Source of the DNA: Limonium bicolor
Lineage: Eukaryota > Streptophyta > Magnoliopsida > Caryophyllales > Plumbaginaceae
Length of the DNA: 64,000 nucleotides
Direction: 5' to 3'
NCBI GenBank assembly: GCA_023374045.1
Contig: CM041779.1
Span: 274,349,258-274,413,257, forward strand
Of this stretch, positions 1 to 64,000 are shown piece by piece. The notes beneath the pieces were generated by a model. The model did no database searches and was not told the DNA's origin. It worked only from the letters and a program-made list of their open reading frames with translations. The position numbers and the translations under genes are program-made. Within the stretch, counting starts at the first letter, position 1, and the number at the start of each line of letters is the position of its first letter.

Positions 1-481
1 TCGTCGCTTCTCTTTTTCCGCTTCGTTGCCCGCTTAGTGCTTTCCTTCTTGCTGGCCAAGCATGGTTTTCTCGACTGCTAAAGCATGTCGACCCATGCTG
101 CCGGAAATTTCATTTTCCTATGGGTAGGATTCTCAATCTTCCACTATTAAGTGCGGGTAATGTCGTTCAAACGGGAACCATCTCCGGGATTTCCAGTCCT
201 TGGAGTCTACCGTATGACAGGTTCTTTTTCTTACAGAATTATTTCATAACTACCAGATCGGGTTTTCCCGAGTAAGAGAGGGCTTTCCATCTCTTTGGCG
301 TTCTTTCCCGAGTTATAAAATGAGGGATGTGGAGGGCGGGTTTGGATATTGTAGGTTTTCAGTACACACTGGGAATTCCTATCTAGCGTATCTCTCACGC
401 TATCGCTCAACCCTTAACCCAAAGTACCCAATTCTAACTCGGTACTTCTTAAGCTCGGTAATTCCAGCAGATACCAGTTTT
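1..481. other. Unassigned edge sequence, possible leader of the C1 retroelement
   Basis: No supported gene. The sequence abuts the C1 LTR at its primer-binding-site end. Read on the minus strand, the first bases outside the LTR include TGGTATC, the start of the initiator-Met primer site seen intact in elements A and B, followed by mismatches. This stretch may therefore be the decayed 5' leader of C1, whose body would lie left of the window. No gag-like protein is recognisable on either strand. Confidence 0.35.
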
Positions 482-3400
482 TGTAACACCCCTACCGCTA
501 ATCTCATCATTAACAACAAATCGCCTCATTCATCATTACATTCGCAGCGGAAAATTCCAATACAACGGTGGGTGATACAATGTCGTTAGTCACCCACGTG
601 ACTAACAAGGCCTAAACTCAACAGTAACGGTCTGATGGACCAGAAATCCTGAGTACTTATACAATACAATCTCATTCCATTTCTAAACCGAGTCACATAC
701 ATTCCTCGAGTTAATACTGTACCGAGTCTATTACAATCTATCTGCCGATAACAGTTTCGGTCTTACTATACAAACAGTTACAAATGTAATTAAATAACTA
801 CCCATGCTTAGTAGCAATCCCCGTCCTACTCTCGAACGGTGGTCAGCTCCAGTGTACCTGAAAAGTAATGGATGGCCCCAAAGAGGCTCAGCACCTTTGC
901 TGGTATGGTAGTCGTGCAACTCGCTACTACCGGGCCACACTCAACTGATTGTCGTCTAAACATGCGATTGATTTTATTTAAATCATAACATGAAATGTTG
1001 TAAACACACAACATGCTCGCAATCAACAAGTATTCGTACAAGGAATACATTCAACAAGGCTAACACATTAAGTTTGTTAGATTACATTACCTTGTTCTTT
1101 AGGCCTTGAGGATTTCTACCTCAGTAGTGCCTCATTCATATTAATCAATAACTTATCCATCTTATCTAGATAGTTTTTGTTGTTCACTTAGATCTATAGA
1201 CCCCTTTGGTCCCGATCTCGTTTCCTTAATTATTCCACTCTTGAATAATTCCTAAGTTAAGCCTCTTAGGCCTCCGGGTAGAGACAACATATATATCTCA
1301 CCCCGGGCTTCCGGTTCTAGTCTTACTTCCCCAGTTTCGACCCTACCGGATCTAGCATGGTGGGAAGGTTCAACTAGAAACCGGAACCATTCTCTCGATT
1401 TCTCTATCTTTCATAACCCATGAAACCCAGCTTATCTCTTTAGACGGATAAGCTCTGCCAGTCTTACCCAACGGGCACCACTATGTGGCTCACGACCCAA
1501 TCGGGCACCACTATGTGGTTCACGGCCCTTAACAAGGGAGTTCGACCACGGAATTAGAAACACTCTCTTGTTTCCTCTTCCCTGCACGCGTGAACTCACA
1601 ATACCCTAACCCACTCTCAAGGTTAGTAATAATATATACTAGTTCGAAACATCTCTCTGATTGTCATCTCAATCTTAGGGTATTTTCCTAAGTCATGGTG
1701 TTCACAAATTTAAGGGTTGCCCCCACATTCCAATACTAAAAGTTTTTGGTTATTTCTCGTGTTGGGTCGAAGCTTATATAGGAGGTCGACTAACCTTAAG
1801 AGGAGTTTAATAGCCCCGTATATCTTTGTCACGTTTGAGTAAGTTCATATGGTTGAACTATCGTTGTTCTCTAGTTCAGAGTTCTTATGAATTTTCCACG
1901 TTTAAATTGTTTCGTGGTTCGTTTGGCACACTTTCTACGAGTCACTAACCAAACGTTTTGCATCGTGAGTTGATCTACACTATTCAGTTAGATCACAAAC
2001 CTCAAACAAGGATGGTTAGTTCACACACAAGGCAGCAAGATATACAAATTCAATAACGTTTTTCGTATTTTCTTATCAGGTCGGTGCCATAAACAGGTAG
2101 CACACACGCCGAGTGTAACTCGGTAGGACACAGATTGCAAAGAAAATCATACCATTCACCAAGGAATTACTCTAACGTGTCGTCTCACGCTCTAAGATAG
2201 TTCTCGAATAACTGGTAGCATTCAAGCATTTCTATTACGTCAAGACCAATACGGAATTTAAACGACTAGTACGCCCGTAGTTAACCCAGTTGCCCCTTTA
2301 ACTTTATTACTTATGTGATCTAAGTTCTCAACTTCACTTTCAATTCTTGCATTGTTTAATCATCCTAATGGTCATTACATGTCACCAAACAAGTCCTAAT
2401 AATGATATAGAACAATACCATTCATTCCCTTTCTTTTATTTCACCTTTAAACTCACGGTTATAAGTGGGTATGGTCCGGACCTGGTCCCGGACCAAGCTA
2501 CTCCCGGACCAACCCAGGTACCAAATCCTGGGTGAAATTCACTATGGTCCGGGACTTCATACTGCCCGTCTGGTGGATAACGTCCGGACCAAACACTGGA
2601 GTTATTCTCGGTAGAGTTTTTACTATGGTCCGGACATTACTCATGGCCTACGTCCTGAACCCAAACATTGGCATTCTCTCGGTGGTCTTTTATGGGGTGG
2701 TCCGGGACCTTGTACTGGTCCTAAGTCCCGGACCATCCTCAACTTTCAACTCTCGGTAGTTTTCCAATTGTGGTCCGGGACTACATACAAGGAGTAGGTC
2801 CCAGACCCTGGTACAATCTGTAGCATTATGATAGTTTCAATTTCAATTCTAAACTCAATTTTCTTACCCAATTCTTTTCTAATCTTTCCACATGTATCCA
2901 AACATGTTCTAACACCATAATCATGCCAAAAACCTCCTTAATCCATTGACCAAACCTATCATTTAATCCTTGATCAATCCTACAAATGTTCACTCTCATT
3001 TTCTACACATTATGCACACTAATGCATTAACCAAACATTCCCATGACAGTTTACATCTTACTCTCAACCATTTTGACCATACCAAATTCTCCTTAGACAT
3101 TTTTATCTCCATTACACAATCCACCCACCATTCACAAGGTTATACACTCTAGCTCATGCCTAAATCCATCTCAAGGCATTCTACATCACATTTACCACAG
3201 ATTTTTGCATAACTCTTTTCAACCCTTTAACAATCATTTTAGGGTGATTAATCAACCCAATTCATCCCTATCAACTCATAGTTAACCTTAGGTTCTACAA
3301 CTCATAACATCACCTAAAACACTTTATTTTTACAGAAATTTCGCCATAACTTCGTTACTATACTAGCACATCCAAATTTCATTGTCTTCATCACCTAATC

Positions 3401-4992
3401 CAAAACATTCACAATTCAACACAAGCTAACCAAATCCTTAGTGGATTCTACCAACACACAATTTCATCCAAATCTCATCAATTCACATTATATGCAATAG
3501 TCTTAAATGACTTGGCTCAAAGGCCCTTAAATAACACAACAACTTACAATTGCATTATGCATCAATCACAATTCTCTCTTCTAACAACCAAACACATTGT
3601 CCAACATATATTTTGGTTCATCTTTTAATTACCCATCTTAAAATTCTAAAAGCATTAAGGATAGGCATTAAGGTAGGTTATTTACCTTAAGTTCTCAAGT
3701 CTTATTTATTTTCTCTTCTTGATTCTCCTTTGATTGAAAATTGGCCAAGGTGGGCAATGTAGCTTCCAAGTTCTAAACCAATACCCAAATGGGGGAAATG
3801 AGAACCTAACAACATACCTAGACTCCTGAATTACTCTAGATTACAAAGGTGGTGCTTAAAGCACAAAAATTACGGATTTACCTTAGAACCCTAGAATTGA
3901 TTTTCTGTCATGAATCAAAGGAGAGCTCCCACTAAGATTTTGAAGATTGAATTAATGCTCATAAAAAGAAGGAAACAAGGCACTTGAGAAGCCAAAATCG
4001 GCTGAGTAGGAAAATGGGGGAAACAAGGAGTTATTATGATTTTTCTTACCTTGAATCAAAGGGAATGTACTCTAGCTCAAGAAAACCTGATTTCTTCTTC
4101 AAATGGAGCTCCACCCATGGAAGTCAACTTCAAGCTTTGAGGATTTTAAAAAGGTGCAAAAGATAGCCCTTGACCCAACTAAGAAAATATGTGTTTAGTT
4201 TTTGATTTAGAGCCTTGTAGTGGCTTGGGCAAGCAAAAGAAATGTGGAAAGCCATGGGAGAGAGCTCAAAGTTGCCCTGCAAGGAGGGGAGAATGGGGCT
4301 TCCGGCTGGGAGAAGAAAGAATTAGGAGAGAGAGGAGGGAAATGGAAGAGAGAGAGTCCAAAAGCAAATATGTACTTTTTCCCCTTTATTTATTTTTGTC
4401 TCTTATAACTAAAAAAGAGCTAGTTTGGCTGAGAGAGGAGGGTGCTGAGTTACCCAAAACAAACCGGCCCTTGTAGTTAATTAGGGAGGGCCATTTTCGT
4501 CTTTTCACAAGAAACGCTCTTAAATCCCCAGTTTGGCACTATTCATCAGCGGGTTCGTTTTCCGGATTTTTTTCATTTTGTTAATTTTAATGGTTCGTAG
4601 ACCTTCATTAATATTTAATTATAGTTATATGATCGACTATAATTTATACGAGTTCATTAAACCACTTAAAGTCACATTTCCGGGTTTTCCCGAAAAAATG
4701 CTCTTTAAGGCTTCGTTTGCGTTTTTAACCCACTATATGAATTTGTTTTCTTCAAGAATTGTTCCCACATGTTCTTAGTATGTAACTAAGTCCTAGGAAT
4801 CCATCTAGGACCCTAGCTGAGGTCATATGCCTCCTATGGTCGCTTACGTACGTTTTTACATTTTGTGCTTTTTAAGCGTTTTCCTCTTTCTTTTGGTTTT
4901 ACTTTCTTCACCAATGCTCTTTTGCCATCATTAGGCCTCAAAATATCATATTAGAATAATTTAATCACCATATTTAAGTCCGGGGTATTTCA
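482..4992 (-). mobile_element. Tekay-type LTR (C1), minus orientation
   Basis: About 4.5 kb bounded by TGTAACACCCC and GGGGTATTTCA, the same termini as the LTRs of element A (32288-36403). It starts and ends like C2 (47872-63160) and keeps local similarity to it throughout, so the two are one family. The minus orientation follows from the TGTAACACCCC end facing a primer-site-like sequence. No matching 5-bp duplication flanks it, so it is more likely the 5' LTR of an element extending left than a solo LTR. The small open frames inside show no known domain. A run of GC-rich hairpins lies near the middle. Confidence 0.8.
2472..2812. repeat. TCCGG hairpin cluster in the C1 LTR
   Basis: A dense group of inverted repeats based on GGTCCGG/CCGGACC. 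Clear examples are an 8-bp stem 2472-2479 with 2488-2495, and a perfect 11-bp stem 2698-2708 (TGGTCCGGGAC) with 2725-2735. Further half-sites lie near 2546, 2581, 2624 and 2772. The flanks are AT-rich LTR sequence. The C2 LTR has a different hairpin set at the equivalent place. Confidence 0.8.
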
Positions 4993-5189
4993 ATCGTGCA
5001 TTGAAAGAGTTGTAGGGAGACACTACCGAAATTTTCAATAAATTACATATAAAAAACGTTCACCGGTGGGATTTAATGTGACTGGATGGATTGATAACAT
5101 ACAAAATTGTAAAGACTCAATCACGGGTGACGGTATGAAGTGGCTGCGTTCACATATATAGCTAGAAGGAGATGGAACGTTCGTTGATT

Positions 5190-7100
5190 TACAACGGCAA
5201 GTTGGACAACCAGTTTTTAAAGGAGTCGATAAGTTTTGCATGGTGTTGGCGAACAATTTGAAACCTTCAGACAAGGGATACATATTTTGTCCATGTATCG
5301 ACTGCCAAAACAATCTGAGGTATCGCGGGGTTAACACTAACAGTTAAGGAACATCTGATCCACCACGGTTTTACAAAGGATTACCAAGACATAATCCGAT
5401 GGCATGGTCAAAGTGTGGTTGATGTTATTAAGCCCGATGAAGGAGATTATGGTCAGGCAAACTCAGAAACAGAACTCGGACGCAATACTATTACGGGTGA
5501 TCTGGAAGATGCTACAGTTGACGTTGAGCCAGATTCTTTGACGATGACATTGAGACAATGCTCGAAGATGTGGAATGACGTCACTCTAACACGCCAGACA
5601 GTATGAAAATTTGTTGGATTCATCCAAAGCACCACTGTACCCTGGGTGTGACCCTACAAAGTTAAGCAAGTTGAGGGTCATCCTAAAGCTATTCAACTTG
5701 AAAGCAAAATATGGCTGGAGCGAGTAAGTTTCACTGCCCTCTTGAAACTATTGAAAAACATTCTTCCGGTGGACAACGTTTTACCAACGACTACTTACTC
5801 AGCTAAAAAATTGATGTGCCCAATGGGTATGGAGTACCAAAAAAATTCATGCTTGTCCAAATGGTTGCATGTTGTTTTGGAAATCGGATGAATTTGCTGA
5901 AAGCTGTTCAACATATGGAGAGTCACGCTATATGAAGAAACAAAAATGACAGTAGTAAGAAATGTTCTCCGTCTAAGGAACTGTGGTACTTGCCCATCAT
6001 TCCAAGGTTCAGGCTTTGTTCTGTTCTGAGAAATACGCAGAGAATCTTAGGTGGCATTCAGTTCACAAGAAGAAGGATGGCAGATTGAGACATCCCATTG
6101 ATGCACGAAAGTGGAGAAACATAGACATAAAATTTTCTGATTTTGGTAACGAACCGAGAAACCTAAGGCTAGGCTTGTGCATATGGGATGAACCCTTACA
6201 GTATTTTGAGTAGCATACATAGTACCTGCCCCGCTTTTGGTTATTTACAATCTACCACCTTGGTTATGCAGGAAACAAGACACATCTTGTTGTCTCTGTT
6301 AATATCGGGTCTGAAGCAACCGGGCAACAAAATTGATGTATTCCTACAACCTTTGATAGATGATCTACAACTCTTGTGGAATGAAGGGGCTACGGTCTAC
6401 AACTCATTCAGCAAAGAGACATTAATTTGCGTGCTATGTTGTACTGCACAATCAATGACTTCCCCGCCTAGGGTAATCTTTTAGGCTATTCAATCCAGGG
6501 GGCGTTGGTATGTCCGATTTATGGTGAGAACACTTGTAGCATTCTCTAGAAACATAGTGGAAAAAACGTGTACATGGGCCACCGAAAAATGCTTGCAAAA
6601 GGACATAAGTACCGAAAGATGGCAAAAGAGTTCAACGGGAAAACTGATCACATCGTGGCGCACTGGTACAGAGATTTACAAGAAGGTGGATAATATTGTC
6701 AACAACTTCAGTATTGGCAGCATTTGGAGGTTAGACATTGTATTGATGGGACGCATGTTGAGAAGAACGTGGGCGAAAGTGTCACTATCACTCAATTTAA
6801 CATAAAAGAAAGACAAAGGATCATTTAAAAGGGAGGAACGATTTAATTGAGTTAGGCATACGCACAGAGCTTGGCCCGCAAGAATGTGGAAAATGCACAT
6901 TCTTGCCTCCCGCCTGTCACACTCTGTCTAAAGAAGAGAAACAAAGTCTATGCAGTACCCTTCACAACATCAAGGTGCCTTCAGGATACTTCTCAAACAT
7001 TAGAATCCTAGTTCCATGACAGATTGAAATTAGTAGGAATGAAATCTCACGATTATCATGTCCTAGTGCAAGAATTTTTGCCGATTGCAATGCGTGAGAT
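5190..7100 (+). pseudogene. TNP2-like CACTA transposase (Transposase_21 type), broken
   Basis: A DDE-type transposase of CACTA elements would excise and reinsert the element in the nucleus. In the plus-strand frames I recognise, in order: a CPCIDCQNN zinc-like segment near 5290; a VKEHLIHHGF block near 5345; an NLKAKYGWSE block near 5700; a KIHACPNGC block near 5840; WHSVHKKKDGRLRHP near 6050; FGNEPRNLRLGL near 6145; LISGLKQPGNKIDVFLQPLIDD near 6300; YMGHRKMLAKGHKYR near 6570; and MKSHDYHVLVQEFLP near 7035. This block order is that of plant TNP2 transposases. Frame changes and stops occur every few hundred bases, so no functional protein is possible. It stands next to the related tail at 7134-7815. 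Confidence 0.8.
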
Positions 7101-7133
7101 CTTACCTGATACTGTCAGACACACAAATCACAA

Positions 7134-7815
7134 ATGTTAGTGTGTTTCTCAAAACCATTTCATCTAAGGTTCTTGATGCGAACACTCTGTCTAAACTACA
7201 AAAGATCTTATTGTTACAATGTGCCAGCTGGAGATGTATTTTCCTCCCTTGTTCTTCGATATAATGATACATCTGCTCATGCATCTTGTAAGAGAGATTC
7301 TGATGTGCGGTCCTGTGTACCTTCACAACATGTATCCGTTCGAAAGGTACATGGGTGCCTTGAAGAAGAAAATGAAGAACCGTCGGCATCCAGAGGGCAG
7401 TATTATAGAGGGCACTGTGACAGACGAAGTTGTAGATTTCTACACCCATTACCTATAAGGTGTCGATACCGTTGGACTGTCACGTTCTAGACACAAGGGA
7501 AATTGAAGGGGGTTGGTACGGTTGGACAGAAACTGAAGAGAATTGATATAAACACCCTTAACAAAGCTCATTTAGTTGTACTGGTCATCTTGAATATGTT
7601 GAACTTACTTTGATGAACACTTGTGCGTTTTAAGAGCAAAATATCCAGACATGAGTGACGTTAGACTACAGAATGAGAAAAACAAGACATTTGTCAGTTG
7701 GTTCAGAGATAGAGTGTTGTCCGATCGCAGCAGCATGATCCTCCTCTACCGTCTTCCTCGTCCAGTTGTGCTCCGACCGCTGACCGTACCCGTTTGCCAA
7801 CATTCAAGTTAGCTT
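7134..7815 (+). pseudogene. CACTA transposase C-terminal part (DUF4218-like), broken
   Basis: Continues the transposase pseudogene. The longest open piece (7219-7458) contains FPPLFFDIMIHLLMHLVRE, then CGPVYLHNMYPFERYMGALK, then RRHPEGSIIEGTVTDE, the usual block order of the DUF4218 region in plant CACTA transposases. A short C-terminal piece with QNEKNKTFVSWFRDRV lies near 7665-7720. Function is not known beyond association with these transposases. Stops and shifts separate the pieces. Confidence 0.75.
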
Positions 7816-8017
7816 TGTTTCAGTTTTTTTTCCTTAAAGACAATTTTAAATAATATTAGATTGGACGCACTTATTTACTTCGTGCAATATCTATGTTTAT
7901 TAAAGAAGCAAAAAAGTGCCGTCTCCAAGTACCATTTGACGGGCAGCCTGTAGCTGTGGCCTACGGGACAATGTTGCCATTAGGGGCACATACGCTCATT
8001 AATTTCCAATGTCTCCC
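7816..8017 (+). pseudogene. CACTA accessory ORF fragment, 5' side of Tat-1 insertion
   Basis: After an AT-rich spacer, a frame from about 7905 reads KCRLQVPFDGQPVAVAYGTM and stays open to the Tat-1 insertion at 8017. The same frame continues on the far side at 25986. It resembles the poorly characterised domain found downstream of transposase in plant En/Spm-like elements. I cannot assign a function. Confidence 0.45.
8013..8017. repeat. Target-site duplication CTCCC, left copy (Tat-1)
   Basis: CTCCC immediately precedes the left Tat-1 LTR and is repeated at 25981-25985 right after the right LTR. Confidence 0.85.
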
Positions 8018-8768
8018 CGTTATACCCAAAATTTTAACCCCCTCGGAATAGTCTCAAAGGTACGTGTTACAAAGGTCAAAAGGTCAAAAAACACCAAGGC
8101 GGGATTTTCCAAGGACATTTTCGGGATTTTCTATTTTCATATGACTTGATCATTATCTCCAAACACTTCCAAAGGTATTTTGTAATTTTTTGATGATATT
8201 TATTTGGAAATTTAGCTTTTCATTCATATTATAAGCTAATTTCTTAAATAATTAACACATGAAATAGCCTCAAAATAGAAATAAAAAAGGTTTCCAAAAA
8301 TTAAAATAAAATTGTCACATGGTTAGCATGACTACATACAGTCATAAACCTGAAATTATCTTATTTGCAACCTTAGCCCAAAATTTAAAAGAGAAATTCA
8401 ATCATTTTTGCAATTTTCTCTCTCCTCAGGAAAATAACGAAATCAAATCAAAATGTCATGAAATTTTAATACCAGATAGAGGATGATTGTTAGAGACTAA
8501 TTCCGTTGGAATTTCGTTATTTAGACTTTCCAATAATAAGTGATGAATTATGGGAGATTACAGATTGTGAGATTTTTATCTAATCGGTTATTTATCAAAA
8601 TAACCTGATTCCAACTCTCATAAATCTTAAACATCATTCTTTACCTTTAGTTAAAATTTCATAATTTTTCTTGACCTGCAGCATATTGTAAAAAATCAGA
8701 TTCCCTTAGAGCACAAAATCAGGGTTTTAGATAAAGATCTTGTTCTATCAACATGGCCTTGCTATTTC

Positions 8769-8776
8769 TATAAAAG
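8769..8776 (+). promoter_or_regulatory. TATA box of Tat-1 5' LTR
   Basis: TATAAAAG lies about 750 bp into the LTR and is conserved in the other LTR at 24739-24746. Transcription would start about 30 bp downstream, which places the hairpin cluster at 9361 inside the transcript. Confidence 0.6.
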
Positions 8777-9360
8777 GACCTTCAAAAAACGACCTAGGGC
8801 AGAGGAGAACATTCCCAAAGTCAGAAGAGGCATCCGTCAAGCTTTTCCCCACGTTTTTACACTTCCAAGCCTCAAATCAATACCAAAACCCTGTTGAAAT
8901 CACCCCGAAACCACTGAAAACACAATACTTCTATCCCCATCAGACTTCCAAACACAAAACCACCTGAAATACAGAAGCAAAAACGTCCTTAGCAACACAA
9001 GGAAGAAGGGTCCAGAAGCTTGGGTCAAAGTTGAATCGGATCGGCCACCAACGAAGCTTTCTAAGATTCTCGACGTGAAGGAACAACAAATTTTTGAAAT
9101 CAAAACAGGTTAAAAACCAAATTCTCTAACCCCCAGATCTCAATACACTTCTGGTTGAAATTTCTAATCGAATTAAATTTTCCTTGCTTTTAAACTAAGG
9201 TTTGTTTGTGTTTACCTTCTAACTTGTTAACTAAGTTTCGTATTAATTTTGACTTCAAATTGAATTCTTTAAATTACTAACTTGATTAAAATCTTTCAGG
9301 CTATCTACCCATAAATTTTGAGCCAAAAACACCGTCGGGAACCACCAGAAAACCCCTATC

Positions 9361-9614
9361 CGTGGGTGGTCCGTGACCTCAGACCTGTGGTCCGGGACCA
9401 CGGACGGGTTGTCCGTGGCCATGGACTCCCACGGACAGCGGCGGGATTTTTAAATTTTCAAAATTTAGGTTTTTCTAAATAATGTCCAGGCCCACAGACA
9501 GCTTGTCCGTGGCCCCGGACTTTTCAAAAATTTGTTTTCTCTTAAATTCGACTTTTCTGTATAACTAGGTAACCGGGGCCCGTGGTCTCGGACATTGGGT
9601 CCGTGGCTATGGAC
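9361..9614. repeat. GGTCCG hairpin cluster in the Tat-1 5' LTR
   Basis: Repeated GTCCGTGG/CCACGGAC and GGTCCGGGACC units. GTGGTCCGGGACCAC at 9387-9401 is a near-perfect palindrome with a 1-nt centre. About 40 bp near 9378-9418 are absent from the 3' LTR copy, so the array changes length. Confidence 0.75.
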
Positions 9615-10048
9615 ATAAATAAAATTTGACCTAATTTTTCCTCTGAAACCCTAGATTAGGTAATTTTACTTTTCACTTTAATTTTCTGTCAAAAAATGTC
9701 AAAAATCCAAAAAAATCAGAAGTTTGCGCACTTAGGTTAAAACGACTCGTAATAAGCCGTAATTAAACTAAGTAGAGGAAAAATGACTTCTAGGGGTAAT
9801 GAAAGTAATTGAACCCTAATTAAGTTGAATATCAAGCCCCCGAACCTGAACTCTCTTTTCCTAATTTGATCTTGGTTAAAATTAGGTGGCGACTCATAAT
9901 AGGTTCCCGTGAGCTAGCTTAGGTTTTAATAATTATGGTTATATGACTTAGTTATTAAACTTAGGTTATAAGTGGACCTAAAACCCGATCAGATCCTAAT
10001 CAACTCGAATCAACCTAGGGTAGGGTTTAAAAATCGAGGCTCACAGAC

Positions 10049-10067
10049 TGGCGACTCTGCTGGGGAC
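10049..10067 (+). other. Primer-binding site of Tat-1
   Basis: TGGCGACTCTGCTGGGGAC starts 4 nt after the LTR end, the place where a tRNA primes minus-strand synthesis. The sequence is of the type seen in Ogre/Tat elements, usually attributed to tRNA-Arg. The tRNA identity was not checked here. Confidence 0.75.
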
Positions 10068-11416
10068 AAAATTCTTAATATTAACTTGTTTAATTTTAAG
10101 AAAGAGGCTTAACTCGAAAATATTTATTTACGGCTTTCAATATGTTGATTGTTTACTTTTGTGCGCAATTTAAATTTTGGCACCTTTGCATCATATGAGA
10201 GCAGGGTGCACATAAACTGATTTCACCCCGGGACCCATTTGAGGGTCCCCTGTCAGGGACTCACACCTTTTAGGTGATGTGAATAAGCGGGGAAAAAGAG
10301 GAGGATGTCGTCTAACCACACCCCCTTAATACCTGGGCTTTAGCCCCAAGCGTTTTCCTGGCAGTGTCCTTACCTAACCTTGTTTGGTCATTCAAAGACC
10401 CGACCGTAGATGCACACCTTCAAGTGATGTGAAAAAATTGGGGAATCCCAAAGAGAATAGCGTGCAAGCCCTATTCCTTTGTGGTTGGGCCTATGCCCCA
10501 AGCACCTCTCTGGATCGATCCATACCTGGTTTGATTTAAGTGTCTAGTGAGGACATGTTGAATTTGTGTGGGCCTTGTTTGCTTGTATGATCAGCCCACT
10601 ACCCAGCCTAGAGATTGGTAGGAACTTCTCCTACATCAACTTAGCCCAACCCGAATTGGCAGCTCTATTTGTTTGCGGTCCAGAGGCCCTATTTGGTTTA
10701 ATATGTGAGTCATTTGGGTTCGGCCCAAAATTTTGGACTTAGGTGATTTCTCTCTTTTAGCCCAATTTGAATTATCAGTTTAGTTCTAGGCCCACGAAAA
10801 ATAAGTTCACCTAAAGCAATCCATGAAAATTCATCAGGCCTTTCACTTCAAGGCCCGTTCTAGTCTCAAGGCCCGTTCTAGTCTAGGAAGACTTTTCACT
10901 CGAGCTTTGACCCAAGATCCTAAACATAGCTGTCATCTTTTAGGCCTAACCTTAATTACTTGGACCAAATACCAATTCACACCTAGAACATGGTTTAGAA
11001 ATCATTTCGGCCCATACGCCTTATTTCTAGCCCAAACATATTCTGGCCTAAGTGTCCAATTCTCACAACATTCCAGCCCGAGAGGCACATTCATCAAACA
11101 TTTCGGCCTAGGCACCAGCTCACAGCTTATGAATCATTCCGGCCCATGTGTCTCTCTTCCAACTCATTCGGGCCTTAGTACCTACCCACAATCTTTAAAA
11201 ACATTCCAGCTCATGTGTTTTTCTTTGCAGCCCAAGCAAGTCCCAACCTAAAACTTCTTTGTGGCCCTTTCAACCTAGTCCTCTTTCGTTTTCTGATAGA
11301 CGGCACTTTGAAGACAGGTAGGCCCAAATCCCGAGAATAGCAGAAGGAGGAAATCCAATCAATACGGATGCCCATTTAGCCGTAGAATTCGATGAGATGC
11401 TGAAAAAGATGAGCGC
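10068..11416 (+). other. Tat-1 leader, no supported gene
   Basis: About 1.35 kb between primer site and gag. Two imperfect copies of a block of roughly 155 bp begin near 10259 and 10414, each with CACACCTT..AGTGATGTGA followed by GCCCCAAGC. Near 10843-10880 AAGGCCCGTTCTAGTCT is directly duplicated. From about 11004 to 11215 the motif CATT(T/C)CGGCC recurs every 25-60 bp. An open frame at 10823-11251 arises from this repetition and has no recognised domain. Confidence 0.55.
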
Positions 11417-12380
11417 ATGGAGAAGGCCAACAAGCCAACCGGTTTTGATTACTTTTCCACTGGATTGTATCCCAAGGTTGATATCCCGCCAAAGTTGAAG
11501 TTGCCAACACTTCCTCTGTACAAGGGTTCCTCCGATCCACAACTTCATTTGGCAATGTTTGATAGAGAAATGTCCATCCTTATGCTGAACGACATGCAGA
11601 AGGCCAAGGTTTTTGCTTGCTATCTTGATGAGATTCCTCAGCGTTGGTACATAACTCGAAGGATGCATACCAAGGCCTACGAGGAGGTCTGTGAAGCTTT
11701 TCTGCATCATTTTGAGTACGCTAGAAGTTTTGGAGTCACCAGGGCTGATCTTGTAAGCACACGACAAACAGAAGGTGAATTAATGTCCGACTTCGTCAAG
11801 CGTTGGAGGATGAAGGCAGCCGATATGCTCACAAAGATGGACGAACAGGAGTAGGTCCGAATGGTAATCGAGAATATGCAGAAGCAATACAATGACAAGC
11901 TGAAATTCACATACTTTCCTAATTTTGACTTGCTGATGGGACAAGTTGGTGTCCTAGAGGAATTGATCCATAAGGGAGAATTAAAGCTTGGGAATTCAGA
12001 AAACACCAGAAATGGTTCAAGGACAGCAACTAGCATTCAAAGAGGCGTCCAAAAGAGAACTAGGCAGCATGAGGTAAACACCGTTCGACGGCTAAGAGAG
12101 TCGGGTTGGGCCATTGGAGCAATAGAGCCACCTAGAAAGAAACTCCATCCGAGAGAGTTCACAGACATCGGCCAGTCGTTGGGCCAGGCATTCAAAAACC
12201 TCCAGGAGTGAAACATGCTACAACCTCTCACCCCCCGGCCTGGGGTCCCTCAAAAAGGAAGGAACCTTAGTGAATTCTGTCAGTACCACCAATTACCTGG
12301 CCATGACACCGATGATTGCAAGGCTTGGAGGCACACGATCCAGGACCTCTTTGACCAGGGATTTCAATGCGATGGTATTT
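11417..12380 (+). pseudogene. Tat-1 gag, two in-frame stops
   Basis: Structural capsid/nucleocapsid polyprotein that would package element RNA into cytoplasmic particles. One reading frame runs throughout, interrupted only by TAG at 11852-11854 and TGA at 12209-12211. The N-terminal part has LKLPTLPLYKGSSDP, ICAYL-like FACYLDEIPQRWY, and a TRQTEGELMSDFVKRW block, which is the Retrotrans_gag fold signature order. The C-terminal part has CQYHQLPGHDTDDC, a degenerate zinc-knuckle-like segment typical of Tat gag ends. The TAG replaces the Q expected in EQ-E-Q-VRM and is a likely CAG to TAG change. Nothing resembling protease follows. Confidence 0.8.
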
Positions 12381-14275
12381 AGGAGAATGTTTTCTTAGAA
12401 ATCACTTTAAATTCACGGTTCTTAGTTTAGACTTTAGGATATTTTGTTTCCATTCAGTTTTCCTTTTTAGTATATTTTGAGTAGCTTTTCGATGTATGTA
12501 CTTAGTATTGTTGAATTTATTTTATATTCATAAAGCTTTTGCATCCTTCACATCTTTAAGAAAGTCATGTACAAATGTTTCGTAAATAAATGCTCTTTCT
12601 CTAACAAAACAAAAAAAATGGTTTGAGTATGTCTTTTGATAAAGGCACAAGAAACAATCATCTTCTGACAATAGAAGAGGACGATTTGTCTTTTTGCTTC
12701 CAAAAGGGTGAACAGGCCCGTCCAAACACCACCACAGAACATCCAAAACAATCCACAAAGCGGTCCAAATCCACATCTTTTAAATTGTTGTCATAAACCC
12801 CAAATCTATACTGGGGGCAATCTGAGCTTAAGTTCGTCATTTTTCATCTTTCGTTTAAATGTGTGAATGGGTTTCGGAGTGAAAATCTCGCGAGAGTGTC
12901 TTGAGTGGTAAAACCATGAGTGAACGAGCGTGTCATTTTTACACGACTCCGGTGAGACCACATTCAAAGGTAAGGTAAACGGCTTAACTTCGACCGAAGG
13001 AGATAATTTGTAAATTTACTCTTAGACCTGCGAAAAGTAACAAAGAACGGATACATAACTATCAGGAATGACGAAGCACCTAGGTACAGTACCACATAGC
13101 CAAAAGCTTATGAACCCTGACATTAAACCCTAGACACCCCCACTGAGCCTTTCATATATCCCTTTTTGATATTATGAACTCCACAAAATAACCCAGCCAA
13201 TGATAAATGTCCGACCCGGTGACCAAAGGAAGCAAGGAGCCTGACTCTCAGATAACGTTCTCATCAGTCCAAAGAAGCAATGCCGCTATCAGCCTGACGA
13301 AGCGATCCGCAAATGGTCCCAGAGTGACACAGGATCCAAAGAGCTCACATCAAAACAACTCTCGAAACTCAAAAACCGGGAGACACAAGAACCCCGAAGG
13401 TGAAGTCAAGAAAGGATAAAACAAAAAGGCAAATCTGAAGCGCCTCAAAGAAATCCAAATAACAAAGAGAAGAGAAATGGTGTAGAGGACAACTTCAAAA
13501 GTCCAAGTCCAGAAGCTCGAAAACAATGTCAACACAAAGTAGCTAGACGACTTCAAGACAAGGAAGATGAATCCGAGAGAAGACGCAAGGTGCAGCTTTG
13601 GTCAGCCCTTTAAGCTCCACATACCTCAAACATCCCTCCATAGTTCTGTTGTCTTTCATGGCCACGTCATACACTTTAAAGACTTCCGACTTGATAGTTG
13701 CATGTCTAATCACTTGAAAGTAATAGATCAAATGTGTAAATCCATCAAATATAGAATTCAATGGTATAGAAGTTATGACCATGAGCGAGAAATGAGTGCA
13801 AACACCAAACACGTCGAGTGTAGGAAGCACTACATCAAAGCATAAGCCTTGACCCTGTGAGGATGAGACTTGTTCACATGTTTAATCAAAGAAAAATGCT
13901 GGGGTTGTTGGTTCCAACAATTGCTATGACAACACCAATCGAAACCCAAACCTTAAGTACCACCAACACCATCATACCACACAGGCCCACATAAGCCCTT
14001 ACCTCCACATCATACCACACAGGCCAACATAAGCCCTTACCTCCACATCATATACCACATACATCTCATAAGCCTTCACCCCTCCATATAAATTCCATGG
14101 CCCGTCATAAGCCTTGATCACCACTCAAGAGATCTCCACATCAAACATCACACCACACCAGTGGCATGTTCATCTCCTAGGAGTTAAATTACGAGTCCGA
14201 AATCTTTAGTCAGGAAACGATGATTTCACTTTCCTTTCAGTAGATATAATTTTATTTAAATATTGCCATGTTTGG
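12381..14275 (+). other. Tat-1 post-gag region without pol
   Basis: I see no reverse transcriptase, protease or integrase motif on either strand. Short open frames (for example 13207-13419 plus, 13543-13830 minus) have no recognised domain and no mutual order. About two and a half copies of a 37-40 bp unit with ACATAAGCCCTTACCTCCACATCAT lie at 13975-14055. Confidence 0.6.
13975..14060. repeat. Short tandem repeat, about 38-bp unit
   Basis: CATAAGCCCTTACCTCCACA recurs with CACACAGGCC spacers, then fades into ATACATCTCATAAGCC. It belongs to the Tat-1 3' repeat-rich region. Confidence 0.6.
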
Positions 14276-14530
14276 CACCTTTTTCAGTAATTTCTTGTCC
14301 TGGATAATTTTCCTTCAAACACTTCGGTTTCATAAATCTCATCATCGCCATGTTTGGCATATTCCAAGCAATTTCTTGCTTTTGACAAATCTGCATCATC
14401 GCCATGTTTGACATATTCCTAACAATTTCTTGCTCTGGAAAAATCTACATCATCGCCATGTTTGGCATATTCCTAGCAATTTCTTGCTTTTGACAAATCT
14501 GCATCATCGCCATGTTTGGCATATTCCTAG
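14270..14530 (+). repeat. Tandem repeat, about 59-bp unit, left part (split by Athila-1)
   Basis: Copies of CATCATCGCCATGTTTGGCA followed by TATTCCTAGCAATTTCTTGC and a GACAAATCTG spacer. The array is cut by Athila-1 at 14530 inside CCTAG and resumes at 22505. Confidence 0.85.
14526..14530. repeat. Target-site duplication CCTAG, left copy (Athila-1)
   Basis: CCTAG precedes the Athila-1 LTR and recurs at 22505-22509 after its other LTR. Confidence 0.88.
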
Positions 14531-15412
14531 TGTTGGGATAAAACCTAACGGCAAGTGTACCGGTCAATTCTAGCAAGTTTTAATAGAGAGAATTCCCTAA
14601 GTATCGAACCAGAGGAGGCGATGTGTCTAGTTTAAATCTTTATTAATGACAAATTAAAACAGGAAATTGGGGTTTGATTTGATGATAATTAGAAACAGAA
14701 TGCAAACAATAACAAGCAGGAAAATAAATGTTGTGAAACTGATTTGGAAAGGAGATCCCGGTTTACTACTGCACCCTAAATCTGTGATTCCTATCCCTAA
14801 GTGATTTATAAGACAATTCTGAGTAAAACCCTAGAACAAAGATAATTTACCTCCGGTCTCCCGCTTAGCAAATAATAGTTAGCAAAGACTGAATTTTAAC
14901 TCTCGTTACAAACCCACTGTTTACTAACCGCCTTAAGAACAATCTAGTTTATTGGTCAATTAGCAATTTAGAGGAATTACCATCTCTAAACTAACCGGTT
15001 ATTTTCCTGTATTCAATTGAAAGCCGCAGTCGTCACATATAAGCTAACAAAATACTAATCCTTATAATTGGCCAAATTATAAAGATTAAAGAAATTAAGC
15101 AAGGAAAATAACTTTACTCAATCAAATTGCATTAAATCACAAAGGAACAGGAATAGTCAATTTAGGGATACATAGCAAACCGAAATCTAAAGGAACTACT
15201 CAGCCATTGACATGTTTACAATAATCAGAACTGTATGAGTAATTATAGAGAACAAGAAGGAACTCTGGTGAGATTTCTGGAGAAGTCTCCGTGGTGACTT
15301 CCTGCTCTGCTCTGCTCCAAACTCCAAACCAGACTCAGACTCCAACTCCAACTAAACTCTCTGTATTGTGGGATTTTGTGCGCTCAAAGTATCTCTCACG
15401 TTGGCTAGCTCC

Positions 15413-15420
15413 CTTTTATA
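15413..15420 (-). promoter_or_regulatory. TATA box of Athila-1 LTR
   Basis: Minus-strand TATAAAAG; the equivalent in the other LTR is at 21930-21937. The hairpin cluster lies 140-310 bp upstream, in U3. Confidence 0.55.
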
Positions 15421-15558
15421 ACAAAGGAATTCTATCTTTAATCTCTCTCAATCTATCTCTAATCTAACCTAATAAGCGACGTAAAGATATTAAAAGATAT
15501 AATAAGAGATATTAAAGATAGAACACCAATTCCGTTTATCTCCGCGCTCCGCTTATAT

Positions 15559-15721
15559 TGGTCCGGGTTTGCAAACAAGTACGCAAACCCGGACCACCAC
15601 TAAAAGGGCAAAGGTTCGCCTGGATGGTCCGGGTTTGCAAAGTACGCAAACCCGGACCGTCTGAAATAGGCAGAAGACTCTACGATGAATGGTCCGGGTT
15701 TAAAAGCTGCAAACCCGGACC
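15559..15721. repeat. Three GGTCCGGGTTTGC hairpins in Athila-1 3' LTR
   Basis: Perfect stems: 14 bp (15559-15572 with 15583-15596, loop 10), 13 bp (15626-15638 with 15646-15658, loop 7) and 11 bp (15691-15701 with 15711-15721, loop 9). Their starts are spaced 65-67 bp apart. The arms are the same sequence in all three. Confidence 0.92.
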
Positions 15722-15960
15722 CTCATAAACACACAGTAATTGAAAATTCTTTTGACTCTGATTTGACTTCCCTTGTTGCTCAACCTCTAAATCTTCATTT
15801 AAGCATTTGTTGAGCATTTTATCCTGAAAACATAAAATTGATCATTGGAGACAAATATAACAATAAAGATAAATAAAGCATTAAGAAGGAATTAAAGTCA
15901 TAATGTAGACAATTAAGCATGAATTAGTCTAGTAAACTTAGACAAATTCCTGACTTATCA

Positions 15961-15975
15961 ACTTCCTCACACTTA
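15961..15975 (-). other. Polypurine tract of Athila-1
   Basis: On the minus strand AAGTGTGAGGAAGT immediately precedes the 3' LTR, where plus-strand DNA synthesis would start. Similar AAGTGTGAGGA copies lie internally near 16893, 17033 and 17109. Confidence 0.7.
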
Positions 15976-17293
15976 ATCTTTGCTTGCCCTCAAGCAAATA
16001 GAAACATACTGAAATCTTACAGAAGGGAGTCGTCAGTTTAGAACTGTGCACAAGGAGATCTAATAATGAAAAGCAGTCATAGAAACAATGATCCACACTT
16101 GCAGGTTTTCATAAACAGTGAATGAGAAGTATTTTGCAAAGGCTTAAGACACATAGTAAAACCACTGACTCCAATTTCACTCAGGGACTACTTTCCAATT
16201 AACTTTCCACAATCCATGGACGACAAGGGGTGAGAATATCTTATTCCATATTACCTTTCATCACCACGTACTCATAATCAAGAAAGACTTTGCACTTTGC
16301 ATTTGAAATTAATAAATTTCTTCAACTTTCTAAACAAGCATTAACTTTCTCTTTTATATCCCTCAGACTTTTCTCTCCATTCATGTAGCGGTGTTGGGTC
16401 TTCTATCCCAGATCAGATGACCTTAGGTAGATGGGTGATGAGGCACCCCGAGGACTTAATTACCAAATGGGCGAGGCCTGTTTTCTGGGTTAAAAGTTCG
16501 ATTAGAGGAGTATCTTGCCTTTGTCCTTCCTTCCTTTCATTCAATTAATCATTCCCAAAGTCCCCAAGTGAAATCAAAGACAAATAGTTACTAATAGGCT
16601 TAACTTTTTAGAGAAGAAATAGACAAGCATTAATCAAAACTGTACATACAAGTAGTGCAACCAGAATTCCCACAACTATTTTCCAGCTTCGATCTCACAA
16701 AACTAGTGCTACTCGTGCGGTGTTCCAAACCAACTTATCCAACCACTGAATAAGACTCAGGTATGTTATGCAACCAAAAATTTTTGAGGGCCAACAAAAA
16801 TACTGTGAAAATGGAGTGATAGCCTTAAAAATGTTCAAAATTAGCACATTCGAATGAAATTGAGCAAGAGCATGAGCATGTGTAATTTCCCTTCCTCACA
16901 CTTAAAAATTAGCAATGCCCTCATTGCTTCATGTAAATGATTAAGACGGAAGGAAAACACAAAGTCACAGAAAACAACGTTGAAAAATAAAAGAAGTTAG
17001 AAAATCACGCCCCTGGAGTATTTTGAGGACACGTCCTCACACTTAGCTAAAAGCATCGGGGTGTTGAAATCTGCAGAAAAGTCGACAGAGTTTCCTTTGG
17101 ATACCTCAATACCTCACACTTAGCAAAAGCAGACCTGTAGCTCAAGAAAGAACCAGCAACACGAACTTGCAGAAACAGTAAGTGTGTGAGTGAAACATCA
17201 TAGTTAAGTGATACAGACGTTATGAAACAGGCAGTATTCGAATCCAAAGTAAGTTAGAAGTATAAAAACACGCCAGTAAGTATTGCACTTGTG
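15976..17293 (-). other. Athila-1 3' noncoding region with conserved blocks
   Basis: No gene recognised where reverse transcriptase and integrase would normally lie. 16190-16530 aligns by eye with 53985-54350 of Athila-2: GTAGCGGT, TTGGGTCT, CTATCCCAGAT, ACCTTAGGTAG, GGGTGATGA and GCGAGGCCTGTTT occur in the same order. Hairpins with a CCCT loop occur at about 15985 (TTGCTTG/CAAGCAA) and 16910 (GCAATG/CATTGC). These are candidate cis signals. Confidence 0.6.
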
Positions 17294-17615
17294 TGGTCCG
17301 GGTTTGCAAACCAATACCCAAACCCGGACCATACGAAAATCATGCCAGTGTGGACTCCGCTTATGCGGTCCGGGTTTCAAACCTATCCTCAAACCCGGAC
17401 GACACGCAAAACATGCCAGTAGCTACTCCGCTCTTGTGATCCGGGTTTGCAAACCAAGCAGCAAACCCGGACGTGCATCAAAATTAGACAGTAGGTATCT
17501 CGCCCTCACGATCCGGGTTTGCAAACCAGCGCGCAAACCCGGACGACCTCCAAAACTTGCCAGTAGCGTCGCCCAGCTATAGGTCCGGGTTTGCAAACCC
17601 AGCTCCAAACCTGGA
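17294..17615. repeat. Five GGTCCGGGTTTGC hairpins in the Athila-1 internal region
   Basis: Tandem unit of about 75 bp, each with TCCGGGTTTGCAAAC then GCAAACCCGGAC around a short loop, separated by spacers containing CCAGTAG. The arms match those of the hairpins in the same element's LTRs, so the module exists both inside and at the ends of the element. Confidence 0.9.
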
Positions 17616-17864
17616 CAACCCTTAAAAGTGGCCAGAAACTCATATTGATAACAGAGATCCCTCCAAACTCCTGAATTCACCTTCAAAACCATGTGAAACT
17701 AAACAAAACATGTCTAACAAACTCATTAGCCCAAAAATAAAGAATGAAAAACAATAAAACTTACGAGAAATAAAAAAAAAAAAATAATAAAACTCACAAA
17801 ACTGGGTTGTCTCCCAGCCAGCCGCCCGTCTTTTCGGTCTTTGGCTAGACCGTGCCTCATTCTC

Positions 17865-18620
17865 TCAAGAGACTCCAGAAGTTCGAGATGCTTCCAAAAC
17901 TTGTTTTGAAGACCTACCAGCATAAAACAGTAGTTGCTCACCTTCTGCATTCAAAGTGATCGTACCGTGAGCAACTTCGATTCGAGCGTCGGCTGTTGCT
18001 AGGAAGGGTCTTCCGAGGATGATAGGAACTGTTGGATCTGCAGCCATGTCGAGTACAACAAAATCGTAAGGAAAGTACAGCTGCTCCACCTTAACCATCA
18101 CATCCTTAGCGATTCCACAAGGATAAACCATTGAGCGATCTGCTAGCTGAAGCGTCATTCGTGTAGGCTGTAAGTCCCCAATCCCAAGTTTTTCAAAAAT
18201 AGTGTATGGCATGAGACTGATTGATGCTCCCAAATCAGCAAGACAGTGGTCAAAATCAATGTCTCCTACTCTGCAAGGAATTGTGAAACTTCCAGGATCT
18301 TTGCATTTTTCTGGTTGACGCTTTTGTATGATCGCTGAACAAGTTCCTGTAAGCTGAATAGTCCCTGTCTCAACTAACTTTTCCTTATTAGATAAAAGCT
18401 TCCTTAAATACTTGGCATAGTTAGGCACCTTCGCAACTAATTCAACAAAAGGAATATCAACAGATAGTTGACGAAGTAAAGTAAGAAACTTATCAAACTC
18501 ACTATCCTCCTTGAAACGCTTGGTTCTGCTTGGGAAGGGAACTGGAGGAGAAACGTCGACTGCAGGTGGTGTAGGTGGAGGAGATTGGGTGGTTTTGCAA
18601 TTACGCTCATTCTCTAGCAC
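17865..18620 (-). pseudogene. Athila-1 aspartic protease region
   Basis: Retropepsin-like protease that would cleave the gag polyprotein inside particles. The open frame has FTIPCRVGDIDFDHCLADLG, then ASISLMPYTIFEKLG, LQLADRSMVYP and VPIILGRPFLATADARI. This is the Athila-type order, with DLGAS in place of the DSG/DTG catalytic triad of most retropepsins. That substitution is usual for Athila and also seen in Athila-2. The frame ends after EQLLFYAGRSSKQV with no reverse transcriptase behind it. The upstream linker to gag is frame-broken, so an intact gag-protease protein is unlikely. Confidence 0.8.
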
Positions 18621-18639
18621 GGTTCCTCTATATTCACCA

Positions 18640-20490
18640 CCTCAAGCTCATTAGTTTTACCTTTACCGCTCCTAGTAGTTACCTTCTTCACCGTTTCCTT
18701 TTCCTGCAAAGAAGATTTTTTAGCCAAGATTCATCTACTAGCTTAGCATAATTTGGCATAAACTTAAGCACTTCAGAAAAGGCATATCCTTAGTTGATTT
18801 CTTAAAAATGTTAAGAAATTTTCCAAGCTGTTCATCAAGGTCCCTTTTCTTTAACCTGTCAGGAAAAGGAATAGGTTCTTCAAATTTACTATTAGAAACA
18901 GAAGAGTAAGAAGGTCGAGTTTCAGGAGACTCCTTCTCCTTGGGTGTTTTAAAAGCTTTACTAGAGTCCTCAACCTCTTTTCGAACGGCTGAATGACAGC
19001 AACAAGTGGAGCATCGTCTTCCACAACAAAAACAGCTTTGGCATGCTCTCTTGGATTCTGCTCTGACTGACTAGGCAAAGAACCCAAAGGACGCTGAACT
19101 AGCTGCTGAGATATCTGAGACAGCTGAGTCTCGATGTTCCTGTTGAATGTCCTTTGATCAGCGTTGAAAGTCCTCTGCTCCTGATTGAAAGCTTCCAGCT
19201 CATTGAACTTCTTCGTGCTAACCGAGATGAAATCATTCATCCTGGCCAGAACTTCATCCATACTAGAAGACGCTCCAGCACCCGAATTCTGTGCTTGCTG
19301 ATTCTGCAGTGGCTGCTTCTGATAGGAAGGATTGTACTGCTGCTGGGGCCTCTGATTGTAATTATTGTTACCACCAGCTTGGTAACGGTTTTGCTGCTGA
19401 CTTGATAACCCGGATTTCCTTGATTCCCAAAATAATTACCCGGTCTGTTACCAACATAGTTCGCTACCGCTCTGTCTTCTTGTGGTGGAGAACACTGGCA
19501 CATGTTAGAAGCTCTACCACAGTACTCGCACGGTGGATAAACCTCAGGAGCTGCTGCACTGGACTGTGGATTCATAACTGCACACATACGCTCAAACTGC
19601 TTCGACATTGCTTCTATCTTGGCAGCCAAGAAAGTGTTTGAATCTACTTCATAAACCCCAGCTGGTTTCTTCGGTGCAGCTTCTCCTGCTCTTGTACCTC
19701 CCCACTGATTAGCTGCTGTAGTAATAGTCTCTAGCAGCTCTTTAATCCGTGTAATGGGCAGCTCCATCAAACTACCTCCAGCACAAGTATCAACCAACAA
19801 CCGGCTAGACGGATCCAATCCTTGTAAAAGGACTGCAGTATAACCTCTTCACCTAGTCCGTGATGTGGTACCTTCCTTACTATCCCCTTAAAACGCTCCC
19901 AAGCTTCAGACAAGGACTCACCGGCGAACTGTTTGAAGTTTGTAATTTCTCCTCTCATGGTCAGCATCCGAGAGGGTGGGAAGTACTTTGCCAAGAATGC
20001 ATTAGCCAGCTCTCCCCAAGTAGTGATACTGTCAGGCGTCAGCGAGTTTAACCATTCAGCGCTCTATCCCTCAGAGAGATGGAAACAAAGTGAGCCGGGC
20101 CACCTCCTGCGAAGCTGGTGTCGAACACGCTCCTACCAACCTCAGGAATGTAGTGAGATGAACATTCGGATCTTCAGTGACCGTCCCGCTGAACTGAGGC
20201 GCGTTCATCACCATGGTCACATAGTGAGTCTTGAACTGCCACTGCACTCCTGCTGGTAGCGCAGGAATCACAATTGGCGACACCAACCCCTCAACACTTG
20301 GGCGGGTGTAGTCCCTCATCTGCCTCTCGTTATTCGCCATGTTCACTGCTGGTTGAACTTCTGGACCCTCTTCAATAACAGGTGGTCGAGCACCCCCTCT
20401 CAACTGGTGGATCCAGGTTCAAGTCTCTTCGAAGCTGTCTTGCGAATCTCTCGATCTCAAGATTGAGTTCGAACTCCGGTTCTCCTGCAG
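18640..20490 (-). pseudogene. Athila-1 gag, frame-broken
   Basis: Structural protein of the particle. On the minus strand the N-terminal segment begins near 20490 (NLEIERFARQLRRDL) and shifts frame to the piece at 20071-20403 with the VQWQFKTHYVTMVMNAPQFSG core. Then come FAGESLSEAWERFKGIVRKV (19767-19994), a segment starting MDPSSRLLVDTCAGGSLMEL, and a Cys cluster CEYCGRASNMCQC near 19495-19535 whose zinc-binding His is lost. Repeats of TFNADQRTFN-like residues and SQISQQLVQRPLGSLPSQ lead into the protease. At least four frame changes separate the pieces. The block order matches the Athila-2 gag at 58480-60352. Confidence 0.78.
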
Positions 20491-21020
20491 AACGGGTTTT
20501 AACCATAAACCGAGAGTTAGTAAACTGAAACTATAATAGCGCAAATTAAAAGGACAGCAGTAATTAGAATAAAATAACAGAAAATCAGAAAAAGATAAAA
20601 AGAAATTAACCCACAAAATATGCAGATAAAATTCCTAACTACTAAACACAGAATATTCAAATAAAGGAATAAAATCAGAAATAAAATCTGGAAGATAAAA
20701 GAATATCTAATCAAACAAACTAGAAATTAGAACAATTAAAAAAAACAGATTAACTAACAGGATTTGCCTTAAACTATCTCCTAAAACAGAACAAGAAAAC
20801 TTAAAGATAAAAGAAGAAAATCTAAAATAAAACAGAACAGGCACGTTTAAACTATCCTATCCAAACAACTATACTAATCGAAATCAAGAACACATAACAG
20901 AATATAATAACAAAATAAATCAAACGAACAAATTGAACAAATAAAATAAAACAAGTAAATCTAAACAGAAAAAATTAAAGAACAAAATAAATAAAATAAA
21001 GATTAAACTAAATAACCGTG
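20491..21020 (-). other. Athila-1 leader, A/T-rich, no gene seen
   Basis: Very AT-rich sequence between primer site and gag. The hydrophobic open frame at 20517-20714 is a by-product of T-rich composition. Confidence 0.6.
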
Positions 21021-21040
21021 CCTCCCCGGCAACGGCGCCA
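21021..21040 (-). other. Primer-binding site of Athila-1
   Basis: The minus strand reads TGGCGCCGTTGCCGGGGA six nt inside the LTR, the primer site usually attributed to tRNA-Asp in Athila elements. Confidence 0.85.
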
Positions 21041-21046
21041 AAAACT

Positions 21047-22504
21047 TGTTGGGTAAAACCTAACGGCAAGTGTACCGGTCAATTCTAGCAAGTTTTAATA
21101 GAGAGAATTCCCTAAGTATCGAACCAAGGAGGCGATGTGTCTAGTTTAAATCTTTATTAATGACAAATTAAAACAGGAAATTGGGGTTTGATTTGATGAT
21201 AATTAGAAAAAGAATGCAAACAATAACAAGCAGGAAAATAAATGTTGTGAAACTGATTTGGAAAGGAGATCCCGGTTTACTACTGCACCCTAAATCTGTG
21301 ATTCCTATCCCTAAGTGATTTATAAGACAATTCTGAGTAAAACCCTAGAACAAAGATAATTTACCTCCGGTCTCCCGCTTAGCAAATACTAGTTAGCAAA
21401 GACTGAATTTTAACTCTCTCTCGTTACAAACCCACTGTTTACTAACCGCCTTAAGAACAATCTAGTTTATTGGTCAATTAGCAATTTAGAGGAATTACCA
21501 TCTCTAAACTAACCGGTTATTTTCCTGTATTCAATTGAAAGCCGCAGTCGTCACATATAAGCTAACAAAATACTAATCCTTATAATTGGCCAAATTATAA
21601 AGATTAAAGAAATAAGCAAGGAAAATAACTTTACTCAATCAAATTGCATTAAATCACAAGGAACAGGAATAGTCAATTTAGGGATACATAGCAAACCGAA
21701 ATCTAAGGAACTACTCAGCCATTGACATGTTTACAATAATCAGAACTGTATGAGTAATTATAGAGAACAAGAAGGAACTCTGGTGAGATTTCTGGAGAAG
21801 TCTCCGTGGTGACTTCCTGCTCTGCTCTGCTCCAAACTCCAAACCAGACTCAGACTCCAACTCCAACTAAACTCTCTGTATTGTGGGATTTTGTGCGCTC
21901 GAAGTCTCTTCACGTTGGCTAGCCTCCTCTTTTTATAACAAAGGAATTCTATCTTTAATCTCTCTCAAATCTATCTCTAATCTAACCTAATTAAGCGACT
22001 GCTAAAAGTATACTAAAGATATAATAAGAGATATTAAAGATAGAACACCAATTCCGTTTATCTCCGCGCTCCGCTTATATTGGTCCGGGTTTGCAAACAA
22101 GTACGCAAACCCGGACCACGTCTAAAAAGAGGCAGAAGGGTCTCGCCTTGGACTGGTCCGGGTTTGTAAAGTAAGACACAAACCGACCACGCATCTGAAA
22201 TTGGGCAGAAGGCTCTACGACAAGGTGGTCCGGGTTATAAACCTAGCTGCAAACCCGGACCCTCTATAAAGCACGTCGTGGTAAATGAAATTTGTATTTG
22301 ACTCTGATTTGACTTCCACTTGTTGCTCTAACCTCTAAATCTTCTTTAAGCTTTGTTGAGTTATTTTATCCTGAAAACATATGAAATCGATCATTGGAGA
22401 CAAATATAACAAAAGTATTAAAGCATTAAGAGGAAATTAATGTCATAATGTAGACAATTAAGCATGAATTAGTCTATAAACTTAGACAAATTCCTGACTT
22501 ATCA
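21047..22504 (-). repeat. Athila-1 5' LTR
   Basis: Pairs with 14531-15960. Hairpins occur at the same place (22079-22262). Here the second hairpin is decayed (arms no longer complementary), while the first keeps its full stem. Confidence 0.9.
22079..22262. repeat. Hairpin cluster in Athila-1 5' LTR
   Basis: Three GGTCCGGGTT-type inverted repeats equivalent to 15559-15721. The middle one has lost bases in the right arm (ACAAACCGACC). Confidence 0.85.
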
Positions 22505-22700
22505 CCTAGCAATTTCTTGCTTTAGGCAAATCTGCATCATCACCATGTTTGGCATATTCCTAGCAATTTCTTGCTTTGGACAAATCTGCATCATCGCCAT
22601 GTTTGGCATATACCTAGCAATTTCTTGCTTTCGACAAATCTGCATCATCGCCATGTTTGGCAAATTTCCAGCAATTTCTTACTTTGGACAATTTTCAGTC
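22505..22700 (+). repeat. Tandem repeat, about 59-bp unit, right part
   Basis: Resumes the Tat-1 array cut at 14530, starting with TSD CCTAG and continuing CATGTTTGGCATAT(T/A)CCTAGCAATTTCTTGC for about three more copies. Confidence 0.85.
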
Positions 22701-22854
22701 TTTACAAGCACTTTAATTTCATTTTACAATACCCACGTAAACCTCTTTATTTCCATTTTTGGAACTTTGACAATTTGCTTTTTGTCACAATCATTTGCAT
22801 AAAACATACTTCGCATCATCAAACATACTGCATTCCTCAATTAGCCTAGTCATG

Positions 22855-23232
22855 AGTAGAATGGGTCTCGGTCTCCATAAGCAACCGAGTAGAACGGATC
22901 TCAGTCTCCATAAGCAACTGAGTTAGATGGATCTCAGTCTCCATAAGCAACTGAGTTAGACAGATCTCAGTCTCCATAAGCAACTGAGTTAGACGGATCT
23001 CAGTCTCCATAAGCAACTGAGTTAGACGGATCTCAGTCTCCATAAGCAACTGAGTTAGATGGATCTCAGTCTCCATAAGCAATTGAGTTAGATGGATCTC
23101 AGTCTCCATAAGCAACTGAGTTAGACGGGTCTCGGTCTCCATAAGTAACCGAGTAGAACGGATCTCAGTCTCCATAAGCAACTGAGTTAGGTGGATCTCG
23201 GTCTCCGTAAGCAACCGAGTTAAATGGGTATC
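22855..23232. repeat. 33-bp tandem array, about 12 copies
   Basis: Unit GAGTTAGACGGATCTCAG followed by TCTCCATAAGCAACT, with variants. As 33 is a multiple of three and the unit has no minus-strand stop, a 171-codon frame is open antisense (22846-23361), encoding 11-residue TETEIHLTQLLM-like repeats after an Asp-rich tract. It is probably not a real gene. Confidence 0.9.
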
Positions 23233-23244
23233 AGTCTCTAGAAG

Positions 23245-23335
23245 CATCCAAAAATCATCAACATCATCGACATCATTAGCATCATCAGCATTATCAGCAT
23301 CATCGACATCATCAGCATCCTTAGTATAACCAGCA
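23245..23335. repeat. CATCAT/CAGCAT microsatellite-like tract
   Basis: Imperfect ATCATCAGC/ATCATCGAC 9-bp repeats next to the 33-bp array. Confidence 0.75.
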
Positions 23336-23369
23336 TTCCTGCATCTTGACACTATCATCATTTCATTTT

Positions 23370-23880
23370 TAGGTAGTCAACGCCTTAGAATCGCTTGACA
23401 TTTACTTCCTCATTTCATTTTAAGGTAGTCAACGCCTTAGAATAGCTTGACATCATTTCGTTATAGGTAGTCAACGCCTTAGAATAGCTTGACATCTTTT
23501 CATTCATTATAGGTAGTCAACGCCTTCGAATAGCTTGACATCTTTTCATTTCATTATAGGTAGTCAACGCCTTTGAATAGCTTGACATCTTTTCATTCAT
23601 TATAGGTAGTCAACACCTTAGAATAGCTTGACATCATCTCATTCAGTATAGGTAGTCAACGCCTTAGAATAGCTTGACATCATTTTCATCACTTTAGGTA
23701 GTCAACGTCTTAGCATAGCTTGACATCATTTTCATTACTTTAGGTAGTCAGCGCCTTAGAATAGCTCGATAACATATCATTATTTCAGGTAGTTGGCGCC
23801 TTCGAATAGTTCAACAACATCTCCTTCTCCTTTAGGTAGTCAGCGCCTTCGAATAGCTCGATATAACCCACTAGATTTCA
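23370..23880. repeat. 46-bp-type tandem array, about 11 copies
   Basis: Unit TAGGTAGTCAACGCCTTAGA then ATAGCTTGACATC and a T-rich spacer of variable length (42-57 bp). Copies drift progressively toward the right end (AGTCAGCGCC, AGCTCGATA). Confidence 0.88.
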
Positions 23881-23968
23881 AACGGCATAAGAGGTCTTTT
23901 AGGATCCAAAATTTTGGGGTATCACCCAAGCATCAACAAGACTTTTCATATCCATTCCAAAGTCTAGT

Positions 23969-23983
23969 TGACGGGGGGCAATC
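23969..23983 (+). other. Polypurine tract of Tat-1
   Basis: TGACGGGGGGCAATC directly before the 3' LTR. Confidence 0.7.
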
Positions 23984-25980
23984 TGTTATACCCAAAATTT
24001 TAACCCCCTCGGAATAGTCTCAAAGGCATACGTGTTACAAAGGGCAAAACGGTCAAAAAGCACCAAGGCGGGATTTTCCAAGGACATTTTCGGGATTTTC
24101 TATTTTCATATGACTTGATCATTATCTCCAAACACTTCCAAAGGTATTTCGTAATTTTTTGATGATATTTATTCAGGAAATTTAGCTTTTAATTCATATT
24201 AGAAGCTAATTTCTTAAATAATTAACGCATGAAATAGCCTCAAAAAAGAAATAAAAAAGGTTTCCAAAAATTAAAATAAAATTTTCACATGGTTAGCATG
24301 ACTACATACAATCATAAACCTGAAATTATCTTATTTGGAACCTTAGCCCAAAATTTAAAAGAGAAATTCAATCATTTTTGCAATTTTCTCTCTCCTCTAG
24401 AAAATAACGAAATCAAATCAAAATATCATGAAATTTTAATACCAGATAGAGGATGATTGTTAGAGACTAATGCTGTTGGAATTTCGTTATTTAGTCTTTC
24501 CAATAATAAGTGATGAATTATGGGAGATTACAGATTGTGAGATTTTTATCTAATTGGTTATTTATCAAAATAACCTGATTCCAACTCTCAAAATTCGTAA
24601 ACATCTTTCTTTACCTTCAGTTAAAATTTCATAATTTTTATCGGCCTGCAACATATTCTAAAAAATCAGATTCCCTTAGAGCACAAAATCAGGGTTTTAG
24701 ATAAAGATTTTGTTCTATCAACATGGCCTTGCTCTTTCTATAAAAGGACCTTCAAAAAATGACCTAGGGCAGAGGAGAGCATTCCCAAAGTCAGAAGAGG
24801 CAGCCGTCAAGCTTTTCCCCACGTTTTTACACTTCCAAGCCTCAAATCAATACCAAAACCCTGTTGAAATCACCCCGAAACCACTGAAAACACAATACTT
24901 CTTTCCCCATCAGACTTCCAAACACAAAACCACCTGAAATACAGAAGCAAAAACGTCCTTAGCAACACAAGGAAGAAGGGTCCAGAAGCTTGGGTCGAAG
25001 TTGAACCGGATCGGCCACCAACGAAGCTTTCTAAGATTCCCGACGTGAAGGAACAACAAATTTTCGAAATCAAAACAGGTTAAAAACCAAATTCTCTAAC
25101 CCCCCCCCCCCTGATCTCAATACACTTCTGGTTGAAATTTCTAATCGAATTGAATTTTCCTTGCTTCTAAACTAAGGTTTGTTTGTGTTTCTACCTTCTA
25201 ACTTGTTAACTAAGTTTTGTATTAATTTTGACTTCAAATTGAATTCTTTAAATTACTAACTTGATTAAAATCTTTCAGGCTATCTACCCATAAATTTTGA
25301 GCCAAAACACCGTCAGGAACCACCAGATAACCCTTGTCCGTGGGTGGTCCGTGACCATGGACACCCACAGACGGTGGCGGGATTTTTAAATTTTCAAAAT
25401 TTAGGTTTTTCTAAATAATTTCCGGGCCCACGGACAGCTTGTCCGTGGCCCCGGACTTTTCAAAAATTTGTTTTCTCTTAAATTCGACTTTTCTGTATAA
25501 CTAGGTAACCGGGGTCCGTGGTCTCAGACATTGGGTCCGTGGCTATGGACATAAATAAAATTTGACCTAATTTTCCCTCTAAAACCCTAGTTTAGGTAAT
25601 TTTACTTTTCACTTTAATTTTCTGTCAAAAAATGTTAAAAATCCAAAAAAATCAGAAGTTTGCGCACTTAGGTTAAAACGACTCGTAGTAAGCCGTAATT
25701 AAACTAAGTAGAGGAAAAACGACTTCTAGGGGTAATGAAAGTAATTGAACCCTAATTAAGTTGAATATCAAGCCCCCGAACCCGAACTCTCTTTTCCTAA
25801 TTTGATCTAGGTTAAAATTAGGTGGCGACTCATAATAGGTTCCAGTGAGCTAGCTTAGGTTTTAATAATTATGGTTATATGACTTAGTTGTTAAACTTAG
25901 GTTATAAGTGGACCTAAAACCCAATCAGATCCTAATCATCTCGAATCAACCTAGGGTAGGGTTTAAAATCGAGGCTCACA
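23984..25980 (+). repeat. Tat-1 3' LTR
   Basis: TGTTATACCC ... GAGGCTCACA, pairs with 8018-10045. TATA box at 24739-24746. It contains a C-run at 25100-25112 absent from the 5' LTR, and a shorter hairpin cluster at 25336-25552. Confidence 0.9.
25336..25552. repeat. Hairpin cluster in Tat-1 3' LTR
   Basis: GTCCGTGG/CCACGGAC-type inverted repeats; about 40 bp shorter than the 5' LTR copy. Confidence 0.7.
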
Positions 25981-25985
25981 CTCCC
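25981..25985. repeat. Target-site duplication CTCCC, right copy (Tat-1)
   Basis: Matches 8013-8017. Confidence 0.85.
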
Positions 25986-27242
25986 CATATTTTGTTCCTG
26001 TGTGACCTTGGACTTGATCATTGAAGGATATGAGAATGGATACCTTTCGACGGCGTTTGAGAATAAGTGCACGCTGGTTGAAGTGAAAGGAGACATATTG
26101 CCTTGGCCAGCATGTTATATTATTGTAACCGATGAGGTAAGACTGTTTAAAAAAATATTAGTGTCTAATATAATAAGTTATATAACATTTGTTTTGTATA
26201 ATTGTTTGACATATGTTTAAATGTGTTAGGATAGATCCCTCAGATTCCTCGTCGTAGAGCTCGTAATGATGAGTAGTACGAGGGTACGTTGTAGATAGAT
26301 GTGTAATGTTACTATAATAATCAATTTGTAATTACCTTTACCTTCTAATGCATTATTGTTTGTGTGATTTTTGATCAATGTAAGCTATTAGATATGTAGG
26401 CTGCTTCTCAAAAGTCTATGCCTGTAACCCGGGGTGCGAAGGGTAAGAATCCAGCCAGAACTTCTAGGGCACCGACAAGTAGGTTCGCATTGCTAGATAA
26501 GTTGGTTAAAGCCTTAGGGCCTCGTCGGGTCAATATTTTAGGACAAGATTATTGCAAAGGAATCTCAATGCATCAACTTCATGTTGACGCTTCCAAATTC
26601 ACTTTTTTCACTACGAAGAAGATATGAATATGGCGATCAACTTTGGGGACATCAGAGAGATGATGCGTAGATTTCCTAAACATTAACATCATTCAAGCTT
26701 ATGTAACGTAAGTGTTCTTTTCTTATATTTCAAAATCTTATAGAACAAGTAACTATGAAGTCGCATTAGCTAACTTTTTATAGTACATGTGATATAATAG
26801 ATGTTTACTTATAAGATGTCATGAGAAGAATGTCACCGCCATTTCTGCGGTGTGCCCGGAGCGTTTATTTTTCGTCTCAGTCACTAGGGACCCGTTGAGG
26901 TATGTAGATACATGAAGCATTGTTTCAATGTTGCTAAAGAAGAGAACAATTTATTTATGCTAATGCCGTATCACTAAACGTGACATATGATGTAAATTTA
27001 CATACTAAATAGCTAACTTTTGTACCTTCATTCCTCATTTGATTTTGTATTTGATATTGTAGCCACCACTGGGCTTTGTTTATCTTCTGCACTGCCACTT
27101 TTTCTCTGCTCGTTCTAGATCCACTGGGGCTGTGGAAAGAATTCAATATTGAAGACTTAATCAAAAGGTGAATTTGTATTAGTGCTTAATTATTTGAAAG
27201 TTTTTTTAACCAACATTAATTTACTCTTTTATTGTGCTTAAC
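25986..27242 (+). pseudogene. CACTA accessory region, right part, plus unassigned sequence
   Basis: To about 26135 the frame left at 8017 continues (VTLDLIIEGYENGYLSTAFE ... LPWPACYIIVTDE) and stops at a GAG/GTAAGA junction that looks like a splice donor. A second open piece at 26418-26627 (RGAKGKNPARTSRAP ... NILGQDYCKG) and a short FGDIREMMRRFP segment near 26640 could be later exons of the same accessory gene, but I do not recognise a domain. The rest is AT-rich. Element B inserts at 27242. Confidence 0.4.
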
Positions 27243-30200
27243 TGAAATACCCCTATCATTTAAATAATTAAATAATGAGAAATAAATATTAATTGGGGGA
27301 TTATGAGACCCTAAGAAAATATATAAACACTTAGGCGTTAAGAACACACCTAAACTCTTTAAGGTCAACAACGAGCGTTAAGCCGGACCTTAAGCTAACC
27401 AAGGTATATGAACTATGAAACTCATACTAAGTCAACTAAGGATCATTATATGATCTTTAAAACATAGGTCCTCAGCTAGAACAGAGTAGAAATGCAAAAT
27501 GAGCCCGGGAGAGTCAACACACCTCCCTTAAGGCCCGAAAGTTCTGGAAATACTTTATAAGATGAAATAAAGCATTACACTTCATTCCAAATGCACCATA
27601 ACACTTTATTAAACATATAAGATGAAATCCTCACGCTAAATTCTCAATTAAATACAAAGTGCTCGGAGGTACCCGTTGGGGGCCCCATAAACCCCCGGAT
27701 TACGCAAAGAGGTGCTGAGGTGGCACGAAATCCTATATAATTCATTCTTAGAGTTCCTACTATCATTATTCATCATTATAAAGAGAATGCTCAAGCTACT
27801 TTTCAAAAAATACACAAAGTGCTCGAGGGAATTTCTTAACGCTCCTATTTTGCCCCGGGAGTGTCCCGGTAGCCCGGGAATTATGTCATGAGTTGATATA
27901 ACCCAATATAACTCAATGTAACACCTTAATATATCATTATTGACTATAAAAAATGTTTATAAACACTTGGAACTCGTAGCGACTATATATTTTCCAGAAT
28001 ATCCATAAAGCACAAAACGCACCTTCGGGTGCCATAAAAACGCGTTCTACGCTATTACCTTGAAGTTTTTGAGGAGCCAAGAGTTGGGAATCTTAAATGG
28101 GGATGAATTGACCATATAAATCAATCAAATACAGTGCTAAAATCATAGCACAAGTATGGTTGAAATTGTGATCAAAAAGTAGTATAAAATCAGCATTTTA
28201 CCTAAGAACTTTCATCTTTTACCATGGTATAGATGTACCAATTAAATGTTGTAACTTATAACATGTTACAATATGATCTTAATAAAATATAGTGTGACAG
28301 GAGCCAAGTTAAAAATCAACTCCACATGGCCACATGAGGGGCCGTTTTTTTGATGTTTTTTACTTGATTTTGGCAAAATAAAATGTCTTATGGAATGATG
28401 ACTCACCCTTCCAATGCCATGTGATATTATAACATGGGAATCTCAGCCTAGATAAGTTCCCATTACCGTGAACCTGCACAAGGAAGACAAAGAAGATTAG
28501 CTTTTATAAAAGTAATGAAATTAAAATGCAAGATTTAATCTAGCTTTATACAAGGACAATAAACAAGTTAATCACCCATTCCTTACCAAAGGCAGCCGAT
28601 AATCATCAAGGAGGGATCAGTTTGATTGCTGTATATTAGTCAAATAAAACATCTACCTAACTATGCATATTCCTATGTCTAATATTAACAAAAATCAAGA
28701 GGATTCCTACAACGCATTGCCAAAAAACTGCAGGAATTAAGACAACATTAGCATGGGTATTCATCTTAGAAAATTCAAAAGAAACAACTACCTACCTTTG
28801 CCCTTGTCATCTTGTTTCAATTGACAACCAAAGTCTTATTTTCTTTCCTTCATGTGCCGAAAGTAAAGCCTAATTATGGGCTTTTTATGGAGCCAAGAGT
28901 CAAGCTAATAAACTAAGGAAAAGCTAGACAACTTTGACATTATTTTATCAAAAGAGAAATTCCTTCATTCAATTCTCTTAATTCCCTTACGTGAGCTTAT
29001 TCATTCCTTGCTCACTCCTTAGCCGATTTTGGTAAGTCATTTCCTCTCTTTTCTTTCTTCCTTATCTAGTTCTTCTTGTGAGCTTCAAGCTCCATTAATG
29101 GAGATTTTACCTTAAACTCCATTTTTGTGTTAAATTCCTAGCAACTTCCAACGAGTCTTGAAGCAAGAATCATCCTAGCAACCATACAAGTTTTCGCCAA
29201 GCATTAGTACTCCAAGGAGTTGTCTTGATTCAACATCAAACCAAGGAGTAAAAAGATCAAGTTAAGGTATATTTTCATCTGTGAAAATCCTAGTAAATAC
29301 CTTAAGCTATGTCCGAAAATTCTAAGCTTCTAAATCAATGTTCTCTTCATCATTTCATGAAGGAAACTTGGATCTCCAACCATCCTAAGGTGTACCAAAA
29401 ATTCCTTGATAAATACCTAAGGTAAACTCTTGTAAACTACTCCAAATCTTACTTATAAATCCTTGTTAGAAGTCTAACACTTGGATCTCCTAAACCTATG
29501 TAAGGAGACCGAAAATTCTACACCAAGAAACCATTGAAGGAGCTTGGAATTCAAAGGGAAATCAAGTACAAGAATCATCTTGATTAAGGAGTAAGTTTCT
29601 ATAATTAAATCTACTAAGTTTAAGTTTGATTTAAGCTCCAAACTTTAGTACAAAATTTATGTACAAACCTTAGATAAATTAAGGCCAAAAACTATAGGTT
29701 AAAGTACCAAGAAAAAAATTTATAACATACAAGGTAAGATTATTACCTTAAGGTATATATTTGTGTCACAAAATTTAATTATGATACATATACAATTAAG
29801 CCGAATTGTCTAGGAGTTAAATTGTCTATTTTGAGCTTATAATCATTCTAAGTCATTAGGATAATTTTTAGAAGTGTTATATGGCTTATATACATTTATA
29901 TGTATTTATTATAAGTTATAAATCAAGTTTTGAAACTATATGGTAAGTTTAAATTAAAACCGAGAATAAAATGGGTTATTTGGTGAATTTCGAGGTATAT
30001 AAGTATATTAGCTTATATTATAAATTTTTGGAATATTAAAAATAGCTACAAGTATTTATATGGCTAGTTTATTAAGTTATGTGGCTAAAATGTAAATTTT
30101 GAAAAGTTTAGTGTACTACATAAGATTGCCTAGAGTTAAAAGGCTTATTTGGTATAGTTATGATATAATATAAGGTAGGAATTAATATTATGAATTTTGG

Positions 30201-32287
30201 TGAATTTAAATAAGTGTTTACGTGTTAAAATAACATTTTATAAAGTTTTGGGGCTATTTTGTAATTTATGGAAAGTTTGGAGTAAAATCGAATTACATAT
30301 GATTTTCTGGGTATATTAAAGTATTAATTATGAAATTAGGCTTTGGTCAAAGTGTTGACCAAAAACCTTGGGTTAAAATGATTTATAACATAAAATATTA
30401 AGTTTATAAAATTTTTGGGGAGAATATGTAATTTATAAAAGTTTACATATAAAACCGAATTGGATAAGCGGCGAAATCATAATTTATGGAAATATATGGA
30501 TCATTTCGGTATTTTAGGAAATTAAATATTAAAACTATAGTTTATGAATTAATATGTAACTTATATAAAGTTTTTGGGGTTAAAATGTAAATATAGAAAG
30601 TACATGCTGAAATCCGAGAGTTTATAGGATTAATTAGTAATTTATAAAAGTTAGTATATTCATTTTGTAATTACCGAAAGTTAAGTGGTTATTTAGTAAT
30701 TTGCAAAGTTATGTGTTCAATATATAATTACCGAATTAATAAGGTTAGTTTTGTAATTTAATAAAGAAAGGAATTAATCTAAGTAATATAATGCATTATG
30801 GAATATAATGTAAAGTTTATAAAATAATAGTGGTTATAATAAAAGTGACCAACGTATAGTAATATGTAGAATAAGTGAAAACAATTATGAGCATATAATG
30901 AATGAGAAGGAGAAATACTATAAGGTGGAAATTCATTATCACATGTAGTTGTTACATAAAATAACGAACCGTTAAACTACCTCGAACCACGGTTAAATAA
31001 CAGGGAGAAATAAAGAACATACGGGGTTAGTATACTACGAGTATTAGTTCTGTAATAACAGTACTGTAATAGTTAACGCTAGTTGTATTAATGTTACCCG
31101 GTATTTGCATGTATATATATAACAACATTACGGGGAGAAACTACTAAGCGTGAACTGTCAAGCTAGCAATTTTCACGGTGAACGGTATGTTAATTGTGTG
31201 GTCTAAATGTCCTAAGGATTTTCCTGAGGTCCAGACATTGTGTGTTTAATCGCTAAGAGCAATATCTGTGATTTATGTATATGAACTTGTATACTGTATT
31301 GCTCGACACCATTGCATTCTATTTTACGCGAACGTCTTATGACTGGAAGTTTATACATCTAAACTCAAACAAGACTAGGTGACCTTTAGGTATTACGAGA
31401 ACCTAACTGATGGTCAACTGTTATAGTCTTAACTCAAGGATTGGATATTGTATCATTGACTAAAGGGCTAACTTACAAAGAGAAGAATCCAGCTAGTTTC
31501 GACTATCTGGTTACGCATCGTGATCACTACGAGGGACTACTATCAAGAGTCACTCAAGGGAATTCATTATCCACATTCGATGATGGCAGAGGGCACTACT
31601 GTTGGTGCACAGGTTTCGGCCGAATTGGTCGCCTTTAAGGCAAATAAATTATCCAGGGCCACAGGGTCAGCTGGCAACGGTTCCATTGGAACCCAGGGGA
31701 CTACTATCCATTAATAAGTTATTAAGGGTTGTCCTAACATGACACCTGAGGTGGAAATTAATTGGAAGGTTTAAGTGATTGGTTAAAAAGGATGAGGGCC
31801 AAGAGGCCAACTAACAAGTACAGTTAATTAATACGCGTATCTTGTTTGGTTACTGTTATTGATTATTGGTTATTGGTTGTGTGATAATATTGTTGGGTGA
31901 ACTATTATGTGTTTATTTAACATTTACAATTGTTATTATTATTGTAAACCGGTATAGCATGTGATGAATCTAATATCAAGATGGCTAAACGACTTAAGAG
32001 ATCCAAATGATTTAAGACTACATTTAGCATACCAGCATATCGTTTGCTGAGCCCTTCAATGGGCAAAACATTTCAGGTTACTAAGAAGAGACACGAAGCC
32101 GGAGAGCGGGACGCTGGGTAGTTGATGTATTTTTAATGAAGTACTCTTTTAGTTTTATTGTGTACTGTAATAAGGAGTTCTGTTGTATTGGGTTTAGTTG
32201 CTCAGTTGTTTAGTTTGGATTTGGATTGTAAGTTTAAGATTGCTCGGTATCTCGTCATCACAGCGGTGGAGAGTTGAAGTGAAATGA
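27243..32287 (+). repeat. Element B 5' LTR, main part
   Basis: About 5 kb, very AT-rich from 29600 to 31000, with no supported gene. CCCGGG palindromes occur at 27505 and 27855-27880, but there is no hairpin array like those of the other LTRs. Continues at 46795-46938. Confidence 0.8.
32283..32287. repeat. Target-site duplication AATGA, left copy (element A)
   Basis: AATGA precedes A and recurs at 46790-46794. Confidence 0.9.
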
Positions 32288-35200
32288 TGTAACACCCCAT
32301 CCAAAGCCATTCGTGGTTATCGCAAAACTGAACACTTAATCGAATACGTCGCAGCGGAAATAAATAACACCTGGACCTTGCCACGGTCTGATCGTTAGAA
32401 TATACCGGCCTTAACATTTACAATACTTATCCAAAATACTTATCCAACTCAAAACATCACCATCCACAATACCACAACCAACCGAGTACAAATATCTTAC
32501 ACATGATCGTAACCTTACTTCAGTTTAAATATAAACAGTCGGGTGCACAGGCGCAACCCGAACTCAAAATAAACATCCCACCCTAAGTCTAACCGCTCCT
32601 ACTCTCGTAGTGCGTCCTCATGGGTCTCTTACCTGCAAGTGTAAAAATAGCCCCCGAGGGGGTCAGCACGAATGCTGGTACACCCTCTCATGGCCCCCAA
32701 GCTAACGGGACTACGACGACTAATTGTCGATAGCATGGAAATTGATTACATACACAAGCATATATGAAGTGCAATAACAATAACCACAGATGAACATATA
32801 TAGTTCACAAACGATGAACGACTCAAGCGTTCCCTTATCAAGTGGGTTAGTAACCCCCTCCTTAGTCCTCATTTCCTCAATCTCAGTTCCTTACCTTACC
32901 TTAATCTTAATCTTAATCTTAATCTTAATCTCAGTATACAAACCTTTCCTGGAAGGGATTGGTTGTAGCTTAATTCGAACCTGGGATTTAGGTGATCCCA
33001 CCGCACCATCTTAATGCCACCTACTCTGGACGGGAGTCCAGCGTAGCTGAGCCGGCAACCGGCCCTAGGCTACAAGTCCAACGACAAGTCCTTAAGCGGA
33101 GGGCGGATCTGATTCAGATACCGTCCCCCTTTTTCCTTAGCATGCATGACCGGAGATCGGTCCCGGGTTTTCCTCACTCAAGTTCCAGTTAGTAGAAATC
33201 TTAATCACCATGTGCTAGCTAAGCCTTAACGGGCATTAACCAACAACCACCAAACTTAACTCTTATTCTTAACTCAGTAAGTACTAACTTTGGTTAGTAA
33301 CAATCTCAAGTCTCGCGGTTAGTGTAAAGATAACACAAACACAACGAGAACAAATATAACCGGTTGCATGCTTTATCTTGTTTTAGTCATAGCAATTAAA
33401 CAGATAGCACACAAGCCGAGGGACACCTCGTTAGCAAGTGGGTCACAAGAAAGATTGTACCGTTCACCGTCGACAATCGTTTGGTTTATCTCCTTCCAAG
33501 TCCCAATTCACAAAGCCTAAAACATTGATTCAGTTTTCGGTTACTATTCAATCCAACTCAATAGAATTACTTAACCTTCCTAGACATCAACTTTTACCCA
33601 TTGTTTTTCACTAAGCCTTATGGTTTTTTTTTAACTTGACTCCTAAGTGCATCATTTCCTCATTATTTATTACACTTACTCTCCCACTTAATGACCATTA
33701 CACCCACCAAACATGTCCTTAATAATCTTATAACATCCATACTTAATTATCCCCATCATTTCCTAACCTTAAACAAGGTTTTTGGTCCATACAGTGGCCT
33801 GTCCGAACTTGTGTCCGGACTTCCCAAGTTCGGACACAAGTCGAGACTCAAAACTGAAAACAGACACATGTCGAACATGTGTCCGGACTTTGGAAGTTCA
33901 GACATGGGTCGAGGAAAACTCAAAGTAGAAACAGGTACGTCCGAACTTGTGTCCGGACTTCCCAAGGTCGGACACAAGTCTAGACCCTGAAAATTTTCAC
34001 GCAACAGGGCCTGTCCGAACGTCCATGTCCGGACGGATGTTCGGACAAGGCAAAACACTCATTTTCTAAGCCTTCAAACACTTAACCAATTTTCACCAAA
34101 CTTCTCCTAAACCTTCATAATGTCTTCTAACTTCATTTGGCACATTTACACCCTCATACAACATCCCACAAAACTCATTTTCTATCTCTTTAAACACTTA
34201 CTCACTTCATACCAAAATTCCTACACTTATGATATTTTCTCCTTGGTTTTCTAAGTGGTGTTTCATACCTATGATAGCCACTATGCCAATAATGTTCCCT
34301 CACTACTACAACATCATCTCCCAAGCATCTTTTCTTGCACTTTCCAAGGTTTTCCTTAAATTCTAAACCCTAGTTTCTCCCTAAACCACCTAAAAGTTTT
34401 ATGCTCTTTTACTTCAAACTTACTAAAGTTTTCTAGCTTCTTTTATCAACATTTACCTAAGTCCTAAATACCCAAGTACATACTTTTTGATTCCTAAATC
34501 CTTCATGGTGATACCTAGGTCATTATAAGTCATTAAAACACCTTAATCTCACCCTTTTCATCAAGACAACCTCTAGAACTTCCTAGTACTTCCTTAGTCA
34601 TTAAATTCCCTTGGAACATCTCAAACACTTAAGTTCTCCTTTAAATTTTGCCATGGGTTCTCTAGTATATAATACATCCTAACACTTGGTTTTCCTCCAT
34701 CAAACAACCAATACCACACAAATTCTCATCACAACACCTTAACACACAATTTACACTAAAACTTCACCACATCATCATATAGTGCTTAAACTTAAAATGC
34801 TTGGCACTTAGGCCCTTAAATGACAATAATCTTAACCACTGAATTTCCACATATATTTGCCTTCAACCTGCGAATACACACAACAAGGCTCCCATTGAAA
34901 TAAAATGCTTCTTGTAATTCACCTTGATGTTCTTAAACTACCTCTTTTTCTCATATGCTCCTTAGTCACAAGTTCTCAAGTATAGTCATTGTTTCTCCTA
35001 GGTTATATATAACCCTTTTCTAATGTAAACTCTCTACTAAACTCATCACATATCTAAATCCCATTCCCTTAAACTATAAAACACCTTAAGGTAAGTAATT
35101 TACCTTGTTCTTTTACAAGCTTAAAAAGCATCCTTCCTTAGGTTTTTCTTTGTTCAATCTCGGTCACCAATGTGTATCTCCTTGCCAATGTTCTAACCAA

Positions 35201-36403
35201 TATCCAATGACTCCAATGAGTACTAGATAACACATTAACCCTAAGGAACAAACCCTAGGTTAAAAATATGCTTTAAGGTATTAAGGTGATTGTTTACCTT
35301 GGTTCCTCAAGACAAGCTTGGATATGAAGCAAGAAGGACCTCCTCAATCCTTTGAAGAGTAGAAAACAAGCTAGAACAAGGCATAAACATGGAATCCCAT
35401 GAGTGTAAATTTTCGGACAAGGAAGAAAATGTGGGAACCTAGATTTTCTTACACTTTCTTTACCTTAAGAGAATGGAGAAGCCAATGGAGTCTCCAAACT
35501 TGAATTTCCTCCTCTAATGGTGGTTTGACTTGGCACCAAAATGAAGCTCTTGAAGTTTTGAAAAGATAGAAAGAGAGAGCTTGAGCTAACTAAGAAGAAT
35601 AGTAATTTGTTTTGGTTTTGGAGCTAAAATGAGTGAGTTGTGTGCAAGGGGCTGGATGGAGCTAGCATGGAGTTGCTCTTCACGTTAATGGAGAAGGGAG
35701 AGAGAGCAAGAAATCGTGAGAAACAAAGGAGAATGAAGAAGTGAGGAGAGAGAACTAATAAAGTGTGATATTTATGTAAAGGTGAATAGTGCTTTTGCTT
35801 TACAAAACTTTATTGCCTAATGAGTCATGAAGGTGGTGACTCACCTTATAAGAAACCGGCCCCCATTAGTAACAAGGGGTACTTAAGTCATTGTTGACCA
35901 AATATCTCACTTATATTGACTTATGTTATAAACTAGCTTAAATAATTTACTATTCACAAAACAAGGCACATTGTTGTGAAATTTTTTGATTTCCCATTGA
36001 TATAGACTTCCAAATGTGATACTATATAGTACACATGTTAATTAAAGAGTAATGACGGACATTTAGCCATTCAAAACTCATTTACAAGACAATTTTTCAA
36101 AAACGTGCTTTAAGACTCCTTAAAGCACATTTTGTGTTTTAACTTGTTTTCAAGCTTGGTTTTCTTCGGTTTGGTAATTGATTTAAAATGACCATTAGGA
36201 TATTACTAAGGTCTTAGAACAATATTTGGGTACTCTCCAAGTCTCTCTCAAGCTTAGAGCACGTTTTTGCTTAAACTGCTCTTTTGGTGTTTCCTTATAT
36301 TTTCTTTGATTAGAAATGTTTCTTAATGTTTATAAGGCATTATTTAGCCTCCTTATATCTTAGTTTATCATTTAAACACCATATCTAAGTTTGGGGTATT
36401 TCA
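32288..36403 (-). repeat. Element A 3' LTR
   Basis: 4116 bp, TGTAACACCCCATCC ... GGGGTATTTCA. Nearly identical to 42711-46789. Contains a CTTAAT microsatellite near 32895-32930 and hairpins at 33801-34046. No gene. Confidence 0.93.
33801..34046. repeat. Four GTCCGAAC/GTGTCCGGAC hairpins in element A 3' LTR
   Basis: Spacing about 75 bp. In the first, 33801-33810 pairs perfectly with 33826-33835 (10 bp) around a 15-nt loop starting GTGTCCGGAC. An alternative 10-bp stem, 33808-33817 with 33831-33840, interlocks with it, so a switch or pseudoknot is possible. The last has a 9-bp stem (TGTCCGAAC/GTTCGGACA) enclosing GTCCGGAC. Confidence 0.92.
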
Positions 36404-36420
36404 ATCTACCCCCCTTAAAA
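36404..36420 (-). other. Polypurine tract of element A
   Basis: The minus strand reads TTTTAAGGGGGGTAGAT directly before the 3' LTR. A near copy, TTTTTAAGGGGGGGTAGAG, lies at 36666-36684. Confidence 0.85.
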
Positions 36421-36665
36421 GAACTTTGTCCTCAAAGTTCACTATGTGCTTAATCATTCCCGGTACTCAATTCCCTTAATCTTAACACCACATCTTATAT
36501 TCACATTCACACATCTCAAGACTCAAAGGTCAATATCAAATACAATACATAAGTATTATACATAACTCAAACTTACACACGAAGTGTAGCAACTTACACA
36601 AATTCACATCTTAAAACCAAACAAACGACAAACATGATCGTTTCCTAACTCAAAAGCGAGGAAGC

Positions 36666-36700
36666 TCTACCCCCCCTTAAAAAGGGGTACGCCCGTACCC
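36666..36700 (-). repeat. Second polypurine-tract-like copy and adjacent hairpin
   Basis: A 19-nt near-duplicate of the terminal purine tract, adjoined by GGGTACG-CC-CGTACCC (7-bp stem, about 36685-36700), between the chromodomain stop and the 3' LTR. Confidence 0.6.
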
Positions 36701-36712
36701 TATACAGACGAT

Positions 36713-36880
36713 CTAGTCAGTAAACAAAGAAGGGTACTTCGCCCTCATCTTATCCTCTAACTCCCATGTGGCCTCTTCGACATCCTGGTTAGACCAGAGA
36801 ACCTTCACCAGTCGCACTGACTTGTGGCGAGTGTCCCTAGTCTTACTATCCAAGATTCTCTGAGGAGTCTCCACGGATCT
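36713..36880 (-). pseudogene. Element A integrase C-terminal chromodomain
   Basis: The frame ending at 36713 reads PQRILDSKTRDTRHKSVR, then VKVLWSNQDVEEATWELE and AKYPSLF. The KVLW..(H/N)..EEATWE signature is the chromodomain found at the end of chromovirus integrases, where it is thought to guide insertion to chromatin. The stop codon gives the natural end of pol. The join to the upstream integrase is frame-shifted near 36965. Confidence 0.88.
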
Positions 36881-36969
36881 CATATTCGGTTCTAAAGTCA
36901 ACCTCTCAGGTTCTAACATGAGAGGGTGTGCATGTATTTCTTTAGCTGTGAAACATGAAAACATCATGC

Positions 36970-38060
36970 ACTTTACCCAGCTCTGCAGGTAAATTTAACC
37001 TGTAAGCAACCGGGCCCACCCGCTCCGTAATCTCATAAGGACCAACAAATTTCGGGCTAATTTGCCCTTCCGCCCAAACCTGAATACACTCGTCATCGGT
37101 GAAACTCGCAGAAATACTTGGTCGCCCACTGCGAACTCCAGGTCCCGTCGTCGAACATCAGCATACGACTTCTGCCTATCTTGAGAGCTTTCATGTTCTC
37201 TCCCTGATTTGCTGAACTTCAGCCTTAACTTGTTTCTAAGTACTCTGGTCCTATAATGACCGTCTCACTCGACTCATCCCAGCAGAGCGGTGTACGACAT
37301 GGTCTACCGTACAACGCTTGAAAAGGTGCCATCTTGATCGAAGCGTGATAGCTGTTGTTGTATGAAAACTCGATCAGATGTAGTCTATCAATCCAACTGC
37401 CCTAGAAGTCTAAGGCACATGCTGCTCAGCATGTCCTCGAGTGTCTGAATAGTACGCTCAGTCCTGACCATCTGTCTGAGGATGGAATGCGGTACTCAGC
37501 TTGAGTTCTGTACCCAACGCTTCTCTGGTAGCTCTCCAGTACCTCGAAAGGAATCTGGTATCTCTATCTGACACTATGGTCTTTGGTATGCCGTGATGTC
37601 TCATGATTTCTTTCTCAAATAACTCAGCTAATTTGGTCACCTTCCAAGTATCCTTCATCGGTATGAATCGGGCTACTTTGGTAAGGCGATCCACACCACC
37701 ACCCATATCATGTTGAGACCTCCCCTAGCAGGTGGAAGTCCAACTACGAAGTCCATGGAGATATCATGGAACTTCCACTCCGGAATTGGCATCGACTGTA
37801 CATTCCGCCCGGTCGTCGGTGCTCGAATTTCACCTTCTGGCATGTGAGACACCTCAAGACGAACTCGGTAACATCTGTCTTCATCCCCGACCACCAGAAG
37901 TATCTCTTCATGTCTTTATACATTTTAGAGGCTCCCGATGGATGGAAACTGAAGAACAGTGTGATTCTCTAAGTATACGGTCTTTCAGATCCGTGTTGCC
38001 TCGTGGTATACATAACCGGCCCTTAAGTCTGATCAGATAATCATCATGAAAGTCTGAAAT
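36970..38060 (-). pseudogene. Element A integrase core and GPY region, frame-broken
   Basis: Joins element DNA to the genome. Minus-strand pieces in order: IPEWKFHDISMDFVVGLP near 37780 with the first catalytic Asp; RHHGIPKTIVSDRDTRFLS near 37590 with the second; STAFHPQTDGQ near 37465, where the frame breaks before the catalytic Glu; and [19 protein letters not shown] near 37040, the GPY/F motif of chromoviruses. HHCC-type zinc residues upstream of 37890 are obscured by frame changes. Confidence 0.85.
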
Positions 38061-38199
38061 CGTATTTCTGTCTGACTCTCAAAGGTACCATCTGTCAGCT
38101 TCTGTCTGACCTCTCTCATGTACTCATCTCCCTCTGAGCCTCTCGCGCCTCATCACCAGCTGGAGAAGAAACTAGCGAATGGAGTGAGTGTGCTCGACG

Positions 38200-38645
38200 C
38201 TGCTCAGGGCATCTGCTACAACATTGGCCTTCCCCTCTTTGTATTGGAGTCAATGTCATAGTCTTTCAGAAACTCTAACCATCTCCTCTGTCGAAGATTT
38301 AACTCCTTCTGAGTGAATATGTATTTCAAACTCTTGTGATCGGTGTAGATCGTGACACTAACCCCATATAAGTAGTGGCGCCATATCTCAAAGTAAAGAC
38401 TACAAGCTCCCAGCTCTAAATCATGTGTGGGGTAGTTCTCCTCATGTTTCTTCAACTGGCGTGAGGCATATGCCACCACCTTGCCATGTTGCATGAGCAC
38501 GCAACCCAGCCCTCTGCCGGATGCATCACAATAAACCTCAAAGCCCTCTGTACCGTCTGAATGGTCAGAACCGGTGTAGTGTCAGTGAGTCCTTCAAGCG
38601 CTGAAATGATCTTCTCACAGTCAACGGTCCACAAGACGGTGCATC
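38200..38645 (-). pseudogene. Element A RNase H
   Basis: Removes RNA from the RNA-DNA hybrid during reverse transcription. The open piece at 38216-38500 has [40 protein letters not shown], and [14 protein letters not shown] with the catalytic TDH, then [15 protein letters not shown]. This is the usual order of Ty3/gypsy RNase H. The join to reverse transcriptase is frame-shifted. Confidence 0.88.
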
Positions 38646-38649
38646 CTTC

Positions 38650-39535
38650 TTCATCAACTGGTCATCGGCTTCGCGACCTTGCTGAAATCTCTAACAAACT
38701 CTCCTGTATTAACCTGCCAGAACCGAGAAAGCTTCGGATATCGGTAACCGTCTTCGCCTTGGCCAAGTACGTACGGCATCATCTTTGCTGGATCCACTGC
38801 GATCCCAGCATCCGAGATGACATGACCTAGGAAAAGACCTGGTAAGCCAAAACTCACACTTGGAGAACTTAGCATATAGCTGGTTCCCCCCAATATCTCC
38901 AATACCCTCCTCAGATGTTCCTCATGCTCAACCTTAGACTTCGAATATATCAAAATGTCGTCAATAAAAACCACAACCGACTTGTCCAGCTGCTCCCGGA
39001 ACAAGCGGTTCATATCAGATCCATAAACTTCGCCGGTGCGTTCGACAAAACCGAACGGCATCACAGTAAACTCATAGTGGCCGTATCGTGTCTGAATGCC
39101 GTTTTCCTCAATGTCTCCCCTTAATGGCTATCTGATGATACCACGTCTGAGATCAATCTTGGAAACACAGATGCTCTCCCTTCAACTGATCGAACAGATC
39201 GTCAATGCGGGTAGTGGGGTACTTATTTTTCACTGTCACTGCATTCAGCTCTCTGTAGTCGATGTAGAGGCGGAGACTACCATCCTTCTTCTTCACGAAG
39301 GGCTGGCGCTCCCCATGGTGGAACACTTGTCCTAATGAATCCCTTATCCAACAAATCGTTTTCAATTGTTTTCTTTTAACTCAGTCATTTCTGCCCGGAG
39401 CCATACGGTATGGTGCCCTGGCTATCGTCCGGTACCAGGTAAGAAGCTCGATGTGAACTCTACCTCCCGAGTGGGTGGCATGCCGGGAGTTCCCGTGGAA
39501 TAAGTCGGGGAACTCCGACACTACCGGTAAGTCGG
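38650..39535 (-). pseudogene. Element A reverse transcriptase, frame-broken
   Basis: Copies element RNA into DNA in the particle. Pieces in order on the minus strand: linker LPGMPP/REVEF with PGTG and YRM-AEMTELK near 39385-39535; [20 protein letters not shown] with VTVKNKYP (39153-39365); MPFGF near 39060; VVVFIDDILIYSKSK with the catalytic FIDD at 38957-38968; and GLPGLFLGHVISDAGI. Several single-base shifts separate them, one within the stretch between 39153 and 39064. Confidence 0.88.
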
Positions 39536-39689
39536 GGTCGAACTCAGGGTCTCTCTCTATGTCCTGTACATAGCAAGGTATACTTCTTCCTTTCTCCTTA
39601 ATTCTCTATACATTGCCATGGCGGTGATGATCCTAGTCGAAGGCTCTCTGGGCCTCTGGCGGTATGAATATTGTTACCCCAGACTGACT

Positions 39690-40088
39690 CCTGAGCAAGC
39701 AATCTATGCTCGGCGCAGAGGATACGTCCCTTTGTGCCGCTCCAAACCAGTTCATCCCGAAGCTAACATCAAATCCTAGCTTACTGAACTCTATGAAACT
39801 GACCTGGAAAGTCTTCTCCCTTAATTCTGACAGTGGCTCCTCGGTAGTAACGAGTGCAATGAACCTCTCCTTAGACGGAGCGTAACCGTGAAGTCGGGTA
39901 GCTCATCAGCGTCTAGCCCCAACTTGCTTCGTGAATGATGCCGAGACAAGGTATGCGAGGCCCCTGAGTCGAAAGAACTGATGCCTCAATCCCATTAATC
40001 GGAAAGGTTGCCAGTGAGGATGGTACCGCTAGCGTCGGCCTGTGCCTCTGTAAGTATGCTTAACGCCCTTCCGTACCGAGTCCATAAC
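39690..40088 (-). pseudogene. Element A aspartic protease, frame-broken
   Basis: Retropepsin that would process the polyprotein. The minus strand encodes GRALSILTEAQADASGTIL near 40065, then VLFDSGASHTL with the DSG catalytic triad near 39965 (one base appears missing in the run before GAC), then FDVSFGMNW near 39765, the usual protease end motif. It begins about 155 bp after the dioxygenase stop codon, so it cannot be translated in continuity with it without readthrough, reinitiation or alternative splicing. Confidence 0.82.
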
Positions 40089-40243
40089 CTAATTAATTGT
40101 GTTCACAGCTTATGAGTATTGATGGTATAACAGAGTCGTAACAATTTTATATGAACAACACTATTATTTTATTCATGACCATCCTGTTTACAACGTTGCT
40201 TTAATCTTACATCTCCTTCCTCATCTCATTCTACATTACATGG
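40089..40243 (-). other. Spacer between dioxygenase and protease of element A
   Basis: AT-rich, with stops in all minus-strand frames. It ends in AATTAATTAG at 40089, which could act as a splice acceptor for pol, but I could not match its phase to a visible donor. Confidence 0.45.
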
Positions 40244-40981
40244 CTAATATTGTCTAAAGGTTAGGTTTAATCTTCCTGGTCTCATATGCGTCGCATTGAT
40301 TACTGCTGACGGTGCTGTATTCAGCTTGATTCTCTTAATCCCATGGTATAACATCCTTGATTCTCCTCCCAAAATTAATACATCACCTGACTTAAGTACA
40401 ACTTATCTGCACGGTCCGCACGCTTCTGCTCGCCGTATAAAAACTCTGCATCATCCCCAATGGACCAAGACACTACGGGTATCCCTCTTTCGAGAGACTC
40501 CGTTGTCTCGTCCTTATCCTGGTGTAGTCCCAGTCTCCCATCCTTCTCGTAGAAGTTTACAATGCAAATGTCTGCCTGGATGTCTGGAATCGGTTCAGCT
40601 TCCAACTGCTGAGCGATTTCCACGACTTGTGTAATAACTGGATGGAACTCTTCGGGTATTCCCGGTGGTGAGACTCCATCTTGCTCCCTCATGGTTTGGT
40701 AATTCTTGGCATACGGATTCCAATCCTTGCCCAAGCTCATCATTTTAATTTCATCCGTGCTCCCCCTGGGTACTCCGGTGTGTAAAAACCTCCCGGTCCC
40801 ATTCCTAGTTGATTGCATCTTCTGATGATGGCTATTTGTGCTTCGGGTGTCAGGTATCCCCTTAATAAAATCATACCTGGGCGGATAACCTGACATTGTT
40901 CGGTTGGAAAGTCTATGGTTTCGATGTCGGTGTGCTCCGGGTTAGGTGTAGATGGTATTGGGTAGCAGATGTTGAATCTTC
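40244..40981 (-). CDS. ALKBH1-like Fe(II)/2-oxoglutarate dioxygenase domain within element A (two 1-nt frame breaks)
   Basis: AlkB-family enzymes oxidatively remove alkyl groups from nucleic-acid bases. Minus-strand exon of about 245 codons. It opens FNICYPIP, then VIRPGMILLRGYLTPEAQ, GMGPGGFYTPEYPGGA, MMSLGKDWNPY, IPEEFHPVI, and ICIVNFYEKDGRLGLHQDKD with iron ligands His (40522-40524) and Asp (40516-40518). Then come PVVSWSIGDDAEFLYG, SGDVLILGGESRMLYHG with the distal His at 40343-40345, and RLNLTFR (RxNxTxR, 2-oxoglutarate/substrate motif, 40253-40273) just before TAG. Frame breaks near 40744 and 40390 each fit loss of one A from an A run. It lies between gag and protease, inside the LTRs. 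No intron interrupts the domain, which suggests capture of a spliced host mRNA. Its substrate is unknown. Confidence 0.93.
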
Positions 40982-41112
40982 CTAAAGTGGTAGTAGGTTA
41001 TATCTTACTTAAGTTCTAATCTCATCTTATTCTTACTTAACTCATTTATTCACCAAGCATGCATGATAATGCGGTAAGCAGGTAGTTTTATTACTAAATG
41101 GTTATATGGTAC
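40982..41112 (-). other. Predicted intron 3 of element A (gag to dioxygenase)
   Basis: 131 bp, GTACCA ... CACTTTAG on the minus strand, AT-rich. Splicing joins ...SSRPG (phase 1) to the exon encoding RFNICYPIP in frame. Element B has an intron at the same place and phase, also 131 bp. Confidence 0.8.
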
Positions 41113-41451
41113 CTGGCCTCGATGAGGGTTCAGGCTCATCGTCCCGGTCCACCATGTGTAAAGTGGGTCCCGACTTCTGGGTCCCTTGGGTTCTTGTCCG
41201 CCGGCTGCTGCACCTTCCTCTGACCGTCAGATCCAGCTCCCTGATCGGTCTTGCCCTTGCCCCTGGTATCGGGCCTATAGGCTCTGCTAGCAGGGTTCCG
41301 GTAACACTCATATGCCCGGTGTCCATAAACTCCACAAAAGTTGCACTCCACCTTATTCCCTTTACAATCGAGCCCGGGGTGGTCCTTGTGACACCACCTA
41401 CAATGAAGCGTCGCTGGTAGCCACCACCGGCTCCCTTCTCAGTCTCAGATC

Positions 41452-41530
41452 CTGATGATTCATAATGTCAATTCTCATATCTCAAATGGTTACTAATTTG
41501 TTTCTTAACTCATTAATATCAATTCCTTAC
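41452..41530 (-). other. Predicted intron 2 of element A gag
   Basis: 79 bp, GTAAGGAATT ... AATCATCAG, AT-rich, phase 1. It follows PLRSRAPKG; element B has an intron exactly after its PLRSAPPRG (63354-63429). Confidence 0.85.
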
Positions 41531-41750
41531 CCTTTGGCGCCCTAGAGCGCAGGGGTGTAGCTGCATAAGCATACGTCAACTTCAGTGGCTTTGGGTTCTG
41601 ATTTTTCTGGGCCTGAGGCTGGTACTTTTGTTTCTTGTACCCTCCTTGCCCTTGACTTTCTGAGCTCTTACCAGCACTCTTCCTCTTAGCATTCTCCTCG
41701 TCCCTCAGCTGGACGGTTATCTCAACCTTAGCAGCGGCATGATAGCACTC

Positions 41751-41836
41751 CTGCTTTTCCATAGTATTAGTCACTCTTATTTCTCATAATCTAAATCTTA
41801 CTCATTACTTACTCAAATCTCAATCATTCTTATTAC
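41751..41836 (-). other. Predicted intron 1 of element A gag
   Basis: 86 bp, GTAATAAG ... AAAAGCAG, AT-rich, phase 0, with the branch-point-like sequence GACTAATAC about 20 nt before the acceptor. Removal joins TTLQ to ECYH. Element B reads TTIQECYD without interruption, which fixes both splice sites. Confidence 0.87.
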
Positions 41837-42476
41837 CTGCAAGGTAGTGTAACTCGTCGGCCCCATGCCGTAGCGGAGTCGATGGCTAAGCCCGCCATAG
41901 AAGCGGTCCACCAGGATCTGGTCAGAATATCCAAGACCTGGCAGAAGACGGAGCAAGGCAGTGAACTCTGAGTAATACTCGTCCACTGTCATCTTGTCCG
42001 TCTGCTTAAGCGCATCCAACTGAAGCGCTTCTTCGTCTGGACATGGGCGGGGTAGTACTTTGCTCGTAGCAAGGCGGTGTACTGCTCCCAGCCGAACTCT
42101 GGATTGGCCACATGCTCGGCCCTCACCAGCTTCCACCAATCGCCTGCCGCCCCCTTCAGATAGAAAGCAGCTAGACGCACCTTGATCCCAGCAGGGACAT
42201 CAAGGGTCTCGAAGGCGGTCTCCAGCTCGGAGATGTACGCCTCAAGCTTGGCGGGATCGGTCTCCCCCTTAAAGTGCGCGGGTCGAAGATCTGCAAGACT
42301 CTTCACCCAGTTGGGTTCCCTAGGTTGTGGCGGTGGAGGTGGTGCACCCACACCAGGCTGTAGCCCATATGCCCTAATGCGGCAGCTACGATCTCTGCGA
42401 TCGTCTGCCCTCCAGGTATTCCTGAAGTATCCTCACCCTGGCCGCGACCTCGGCTTCCCCTAGGACGTCCTGCCAT

Positions 42477-42694
42477 CTGAACAAGCATAACTCACATTAG
42501 ATTTGTATTCACCACTGTTTCGGTTAACGAATTTATAACGTCCGTAGACGATAAAGACGATCCACACTTATTAGTGGTCATCTGACTCTACTCACTCTAA
42601 CTTCTCACACCCTTAACCCATCACTTATTCCTTAACTTATATCCTAACTCGGTGGTTACTCATGTCCGGTATTTCTTGATCAGAGCGTAACTAC
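42477..42694 (-). other. Element A leader
   Basis: About 220 bp untranslated sequence between the primer site and gag start. No gene. Confidence 0.6.
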
Positions 42695-42706
42695 GCTCTG
42701 ATACCA
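42695..42706 (-). other. Primer-binding site of element A
   Basis: The minus strand reads TGGTATCAGAGC, complementary to the 3' end of initiator tRNA-Met, 4 nt from the 5' LTR. Confidence 0.95.
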
Positions 42707-42710
42707 CTTT

Positions 42711-45700
42711 TGTAACACCCCATCCAAAGCCATTCGTGGTTATCGCAAAACTGAACACTTAATCGAATACGTCGCAGCGGAAATAAATAACACCTGGACC
42801 TTGCCACGGTCTGATCGTTAGAATATACCGGCCTTAACATTTACAATACTTATCCAAAATACTTATCCAACTCAAAACATCACCATCCACAATACCACAA
42901 CCAACCGAGTACAAATATCTTACACATGATCAACCTTACTTCAGTTTAAATATAAACAGTCGGGTGCACAGGCGCAACCCGAACTCAAAATAAACATCCC
43001 ACCCTAAGTCTAACCGCTCCTACTCTCGTAGTGCGTCCTCATGGGTCTCTTACCTGCAAGTGTAAAAATAGCCCCCGAGGGGGTCAGCACGAATGCTGGT
43101 ACACCCTCTCATGGCCCCCAAGCTAACGGGGCTACGACGACTAATTGTCGATAGCATGGAAATTGATTACATACACAAGCATAATATGAAGTGCAATAAC
43201 AATAACCACAGATGAACATATATAGTTCACAAACAATGAACGACTCAAGCGTTCCCTTATCAAGTGGGTTAGTAACCCCCTCCTTAGTCCTCATTTCCTT
43301 AATCTCAGTTCCTTACCTTACCTTAATCTTAATCTTAATCTTAATCTCAGTATACAAACTTTCCTGGAAGGGATTGGTTGTAGCTTAATTCGAACCTGGG
43401 ATTTAGGTGATCCCACCGCACCATCTTAATGCCACCTACTCTGGACGGGAGTCCAGCGTAGCTGAGCCGGCAACCGGCCCTAGGCTACAAGTCCGAAGAC
43501 AAGTCCTTAAGCGGAGGGCGGATCTGATTCAGATACCGTCCCCCTTTTTCCTTAGCATGCATGACCGGAGATCGGTCCCGGGTTTCCTCACTCAAGTTCC
43601 AGTTAGTAGAATCTTAATCACCATGTGCTAGCTAAGCCTTAACAGGCATTAACCAACAACCACCAAACTTAACTCTTATTCTTAACTCAGTAAGTACTAA
43701 ACTTGGTTAGTAACAATCTCAAGTCTCGCGGGTTAGTGTAAAGATAACACAAACACAACGAGAACAAATATAACCGGTTGCATGCTTTATCTTGTTTTAG
43801 TCATAGCAATTAAACAGATAGCACACAAGCCGAGGGACACCTCGTTAGCAAGCAGGTCACAAGAAGGATTGTACCGTTCACCGTCGACGATCGTTTGGTT
43901 TATCTCCTTCCAAGTCCCAATTCACAAAGCCTAAAACATTGATTCAGTTTTAGGTTATTATTCAATCCAACTCAATAGAATTACTTAACCTTCCTAGACA
44001 TCAACTTTTACCCATTGTTTTTCACTAAGCCTTATGGTTTTTAACTTGACTCCTAAGTGCATCATTTCCTCATTATTATTACACTTACTCTCCCACTTAA
44101 TGACCATTACACCCACCAAACATGTCCTTAATAATCTTATAACATCCATACTTAATTATCCCCATCATTTCCTAACCTTAAACAAGGTTTTTGGTCCATA
44201 CAGTGGCCTGTCCGAACTTGTGTCCGGACTTCCCAAGTTCGGACACAAGTCGAGACTCAAAACTGAAAACAGACGCATGTCCGAACATGTGTCCGGACTT
44301 CGGAAGTTCGGACATGGGTCGAGGAAAACTCAAAGTAGAAACAGGTACGTCCGAACTTGTGTCCGGACTTCCCAAGGTCGGACACAAGTCGAGACTCTGA
44401 AAATTTTCACGCAACAGGGCCTGTCCGAACGTCCATGTCCGGACGGATGTTCGGACAAGGCAAAACACTCATTTTCTAAGCCTTCAAACACTTAACCAAT
44501 TTTCACCAAACTTCTCCTAAACCTCATAATGTCTTCTAACTTCATTTGGCACTTACACCCTCATACAACATCCCACAAAACTCATTTTATCTCTTTAAAC
44601 ACTTACTCACTTCATACCAAAATTCCTACACTTATGATATTTTCTCCTTGGTTTTCTAAGTGGTGTTTCATACCTATGATAGCCACTATGCCAATAATGT
44701 TCCCTCACTACTACAACATCATCCCAAGCATCTTTTCTTGCACTTTCCAAGGTTTTCCTTAAATTCTAAACCTAGTTTCTCCCTAAACCACCTAAAAGTT
44801 TTATGCTCTTTTACTTCAAACTTACTAAAGTTTTCTAGCTTTTTTATCAACATTTACCTAAGTCCTAAATACCCAAGTACATACTTTTTGATTCCTAAAT
44901 CCTTCATGGTGATACCTAGGTCATTATAAGTCATTAAAACACCTTAATCTCACCCTTTTTCATCAAGACAACCTCTAGAACTTCCTAGTACTTCCTTAGT
45001 CATTAAATTCCCTTGGAACATCTCAAACACTTAAGTTCTCCTTTAAATTTTGCCATGGGTTCTCTAGTATAATACATCCTAACACTTGGTTTTCTCCATC
45101 AAACAACCAATACCACAAATTCTCATCACAACACCTTAACACACAATTTACACTAAAACTCACCACATCATCATATAGTGCTTAAACTTAAAATGCTTGG
45201 CACTTAGGCCCTTAAATGACAATAATCTTAACCACTGAATTTCCACATATTTGCCTTCAACCTGCGAATACACACAACAAGGCTCCCATTGAAATAAAAT
45301 GCTTCTTGTAATTCACCTTGATGTTCTTAAACTATCTTTTTCTCATTTGCTCCTTAGTCACAAGTTCACAAGTATAGTCATTGTTTCTCCTAGGTTATAT
45401 ATAACCCTTTTCTAATGTAAACTCTCTACTAAACTCATCACATATCTAAATCCCATTCCCTTAAACAATAAAACACCTTAAGGTAAGTAATTTACCTTGT
45501 TCTTTTACAAGCTTAAAAAGCTTTCTTCCTTAGGTTTTTCTTTGTTCAATCTCGGTCACCAATGTATCTCCTTGCCAATGTTCTAACCAATATCCAATGA
45601 CTCCAATGAGTACTAGATAACACATTAACCCTAAGGAACAAACCCTAGGTTAAAAATATGCTTTAAGGTATTAAGGTGATTGTTTTACCTTGGTTTCTCA

Positions 45701-46789
45701 AGACAAGCTTGGATATGAAGCAAGAAGGACCTCCTCAATCCTTTGAAGAGTAGAAAACAAGCTAGAACAAGGCATAAACATGGAGTCCCATGAGTGTAAA
45801 TTTTCGGACAAGGAAGAAAATGGGGGAAACCTAGATTTTCTTACACTTTCTTTACCTTAAGAGAATGGAGAAGCCAATGGAGTCTCCAAACTTGAATTTC
45901 CTCCTCTAATGGTGGTTTGACTTGGCACCAAAATGAAGCTCTTGAAGTTTTGAAAAGATAGAAAGAGAGAGCTTGAGCTAACTAAGAAGAATATGTAATT
46001 TGTTTTGGTTTTGGAGCTAAAATGAGTGAGTTGTGTGCAAGGCTAGATGGAGCTAGCATGGAGTTGCTCTTCACGTTAATGGAGAAGGGAGAGAGAGCAA
46101 GAAATCGTGAGAAACAAAGGAGAATGAAGAAGTGAGGAGAGAGAACTAATAAAGTGTGATATTATGTAAAAGGTGAATAGTGCTTTTGCTTTACAAAACT
46201 TTATTTGCCTAATGAGTCATGAAGGTGGTGACTCACCTTATAAGAAACCGGCCCCCATTAGTAACAAGGGGTACTTAAGTCATTGTTGACCAAATATCTC
46301 ACTTATATTGACTTATGTTATAAACTAGCTTAAATAATTTACTATTCACAAAACAAGGCACATTGTTGTGAAATTTTTGATTTCCCATTGATATAGACTT
46401 CCAAATGTGATACTATATAGTACACATGTTAATTAAAGAGTAATGATGGACATTTAGCCATTCAAAACTCATTTACAAGACAATTTTTCAAAAACGTGCT
46501 TTAAGACTCCTTAAAGCACATTTTGTGTTTTAACTTGTTTTCAAGCTTGGTTTTCTTTGGTAATTGATTTAAAATGACCATTAGGATATTACTAAGGTCT
46601 TAGAACAATATTTGGGTACTCTCCCAAGTCTCTCCAAGCTTAGAGCACGTTTTTGCTTAAACTGCTCTTTTGGTGTTTCCTTATATTTTCTTTGATTAGA
46701 AATGTTTCTTAATGTTTATAAGGCATTATTTAGCCTCCTTATATCTTAGTTTAACATTTAAACACCATATCTAAGTTTGGGGTATTTCA
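42711..46789 (-). repeat. Element A 5' LTR
   Basis: 4079 bp, same termini as 32288-36403. Differences are mainly 1- to 4-nt indels in runs. Hairpins at 44210-44457. No gene. Confidence 0.93.
44210..44457. repeat. Hairpin cluster in element A 5' LTR
   Basis: Four GTCCGAAC/GTTCGGAC inverted repeats at the same spacing as 33801-34046. The second has intact arms here (GTCCGAACATGTGTCCGGAC) where the 3' LTR copy lost a base. Confidence 0.92.
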
Positions 46790-46794
46790 AATGA
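46790..46794. repeat. Target-site duplication AATGA, right copy (element A)
   Basis: Matches 32283-32287. Confidence 0.9.
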
Positions 46795-46938
46795 TGCAGT
46801 AAGGTTGTGTTGTTACTCACATGGGTGGGTAACAACGTGTAACACCAACGTTAGTTAGTTTTATTTTCCGCTGCGAATTATATGCTGTTATGCTACGACT
46901 TGCGATATTATTTCAGGATTTGGATTATGGGTGTTACA
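46795..46938 (+). repeat. Element B 5' LTR, terminal part
   Basis: Completes the LTR started at 27243, ending GGGTGTTACA directly before the primer site. Confidence 0.82.
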
Positions 46939-46943
46939 AAAAG

Positions 46944-46955
46944 TGGTATCAGAGC
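46944..46955 (+). other. Primer-binding site of element B
   Basis: TGGTATCAGAGC after spacer AAAAG. This fixes B as a plus-strand element. Confidence 0.93.
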
Positions 46956-47162
46956 GGAGTTCCTCTCTGACGACAGGATACTGAGTCAAGAACAGTGAGC
47001 ATAGGAATTTTGGGATACGGGAAACGTCTATGAGGATTCGTGACTTAGACAGGAGAATTTTAGGGATACTTTATTGCTAGTATTTAGACTTTCTTGCACA
47101 TATTGATTGTGAATGTAAAACGGTGCTTCACCGAGTAGTAATAATAGTATACTATCCTATAG

Positions 47163-47871
47163 ATGTCGAGAAGCGGTAGACCACTTGGAGGCAGCAGTGG
47201 GCGAGGTGGCGAGACACCGACAGACTTCCCAGAGATACCAGGCTTGGCAGAGGCCATGGCAGCCTTCGCCGCACAGCAAGGGACTCAATTTGCTGGAGCC
47301 ATACCCCACCCGCCGCAGTCCAGGGAAACAAACTGGCTGAAGAGCGTGGCAGACGCTAGAGTACCAACTTATTCGGGGGAACCAGACCCTGCCTTGCTCG
47401 AGAAATTTATTGTGGAGCACCAGAAGGCATTCAAGGCTGTTCGAGTTCCGGAAGACCAGAAGGTTGACATTGCAGCCTACAACTTGAAGGATGCAGTAGA
47501 CATATGGTGGCGGTCAGTTGAAGACCACCATAGAGCCACACCAAACTTTAACTGGACAGCATTCGTGGAGGTGTTGCGGGACAAGTACTACCCCGAGCAC
47601 CTGAAGTAGAGAAAGAGATAGGAGTTCGAGACCCTGATCCAGGGGAGCCAGACAGTTGATGAGTATTATGCCAAGTTTATCAGTCTACTGGACTACATAC
47701 CAGGGGTCGACTACTCCGACACAGTAAAAATCCAGAAGTTTAGAAGAGGATTGCAGTATCGCATCCAGGGTTTCATGGGAGCCATACGTTTCACCACTAT
47801 ACAAGAATGCTATGACGCCGCGTCGACAACAGAGCTGATGCTGCAGAATAGGGAGGAGACCCAAGGAAAGA
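47163..47871 (+). pseudogene. Element B gag, 5' part, two nonsense codons
   Basis: Capsid part of a Tekay-type gag. It starts MSRSGRPLGGSSGRGGETP about 207 bp after the primer site. It continues with SRETNWLKSVADARVPTYSG, NLKDAVDIWWRSVEDHH, FVEVLRDKYYPEHLK, then stops TAG at 47607-47609 and 47619-47621, each where Gln is expected. It is then open through FETLIQGSQTVDEYYAKF, GLQYRIQGFMG and RFTTIQECYDAAS to the C2 insertion after QGK at 47871. Unlike element A, no intron interrupts TTIQ-ECY. The reading frame resumes at 63162. Confidence 0.88.
47867..47871. repeat. Target-site duplication AAAGA, left copy (C2)
   Basis: AAAGA before the C2 LTR, repeated at 63161-63165. Confidence 0.85.
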
Positions 47872-49936
47872 TGTAACACCCCTACCGCTAATACCGTCAT
47901 CACTATACAACTACTTACCTTCGCAGTGGATATTACATACACAGCGGCGGGTGTACAATGTCGTTAGTTACCCACGTGACTAACAAGGCCAGCTACACTA
48001 CTACATACTATCGGTCTGATGGCTTGAATATACCGAGTACTTTACACAATACATTACTTTCCATCTCATACTCATATCATAATTCAAATACAACTCCAAT
48101 ACATTACTATACCGAGTCTACTACAATCCTTAAATTACCGATACAGTTTGGACTTCCAGATTCGCATTACAATACAAATACAATTCCTATTACCCAACTA
48201 CCCATGCTTACATAGCAGCCCCGTCCTACACTCTCGAACGGTGGTCAGCTCCGAATACCTGTAAAATAAAAACGGTGCCCCTAGGGGCTCAGCAAAATTG
48301 CTGCATATGAAATTCACATTCCCCGCGTGCTAACGGGGGTATGCCGACTACTTTGGGTGGAATATACATGGAGTTCGTTTTACATGCATACATACATACT
48401 AATTCTACTACAATACAAGCATCATTACTTACATACATATACAAGATTCAATACTTACTAGGGAAGACAATTTGTCAGTCAACCGTTCATGTTAGTTATT
48501 CGTTCATCTAGTTTAATTGGATGCTCTCTTTCTCCCCGTTCGGGTTCTTACGTCTTACACAACTCATGTTCTTACTTTCTTGTTATTGTACTCATACTTC
48601 ACTTGTTACCTTACTCATTACCTTACTCGTGCTTTACTCAATACTCATTACTTACCAACACTTACTCTTTACTCAATGTCCATTACTTAACTTACATACT
48701 CAGTACTCCATACTCATCACCTTACTCGTACTTACTCTTTACTCGGTACTCCTTACATACTCATACTTACTCCTTACTCAATACTCAGTACTTTACTCAT
48801 ACATACGCATTACTCAATACTCATTACTTTTGGCCTCCGGGCAGAGTCATACACAAGACTCACCACCGGGCCTACAAATACAACGGGCTATACACTTAGC
48901 TCCTTCAATACTCAAATGTCCATTTTTACCAGACTACTCAAATTCCCAACACTCTTCTCTCGGAGTATCTTACAGTCTCATGGATTAGCCTAGAAGTATC
49001 TCTCTCGATAACTTCCACTAGCTTAGGGAATTACCATCGTCTAGTATTCTCAGATTTAAGGGTTTGCCCAACGTATCGAATACTCTCATGTTCGGGACAT
49101 TACTTACATTAGTCGGGTCCTCTCATTGTGGGTCGACTACTTTTCTAAGGGGTTTGGAAATCCCTCATCATTCTTTACTACTCTCATGGTTCATGTCTTG
49201 CACCAACATCAATACCTCTAAGAGAGGTTACTTATATACTTCCACTACTTATTGTTTGTGGGTCATTCATTTCGGTTCTCTTACCGTTATCGGGAGGTTA
49301 CTACTCCCGCACACTCTCTCACATTCTAGTGAGTTCATTGGTTGTGTTATTGTTTCTTGGTTCATTAGTCTTAGTGCGTTTCTACACTTCCGTTAATTCA
49401 CAACATGACTCTTACTACGAGTCACTAAACAACAAGACTCATCTAGGAGTCGGTCTACACACTAAGTTAAGCCACAATCATTCAGGAAGGGTTAGCTCAT
49501 ACAACATACAACAAGACATACAATGAAAGACAATAAACCGTTTCCATGATTTAATCTTGATTAGCCGGCATACAGCACACAAATCAACGTAGCTCGGTTA
49601 GCATACAGGGCATTAGAAAATCATACCTTTCACTGGGGTTAGCTTTACCGCGTGTTCCCTTGTTCCTTGGTTCACACTTGTTCCACTAATAATGTTTCAA
49701 CATTGTTATTAATACTATGTTCATACGGTACATTAATATTACTCCCGTACTTACCCCGTTGTCCATTGTACATAGTTTTACTTATGTCAAATTATGTTCT
49801 TACTTCTCACTCATTTCCCACACTTGTTTACACTTCTTAGGACCTTTACATACCACCAAACAACTCCTAAACATTCTCTAAAACCAATACCATTCAATCC
49901 CCCATCATTAGAAGCCTTACAACAATTTTTTTATTC

Positions 49937-50046
49937 TCTCTGGTCTGGACCGCCCCTCTGGGGAGGTCCTGGGGCGGTCCTCAACGACTACACTTATCCT
50001 GCAGAATTCGACTGGACCTCCACAGGGGCGGTCCACAACAGACCCC
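49937..50046. repeat. Hairpin cluster in the C2 LTR
   Basis: CTGGACCGCCCC with GGGGCGGTCC, and a second half near 50020 (ACCTCCACAGGGGCGGTCC). It stands where C1 has its TCCGG cluster, with different arm sequences. Confidence 0.75.
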
Positions 50047-51914
50047 ATTTTCAAAGTGCTTTTCTACTCATGTTAAACTCCAAATTCACCCCAATCTTCT
50101 CCCACTCATTCCACAATCTTTCCACATGTTTCCTACATGTTTAAACATCCTAAAACACTCCTTAATCATGCTCTAAATCTCCTCAAATCATTACTCAAAT
50201 TCTTTACTCAAATCCTTGCTCAATTTCTACAAACTTCAATACTCATTTTTGCACTTATGCACTCTAGTGCATTTTCTAAACTTCTCTTGACAACCTACAT
50301 CTTGTTCTCACCCATTTTGACCATTCCAATTTATTCCTAGATAAATACACTACCTATACCCAAGTCCATCCTTTCCTTTCCAAGGTTATGCACACTAACT
50401 TCTTCCTAGAATTTCTACACACTAAAATACTGTTTTGCTACAGATTTTTACACACTTCATTCTAGTTCTCCAAACACCATTCCAAGGTTAATCAACCCAA
50501 ATCCATCCTATAAACACCTAGTTAAGCCTAGGTCATTCTTTACTCAATATACACTTAAAACACCTTCGATTTCTACCGAAATTTTGCCATAACTCTGTTG
50601 CTTTTCTAGCATTGTCCAAAACTCATCTCATCACCAAATTTCATTCAAATTCATTCTAATCTAGCCACACACACAAGGGGTCCTACCAGCACACAGTACT
50701 CATTCAAATCTCATCAAATTCTCCAAATACATCATAATACACGATTCATACACTACTTGGCTCTTAGGCCCTCAATTCAAAGCAACAATGCCTAAGTTCC
50801 TCATCTAACTACTCAAGGTACAATTTCCACCCAGTTTTGGTTCATTTACTTAAATTTCCCATCCCATAATTCCAATACAATCAAGATAGTTATTAAGGTA
50901 GTTTGTTTACCTTTAAATTCTCAAATGCTCTTTTCCACTTCCCTTCTCCTCTTCTCAATTCCGGTCAATTAGGAAAGGTCAATGCCAATGCTCCAGCCTA
51001 ACATCCAAGGAATACCAAATGAGTATCATTAAAATTCTAAACCCTTGGAATCATTCTAATTAGATGAAAGGCTTAAAACATAAAAATCTAGGGTTTTACC
51101 TTTGGATTTCCAAGAGTGGTTTTAACCCTTGATTCAAGAAGATGATTCCACCACCATTGGAAGGTTGGAATAATGCTCAAAAGAGAGAGAAAAAAAGGGC
51201 ATTAAAATCGGCCACAAAGAGAAGGAAAGGAATGAGTTCTTTTCTTTGAAATTTTTTTACCTTAATGGAAAGAGGAGACTCCAAGCTTCAAGATGGTGTA
51301 GTTTACTCTTCAAATGCCCAAAACCTATGGAGGTCAAACTTATCCGTTTGAAATTTTGAAAAGATAGAAGTTTAGAGCTTGATGAGGGGAAGAAGAATAT
51401 ACAATTTATTTTCGATTTGGGGCTCAAATGAAGCTTGGGCAAGCTTGGAAAGTTGGAGAAGCCATGGAAGCTTTGGAGGAGCTTCAAAATCATCTATGCA
51501 GAAGAGAGGAGGGGAGTTTACGGTGGAAAGAGAAGGGAAGTTCAGGTTGGAAGAAAAAGAAATGAAGAGAAAGAGAAAGGTAAGGTGCTTTATGTACTTT
51601 TTACTTTTACTAACACACACATAAGTGGGGGGGGGGGGGGGCTATATAATTCGCAACCCACACACACACAATGAGTTTCATGATTTTTATTTACAAAGGG
51701 GGAAGGTTATTTTAGCTTTATTACACTTAATACCCCACAAGTTCTAGTTTTTACACTATTAGCTCACTGGAACCCGTTTTCCAGAATTTTCTCGTTTAAT
51801 TAATTTCAATGGTTCTTAAGCTTCCATTAATGTTTAATTATAGTTATTTAGTCAACCATAATTTTTACGGGTTCATTTGACCACTCAAAGTCACATTTTC
51901 GGGTTTTCTCGAAA

Positions 51915-51919
51915 AACGT
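51915..51919. repeat. Target-site duplication AACGT, left copy (Athila-2)
   Basis: Matches 62868-62872. Confidence 0.88.
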
Positions 51920-52898
51920 TGCAGGACAAATATGTGACTACTTCTACCACTTAAGCAGTGTACCTATCGTTTTGCGGGATAGTGGAATTGTGGGGTTGTC
52001 AAACTCTTGGGGACCTTGCTGCGGTTTAACTGATAGTGTAAATTAACTGAGAATTCTAATTAGACTATTGAATAGAAACTTATCACTTTTTTAGGGAAAT
52101 AGTGGTTTAACACTTAACGTAAACAAAACAGTAAACAGAACAATTAATCAAAACAGAATAATAATAGTGGTTTATAAAACTCTTTTGTTTTTAGGAAGCA
52201 CCCTGGGTTGTTCTGCTCACCTATTTCATCCAATTATATTACTATAAACTTCCACCACTTTAGCAATAAACTCAGGAATTTTAATTAGTTCATTGACTGG
52301 TCCTTGTACAATAAACCATGATTAACTTAAATAACAAGCTGCAATATTTTCCCAAGTTATTATAAATTAATCGCTTTATTAACAATTCCTGCTGGAGACA
52401 GATTAACCTATAGGCGAAACTCGCTTCTAGTCATTAACCCGTTTTGACTTCTTTTGTCTAGAACCTTGTCTTAGCATCGCATTTTAACAAGAGAACTACA
52501 AATATCACTTTAATAATTGGCCTAAATATGAAAGCACATAAAGGACGAGAATCAAAATATTGCTTGAACAGATTATAGTAGAAAGTCTATGTAATATGAT
52601 TTTATAAAATAGGCTTGCTTCCTAACCCGGGAGGCTAAGGTTATTACTCACGCATAATTATACAGACAAACGTCGTAAATAACATAGACCTTAAAATAGA
52701 GTAGAGATAAGCAAAGAAAGAACTCTCTGCACTCGCACGGACTTATTTAGTATGATGGAAATAAAGTGGCGATGTGGATGTATGGAGGAAAATGGAATTT
52801 TCGTGGAGGAGGTGTGATTTAGAGGTGAACGTGAGTGATTCGGAGAGTTGAGTTTTGGTGTACGAGCGTGGTCTTTTTTTTGATGAAGTAGCAGTGGG

Positions 52899-52906
52899 TT
52901 TATATA
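52899..52906 (-). promoter_or_regulatory. TATA box of Athila-2 LTR
   Basis: Minus-strand TATATAAA, conserved at 62075-62082. Confidence 0.5.
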
Positions 52907-53124
52907 GAAGAAAGGAAGAGGAAGAAGATAGAACTGGAACACGCTAGTGGGTGAAGAAGATAAGGGAGGTGCCTGATATTGTTGATGGGGTAGATGGATG
53001 TGTCTGTAGGCGCCGCAAAGGAAGAAGCAAATGGGGAAGACAGCGCCGAAGGAAATCAGTCGCGTCAATTTCTAGATCTGGGTTGCATTTAGACGAGTGG
53101 CTGTTTGTGTCCTTGCATAAATGG

Positions 53125-53502
53125 GCGGACGTCTCTATCTCTTGTCCGGTCTTATTTTATCGGACATATCTAGCGCAACATCAGTGTTGTCCGGCCTTAT
53201 TTCCACGGACAGGCTTGTCTCTTGTCCGGCCAATTTTCCACTGACGTCTCACACCTCTTTATTTTTGTCCGCCCTTTTCTCCGCGGACAGGATTATCTCC
53301 TTGTGTTGCGTCCTACCTTATTTGGGCGGACGTAACACGGACGTTCAATTAACCATGTCCGAACCAGTGTCCGGACCAACCTGGTTCAGACGCTTCGATT
53401 TTTAATCTTGTCCGTGCTTTTTTACCCGGACGTGCCACGGACGTCACTTTTGCTGTGTCCGAACCAGTGTCCGGACCAGTGTGGTTCGGACGCTGGTTAG
53501 TT
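53125..53502. repeat. Hairpin cluster in Athila-2 3' LTR
   Basis: CGGAC/GTCCG inverted repeats. The clearest has 10-bp arms 53457-53466 (GTCCGAACCA) and 53482-53491 around a 15-nt loop starting GTGTCCGGAC. A decayed copy lies near 53357-53391. Same architecture as the module in element A. Confidence 0.9.
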
Positions 53503-53739
53503 TGCTTCCAAAATGTTTGTTTAAGCTCCGATTTAAGATCCGCTTGTGCCTATGCGTTCGTCTCTTCGTCTACTTTGCTCCTAGCTTAGTTTTCCTCATG
53601 TTTTACCAATAAATTTGTGAGATAACCAATAAAACATAAACTAGAGGAAAACATACGATAAATGAGTAATATTATCCTGAAAGTAAGTAAGTACAAGGTA
53701 GATTAAACCCTTATATGTCTATGTATTTCTCACTTATCA

Positions 53740-53756
53740 AACTCCCCCATACTTAT
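53740..53756 (-). other. Polypurine tract of Athila-2
   Basis: The minus strand reads AAGTATGGGGGAGTT next to the 3' LTR. Similar tracts recur at about 54583 and 54752. Confidence 0.75.
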
Positions 53757-55020
53757 CTTTTGCTTGTCCTCAAGCAAATCTTTTTGACATAATGTTTAAT
53801 CAAGTTAAACAGACAATAATCAAGTAAGGAGAGCACAGTAAAGGTAATTGCCAATCTTTTCAGAATTTAAAAGGGTGCTAATAACATTAATTTTCTTAAA
53901 TATATTTCTCCGTTTATGAGAATAACCCTGAAGTCCTACAAAAAAGAGAAGCAGTACCATGAGAATTCTGCTTTTAACCCTGAGCCAATCCACCATTTTC
54001 TTTCACATTTCCTTGAACGACAAGGGGCATGAAGTAAAATCTTATTCCATTATACCTTTCAATGCCACATACTCATGATCCATAATGAAGAAGTTTTTAT
54101 CATTTTGGTGCAGAATGCAAGATACTTCAATTTTGAAGTTTATTTTTCTTTTTACCTCAGACTTTTCTCTCCACCCTTGTAGCGGTTTTGGGTCTACTAT
54201 CCCAGATACCGAGTACCTTAGGTAGCCGGGTGATGAAGCACCCCTAAGAACTTAATAACCGAGTGGACGAGGCCTGTTTAGGATCAGAATATGCCTGTCT
54301 GGATCAGAGGAGTACCTTGCCTTGTTCTTTTTCCACCGTTTCATTCCAATTCAAATCCAGGCTCAAAGTTAAAACAAAATTCAAATGATAATTTCCTCAG
54401 AATTTTTTAGCATTGAGTAAGGAGCAGAGTGGTTAAATTTTTTTTGTGTACCCTTTAAACCTGTTAATACCGACATTACTCCCTCTATGGCTCCTTCTTT
54501 GATTATCAATCACTAAACAAATTTAAACACAGTGTCGAAAAGAGAAAACTTAAGAGCAAGCTTTTGATTATTATCTCTCCCCCACTTGAACCAAAGCAAT
54601 GCCCTCATTGCATAGAAAGAATTAAAATAACAGGGCATGCAAACTACCTGGATAATGATCACAAAGCAAAAGCAATATGAAATTTGAAAATTTAAAGAGC
54701 AAGGTATAGATAGTGTACTCCCCAGAGTTTTGCAGAGTATGTAGAGTAGCTCCCCCACACTTGAGTTCAGCTGTAGGAATGTGCAAGATGTTCCTGTAAT
54801 GAATATTCTAAACAGCCAGAAGAACTCAAGTTAATTCTCCTCGTTCTCTCTCCTCTCTTTTTTTATTTTACTATATATTATTTAACATAAAATAAGATAC
54901 AAAATATAAGCACAATATAAAAAAAATAAAAAGATAGAGAGTAGGGTGCCTCCTACTAAGCTGCCCATCTTTATAGTCTTTGGCTAGACCGTACCTGAGT
55001 GTTTAAGGTGTGACTGATCT
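53757..55020 (-). other. Athila-2 3' noncoding region
   Basis: No gene seen. 53985-54350 matches 16190-16530 of Athila-1 in ordered blocks. CCCT/TCCT-loop hairpins occur near 53762 (TTGCTTG/CAAGCAA) and 54600 (GCAATG/CATTGC), as in Athila-1. Confidence 0.6.
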
Positions 55021-56330
55021 TTAGAAGAAGCGAGAAGCCTCTTCGTTGTCTAATGTGTTTCCCAGAAATAATTTGATTCGAGCTCCATTTACTTTAAACG
55101 ATCCTCCTTTCTTATTGTCCAATTCCACAGCTCCATAAGGAGAGGTAGATATTATTTTAAATGGTCCAGACCAGAAGGATTTTAACTTACCTGGGAGGAA
55201 CTTAAGTCTGGAGTTATAAAGAAGGACTTGATCTCCCACTTTGAATTCTCGCTTGGCAATCATCTTATCGTGCCAACGCTATCTTCTCCTTATAAATTAC
55301 TGCATTCTCATATGAGTCATTCCTAAGTTCTTCTAGCTCAGTCAATTGGAACTTCCTTTTTTCACCGGCTTGTTGTAGATCAAAGTTCAACACCTTCAGA
55401 GCCCAATAAGATTTATGCTCTAATTCCACAGGCAAATGGCATGCCTTCCCAAAAACTAGTTTGTAGGGGGACACGCCAATAGGTGTTTTGAAGGCGGTAC
55501 GGTATGCCCAGAGTGCATCATCCAATTTAATGGACCAATCTTTTCGAGAAGAGCTCACCGTCTTCTGCAGAATCCATTTCAGTTCTCTATTTGTTATCTC
55601 AGCCTGACCATTTGTTTGAGGATGGTATGGTAGAGCAACCTTATGTCGGACTCCATATTTCTTCAGGAGAGCATCAAACTGGCGATTGCAGAAGTGAGAT
55701 CCACCATCGCTGAATATTGCTCTAGGAATGCCGAATCGACTGAAAATGTTTTTCTTTATGAACTTCATCACAACTTTACCATCGTTAGTAGAGCAAGCAA
55801 GGGCTTCCGCCCATTTAGAGACATAATCGACTGCTACTAAGATGTATAAATTTCCAAAAGAATTTGGGAAGGGTCCCATAAAATCAATCCCCCAAACATC
55901 AAATAATTCAACCTCCAGCATATTGTTCAAGGGTAGTTCATGGCGGCGAGAAATGTTACCTTGCCGTTGACACCGATCACAAGTAGACACAAAGCATGAC
56001 AGTCTTTGTGAAGGGTGTTCCAATAGAAACCGGATTCAAGTACCTTAGCAGTTGTACGGGTTACACCGTGATGCCCGCCGGTTTCTCTAGAATGGCAATG
56101 GAGAAGGATATTGGGGATTTCTGTCTGTGGGACACATCTCCTTATAATTCCATCTGCACAGATTTTGAAGAGATATGGATCATCCCATAAATAATGTTTG
56201 ACAATTGAAAAGAACCTTTTTCGCTGCTGATATGTCATATCAGCTGGGATGATTTTCCTGGCCAGATAGTTAGCAATATCGGCAAACCAAGGGCCTTCTG
56301 CCGTTTGGATTGCGAATACTGCCTCGTCAG
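55021..56330 (-). pseudogene. Athila-2 integrase, frame-broken
   Basis: Inserts element DNA. The zinc region has [21 protein letters not shown] (near 56010), then after a frame change [20 protein letters not shown]. The core (55265-56023) has Asp in [10 protein letters not shown], Asp in [13 protein letters not shown] and Glu in [13 protein letters not shown]; the latter two are separated by 35 residues, the DD35E pattern. [20 protein letters not shown] follows. A one-base shift at 55264 separates the C-terminal part (55021-55263: KVGDQVLLYNSRLKFLPGKL, WSGPFKI). There is no chromodomain, as expected for Athila. Confidence 0.9.
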
Positions 56331-56334
56331 GGAA

Positions 56335-56830
56335 AGACTCAATGATGGGTATTTTGTCTTCTGGTCCCTCCATCCTTGACAAGTGATCAGCCACGACATT
56401 CTGTATACCTTTCTTATCTCTTATTTCAATGTCGAATTCTTGCAAGAGAAGTATCCATCTTATCAACCTGGGTTTTGCATCTGCTTTGGCAAATAAATAC
56501 TTGAGGGCAGAATGATCAGTATGAATAATAACTTTACTACCCAATAAATATGGACTGAACTTATCTAAAGCAAAGACGACTGCCAGCAATTCTTTTTCCG
56601 TGGTAGCATAATTTTTCTGAGCGTCATTTAAAGTACGACTAGCATAATAAATGACTCTCAGAACTTTATCCAATTTCTGGCACAAAACAGCACCCACCGC
56701 ATAATCACTGACGTCACACATGATTTCAAAAGGTTGGGACCAGTCGGGTGATACAACGATAGGAGCAGAAACAAGTTTTTCTTTTAACAAATTAAAAGCT
56801 GCTAGACATTCATCAGAAAATTGAAATTTA
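56335..56830 (-). pseudogene. Athila-2 RNase H
   Basis: Degrades element RNA after copying. Open from 56790 ([17 protein letters not shown]), with [50 protein letters not shown] and [16 protein letters not shown], followed by [10 protein letters not shown]. Usual Ty3/gypsy order with catalytic Asp/Glu positions apparent. In frame with the integrase zinc region. Confidence 0.9.
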
Positions 56831-56834
56831 GCAT

Positions 56835-57850
56835 CTTTTGTCAGTAAAGTACAGAGAGGTTTAGAGATCTTGGAAAAGTTTTTAATGAATCTTCTATAGA
56901 ACCCAGCATGTCCAAGAAAACTTCGATACCTCTTACAGTAGTAGGAGGTGGGAGTTTTTCTATTACCTCAATTTTAGCGCGATCCACCTCAATACCTTTT
57001 GAAGACACGTTATGTCCTAGCACAATCCCTTCTCGAACCATGAAGTGACATTTTTCCCAGTTCAGGACTAGATTTATGTCTTCACACCTGGCCAAAATAA
57101 GATCGAGATTCTCCAGGCAAGTGTCAAATGTTGAACCAAAGATAGAGAAGTCATCCATAAAGACCTCTATGCATTTTTCAATGTAGTCAGAAAATATAGC
57201 CATCATACACCGCTGAAAAGTAGCTGGTGCATTACATAATCCGAACGGCATTCGTTTATAAGCATATGTTCCATAAGGACAGGTAAAAAGTAGTTTTATC
57301 CTGATCTTCTGAAGCAATTGGGATCTGGAAGTATCCTGAATAGCCATCTAGAAAACAATAGTAATCCTGACCTGCTAACCTTTCCAGCATTTGGTCAATA
57401 AAGGGCAGAGGAAAATGATTCTTACGTGTGGCAGTATTCAATTTCCTGTAGTCAATACAAACTCTCCAACCAGTGGTAGTGCGTTGAGGAATCAACTCAC
57501 CTTTTTCGTTAGGAACCACAGTTATTCCTCCCTTTTTTGGTACCACCTGTACTGGGCTCACCCACTTGCTATCCGAAATGGGATAAATAATTCCAGCATC
57601 AAGTAGTTTTATTACCTCCATTTTGACCACCTCTTTTAGAACGGGGTTGAGACGCCTCTATGGTTGTGCCAATGCCCTGAAATCATCTTCCATATAAATT
57701 CGATGAGAGCATAAATATGGGCTTATTCCTTTGATATCTGCTATCGACCAACCGATAGCGGTCGTATGATTGTGTAGCACCCCTAAAAGTTGCTTCTCCT
57801 GCACATCTGTTAATTTAGATGATATAATAACTGGTAAATCAGATGGCTCT
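56835..57850 (-). pseudogene. Athila-2 reverse transcriptase, frame-broken
   Basis: Copies RNA to DNA. The linker holds TAG at 57658-57660 before RRLNP. Then come VIKLLDAGIIYPISDSKWVS, PVQVVPKKGG, TGWRVCIDYRKLNTATRKNH, a shift near 57300, MPFGLCNAPATFQRCMMAIF, EVFMDDFSIFG with FMDD at about 57147-57158, and a break near 56900. It is otherwise close to full length. The stop is a probable CAG to TAG change. Confidence 0.9.
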
Positions 57851-57851
57851 T

Positions 57852-58560
57852 TTAGAAAACGTATTTTAAATGAGGGGGAAGAGGTTTCATTTCTACTGTA
57901 GGTGCTTTCTCAATGGAAGGCTTTGGTCTGTCTGCATTTCTTTCTATTGGCTCAAATTTTTGTTGGTAGGTACGGAAATATGGTTGTCTTCTGTTTAACT
58001 CTTCAGCCATAAGAGCAATATCAGGATTGTCATCATCAGTTTCACAAGATGCCATGAGACATCTTTCCAAAATTGTTTCTTCGTCTTTGCTGAGGAACGT
58101 CTCCTGTACTAAAGAGTCAACAGTATCTATGGAACAACAGATTTGTGTATCAGAAGGACGCTTCATGTTCCGGGTCATGTCAAAAACTACCTGTTCATCA
58201 TGAAGTCTCAAAATTATTTTTCCTTCTTCTACGTCAATTAAAGTTCGGGCAGTTCTCATAAAAGGTCTACCTAGGATTAGTGGAACATCTTTATCTTCCT
58301 CAATGTCAATAACAATGAAATCAGCAGGGAAAATAAATTTGCCAACAGAAACCACTAAATCTTCACTTTCCTTTAGGGTAGATTATGGAACGATCAGCTA
58401 GTTGCAGCTGCACAGGAGTAGGAGAGCATTGACCTATACCTAATTTCTTAAAGATAGATAAAGGCATTAAGTTAATACTGGCTCCTAAATCGCATAACCC
58501 GTTACCACAATTTATGTCTTCTATCGCGCAGGGAATGATGGGGAGACCTGGATCTCCCAA
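57852..58560 (-). pseudogene. Athila-2 aspartic protease
   Basis: Processes the polyprotein. Two pieces: 58363-58560 with IPCAIEDINCGNGLCDLG, ASINLMPLSIFKKLG and LQLADRSIIYPKG; and, after a one-base shift, 57852-58355 with FPADFIVIDIEEDKDVPL and ILGRPFMRTARTLIDV. The DLGAS triad replaces DSG, as in Athila-1. The tail to 57852 is a linker toward reverse transcriptase. Confidence 0.88.
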
Positions 58561-60352
58561 CTTCGGTGGTAGCTTCTTTAAGAGTACTGCAGACTCTTTC
58601 GGTTAATTTCACCGTGTCATTTTCCTGTAAAGATCGCCTGTTAGACAAAATATCTTTCATAAATTTTGCATAAATAGGCATTTGTGTTAAGGCATCAGAA
58701 AAAGGAATATTAATAGTTAATTTCTTAAAAATGTTAAGAAATTTTCCAAATTGGTCATCCAAATTCTTTTTCTTTAATCTATCAGGAAATAGAATTGGAA
58801 TATCATATGAAACCTGGGACGGGTTAATAGTGAGGGATGCAGGAGACTGCTTCTCCTTGGGAATTGTTACGTCTTCTTTGTCAGATTGAGGATTTCTTTG
58901 TTCATCAGATTTCTTCTCAGCTTCAGGGACATCGGATACCAGCTCTTTTCCGCTTCTCAGGGTTATTGATTTTGCATGCTCCCTCGGATTTGGATCAGTC
59001 TGGCTAGGGAGTGACCCTGTTGGTCTTTGAGCCAGTTGTTGGGAAATCTGACCTATCTGTCTCTCTAAATTTGTGGTTAAAGTAGCCTGATCAGCAACTT
59101 TAGCTTCTATCTCAGCAAATTTTGAATTGGTTGCCTGACCTTGTTTTAGAAGCTGATTCATCATGCTTTTCAGTTCGCCCATATCTCCTTGTGAGTTGGT
59201 TGGCTGCTCCTGTTGTCGGTTGTATTGAGGTTGTCGGTTTTGGTTGAATCCTTGGTTGCTTGTCTGTGGCTCATAATTCCTCCATGGTTGTTGATTGTTC
59301 CTCCAATTGTTTTGGTTGTATGAGTTTTGATAAGGATTCCCTGGTCTGTTGTTAATCAAACTTACCTCCTCAAGGGTCCTGTTGCAACCTGAACCATCGC
59401 AGTCTGGGGTTTCATGAGCTCCTCCACAGTTTTCGCAACAGGGAGTCAGATATGGGGAAGTGGCCACCGCCTTCACAACTTTTTGTTGTGGTTGATTTAG
59501 CGTTAGTTTCTACAACTTTTGTGAGTGCAGCTAGTTGAGCAGATACATGATCCTGCGGGGGAATACTGTACATTCCGGTTTCTTTCTTTACTTCACCTCT
59601 TCCCTTGTTTTTACACCATTGTCTGGTGCTGGCAGTCATGGTATCCAGTAGTTCAACTGCTTCTTCTCCGGTTAATTTCATAAAATTTCCTCCAGACAAG
59701 GAACTTAGCAACAATTTTAGAATCATTTAAACCTCTAAATAATGATAACACAAGTTCCTGGCTACTCATACCGTGATGTGGGCATAATATGTAATTCTTT
59801 GAATCTATCCCACAATCATAAAGAGACTCGCCTGGTTCTTGATAGAAGTTGGTGATCTCAGCAATTTTTTCTCTTGTCTTGGACGGGGGATAGTATTTTG
59901 CCAGAAATTTGTTTGCTAATTCGGCCCAGTGTGGATATGCTGGGTTGTAAACTTCTCAGCCACCTGGAGGCGCCATCTTTTAAAGAATAGGGGAACAATT
60001 GCAGACGGATGCGCTCGTTTAGATTTCCTGTTTTATTAAAAGTGTTACAGAAATCAAGAAATGCAGATATATGGTGTGGAGCATCATCTGAATCCAGCCC
60101 GCTGTATTGTCCCTGATGGTAGAGTGTGGTGATGAAACTCGTTTTGAATTGCCAGGCATCCAGTTCAGCCTGTGTAACTTGAGGAAGGACAATAGCAGAG
60201 GGCCTCCCTTCGACCGACGGTTGCTGGTACTCGCAGAGAGTTTGTCGATTTGTCATCTCTATTCTTTGTTGTCGTCTTTCTCTGTGGAGAAATCTCTCGA
60301 TCTCAGGTTCAAGACTGTTTTGAGGACTACCTGCAGATCGAGTTCGACACAT
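58480..60352 (-). pseudogene. Athila-2 gag, frame-broken
   Basis: Capsid/nucleocapsid protein. The likely start Met at 60352 begins MCRTRSAGSPQNSLEPEIER. The core has WQFKTSFITTLYHQGQYSGL and LFPYSLKDGASRWLRSLQP (59858-60409), then shifts. MKLTGEEAVELLDTMTA (59412-59726) leads to CENCGGAHETPDC (CX2CX3HX4C, near 59430-59470), a Gln/Asn-rich stretch, a QISQQLAQRPTGSLPSQTD block and ITLRSGKELV. The final NIPFSDALTQMPIYAKFMKD block precedes protease. At least three frame breaks; an upstream T-rich stretch could extend the frame to 60409 but looks noncoding. Confidence 0.88.
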
Positions 60353-61073
60353 ATATAGAAATAAAATGTAGTTTGAAAAATGGAGAAAACTAGAAGAAAA
60401 CAGAAGCAATAATTGAAAAGTAGAGATAAACTAAAGAAAATTAAATAACACAATTAGAAAGAAATATGGACAGGGAATTTCAAACAAATAAAAAGACGCA
60501 ATTAATAAAACAAAGATCTACTTTTTTTAGAGTAAATAAAACGAATATAAATAAACAAAATGAATAAAAATAATGCAATTTAACTAAACACTAAAATAAA
60601 ATAGAGAAAAAGGACAGAATTAAAAGACAGTGGAATTTAAATGACGTGGGAATTTAAATGACAGTAATTTAAAGAACTGAATATAAATGGCAGAAAATTA
60701 AATGAATGAAAATTAAATGACAGAAAATTAAATGACAGAAAATTAAATGTCAGTAATTAGTTTACTGGAAATTTAAATGTTAGGAGTTAGATTACTGAAA
60801 TTTAAATGTTAGATTGCTGAAATTTAAATGTTAGATTGCTGAAATTTAAATGTTAGGAGTTAGATTACTGAAATTTAAATGTTAGATTGCTGAAATTTAA
60901 ATGACAATGGAATCTTAAATAACTGAAAAAAATAAATGACTGTAATTAATACGATATTTAAATTGCTAGAAAGATTAAATAACAACAAAAATAATAGAAA
61001 TAAAAATTAAAGAGTAGCAAAAGCTAAACAAAAAACTCAATAAAATTAAAAACCATCAATTAACCGTGCCGGA
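60353..61073 (-). other. Athila-2 leader with AATTTAAATG repeats
   Basis: AT-rich and without a gene. From about 60640 to 60910, units such as GAAATTTAAATGTTAGATT(A/G)CT and GAAAATTAAATGACA repeat tandemly. Confidence 0.65.
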
Positions 61074-61091
61074 GGTCCCAACAACGACGCC
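61074..61091 (-). other. Primer-binding site of Athila-2, mutated
   Basis: The minus strand reads TGGCGTCGTTGTTGGGAC, the Athila tRNA-Asp-type site with several transitions compared with Athila-1. Confidence 0.75.
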
Positions 61092-61098
61092 AAAAACT

Positions 61099-62867
61099 TG
61101 TTGGAGAAATATGTGACTACTTCTACCACTTAGGCAGTGTACCTATCGTTTTGCGGGATAGTGGAATTGTGGGGTTGTCGAACTCTTGGGGACCTTGCTG
61201 TGGTTTAACTGATAGTGTAAATTAACTAAGAATTCTAATTAGACTATTGAATAGAAACTTATCACTTTTTTAGGGAAATTGTGGTTTAACACTTAACGTA
61301 AACAAAACAGTAAAAAGAACAATTAATCAAAACAGAATAATAATAGCGGTTTATAAAACTCTTTTGTTTTTAGGAAGCACCCTGGGTTGTTCTGCTCACC
61401 TATTTCATCCAATTATATTACAATAAACTTCCACCACTTTAGCAATAAACTCAGGAATTTTAATTAGTTCATTGACCGTCCTTGTACAATAAACCCTTAT
61501 TAACTTAAATAACAAGCTGCAATTCTTGCCCAAGTTTATTAAAATTAATCGCTTTATTAACAATTCCTGCTGGAGACAGATTAACCTATAGGCGAAACTC
61601 GCTTCTAGTCATTAACCAGTTTTGACTTCTTTTGTCTAGAACCTTGTCTTAGCATCGCATTTTAACAAGAGAACTACAAATATCACTTTAATTATTGGCC
61701 TGAATATTAAAGCGCATTAAGGACGAGAATCAAAATATTGCTTGAACAGATTATAGTAGAAAGTCTACGTAATATGATTTTATAAAATAGGCTTGCTTCC
61801 CAACCCGGGAGGCTAAGGTTATTACTCACGCATAATTACACAGACAAACGTCGTAAATAACATAGACATTAAAATAGAGTAGAGATAAGCAAAGAAAGAA
61901 CTCTCTGCACTCGCACGGACTTATTTAGTATGATGGAAATAAAGTGGCGATGTGGATGTATGGAGGAAAATGGAATTTTCGTGGAGGAGGTGTGATTTGG
62001 AGGTGAACGTGAGTGATTCGGAGAGTTGAGTTCGGTGTAAGAGCGTGGTCTTTTTTTGATGAAGTAGCAGTGGGTTTATATAGAAGAAATGAAGAGGAAG
62101 AAGACAGAACTGGAACACGCTAGTGGGTGAAGAAGATAAGGGAGGTGCCTGATATTGTTGATGGGGTAGATGGATGTGTCTGTAGGCGCCGCAAAGGAAG
62201 AAGCAAATGGGGAAGACAGCGCCGAAGGAAATCAATCGCGTCAATTTCTGGATCTGGGTTGCATTAGACGAGTGGCTGTTTGTGTCCTTGCATAAATGGG
62301 CGGACGTCTCTATCTCTTGTCCGGCCTTATTTCCACGGACAGGCTTGTCTCTTGTCCGGCCAATTTTCCACGGACGTCTCACACCTCTTTATTCTTGTCC
62401 GCCCTTTTCTCCGCGGACAGGATTATCTCATTGTGTTGCGTCCTGCCTTATTTGGGCGGACGTAACACGGATGTTCAATTAGCCGCGTCTGAACCAGTGT
62501 CCGGACCAACCAGGTTCGGACGCTTCGATTTTTAATCTTGTCCGTGCTTTTTTACCCGGACGTGCCACGGACGTCACTTTTGCTGTGTCCGAACCAGTGT
62601 CCGGACCAGTGTGGTTCGGACGCTGGTTAGTTTGCTTCCAAAATGTTCATTTCAGCTCCGATTTAAGATCCGTTTGCGCCTATGCATTCGTCTCTTCATC
62701 TACTTTGCTCCTAGCTTGGTTTTCCTCATGTTTAACCAATAAATTTGTGAGATGACCAAAAACATAAACTAGAGGAAAACATACGATAAATGAGTAATAT
62801 TATCCTGAAAGTAAGTAAGTACACGGTAGATTAAACCCTTATATGTCTATGTATTTCTCACTTATCA
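61099..62867 (-). repeat. Athila-2 5' LTR
   Basis: 1769 bp, starting TGTTGGAGAAATATG and ending CACTTATCA. TATATAAA at 62075-62082. The hairpin cluster at 62306-62630 lacks about 55 bp present in the 3' LTR cluster. Confidence 0.9.
62306..62630. repeat. Hairpin cluster in Athila-2 5' LTR
   Basis: Same arms as 53125-53502, including a GTCCGAACCA / TGGTTCGGAC stem with a GTGTCCGGAC loop near 62587-62621. Confidence 0.9.
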
Positions 62868-62872
62868 AACGT
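62868..62872. repeat. Target-site duplication AACGT, right copy (Athila-2)
   Basis: Matches 51915-51919. Confidence 0.88.
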
Positions 62873-63160
62873 GCGCTAAAGCTTTATTAACGTTTTAACT
62901 CATTATTTGGATCCGTTTTCTTCGGAAATTGTTCCCATATATTATTTAGGCATGAATAGCCTTAGGAATCCACATAATACTCTAACCGGGGTCTCGTACC
63001 TCCTATGGTTATATAACACTTATTTAGTGTTTTTCACTTATTAAGTGTTTCCTCATTTCTTTGGATTTATTTTCCTTACCAAAATGACTTAGGCACTATT
63101 AGGCCCTTAAATACCATATTAGAATAATTTAATCACCATATTTAAGTTTGGGGTATTTCA

Positions 63161-63165
63161 AAAGA
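63161..63165. repeat. Target-site duplication AAAGA, right copy (C2)
   Basis: Matches 47867-47871. Confidence 0.85.
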
Positions 63166-63353
63166 AAAGAAATAATTCTGAAGGAGAGGAAGGGGGAGCG
63201 AATTCTGGCGGTTATAACAAAGGGGAAACAGGAAATTCTTCGACAGGAAGAAAGGGCGGAAGGACTACCAAGGTCAGAAGGCGAAGGAGCAGGTCCCTCG
63301 TCTGACCGGCCCAGCTATCAATGCTCAGCCACTTAGATCTGCACCACCCAGGG

Positions 63354-63429
63354 GTAAGGATACCCACCTCTTACTTAACCAAATATTTACTAGTTGTACC
63401 CTTACTAAACCATGTTGTATAAACAATAG
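63354..63429 (+). other. Predicted intron in element B gag (equivalent to intron 2 of A)
   Basis: 76 bp, GTAAGGATAC ... AAACAATAG, AT-rich, phase 1, with the branch-point-like sequence TTACTAAAC about 30 nt before the acceptor. Follows PLRSAPPRG as in A. Confidence 0.85.
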
Positions 63430-63795
63430 GTACTAATCCACCCCAGCGCCATTACTACTGTATACGCTATGGGAACGATCACCCAGGCGTAGACTGCGCA
63501 GGCAAGAAGGTTGAATGCCGTTATTGCAAGAAAGAAGGTCACAGGGAGTACGAGTGCTTTTCCAACCCCGGAAGTTGGGTGTACAAGGGATCTAGAGATA
63601 CTTCAAGAACCCCAGCTATAGAGGCAAGCGGATCACGAGGAGGCCAGGCGTCTCAGAACAACATCTACACTAGAGGTCCGGCGGGACAGCCATCTGCAAC
63701 TGCACAGCAGAAAGGAAAGGAGATCGTACCAGGCAGAAACACCCTGTACTCAGTGGGAGCTTCAGGCGCTGAGACTAGCACTCAACACGACACCG

Positions 63796-63926
63796 GTAAG
63801 CCTAGAACTTAAACCAAAAGCATGAAGCATGAATGTGTGTTACAGTTATCAGTCGATGAGACTTGTATGTGTTTAGTGCGAATCAAATTTAGAGAGACCT
63901 AACTTAGGAAACCTCTCACCTAATAG
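63796..63926 (+). other. Predicted intron at the end of element B gag (equivalent to intron 3 of A)
   Basis: 131 bp, GTAAGCCTAG ... CACCTAATAG, phase 1. Joins HDTG to an exon encoding HFDICYP. Confidence 0.75.
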
Positions 63927-64000
63927 GACACTTTGACATCTGTTACCCCTTACATATGAGACCGAGATCACCTAAACCTTTGAGCGAAGGTCAGGAATAT
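63927..64000 (+). CDS. Start of an ALKBH-like exon in element B (cut by window edge)
   Basis: After the acceptor at 63926, the in-frame exon reads HFDICYPLHMRPRSP and remains open to the edge. In element A the equivalent exon begins RFNICYPIPSTP and leads into the dioxygenase. The F-[ND]-I-C-Y-P match at the same place and phase suggests that B carries the same cargo. The catalytic part would lie beyond the window, so this rests on a short match and its position. Confidence 0.55.

What the first reader, a model, noticed from the sequence alone, without database searches (positions are those of the whole stretch)
40244..40981. A Tekay-like retrotransposon carries an ALKBH1-like dioxygenase between gag and protease
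The sequence shows HxD, a distal His and RxNxTxR in the correct order and spacing, with family blocks such as GRLGLHQDKD and RPGRLNLTFRQ. The domain lies inside a complete element bounded by LTRs and a perfect TSD. AlkB enzymes repair or demethylate nucleic acids, and some plant RNA viruses carry an AlkB domain. An LTR retrotransposon with one could use it to alter methylation of its RNA or DNA, or to counter host marking. The role is inference; presence and location are read directly.
Basis: partly seen in the sequence, partly recalled or inferred. Interest (0 to 1): 0.95.

Follow-up and report, generated by a model that had tools for sequence, protein, structure and literature searches.

The report
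Retrotransposon carrying an AlkB demethylase exon
A plant jumping gene carries its own AlkB-type enzyme, of the kind that strips methyl marks from DNA or RNA, as a likely spliced exon between its capsid and protease genes, and a second, distantly related element in the same stretch of genome carries the start of the same exon at the same place.

The parts
32288..46789 (-). Element 1 (E1), LTR retrotransposon with AlkB exon
   Evidence: LTR pair 97.9% identical, K2P 0.011; apparently nested in the 5' LTR of element 2
32283..32287 (.). TSD AATGA, one side of E1
   Evidence: sequence read directly
46790..46794 (.). TSD AATGA, other side of E1
   Evidence: sequence read directly
42711..46789 (-). 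5' LTR of E1
32288..36403 (-). 3' LTR of E1
42695..42706 (-). primer binding site TGGTATCAGAGC (initiator-Met type, recalled)
41885..42177 (-). gag (Retrotrans_gag, in two frames)
   Evidence: PF03732 26.1 bits (above cut-off 24.1) and 21.5 bits (below it)
41274..41384 (-). gag CCHC zinc knuckle, 59% identical over 37 residues to that of element 2
40982..41112 (-). predicted intron 1, 131 nt, GC 0.313, stops in all frames, CAG|GTACC ... TTTAG|GA, phase 1
40244..40981 (-). AlkB exon (738 nt) with its own stop TAG; two frame changes in this copy
   Evidence: PF13532, HMM, frames read
40048..40210 (-). predicted intron 2, 163 nt, GC 0.344, stops in all frames, GAT|GTAAGA ... TTACAG|AG
38882..40047 (-). 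protease region to RT, broken by frame changes and stops
   Evidence: RVT_1 30.8 bits; frames read
38258..38551 (-). RNase H
   Evidence: PF17917 E 3e-31
37828..37938 (-). integrase zinc-binding domain
   Evidence: PF17921 E 3.2e-11
36957..37067 (-). SH3_Tf2-1 domain
   Evidence: PF24626 E 1.5e-12
36737..36865 (-). chromodomain (below Pfam cut-off)
   Evidence: PF00385 20.3 bits against cut-off 25.1; residues read
46944..46955 (+). Element 2 (E2) primer binding site, after its 5' LTR end
47163..47871 (+). E2 gag, first part
63161..63795 (+). E2 gag, second part, after a nested insert with duplication AAAGA; CCHC at 63447-63602
63796..63926 (+). E2 predicted intron 1, 131 nt, GC 0.374, stops in all frames, ACCG|GTAAGC ... 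AATAG|GA, phase 1
63927..64000 (+). E2 AlkB exon, first 74 nt (GHFDICYPLHMRPRSPKPLSEGQEY), runs off the window
   Evidence: score 86 to the N-terminus of P0047, next other window piece 35, 0 of 10000 shuffles as high

Best explanation
The window holds two members of a lineage of plant Ty3/Gypsy elements (chromovirus-like) that carries, as inherited cargo, an AlkB-type Fe(II)/2-oxoglutarate dioxygenase of the plant ALKBH1C/D (OsALKBH1) group. The enzyme is one exon between gag and protease, flanked in E1 by two short introns, with its own stop codon. Skipping the exon joins gag in frame to protease-pol; using it gives a gag-AlkB fusion that ends at the AlkB stop. Splice choice would thus set the ratio of polymerase to demethylase and put the demethylase into the particle through its gag part. 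There it would remove N6/N1/N3-methyl groups from the element's RNA or from the single-stranded cDNA made in the particle, escaping a host mark or repairing alkylation. Shown: domain, place, two elements, shared intron length, phase and composition, clade, protein-level constraint among relatives. Inferred: splicing, packaging, substrate, benefit. E1's copy is damaged now; relatives of the enzyme with an open frame over the domain exist in databases.
Against: No transcript was seen: introns are predicted by eye and composition. GC as low as intron 1 is not unique in E1 (145 of 6176 overlapping windows, some of them overlapping the introns themselves). The E1 donor (GTACCA) is weak, and E2's second intron and protease lie beyond the window. 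E1's gag changes frame before the donor, so phase in E1 rests on the frame nearest it. E1's AlkB has two frame changes. The genomic surroundings of the database proteins are unknown, so the constraint test may partly measure host genes. A neutral simulation of one pair gave no stop and a kept HxD in 159 of 5000 runs, so that test alone is weak. A general AlkB HMM did not report E2's 31-residue piece at E 1; its support is the pairwise test.
Confidence: 0.6

Rival explanations
1. A passenger: a host ALKBH1D fragment was picked up by one element and is now decaying, with no role in the element.
For: E1's copy has two frame changes; gene capture by plant LTR elements is known (established knowledge).
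Against: E2 has the same exon start at the same place with the same intron length and phase; further sequences of the same type, several open over the whole domain, and constraint on host-conserved columns.
Confidence: 0.08
2. The database proteins of the TE-type clade are ordinary ALKBH1D genes of a plant group missing from the tree (gymnosperms, for example), and the window elements took theirs from such a gene more recently.
For: I recognised no gymnosperm or fern among the named hits, and none is in the tree; contexts of P0045-P0048, P0052, P0069 and P0079 are unknown.
Against: P0046, P0069 and P0079 stop short inside the domain, as decayed copies do, though contig ends could also cut them; P0047 and P0079 begin the similarity at the predicted TE acceptor after unrelated residues. 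E2 in any case shows that the exon is older than the E1-E2 split.
Confidence: 0.18
3. The AlkB exon is expressed on its own (separate start or promoter), not as a gag fusion, like ORF2 of the Phalaenopsis element.
For: Own stop codon; an internal Met lies at the start of the catalytic core (PGMILL); the published case is a separate ORF (PMC9289625).
Against: No Met opens the full exon in E1; homology starts at an AG acceptor in phase with gag in E1 and E2.
Confidence: 0.2

Closest known systems
Phalaenopsis Ogre/Tat Gypsy elements with ALKBH5-like ORF2 (Gypsy_Pa_2799; PMC9289625)
   Same: A plant Ty3/Gypsy element carrying an AlkB-family dioxygenase kept over rounds of copying; [quoted passage not shown]
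   Different: There a Tat/Ogre element of 25.5 kb with a separate 565-aa ORF2 and an ALKBH5/9B/10B-type domain, gag-pol in one ORF. Here an element with SH3 and chromodomain-like end and a 6.3-kb internal region, an ALKBH1C/D-type domain as an exon between gag and protease, with predicted introns.
Plant ALKBH1C/D (OsALKBH1, PDB 5xeg/5xoi)
   Same: Same fold and catalytic residues; 46.8% median identity of E1's core piece to 184 database proteins outside the TE type, 52% between P0047 and the structure.
   Different: The TE-type exon starts at the FDIC block without the long N-terminal part of hosts, has SIGDD[AP]EF and KR[MA]D (6 of 6 rows; 6 of the 11 host rows there match that motif search, all with SAEF), and forms its own clade.
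AlkB domains of plant RNA viruses (Alpha-, Betaflexiviridae, Closteroviridae)
   Same: A mobile genetic element that carries its own AlkB demethylase (stated in PMC9289625).
   Different: RNA viruses, domain inside the replicase (recalled); relation to the ALKBH1D group was not tested here.
Splice-made short gag of EVADE/BARE1 and the Ogre intron
   Same: Splicing between gag and pol in plant LTR elements (PMC12786077 passages).
   Different: There splicing gives a short gag or joins gag to pol; here the alternative exon would code for an enzyme.

Membership tests
AlkB / 2OG-FeII_Oxy_2 (PF13532) | Profile match above the curated cut-off | tested here: met
   75.1 and 52.7 bits against 31.2
AlkB / 2OG-FeII_Oxy_2 (PF13532) | HxD, distal His, RxNxTxR in order | tested here: met
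   LHQDKD, MLYHG, RPGRLNLTFR in order, but in two reading frames in E1; in one frame in P0045, P0047, P0048, P0052
AlkB / 2OG-FeII_Oxy_2 (PF13532) | Demethylase activity | not testable with these tools
   no assay
Plant ALKBH1C/D (OsALKBH1) group | Nearest solved structure and nearest named proteins | tested here: met
Plant ALKBH1C/D (OsALKBH1) group | Falls inside the host gene clade | tested here: not met
   TE-type is sister to the 35 host-type rows, not inside them (96/94 and 96/86)
LTR retrotransposon, chromovirus | LTRs, TSD, PBS, gag, RT, RNase H, integrase | tested here: met
LTR retrotransposon, chromovirus | Chromodomain after integrase | tested here: inconclusive
   PF00385 20.3 bits, cut-off 25.1
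Tekay lineage | Place in an RT/RH/INT tree of plant elements | not tested
   no reference sequences on hand; chromodomain text looks like Tekay by recall only
Phalaenopsis 2-ODD Gypsy family (PMC9289625) | ALKBH5-like domain in a separate ORF2 of an Ogre/Tat element | tested here: not met
   OsALKBH1-type domain between gag and protease of an element with SH3 and chromodomain-like end

The most novel reading that the evidence does not exclude
An old lineage of chromoviruses, with its AlkB line split from the host genes before crown angiosperms, has kept an ALKBH1-type demethylase as an alternatively spliced exon, making a gag-demethylase fusion that is packed into its particles to clean methyl marks off its RNA or its nascent single-stranded cDNA: an element-encoded, splice-dosed epigenetic eraser.
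Probability: 0.3. Interest if true: 0.92.

Novelty: new variant of a known kind. Interest (0 to 1): 0.78.

Why it matters
The nine full-text searches listed one plant LTR lineage with an AlkB enzyme, and that study saw the domain in two Phalaenopsis species alone among 121 angiosperm genomes. A second case in a different element lineage, with a different AlkB subfamily, would make capture of demethylases by plant retroelements a repeated event, and so evidence that hosts control them through nucleic-acid methylation. The ALKBH1 type, linked to 6mA on single-stranded or unpaired DNA in rice, makes DNA, not only RNA, a candidate substrate. The predicted splice layout is directly testable from RNA reads.

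Tried and rejected
One-off capture was the first rival and lost weight with E2. A reading without introns was set aside because the 131-nt stretch has stops in all three frames in both elements. Searches of viral contigs gave no relative with P0047 and 3 distant AlkB loci at 33-37% with the alignment A2; the prokaryote contigs gave 70 AlkB loci, of which 9 served as outgroup. No gag-AlkB or AlkB-pol protein was among the 44 hits (candidates of 0.55-1.75 times 641 aa): 43 list PF13532 alone and P0016 also PF21770, which I did not look up. The third search scored 7991 candidates, a capped set, and listed 120 of 5031 hits; it added no further TE-type protein that I recognised. The first tree had 62 rows; there the TE-type label needed 3 changes and no bootstrap tree had it as one side, because P0079, which I had labelled host, fell beside P0048 and the distant rows P0094 and P0095 lay on the TE side of the long branch. 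For the rooted tree I kept 35 of the 55 rows labelled host and left out P0079, P0094 and P0095 among the rest. P0102 was in neither tree because it holds a repeated domain. Waiting scripts only waited; one search also waited after its work.

The window's own genome could not be searched: the genome search was unanswered (28 calls). So copy number, the missing part of E2, dN/dS and the host species stay open.

Full report
What is there. On the minus strand the window has an LTR retrotransposon, E1, with LTRs at 42711-46789 (5') and 32288-36403 (3'), 97.9% identical over the BLAST match, K2P 0.011 over 4072 aligned sites with 44 substitutions and 31 gap events. It has a 5-bp duplication AATGA on both sides, a TGGTATCAGAGC primer site after the 5' LTR and a purine tract before the 3' LTR. 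At recalled rates of 1.3e-8 and 7e-9 per site and year the insertion is about 0.4-0.8 million years old. Pfam finds gag (one of two frames), RT, RNase H, integrase zinc and SH3_Tf2-1 above cut-off, and a chromodomain below it. The lineage name Tekay rests on recall.

The domain. 2OG-FeII_Oxy_2 matches the stretch 40244-40981 in two frames (1.1e-20 and 8.4e-14). A model built from 17 relatives finds 3 of 2029 window pieces below E 1, all in this stretch. E1's copy has two frame changes and no stop inside the matching pieces. With 31 gap events in 4072 aligned LTR sites shared between two copies, about 2.8 changes of length are expected in 738 nt of one copy since insertion (arithmetic), so the exon may well have been open when E1 inserted; assembly errors are not excluded.

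A second element. Just beyond E1, on the plus strand, lies E2: primer site at 46944, gag from 47163, interrupted at 47872 by what looks like a solo LTR (47872-63160, duplication AAAGA on both sides), itself holding an LTR element at 51912-62870, then gag again with a zinc knuckle 59% identical to E1's over 37 residues. At 63927-64000 the window ends inside GHFDICYPLHMRPRSPKPLSEGQEY. Of 2029 window pieces only two score high against the N-terminal 64 residues of P0047: E1's AlkB piece (87) and this one (86); the next is 35, and 0 of 10000 shuffles reach 86. The general AlkB model did not report this short piece. E1 apparently sits inside E2's 5' LTR, which would make E2 the older insertion (read).

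The layout. Between gag and AlkB lie exactly 131 nt in both elements, GT...AG, stops in every frame, GC 0.313 and 0.374 against 0.43-0.53 for the neighbouring gag and AlkB stretches. The flanking phases agree: gag up to the donor leaves one base, and both the AlkB acceptor and, in E1, the protease acceptor take it up in frame (read; in E1 this holds for the gag frame nearest the donor). After the AlkB stop E1 has a second stretch, 40210-40048, GTAAGA...TTACAG, GC 0.344. Among the 131-nt windows of E1's internal region those with GC at most 0.345 start only at 41130-41069, 40292-40173 and 36671-36544: around the two introns and in the 3' end after the chromodomain. In P0047 and P0079 similarity to E1/E2 also starts, by eye, at the residue that follows the predicted acceptor. 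Splicing was not observed.

Relatives. The first, for candidates of 0.55-1.75 times 641 aa, gave 44 proteins, all 42-48% identical, those with names from plants. The second, for shorter proteins, gave 57, with P0045, P0046, P0047, P0048, P0052 and P0069 at 54-67%; P0079 joined by its place beside P0048 in the first tree and its sequence. The third, with their alignment, listed 120 of 5031 hits from a capped candidate set. Against E1's 120-residue piece the best of 184 other proteins is 53.8% and the median 46.8%, while P0045, P0046 and P0047 are 64-67% and P0048 57%. In the tree rooted on 9 bacterial proteins E1's piece and six database proteins are one clade (96/94) sister to 35 host-type rows (96/86); 27 of these bear names, all angiosperm, among them water lily, orchids, coconut, a grass and eudicots. 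That places the split before the crown of the angiosperms sampled, unless the source was a gymnosperm or another plant not sampled, or long branches mislead. E2's piece scores best with P0047 (86, then P0079 58), E1's core with P0045 (67%), but P0045 lacks the N-terminal part, so the two are not strictly comparable.

Constraint. Among the seven TE-type rows, 19 of 73 columns conserved in hosts vary, against 94 of 123 other columns (Fisher p 5e-12). E1's piece keeps 36 of 41 host-conserved columns and 25 of 78 variable ones. Since the surroundings of the six database proteins are unknown, this shows constraint on the clade, not strictly on elements. A simulation of neutral drift to 66% identity left no stop and the HxD intact in 159 of 5000 runs. 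dN/dS was not possible.

Mechanism. The most likely reading is a splice-dosed gag-AlkB fusion beside gag-pol, acting on the element's own RNA or cDNA. ONSEN RNA in Arabidopsis is held back by m6A and freed by ALKBH9B (PMC12786077 passages); [quoted passage not shown] Which substrate applies here is open.

Literature. PMC9289625 (parts 1-4 of 7 of the text, and the Discussion) is the precedent. It reports the domain in Phalaenopsis only among 121 angiosperm genomes and places the element in Tat/Ogre with an ALKBH5-like ORF2. PMC11963269 and PMC12786077 (passages) cite it; the passages name no other case. Among the titles and abstract starts listed I saw none on an AlkB exon in a chromovirus; most subscription papers and preprints were not searchable.

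Host. Not identified. The chromodomain, as I read it, lacks the first cage aromatic; [quoted passage not shown]

Noticed in passing
63354-63429 (+): E2's gag has a GTAAGG...AATAG stretch of 76 nt just before the zinc knuckle (GC 0.39 over 63340-63426), which looks like another intron or small insert; I did not see it in E1.
   Followed up: partly
51912-62870: An Athila-like (by recall) LTR element on the minus strand with long open frames and about 94% identical LTRs, nested in the solo LTR at 47872-63160.
   Followed up: no
482-5000 and 47872-63160: Two large LTR-like stretches, 67-73% identical in three matched pieces, with the same TGTAACACCCC start and GGGGTATTTCA end as E1's LTRs, probably solo LTRs of related elements.
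   Followed up: partly
32288-36403 / 42711-46789: The E1 LTR pair differs by 31 gap events for 44 substitutions, a high share of length changes, which may reflect assembly errors.
   Followed up: no
L004-L009: Six acidobacterial AlkB proteins are 41-47% identical to the TE-type plant enzyme and have the best E-values of the 70 prokaryote loci in that scan.
   Followed up: partly
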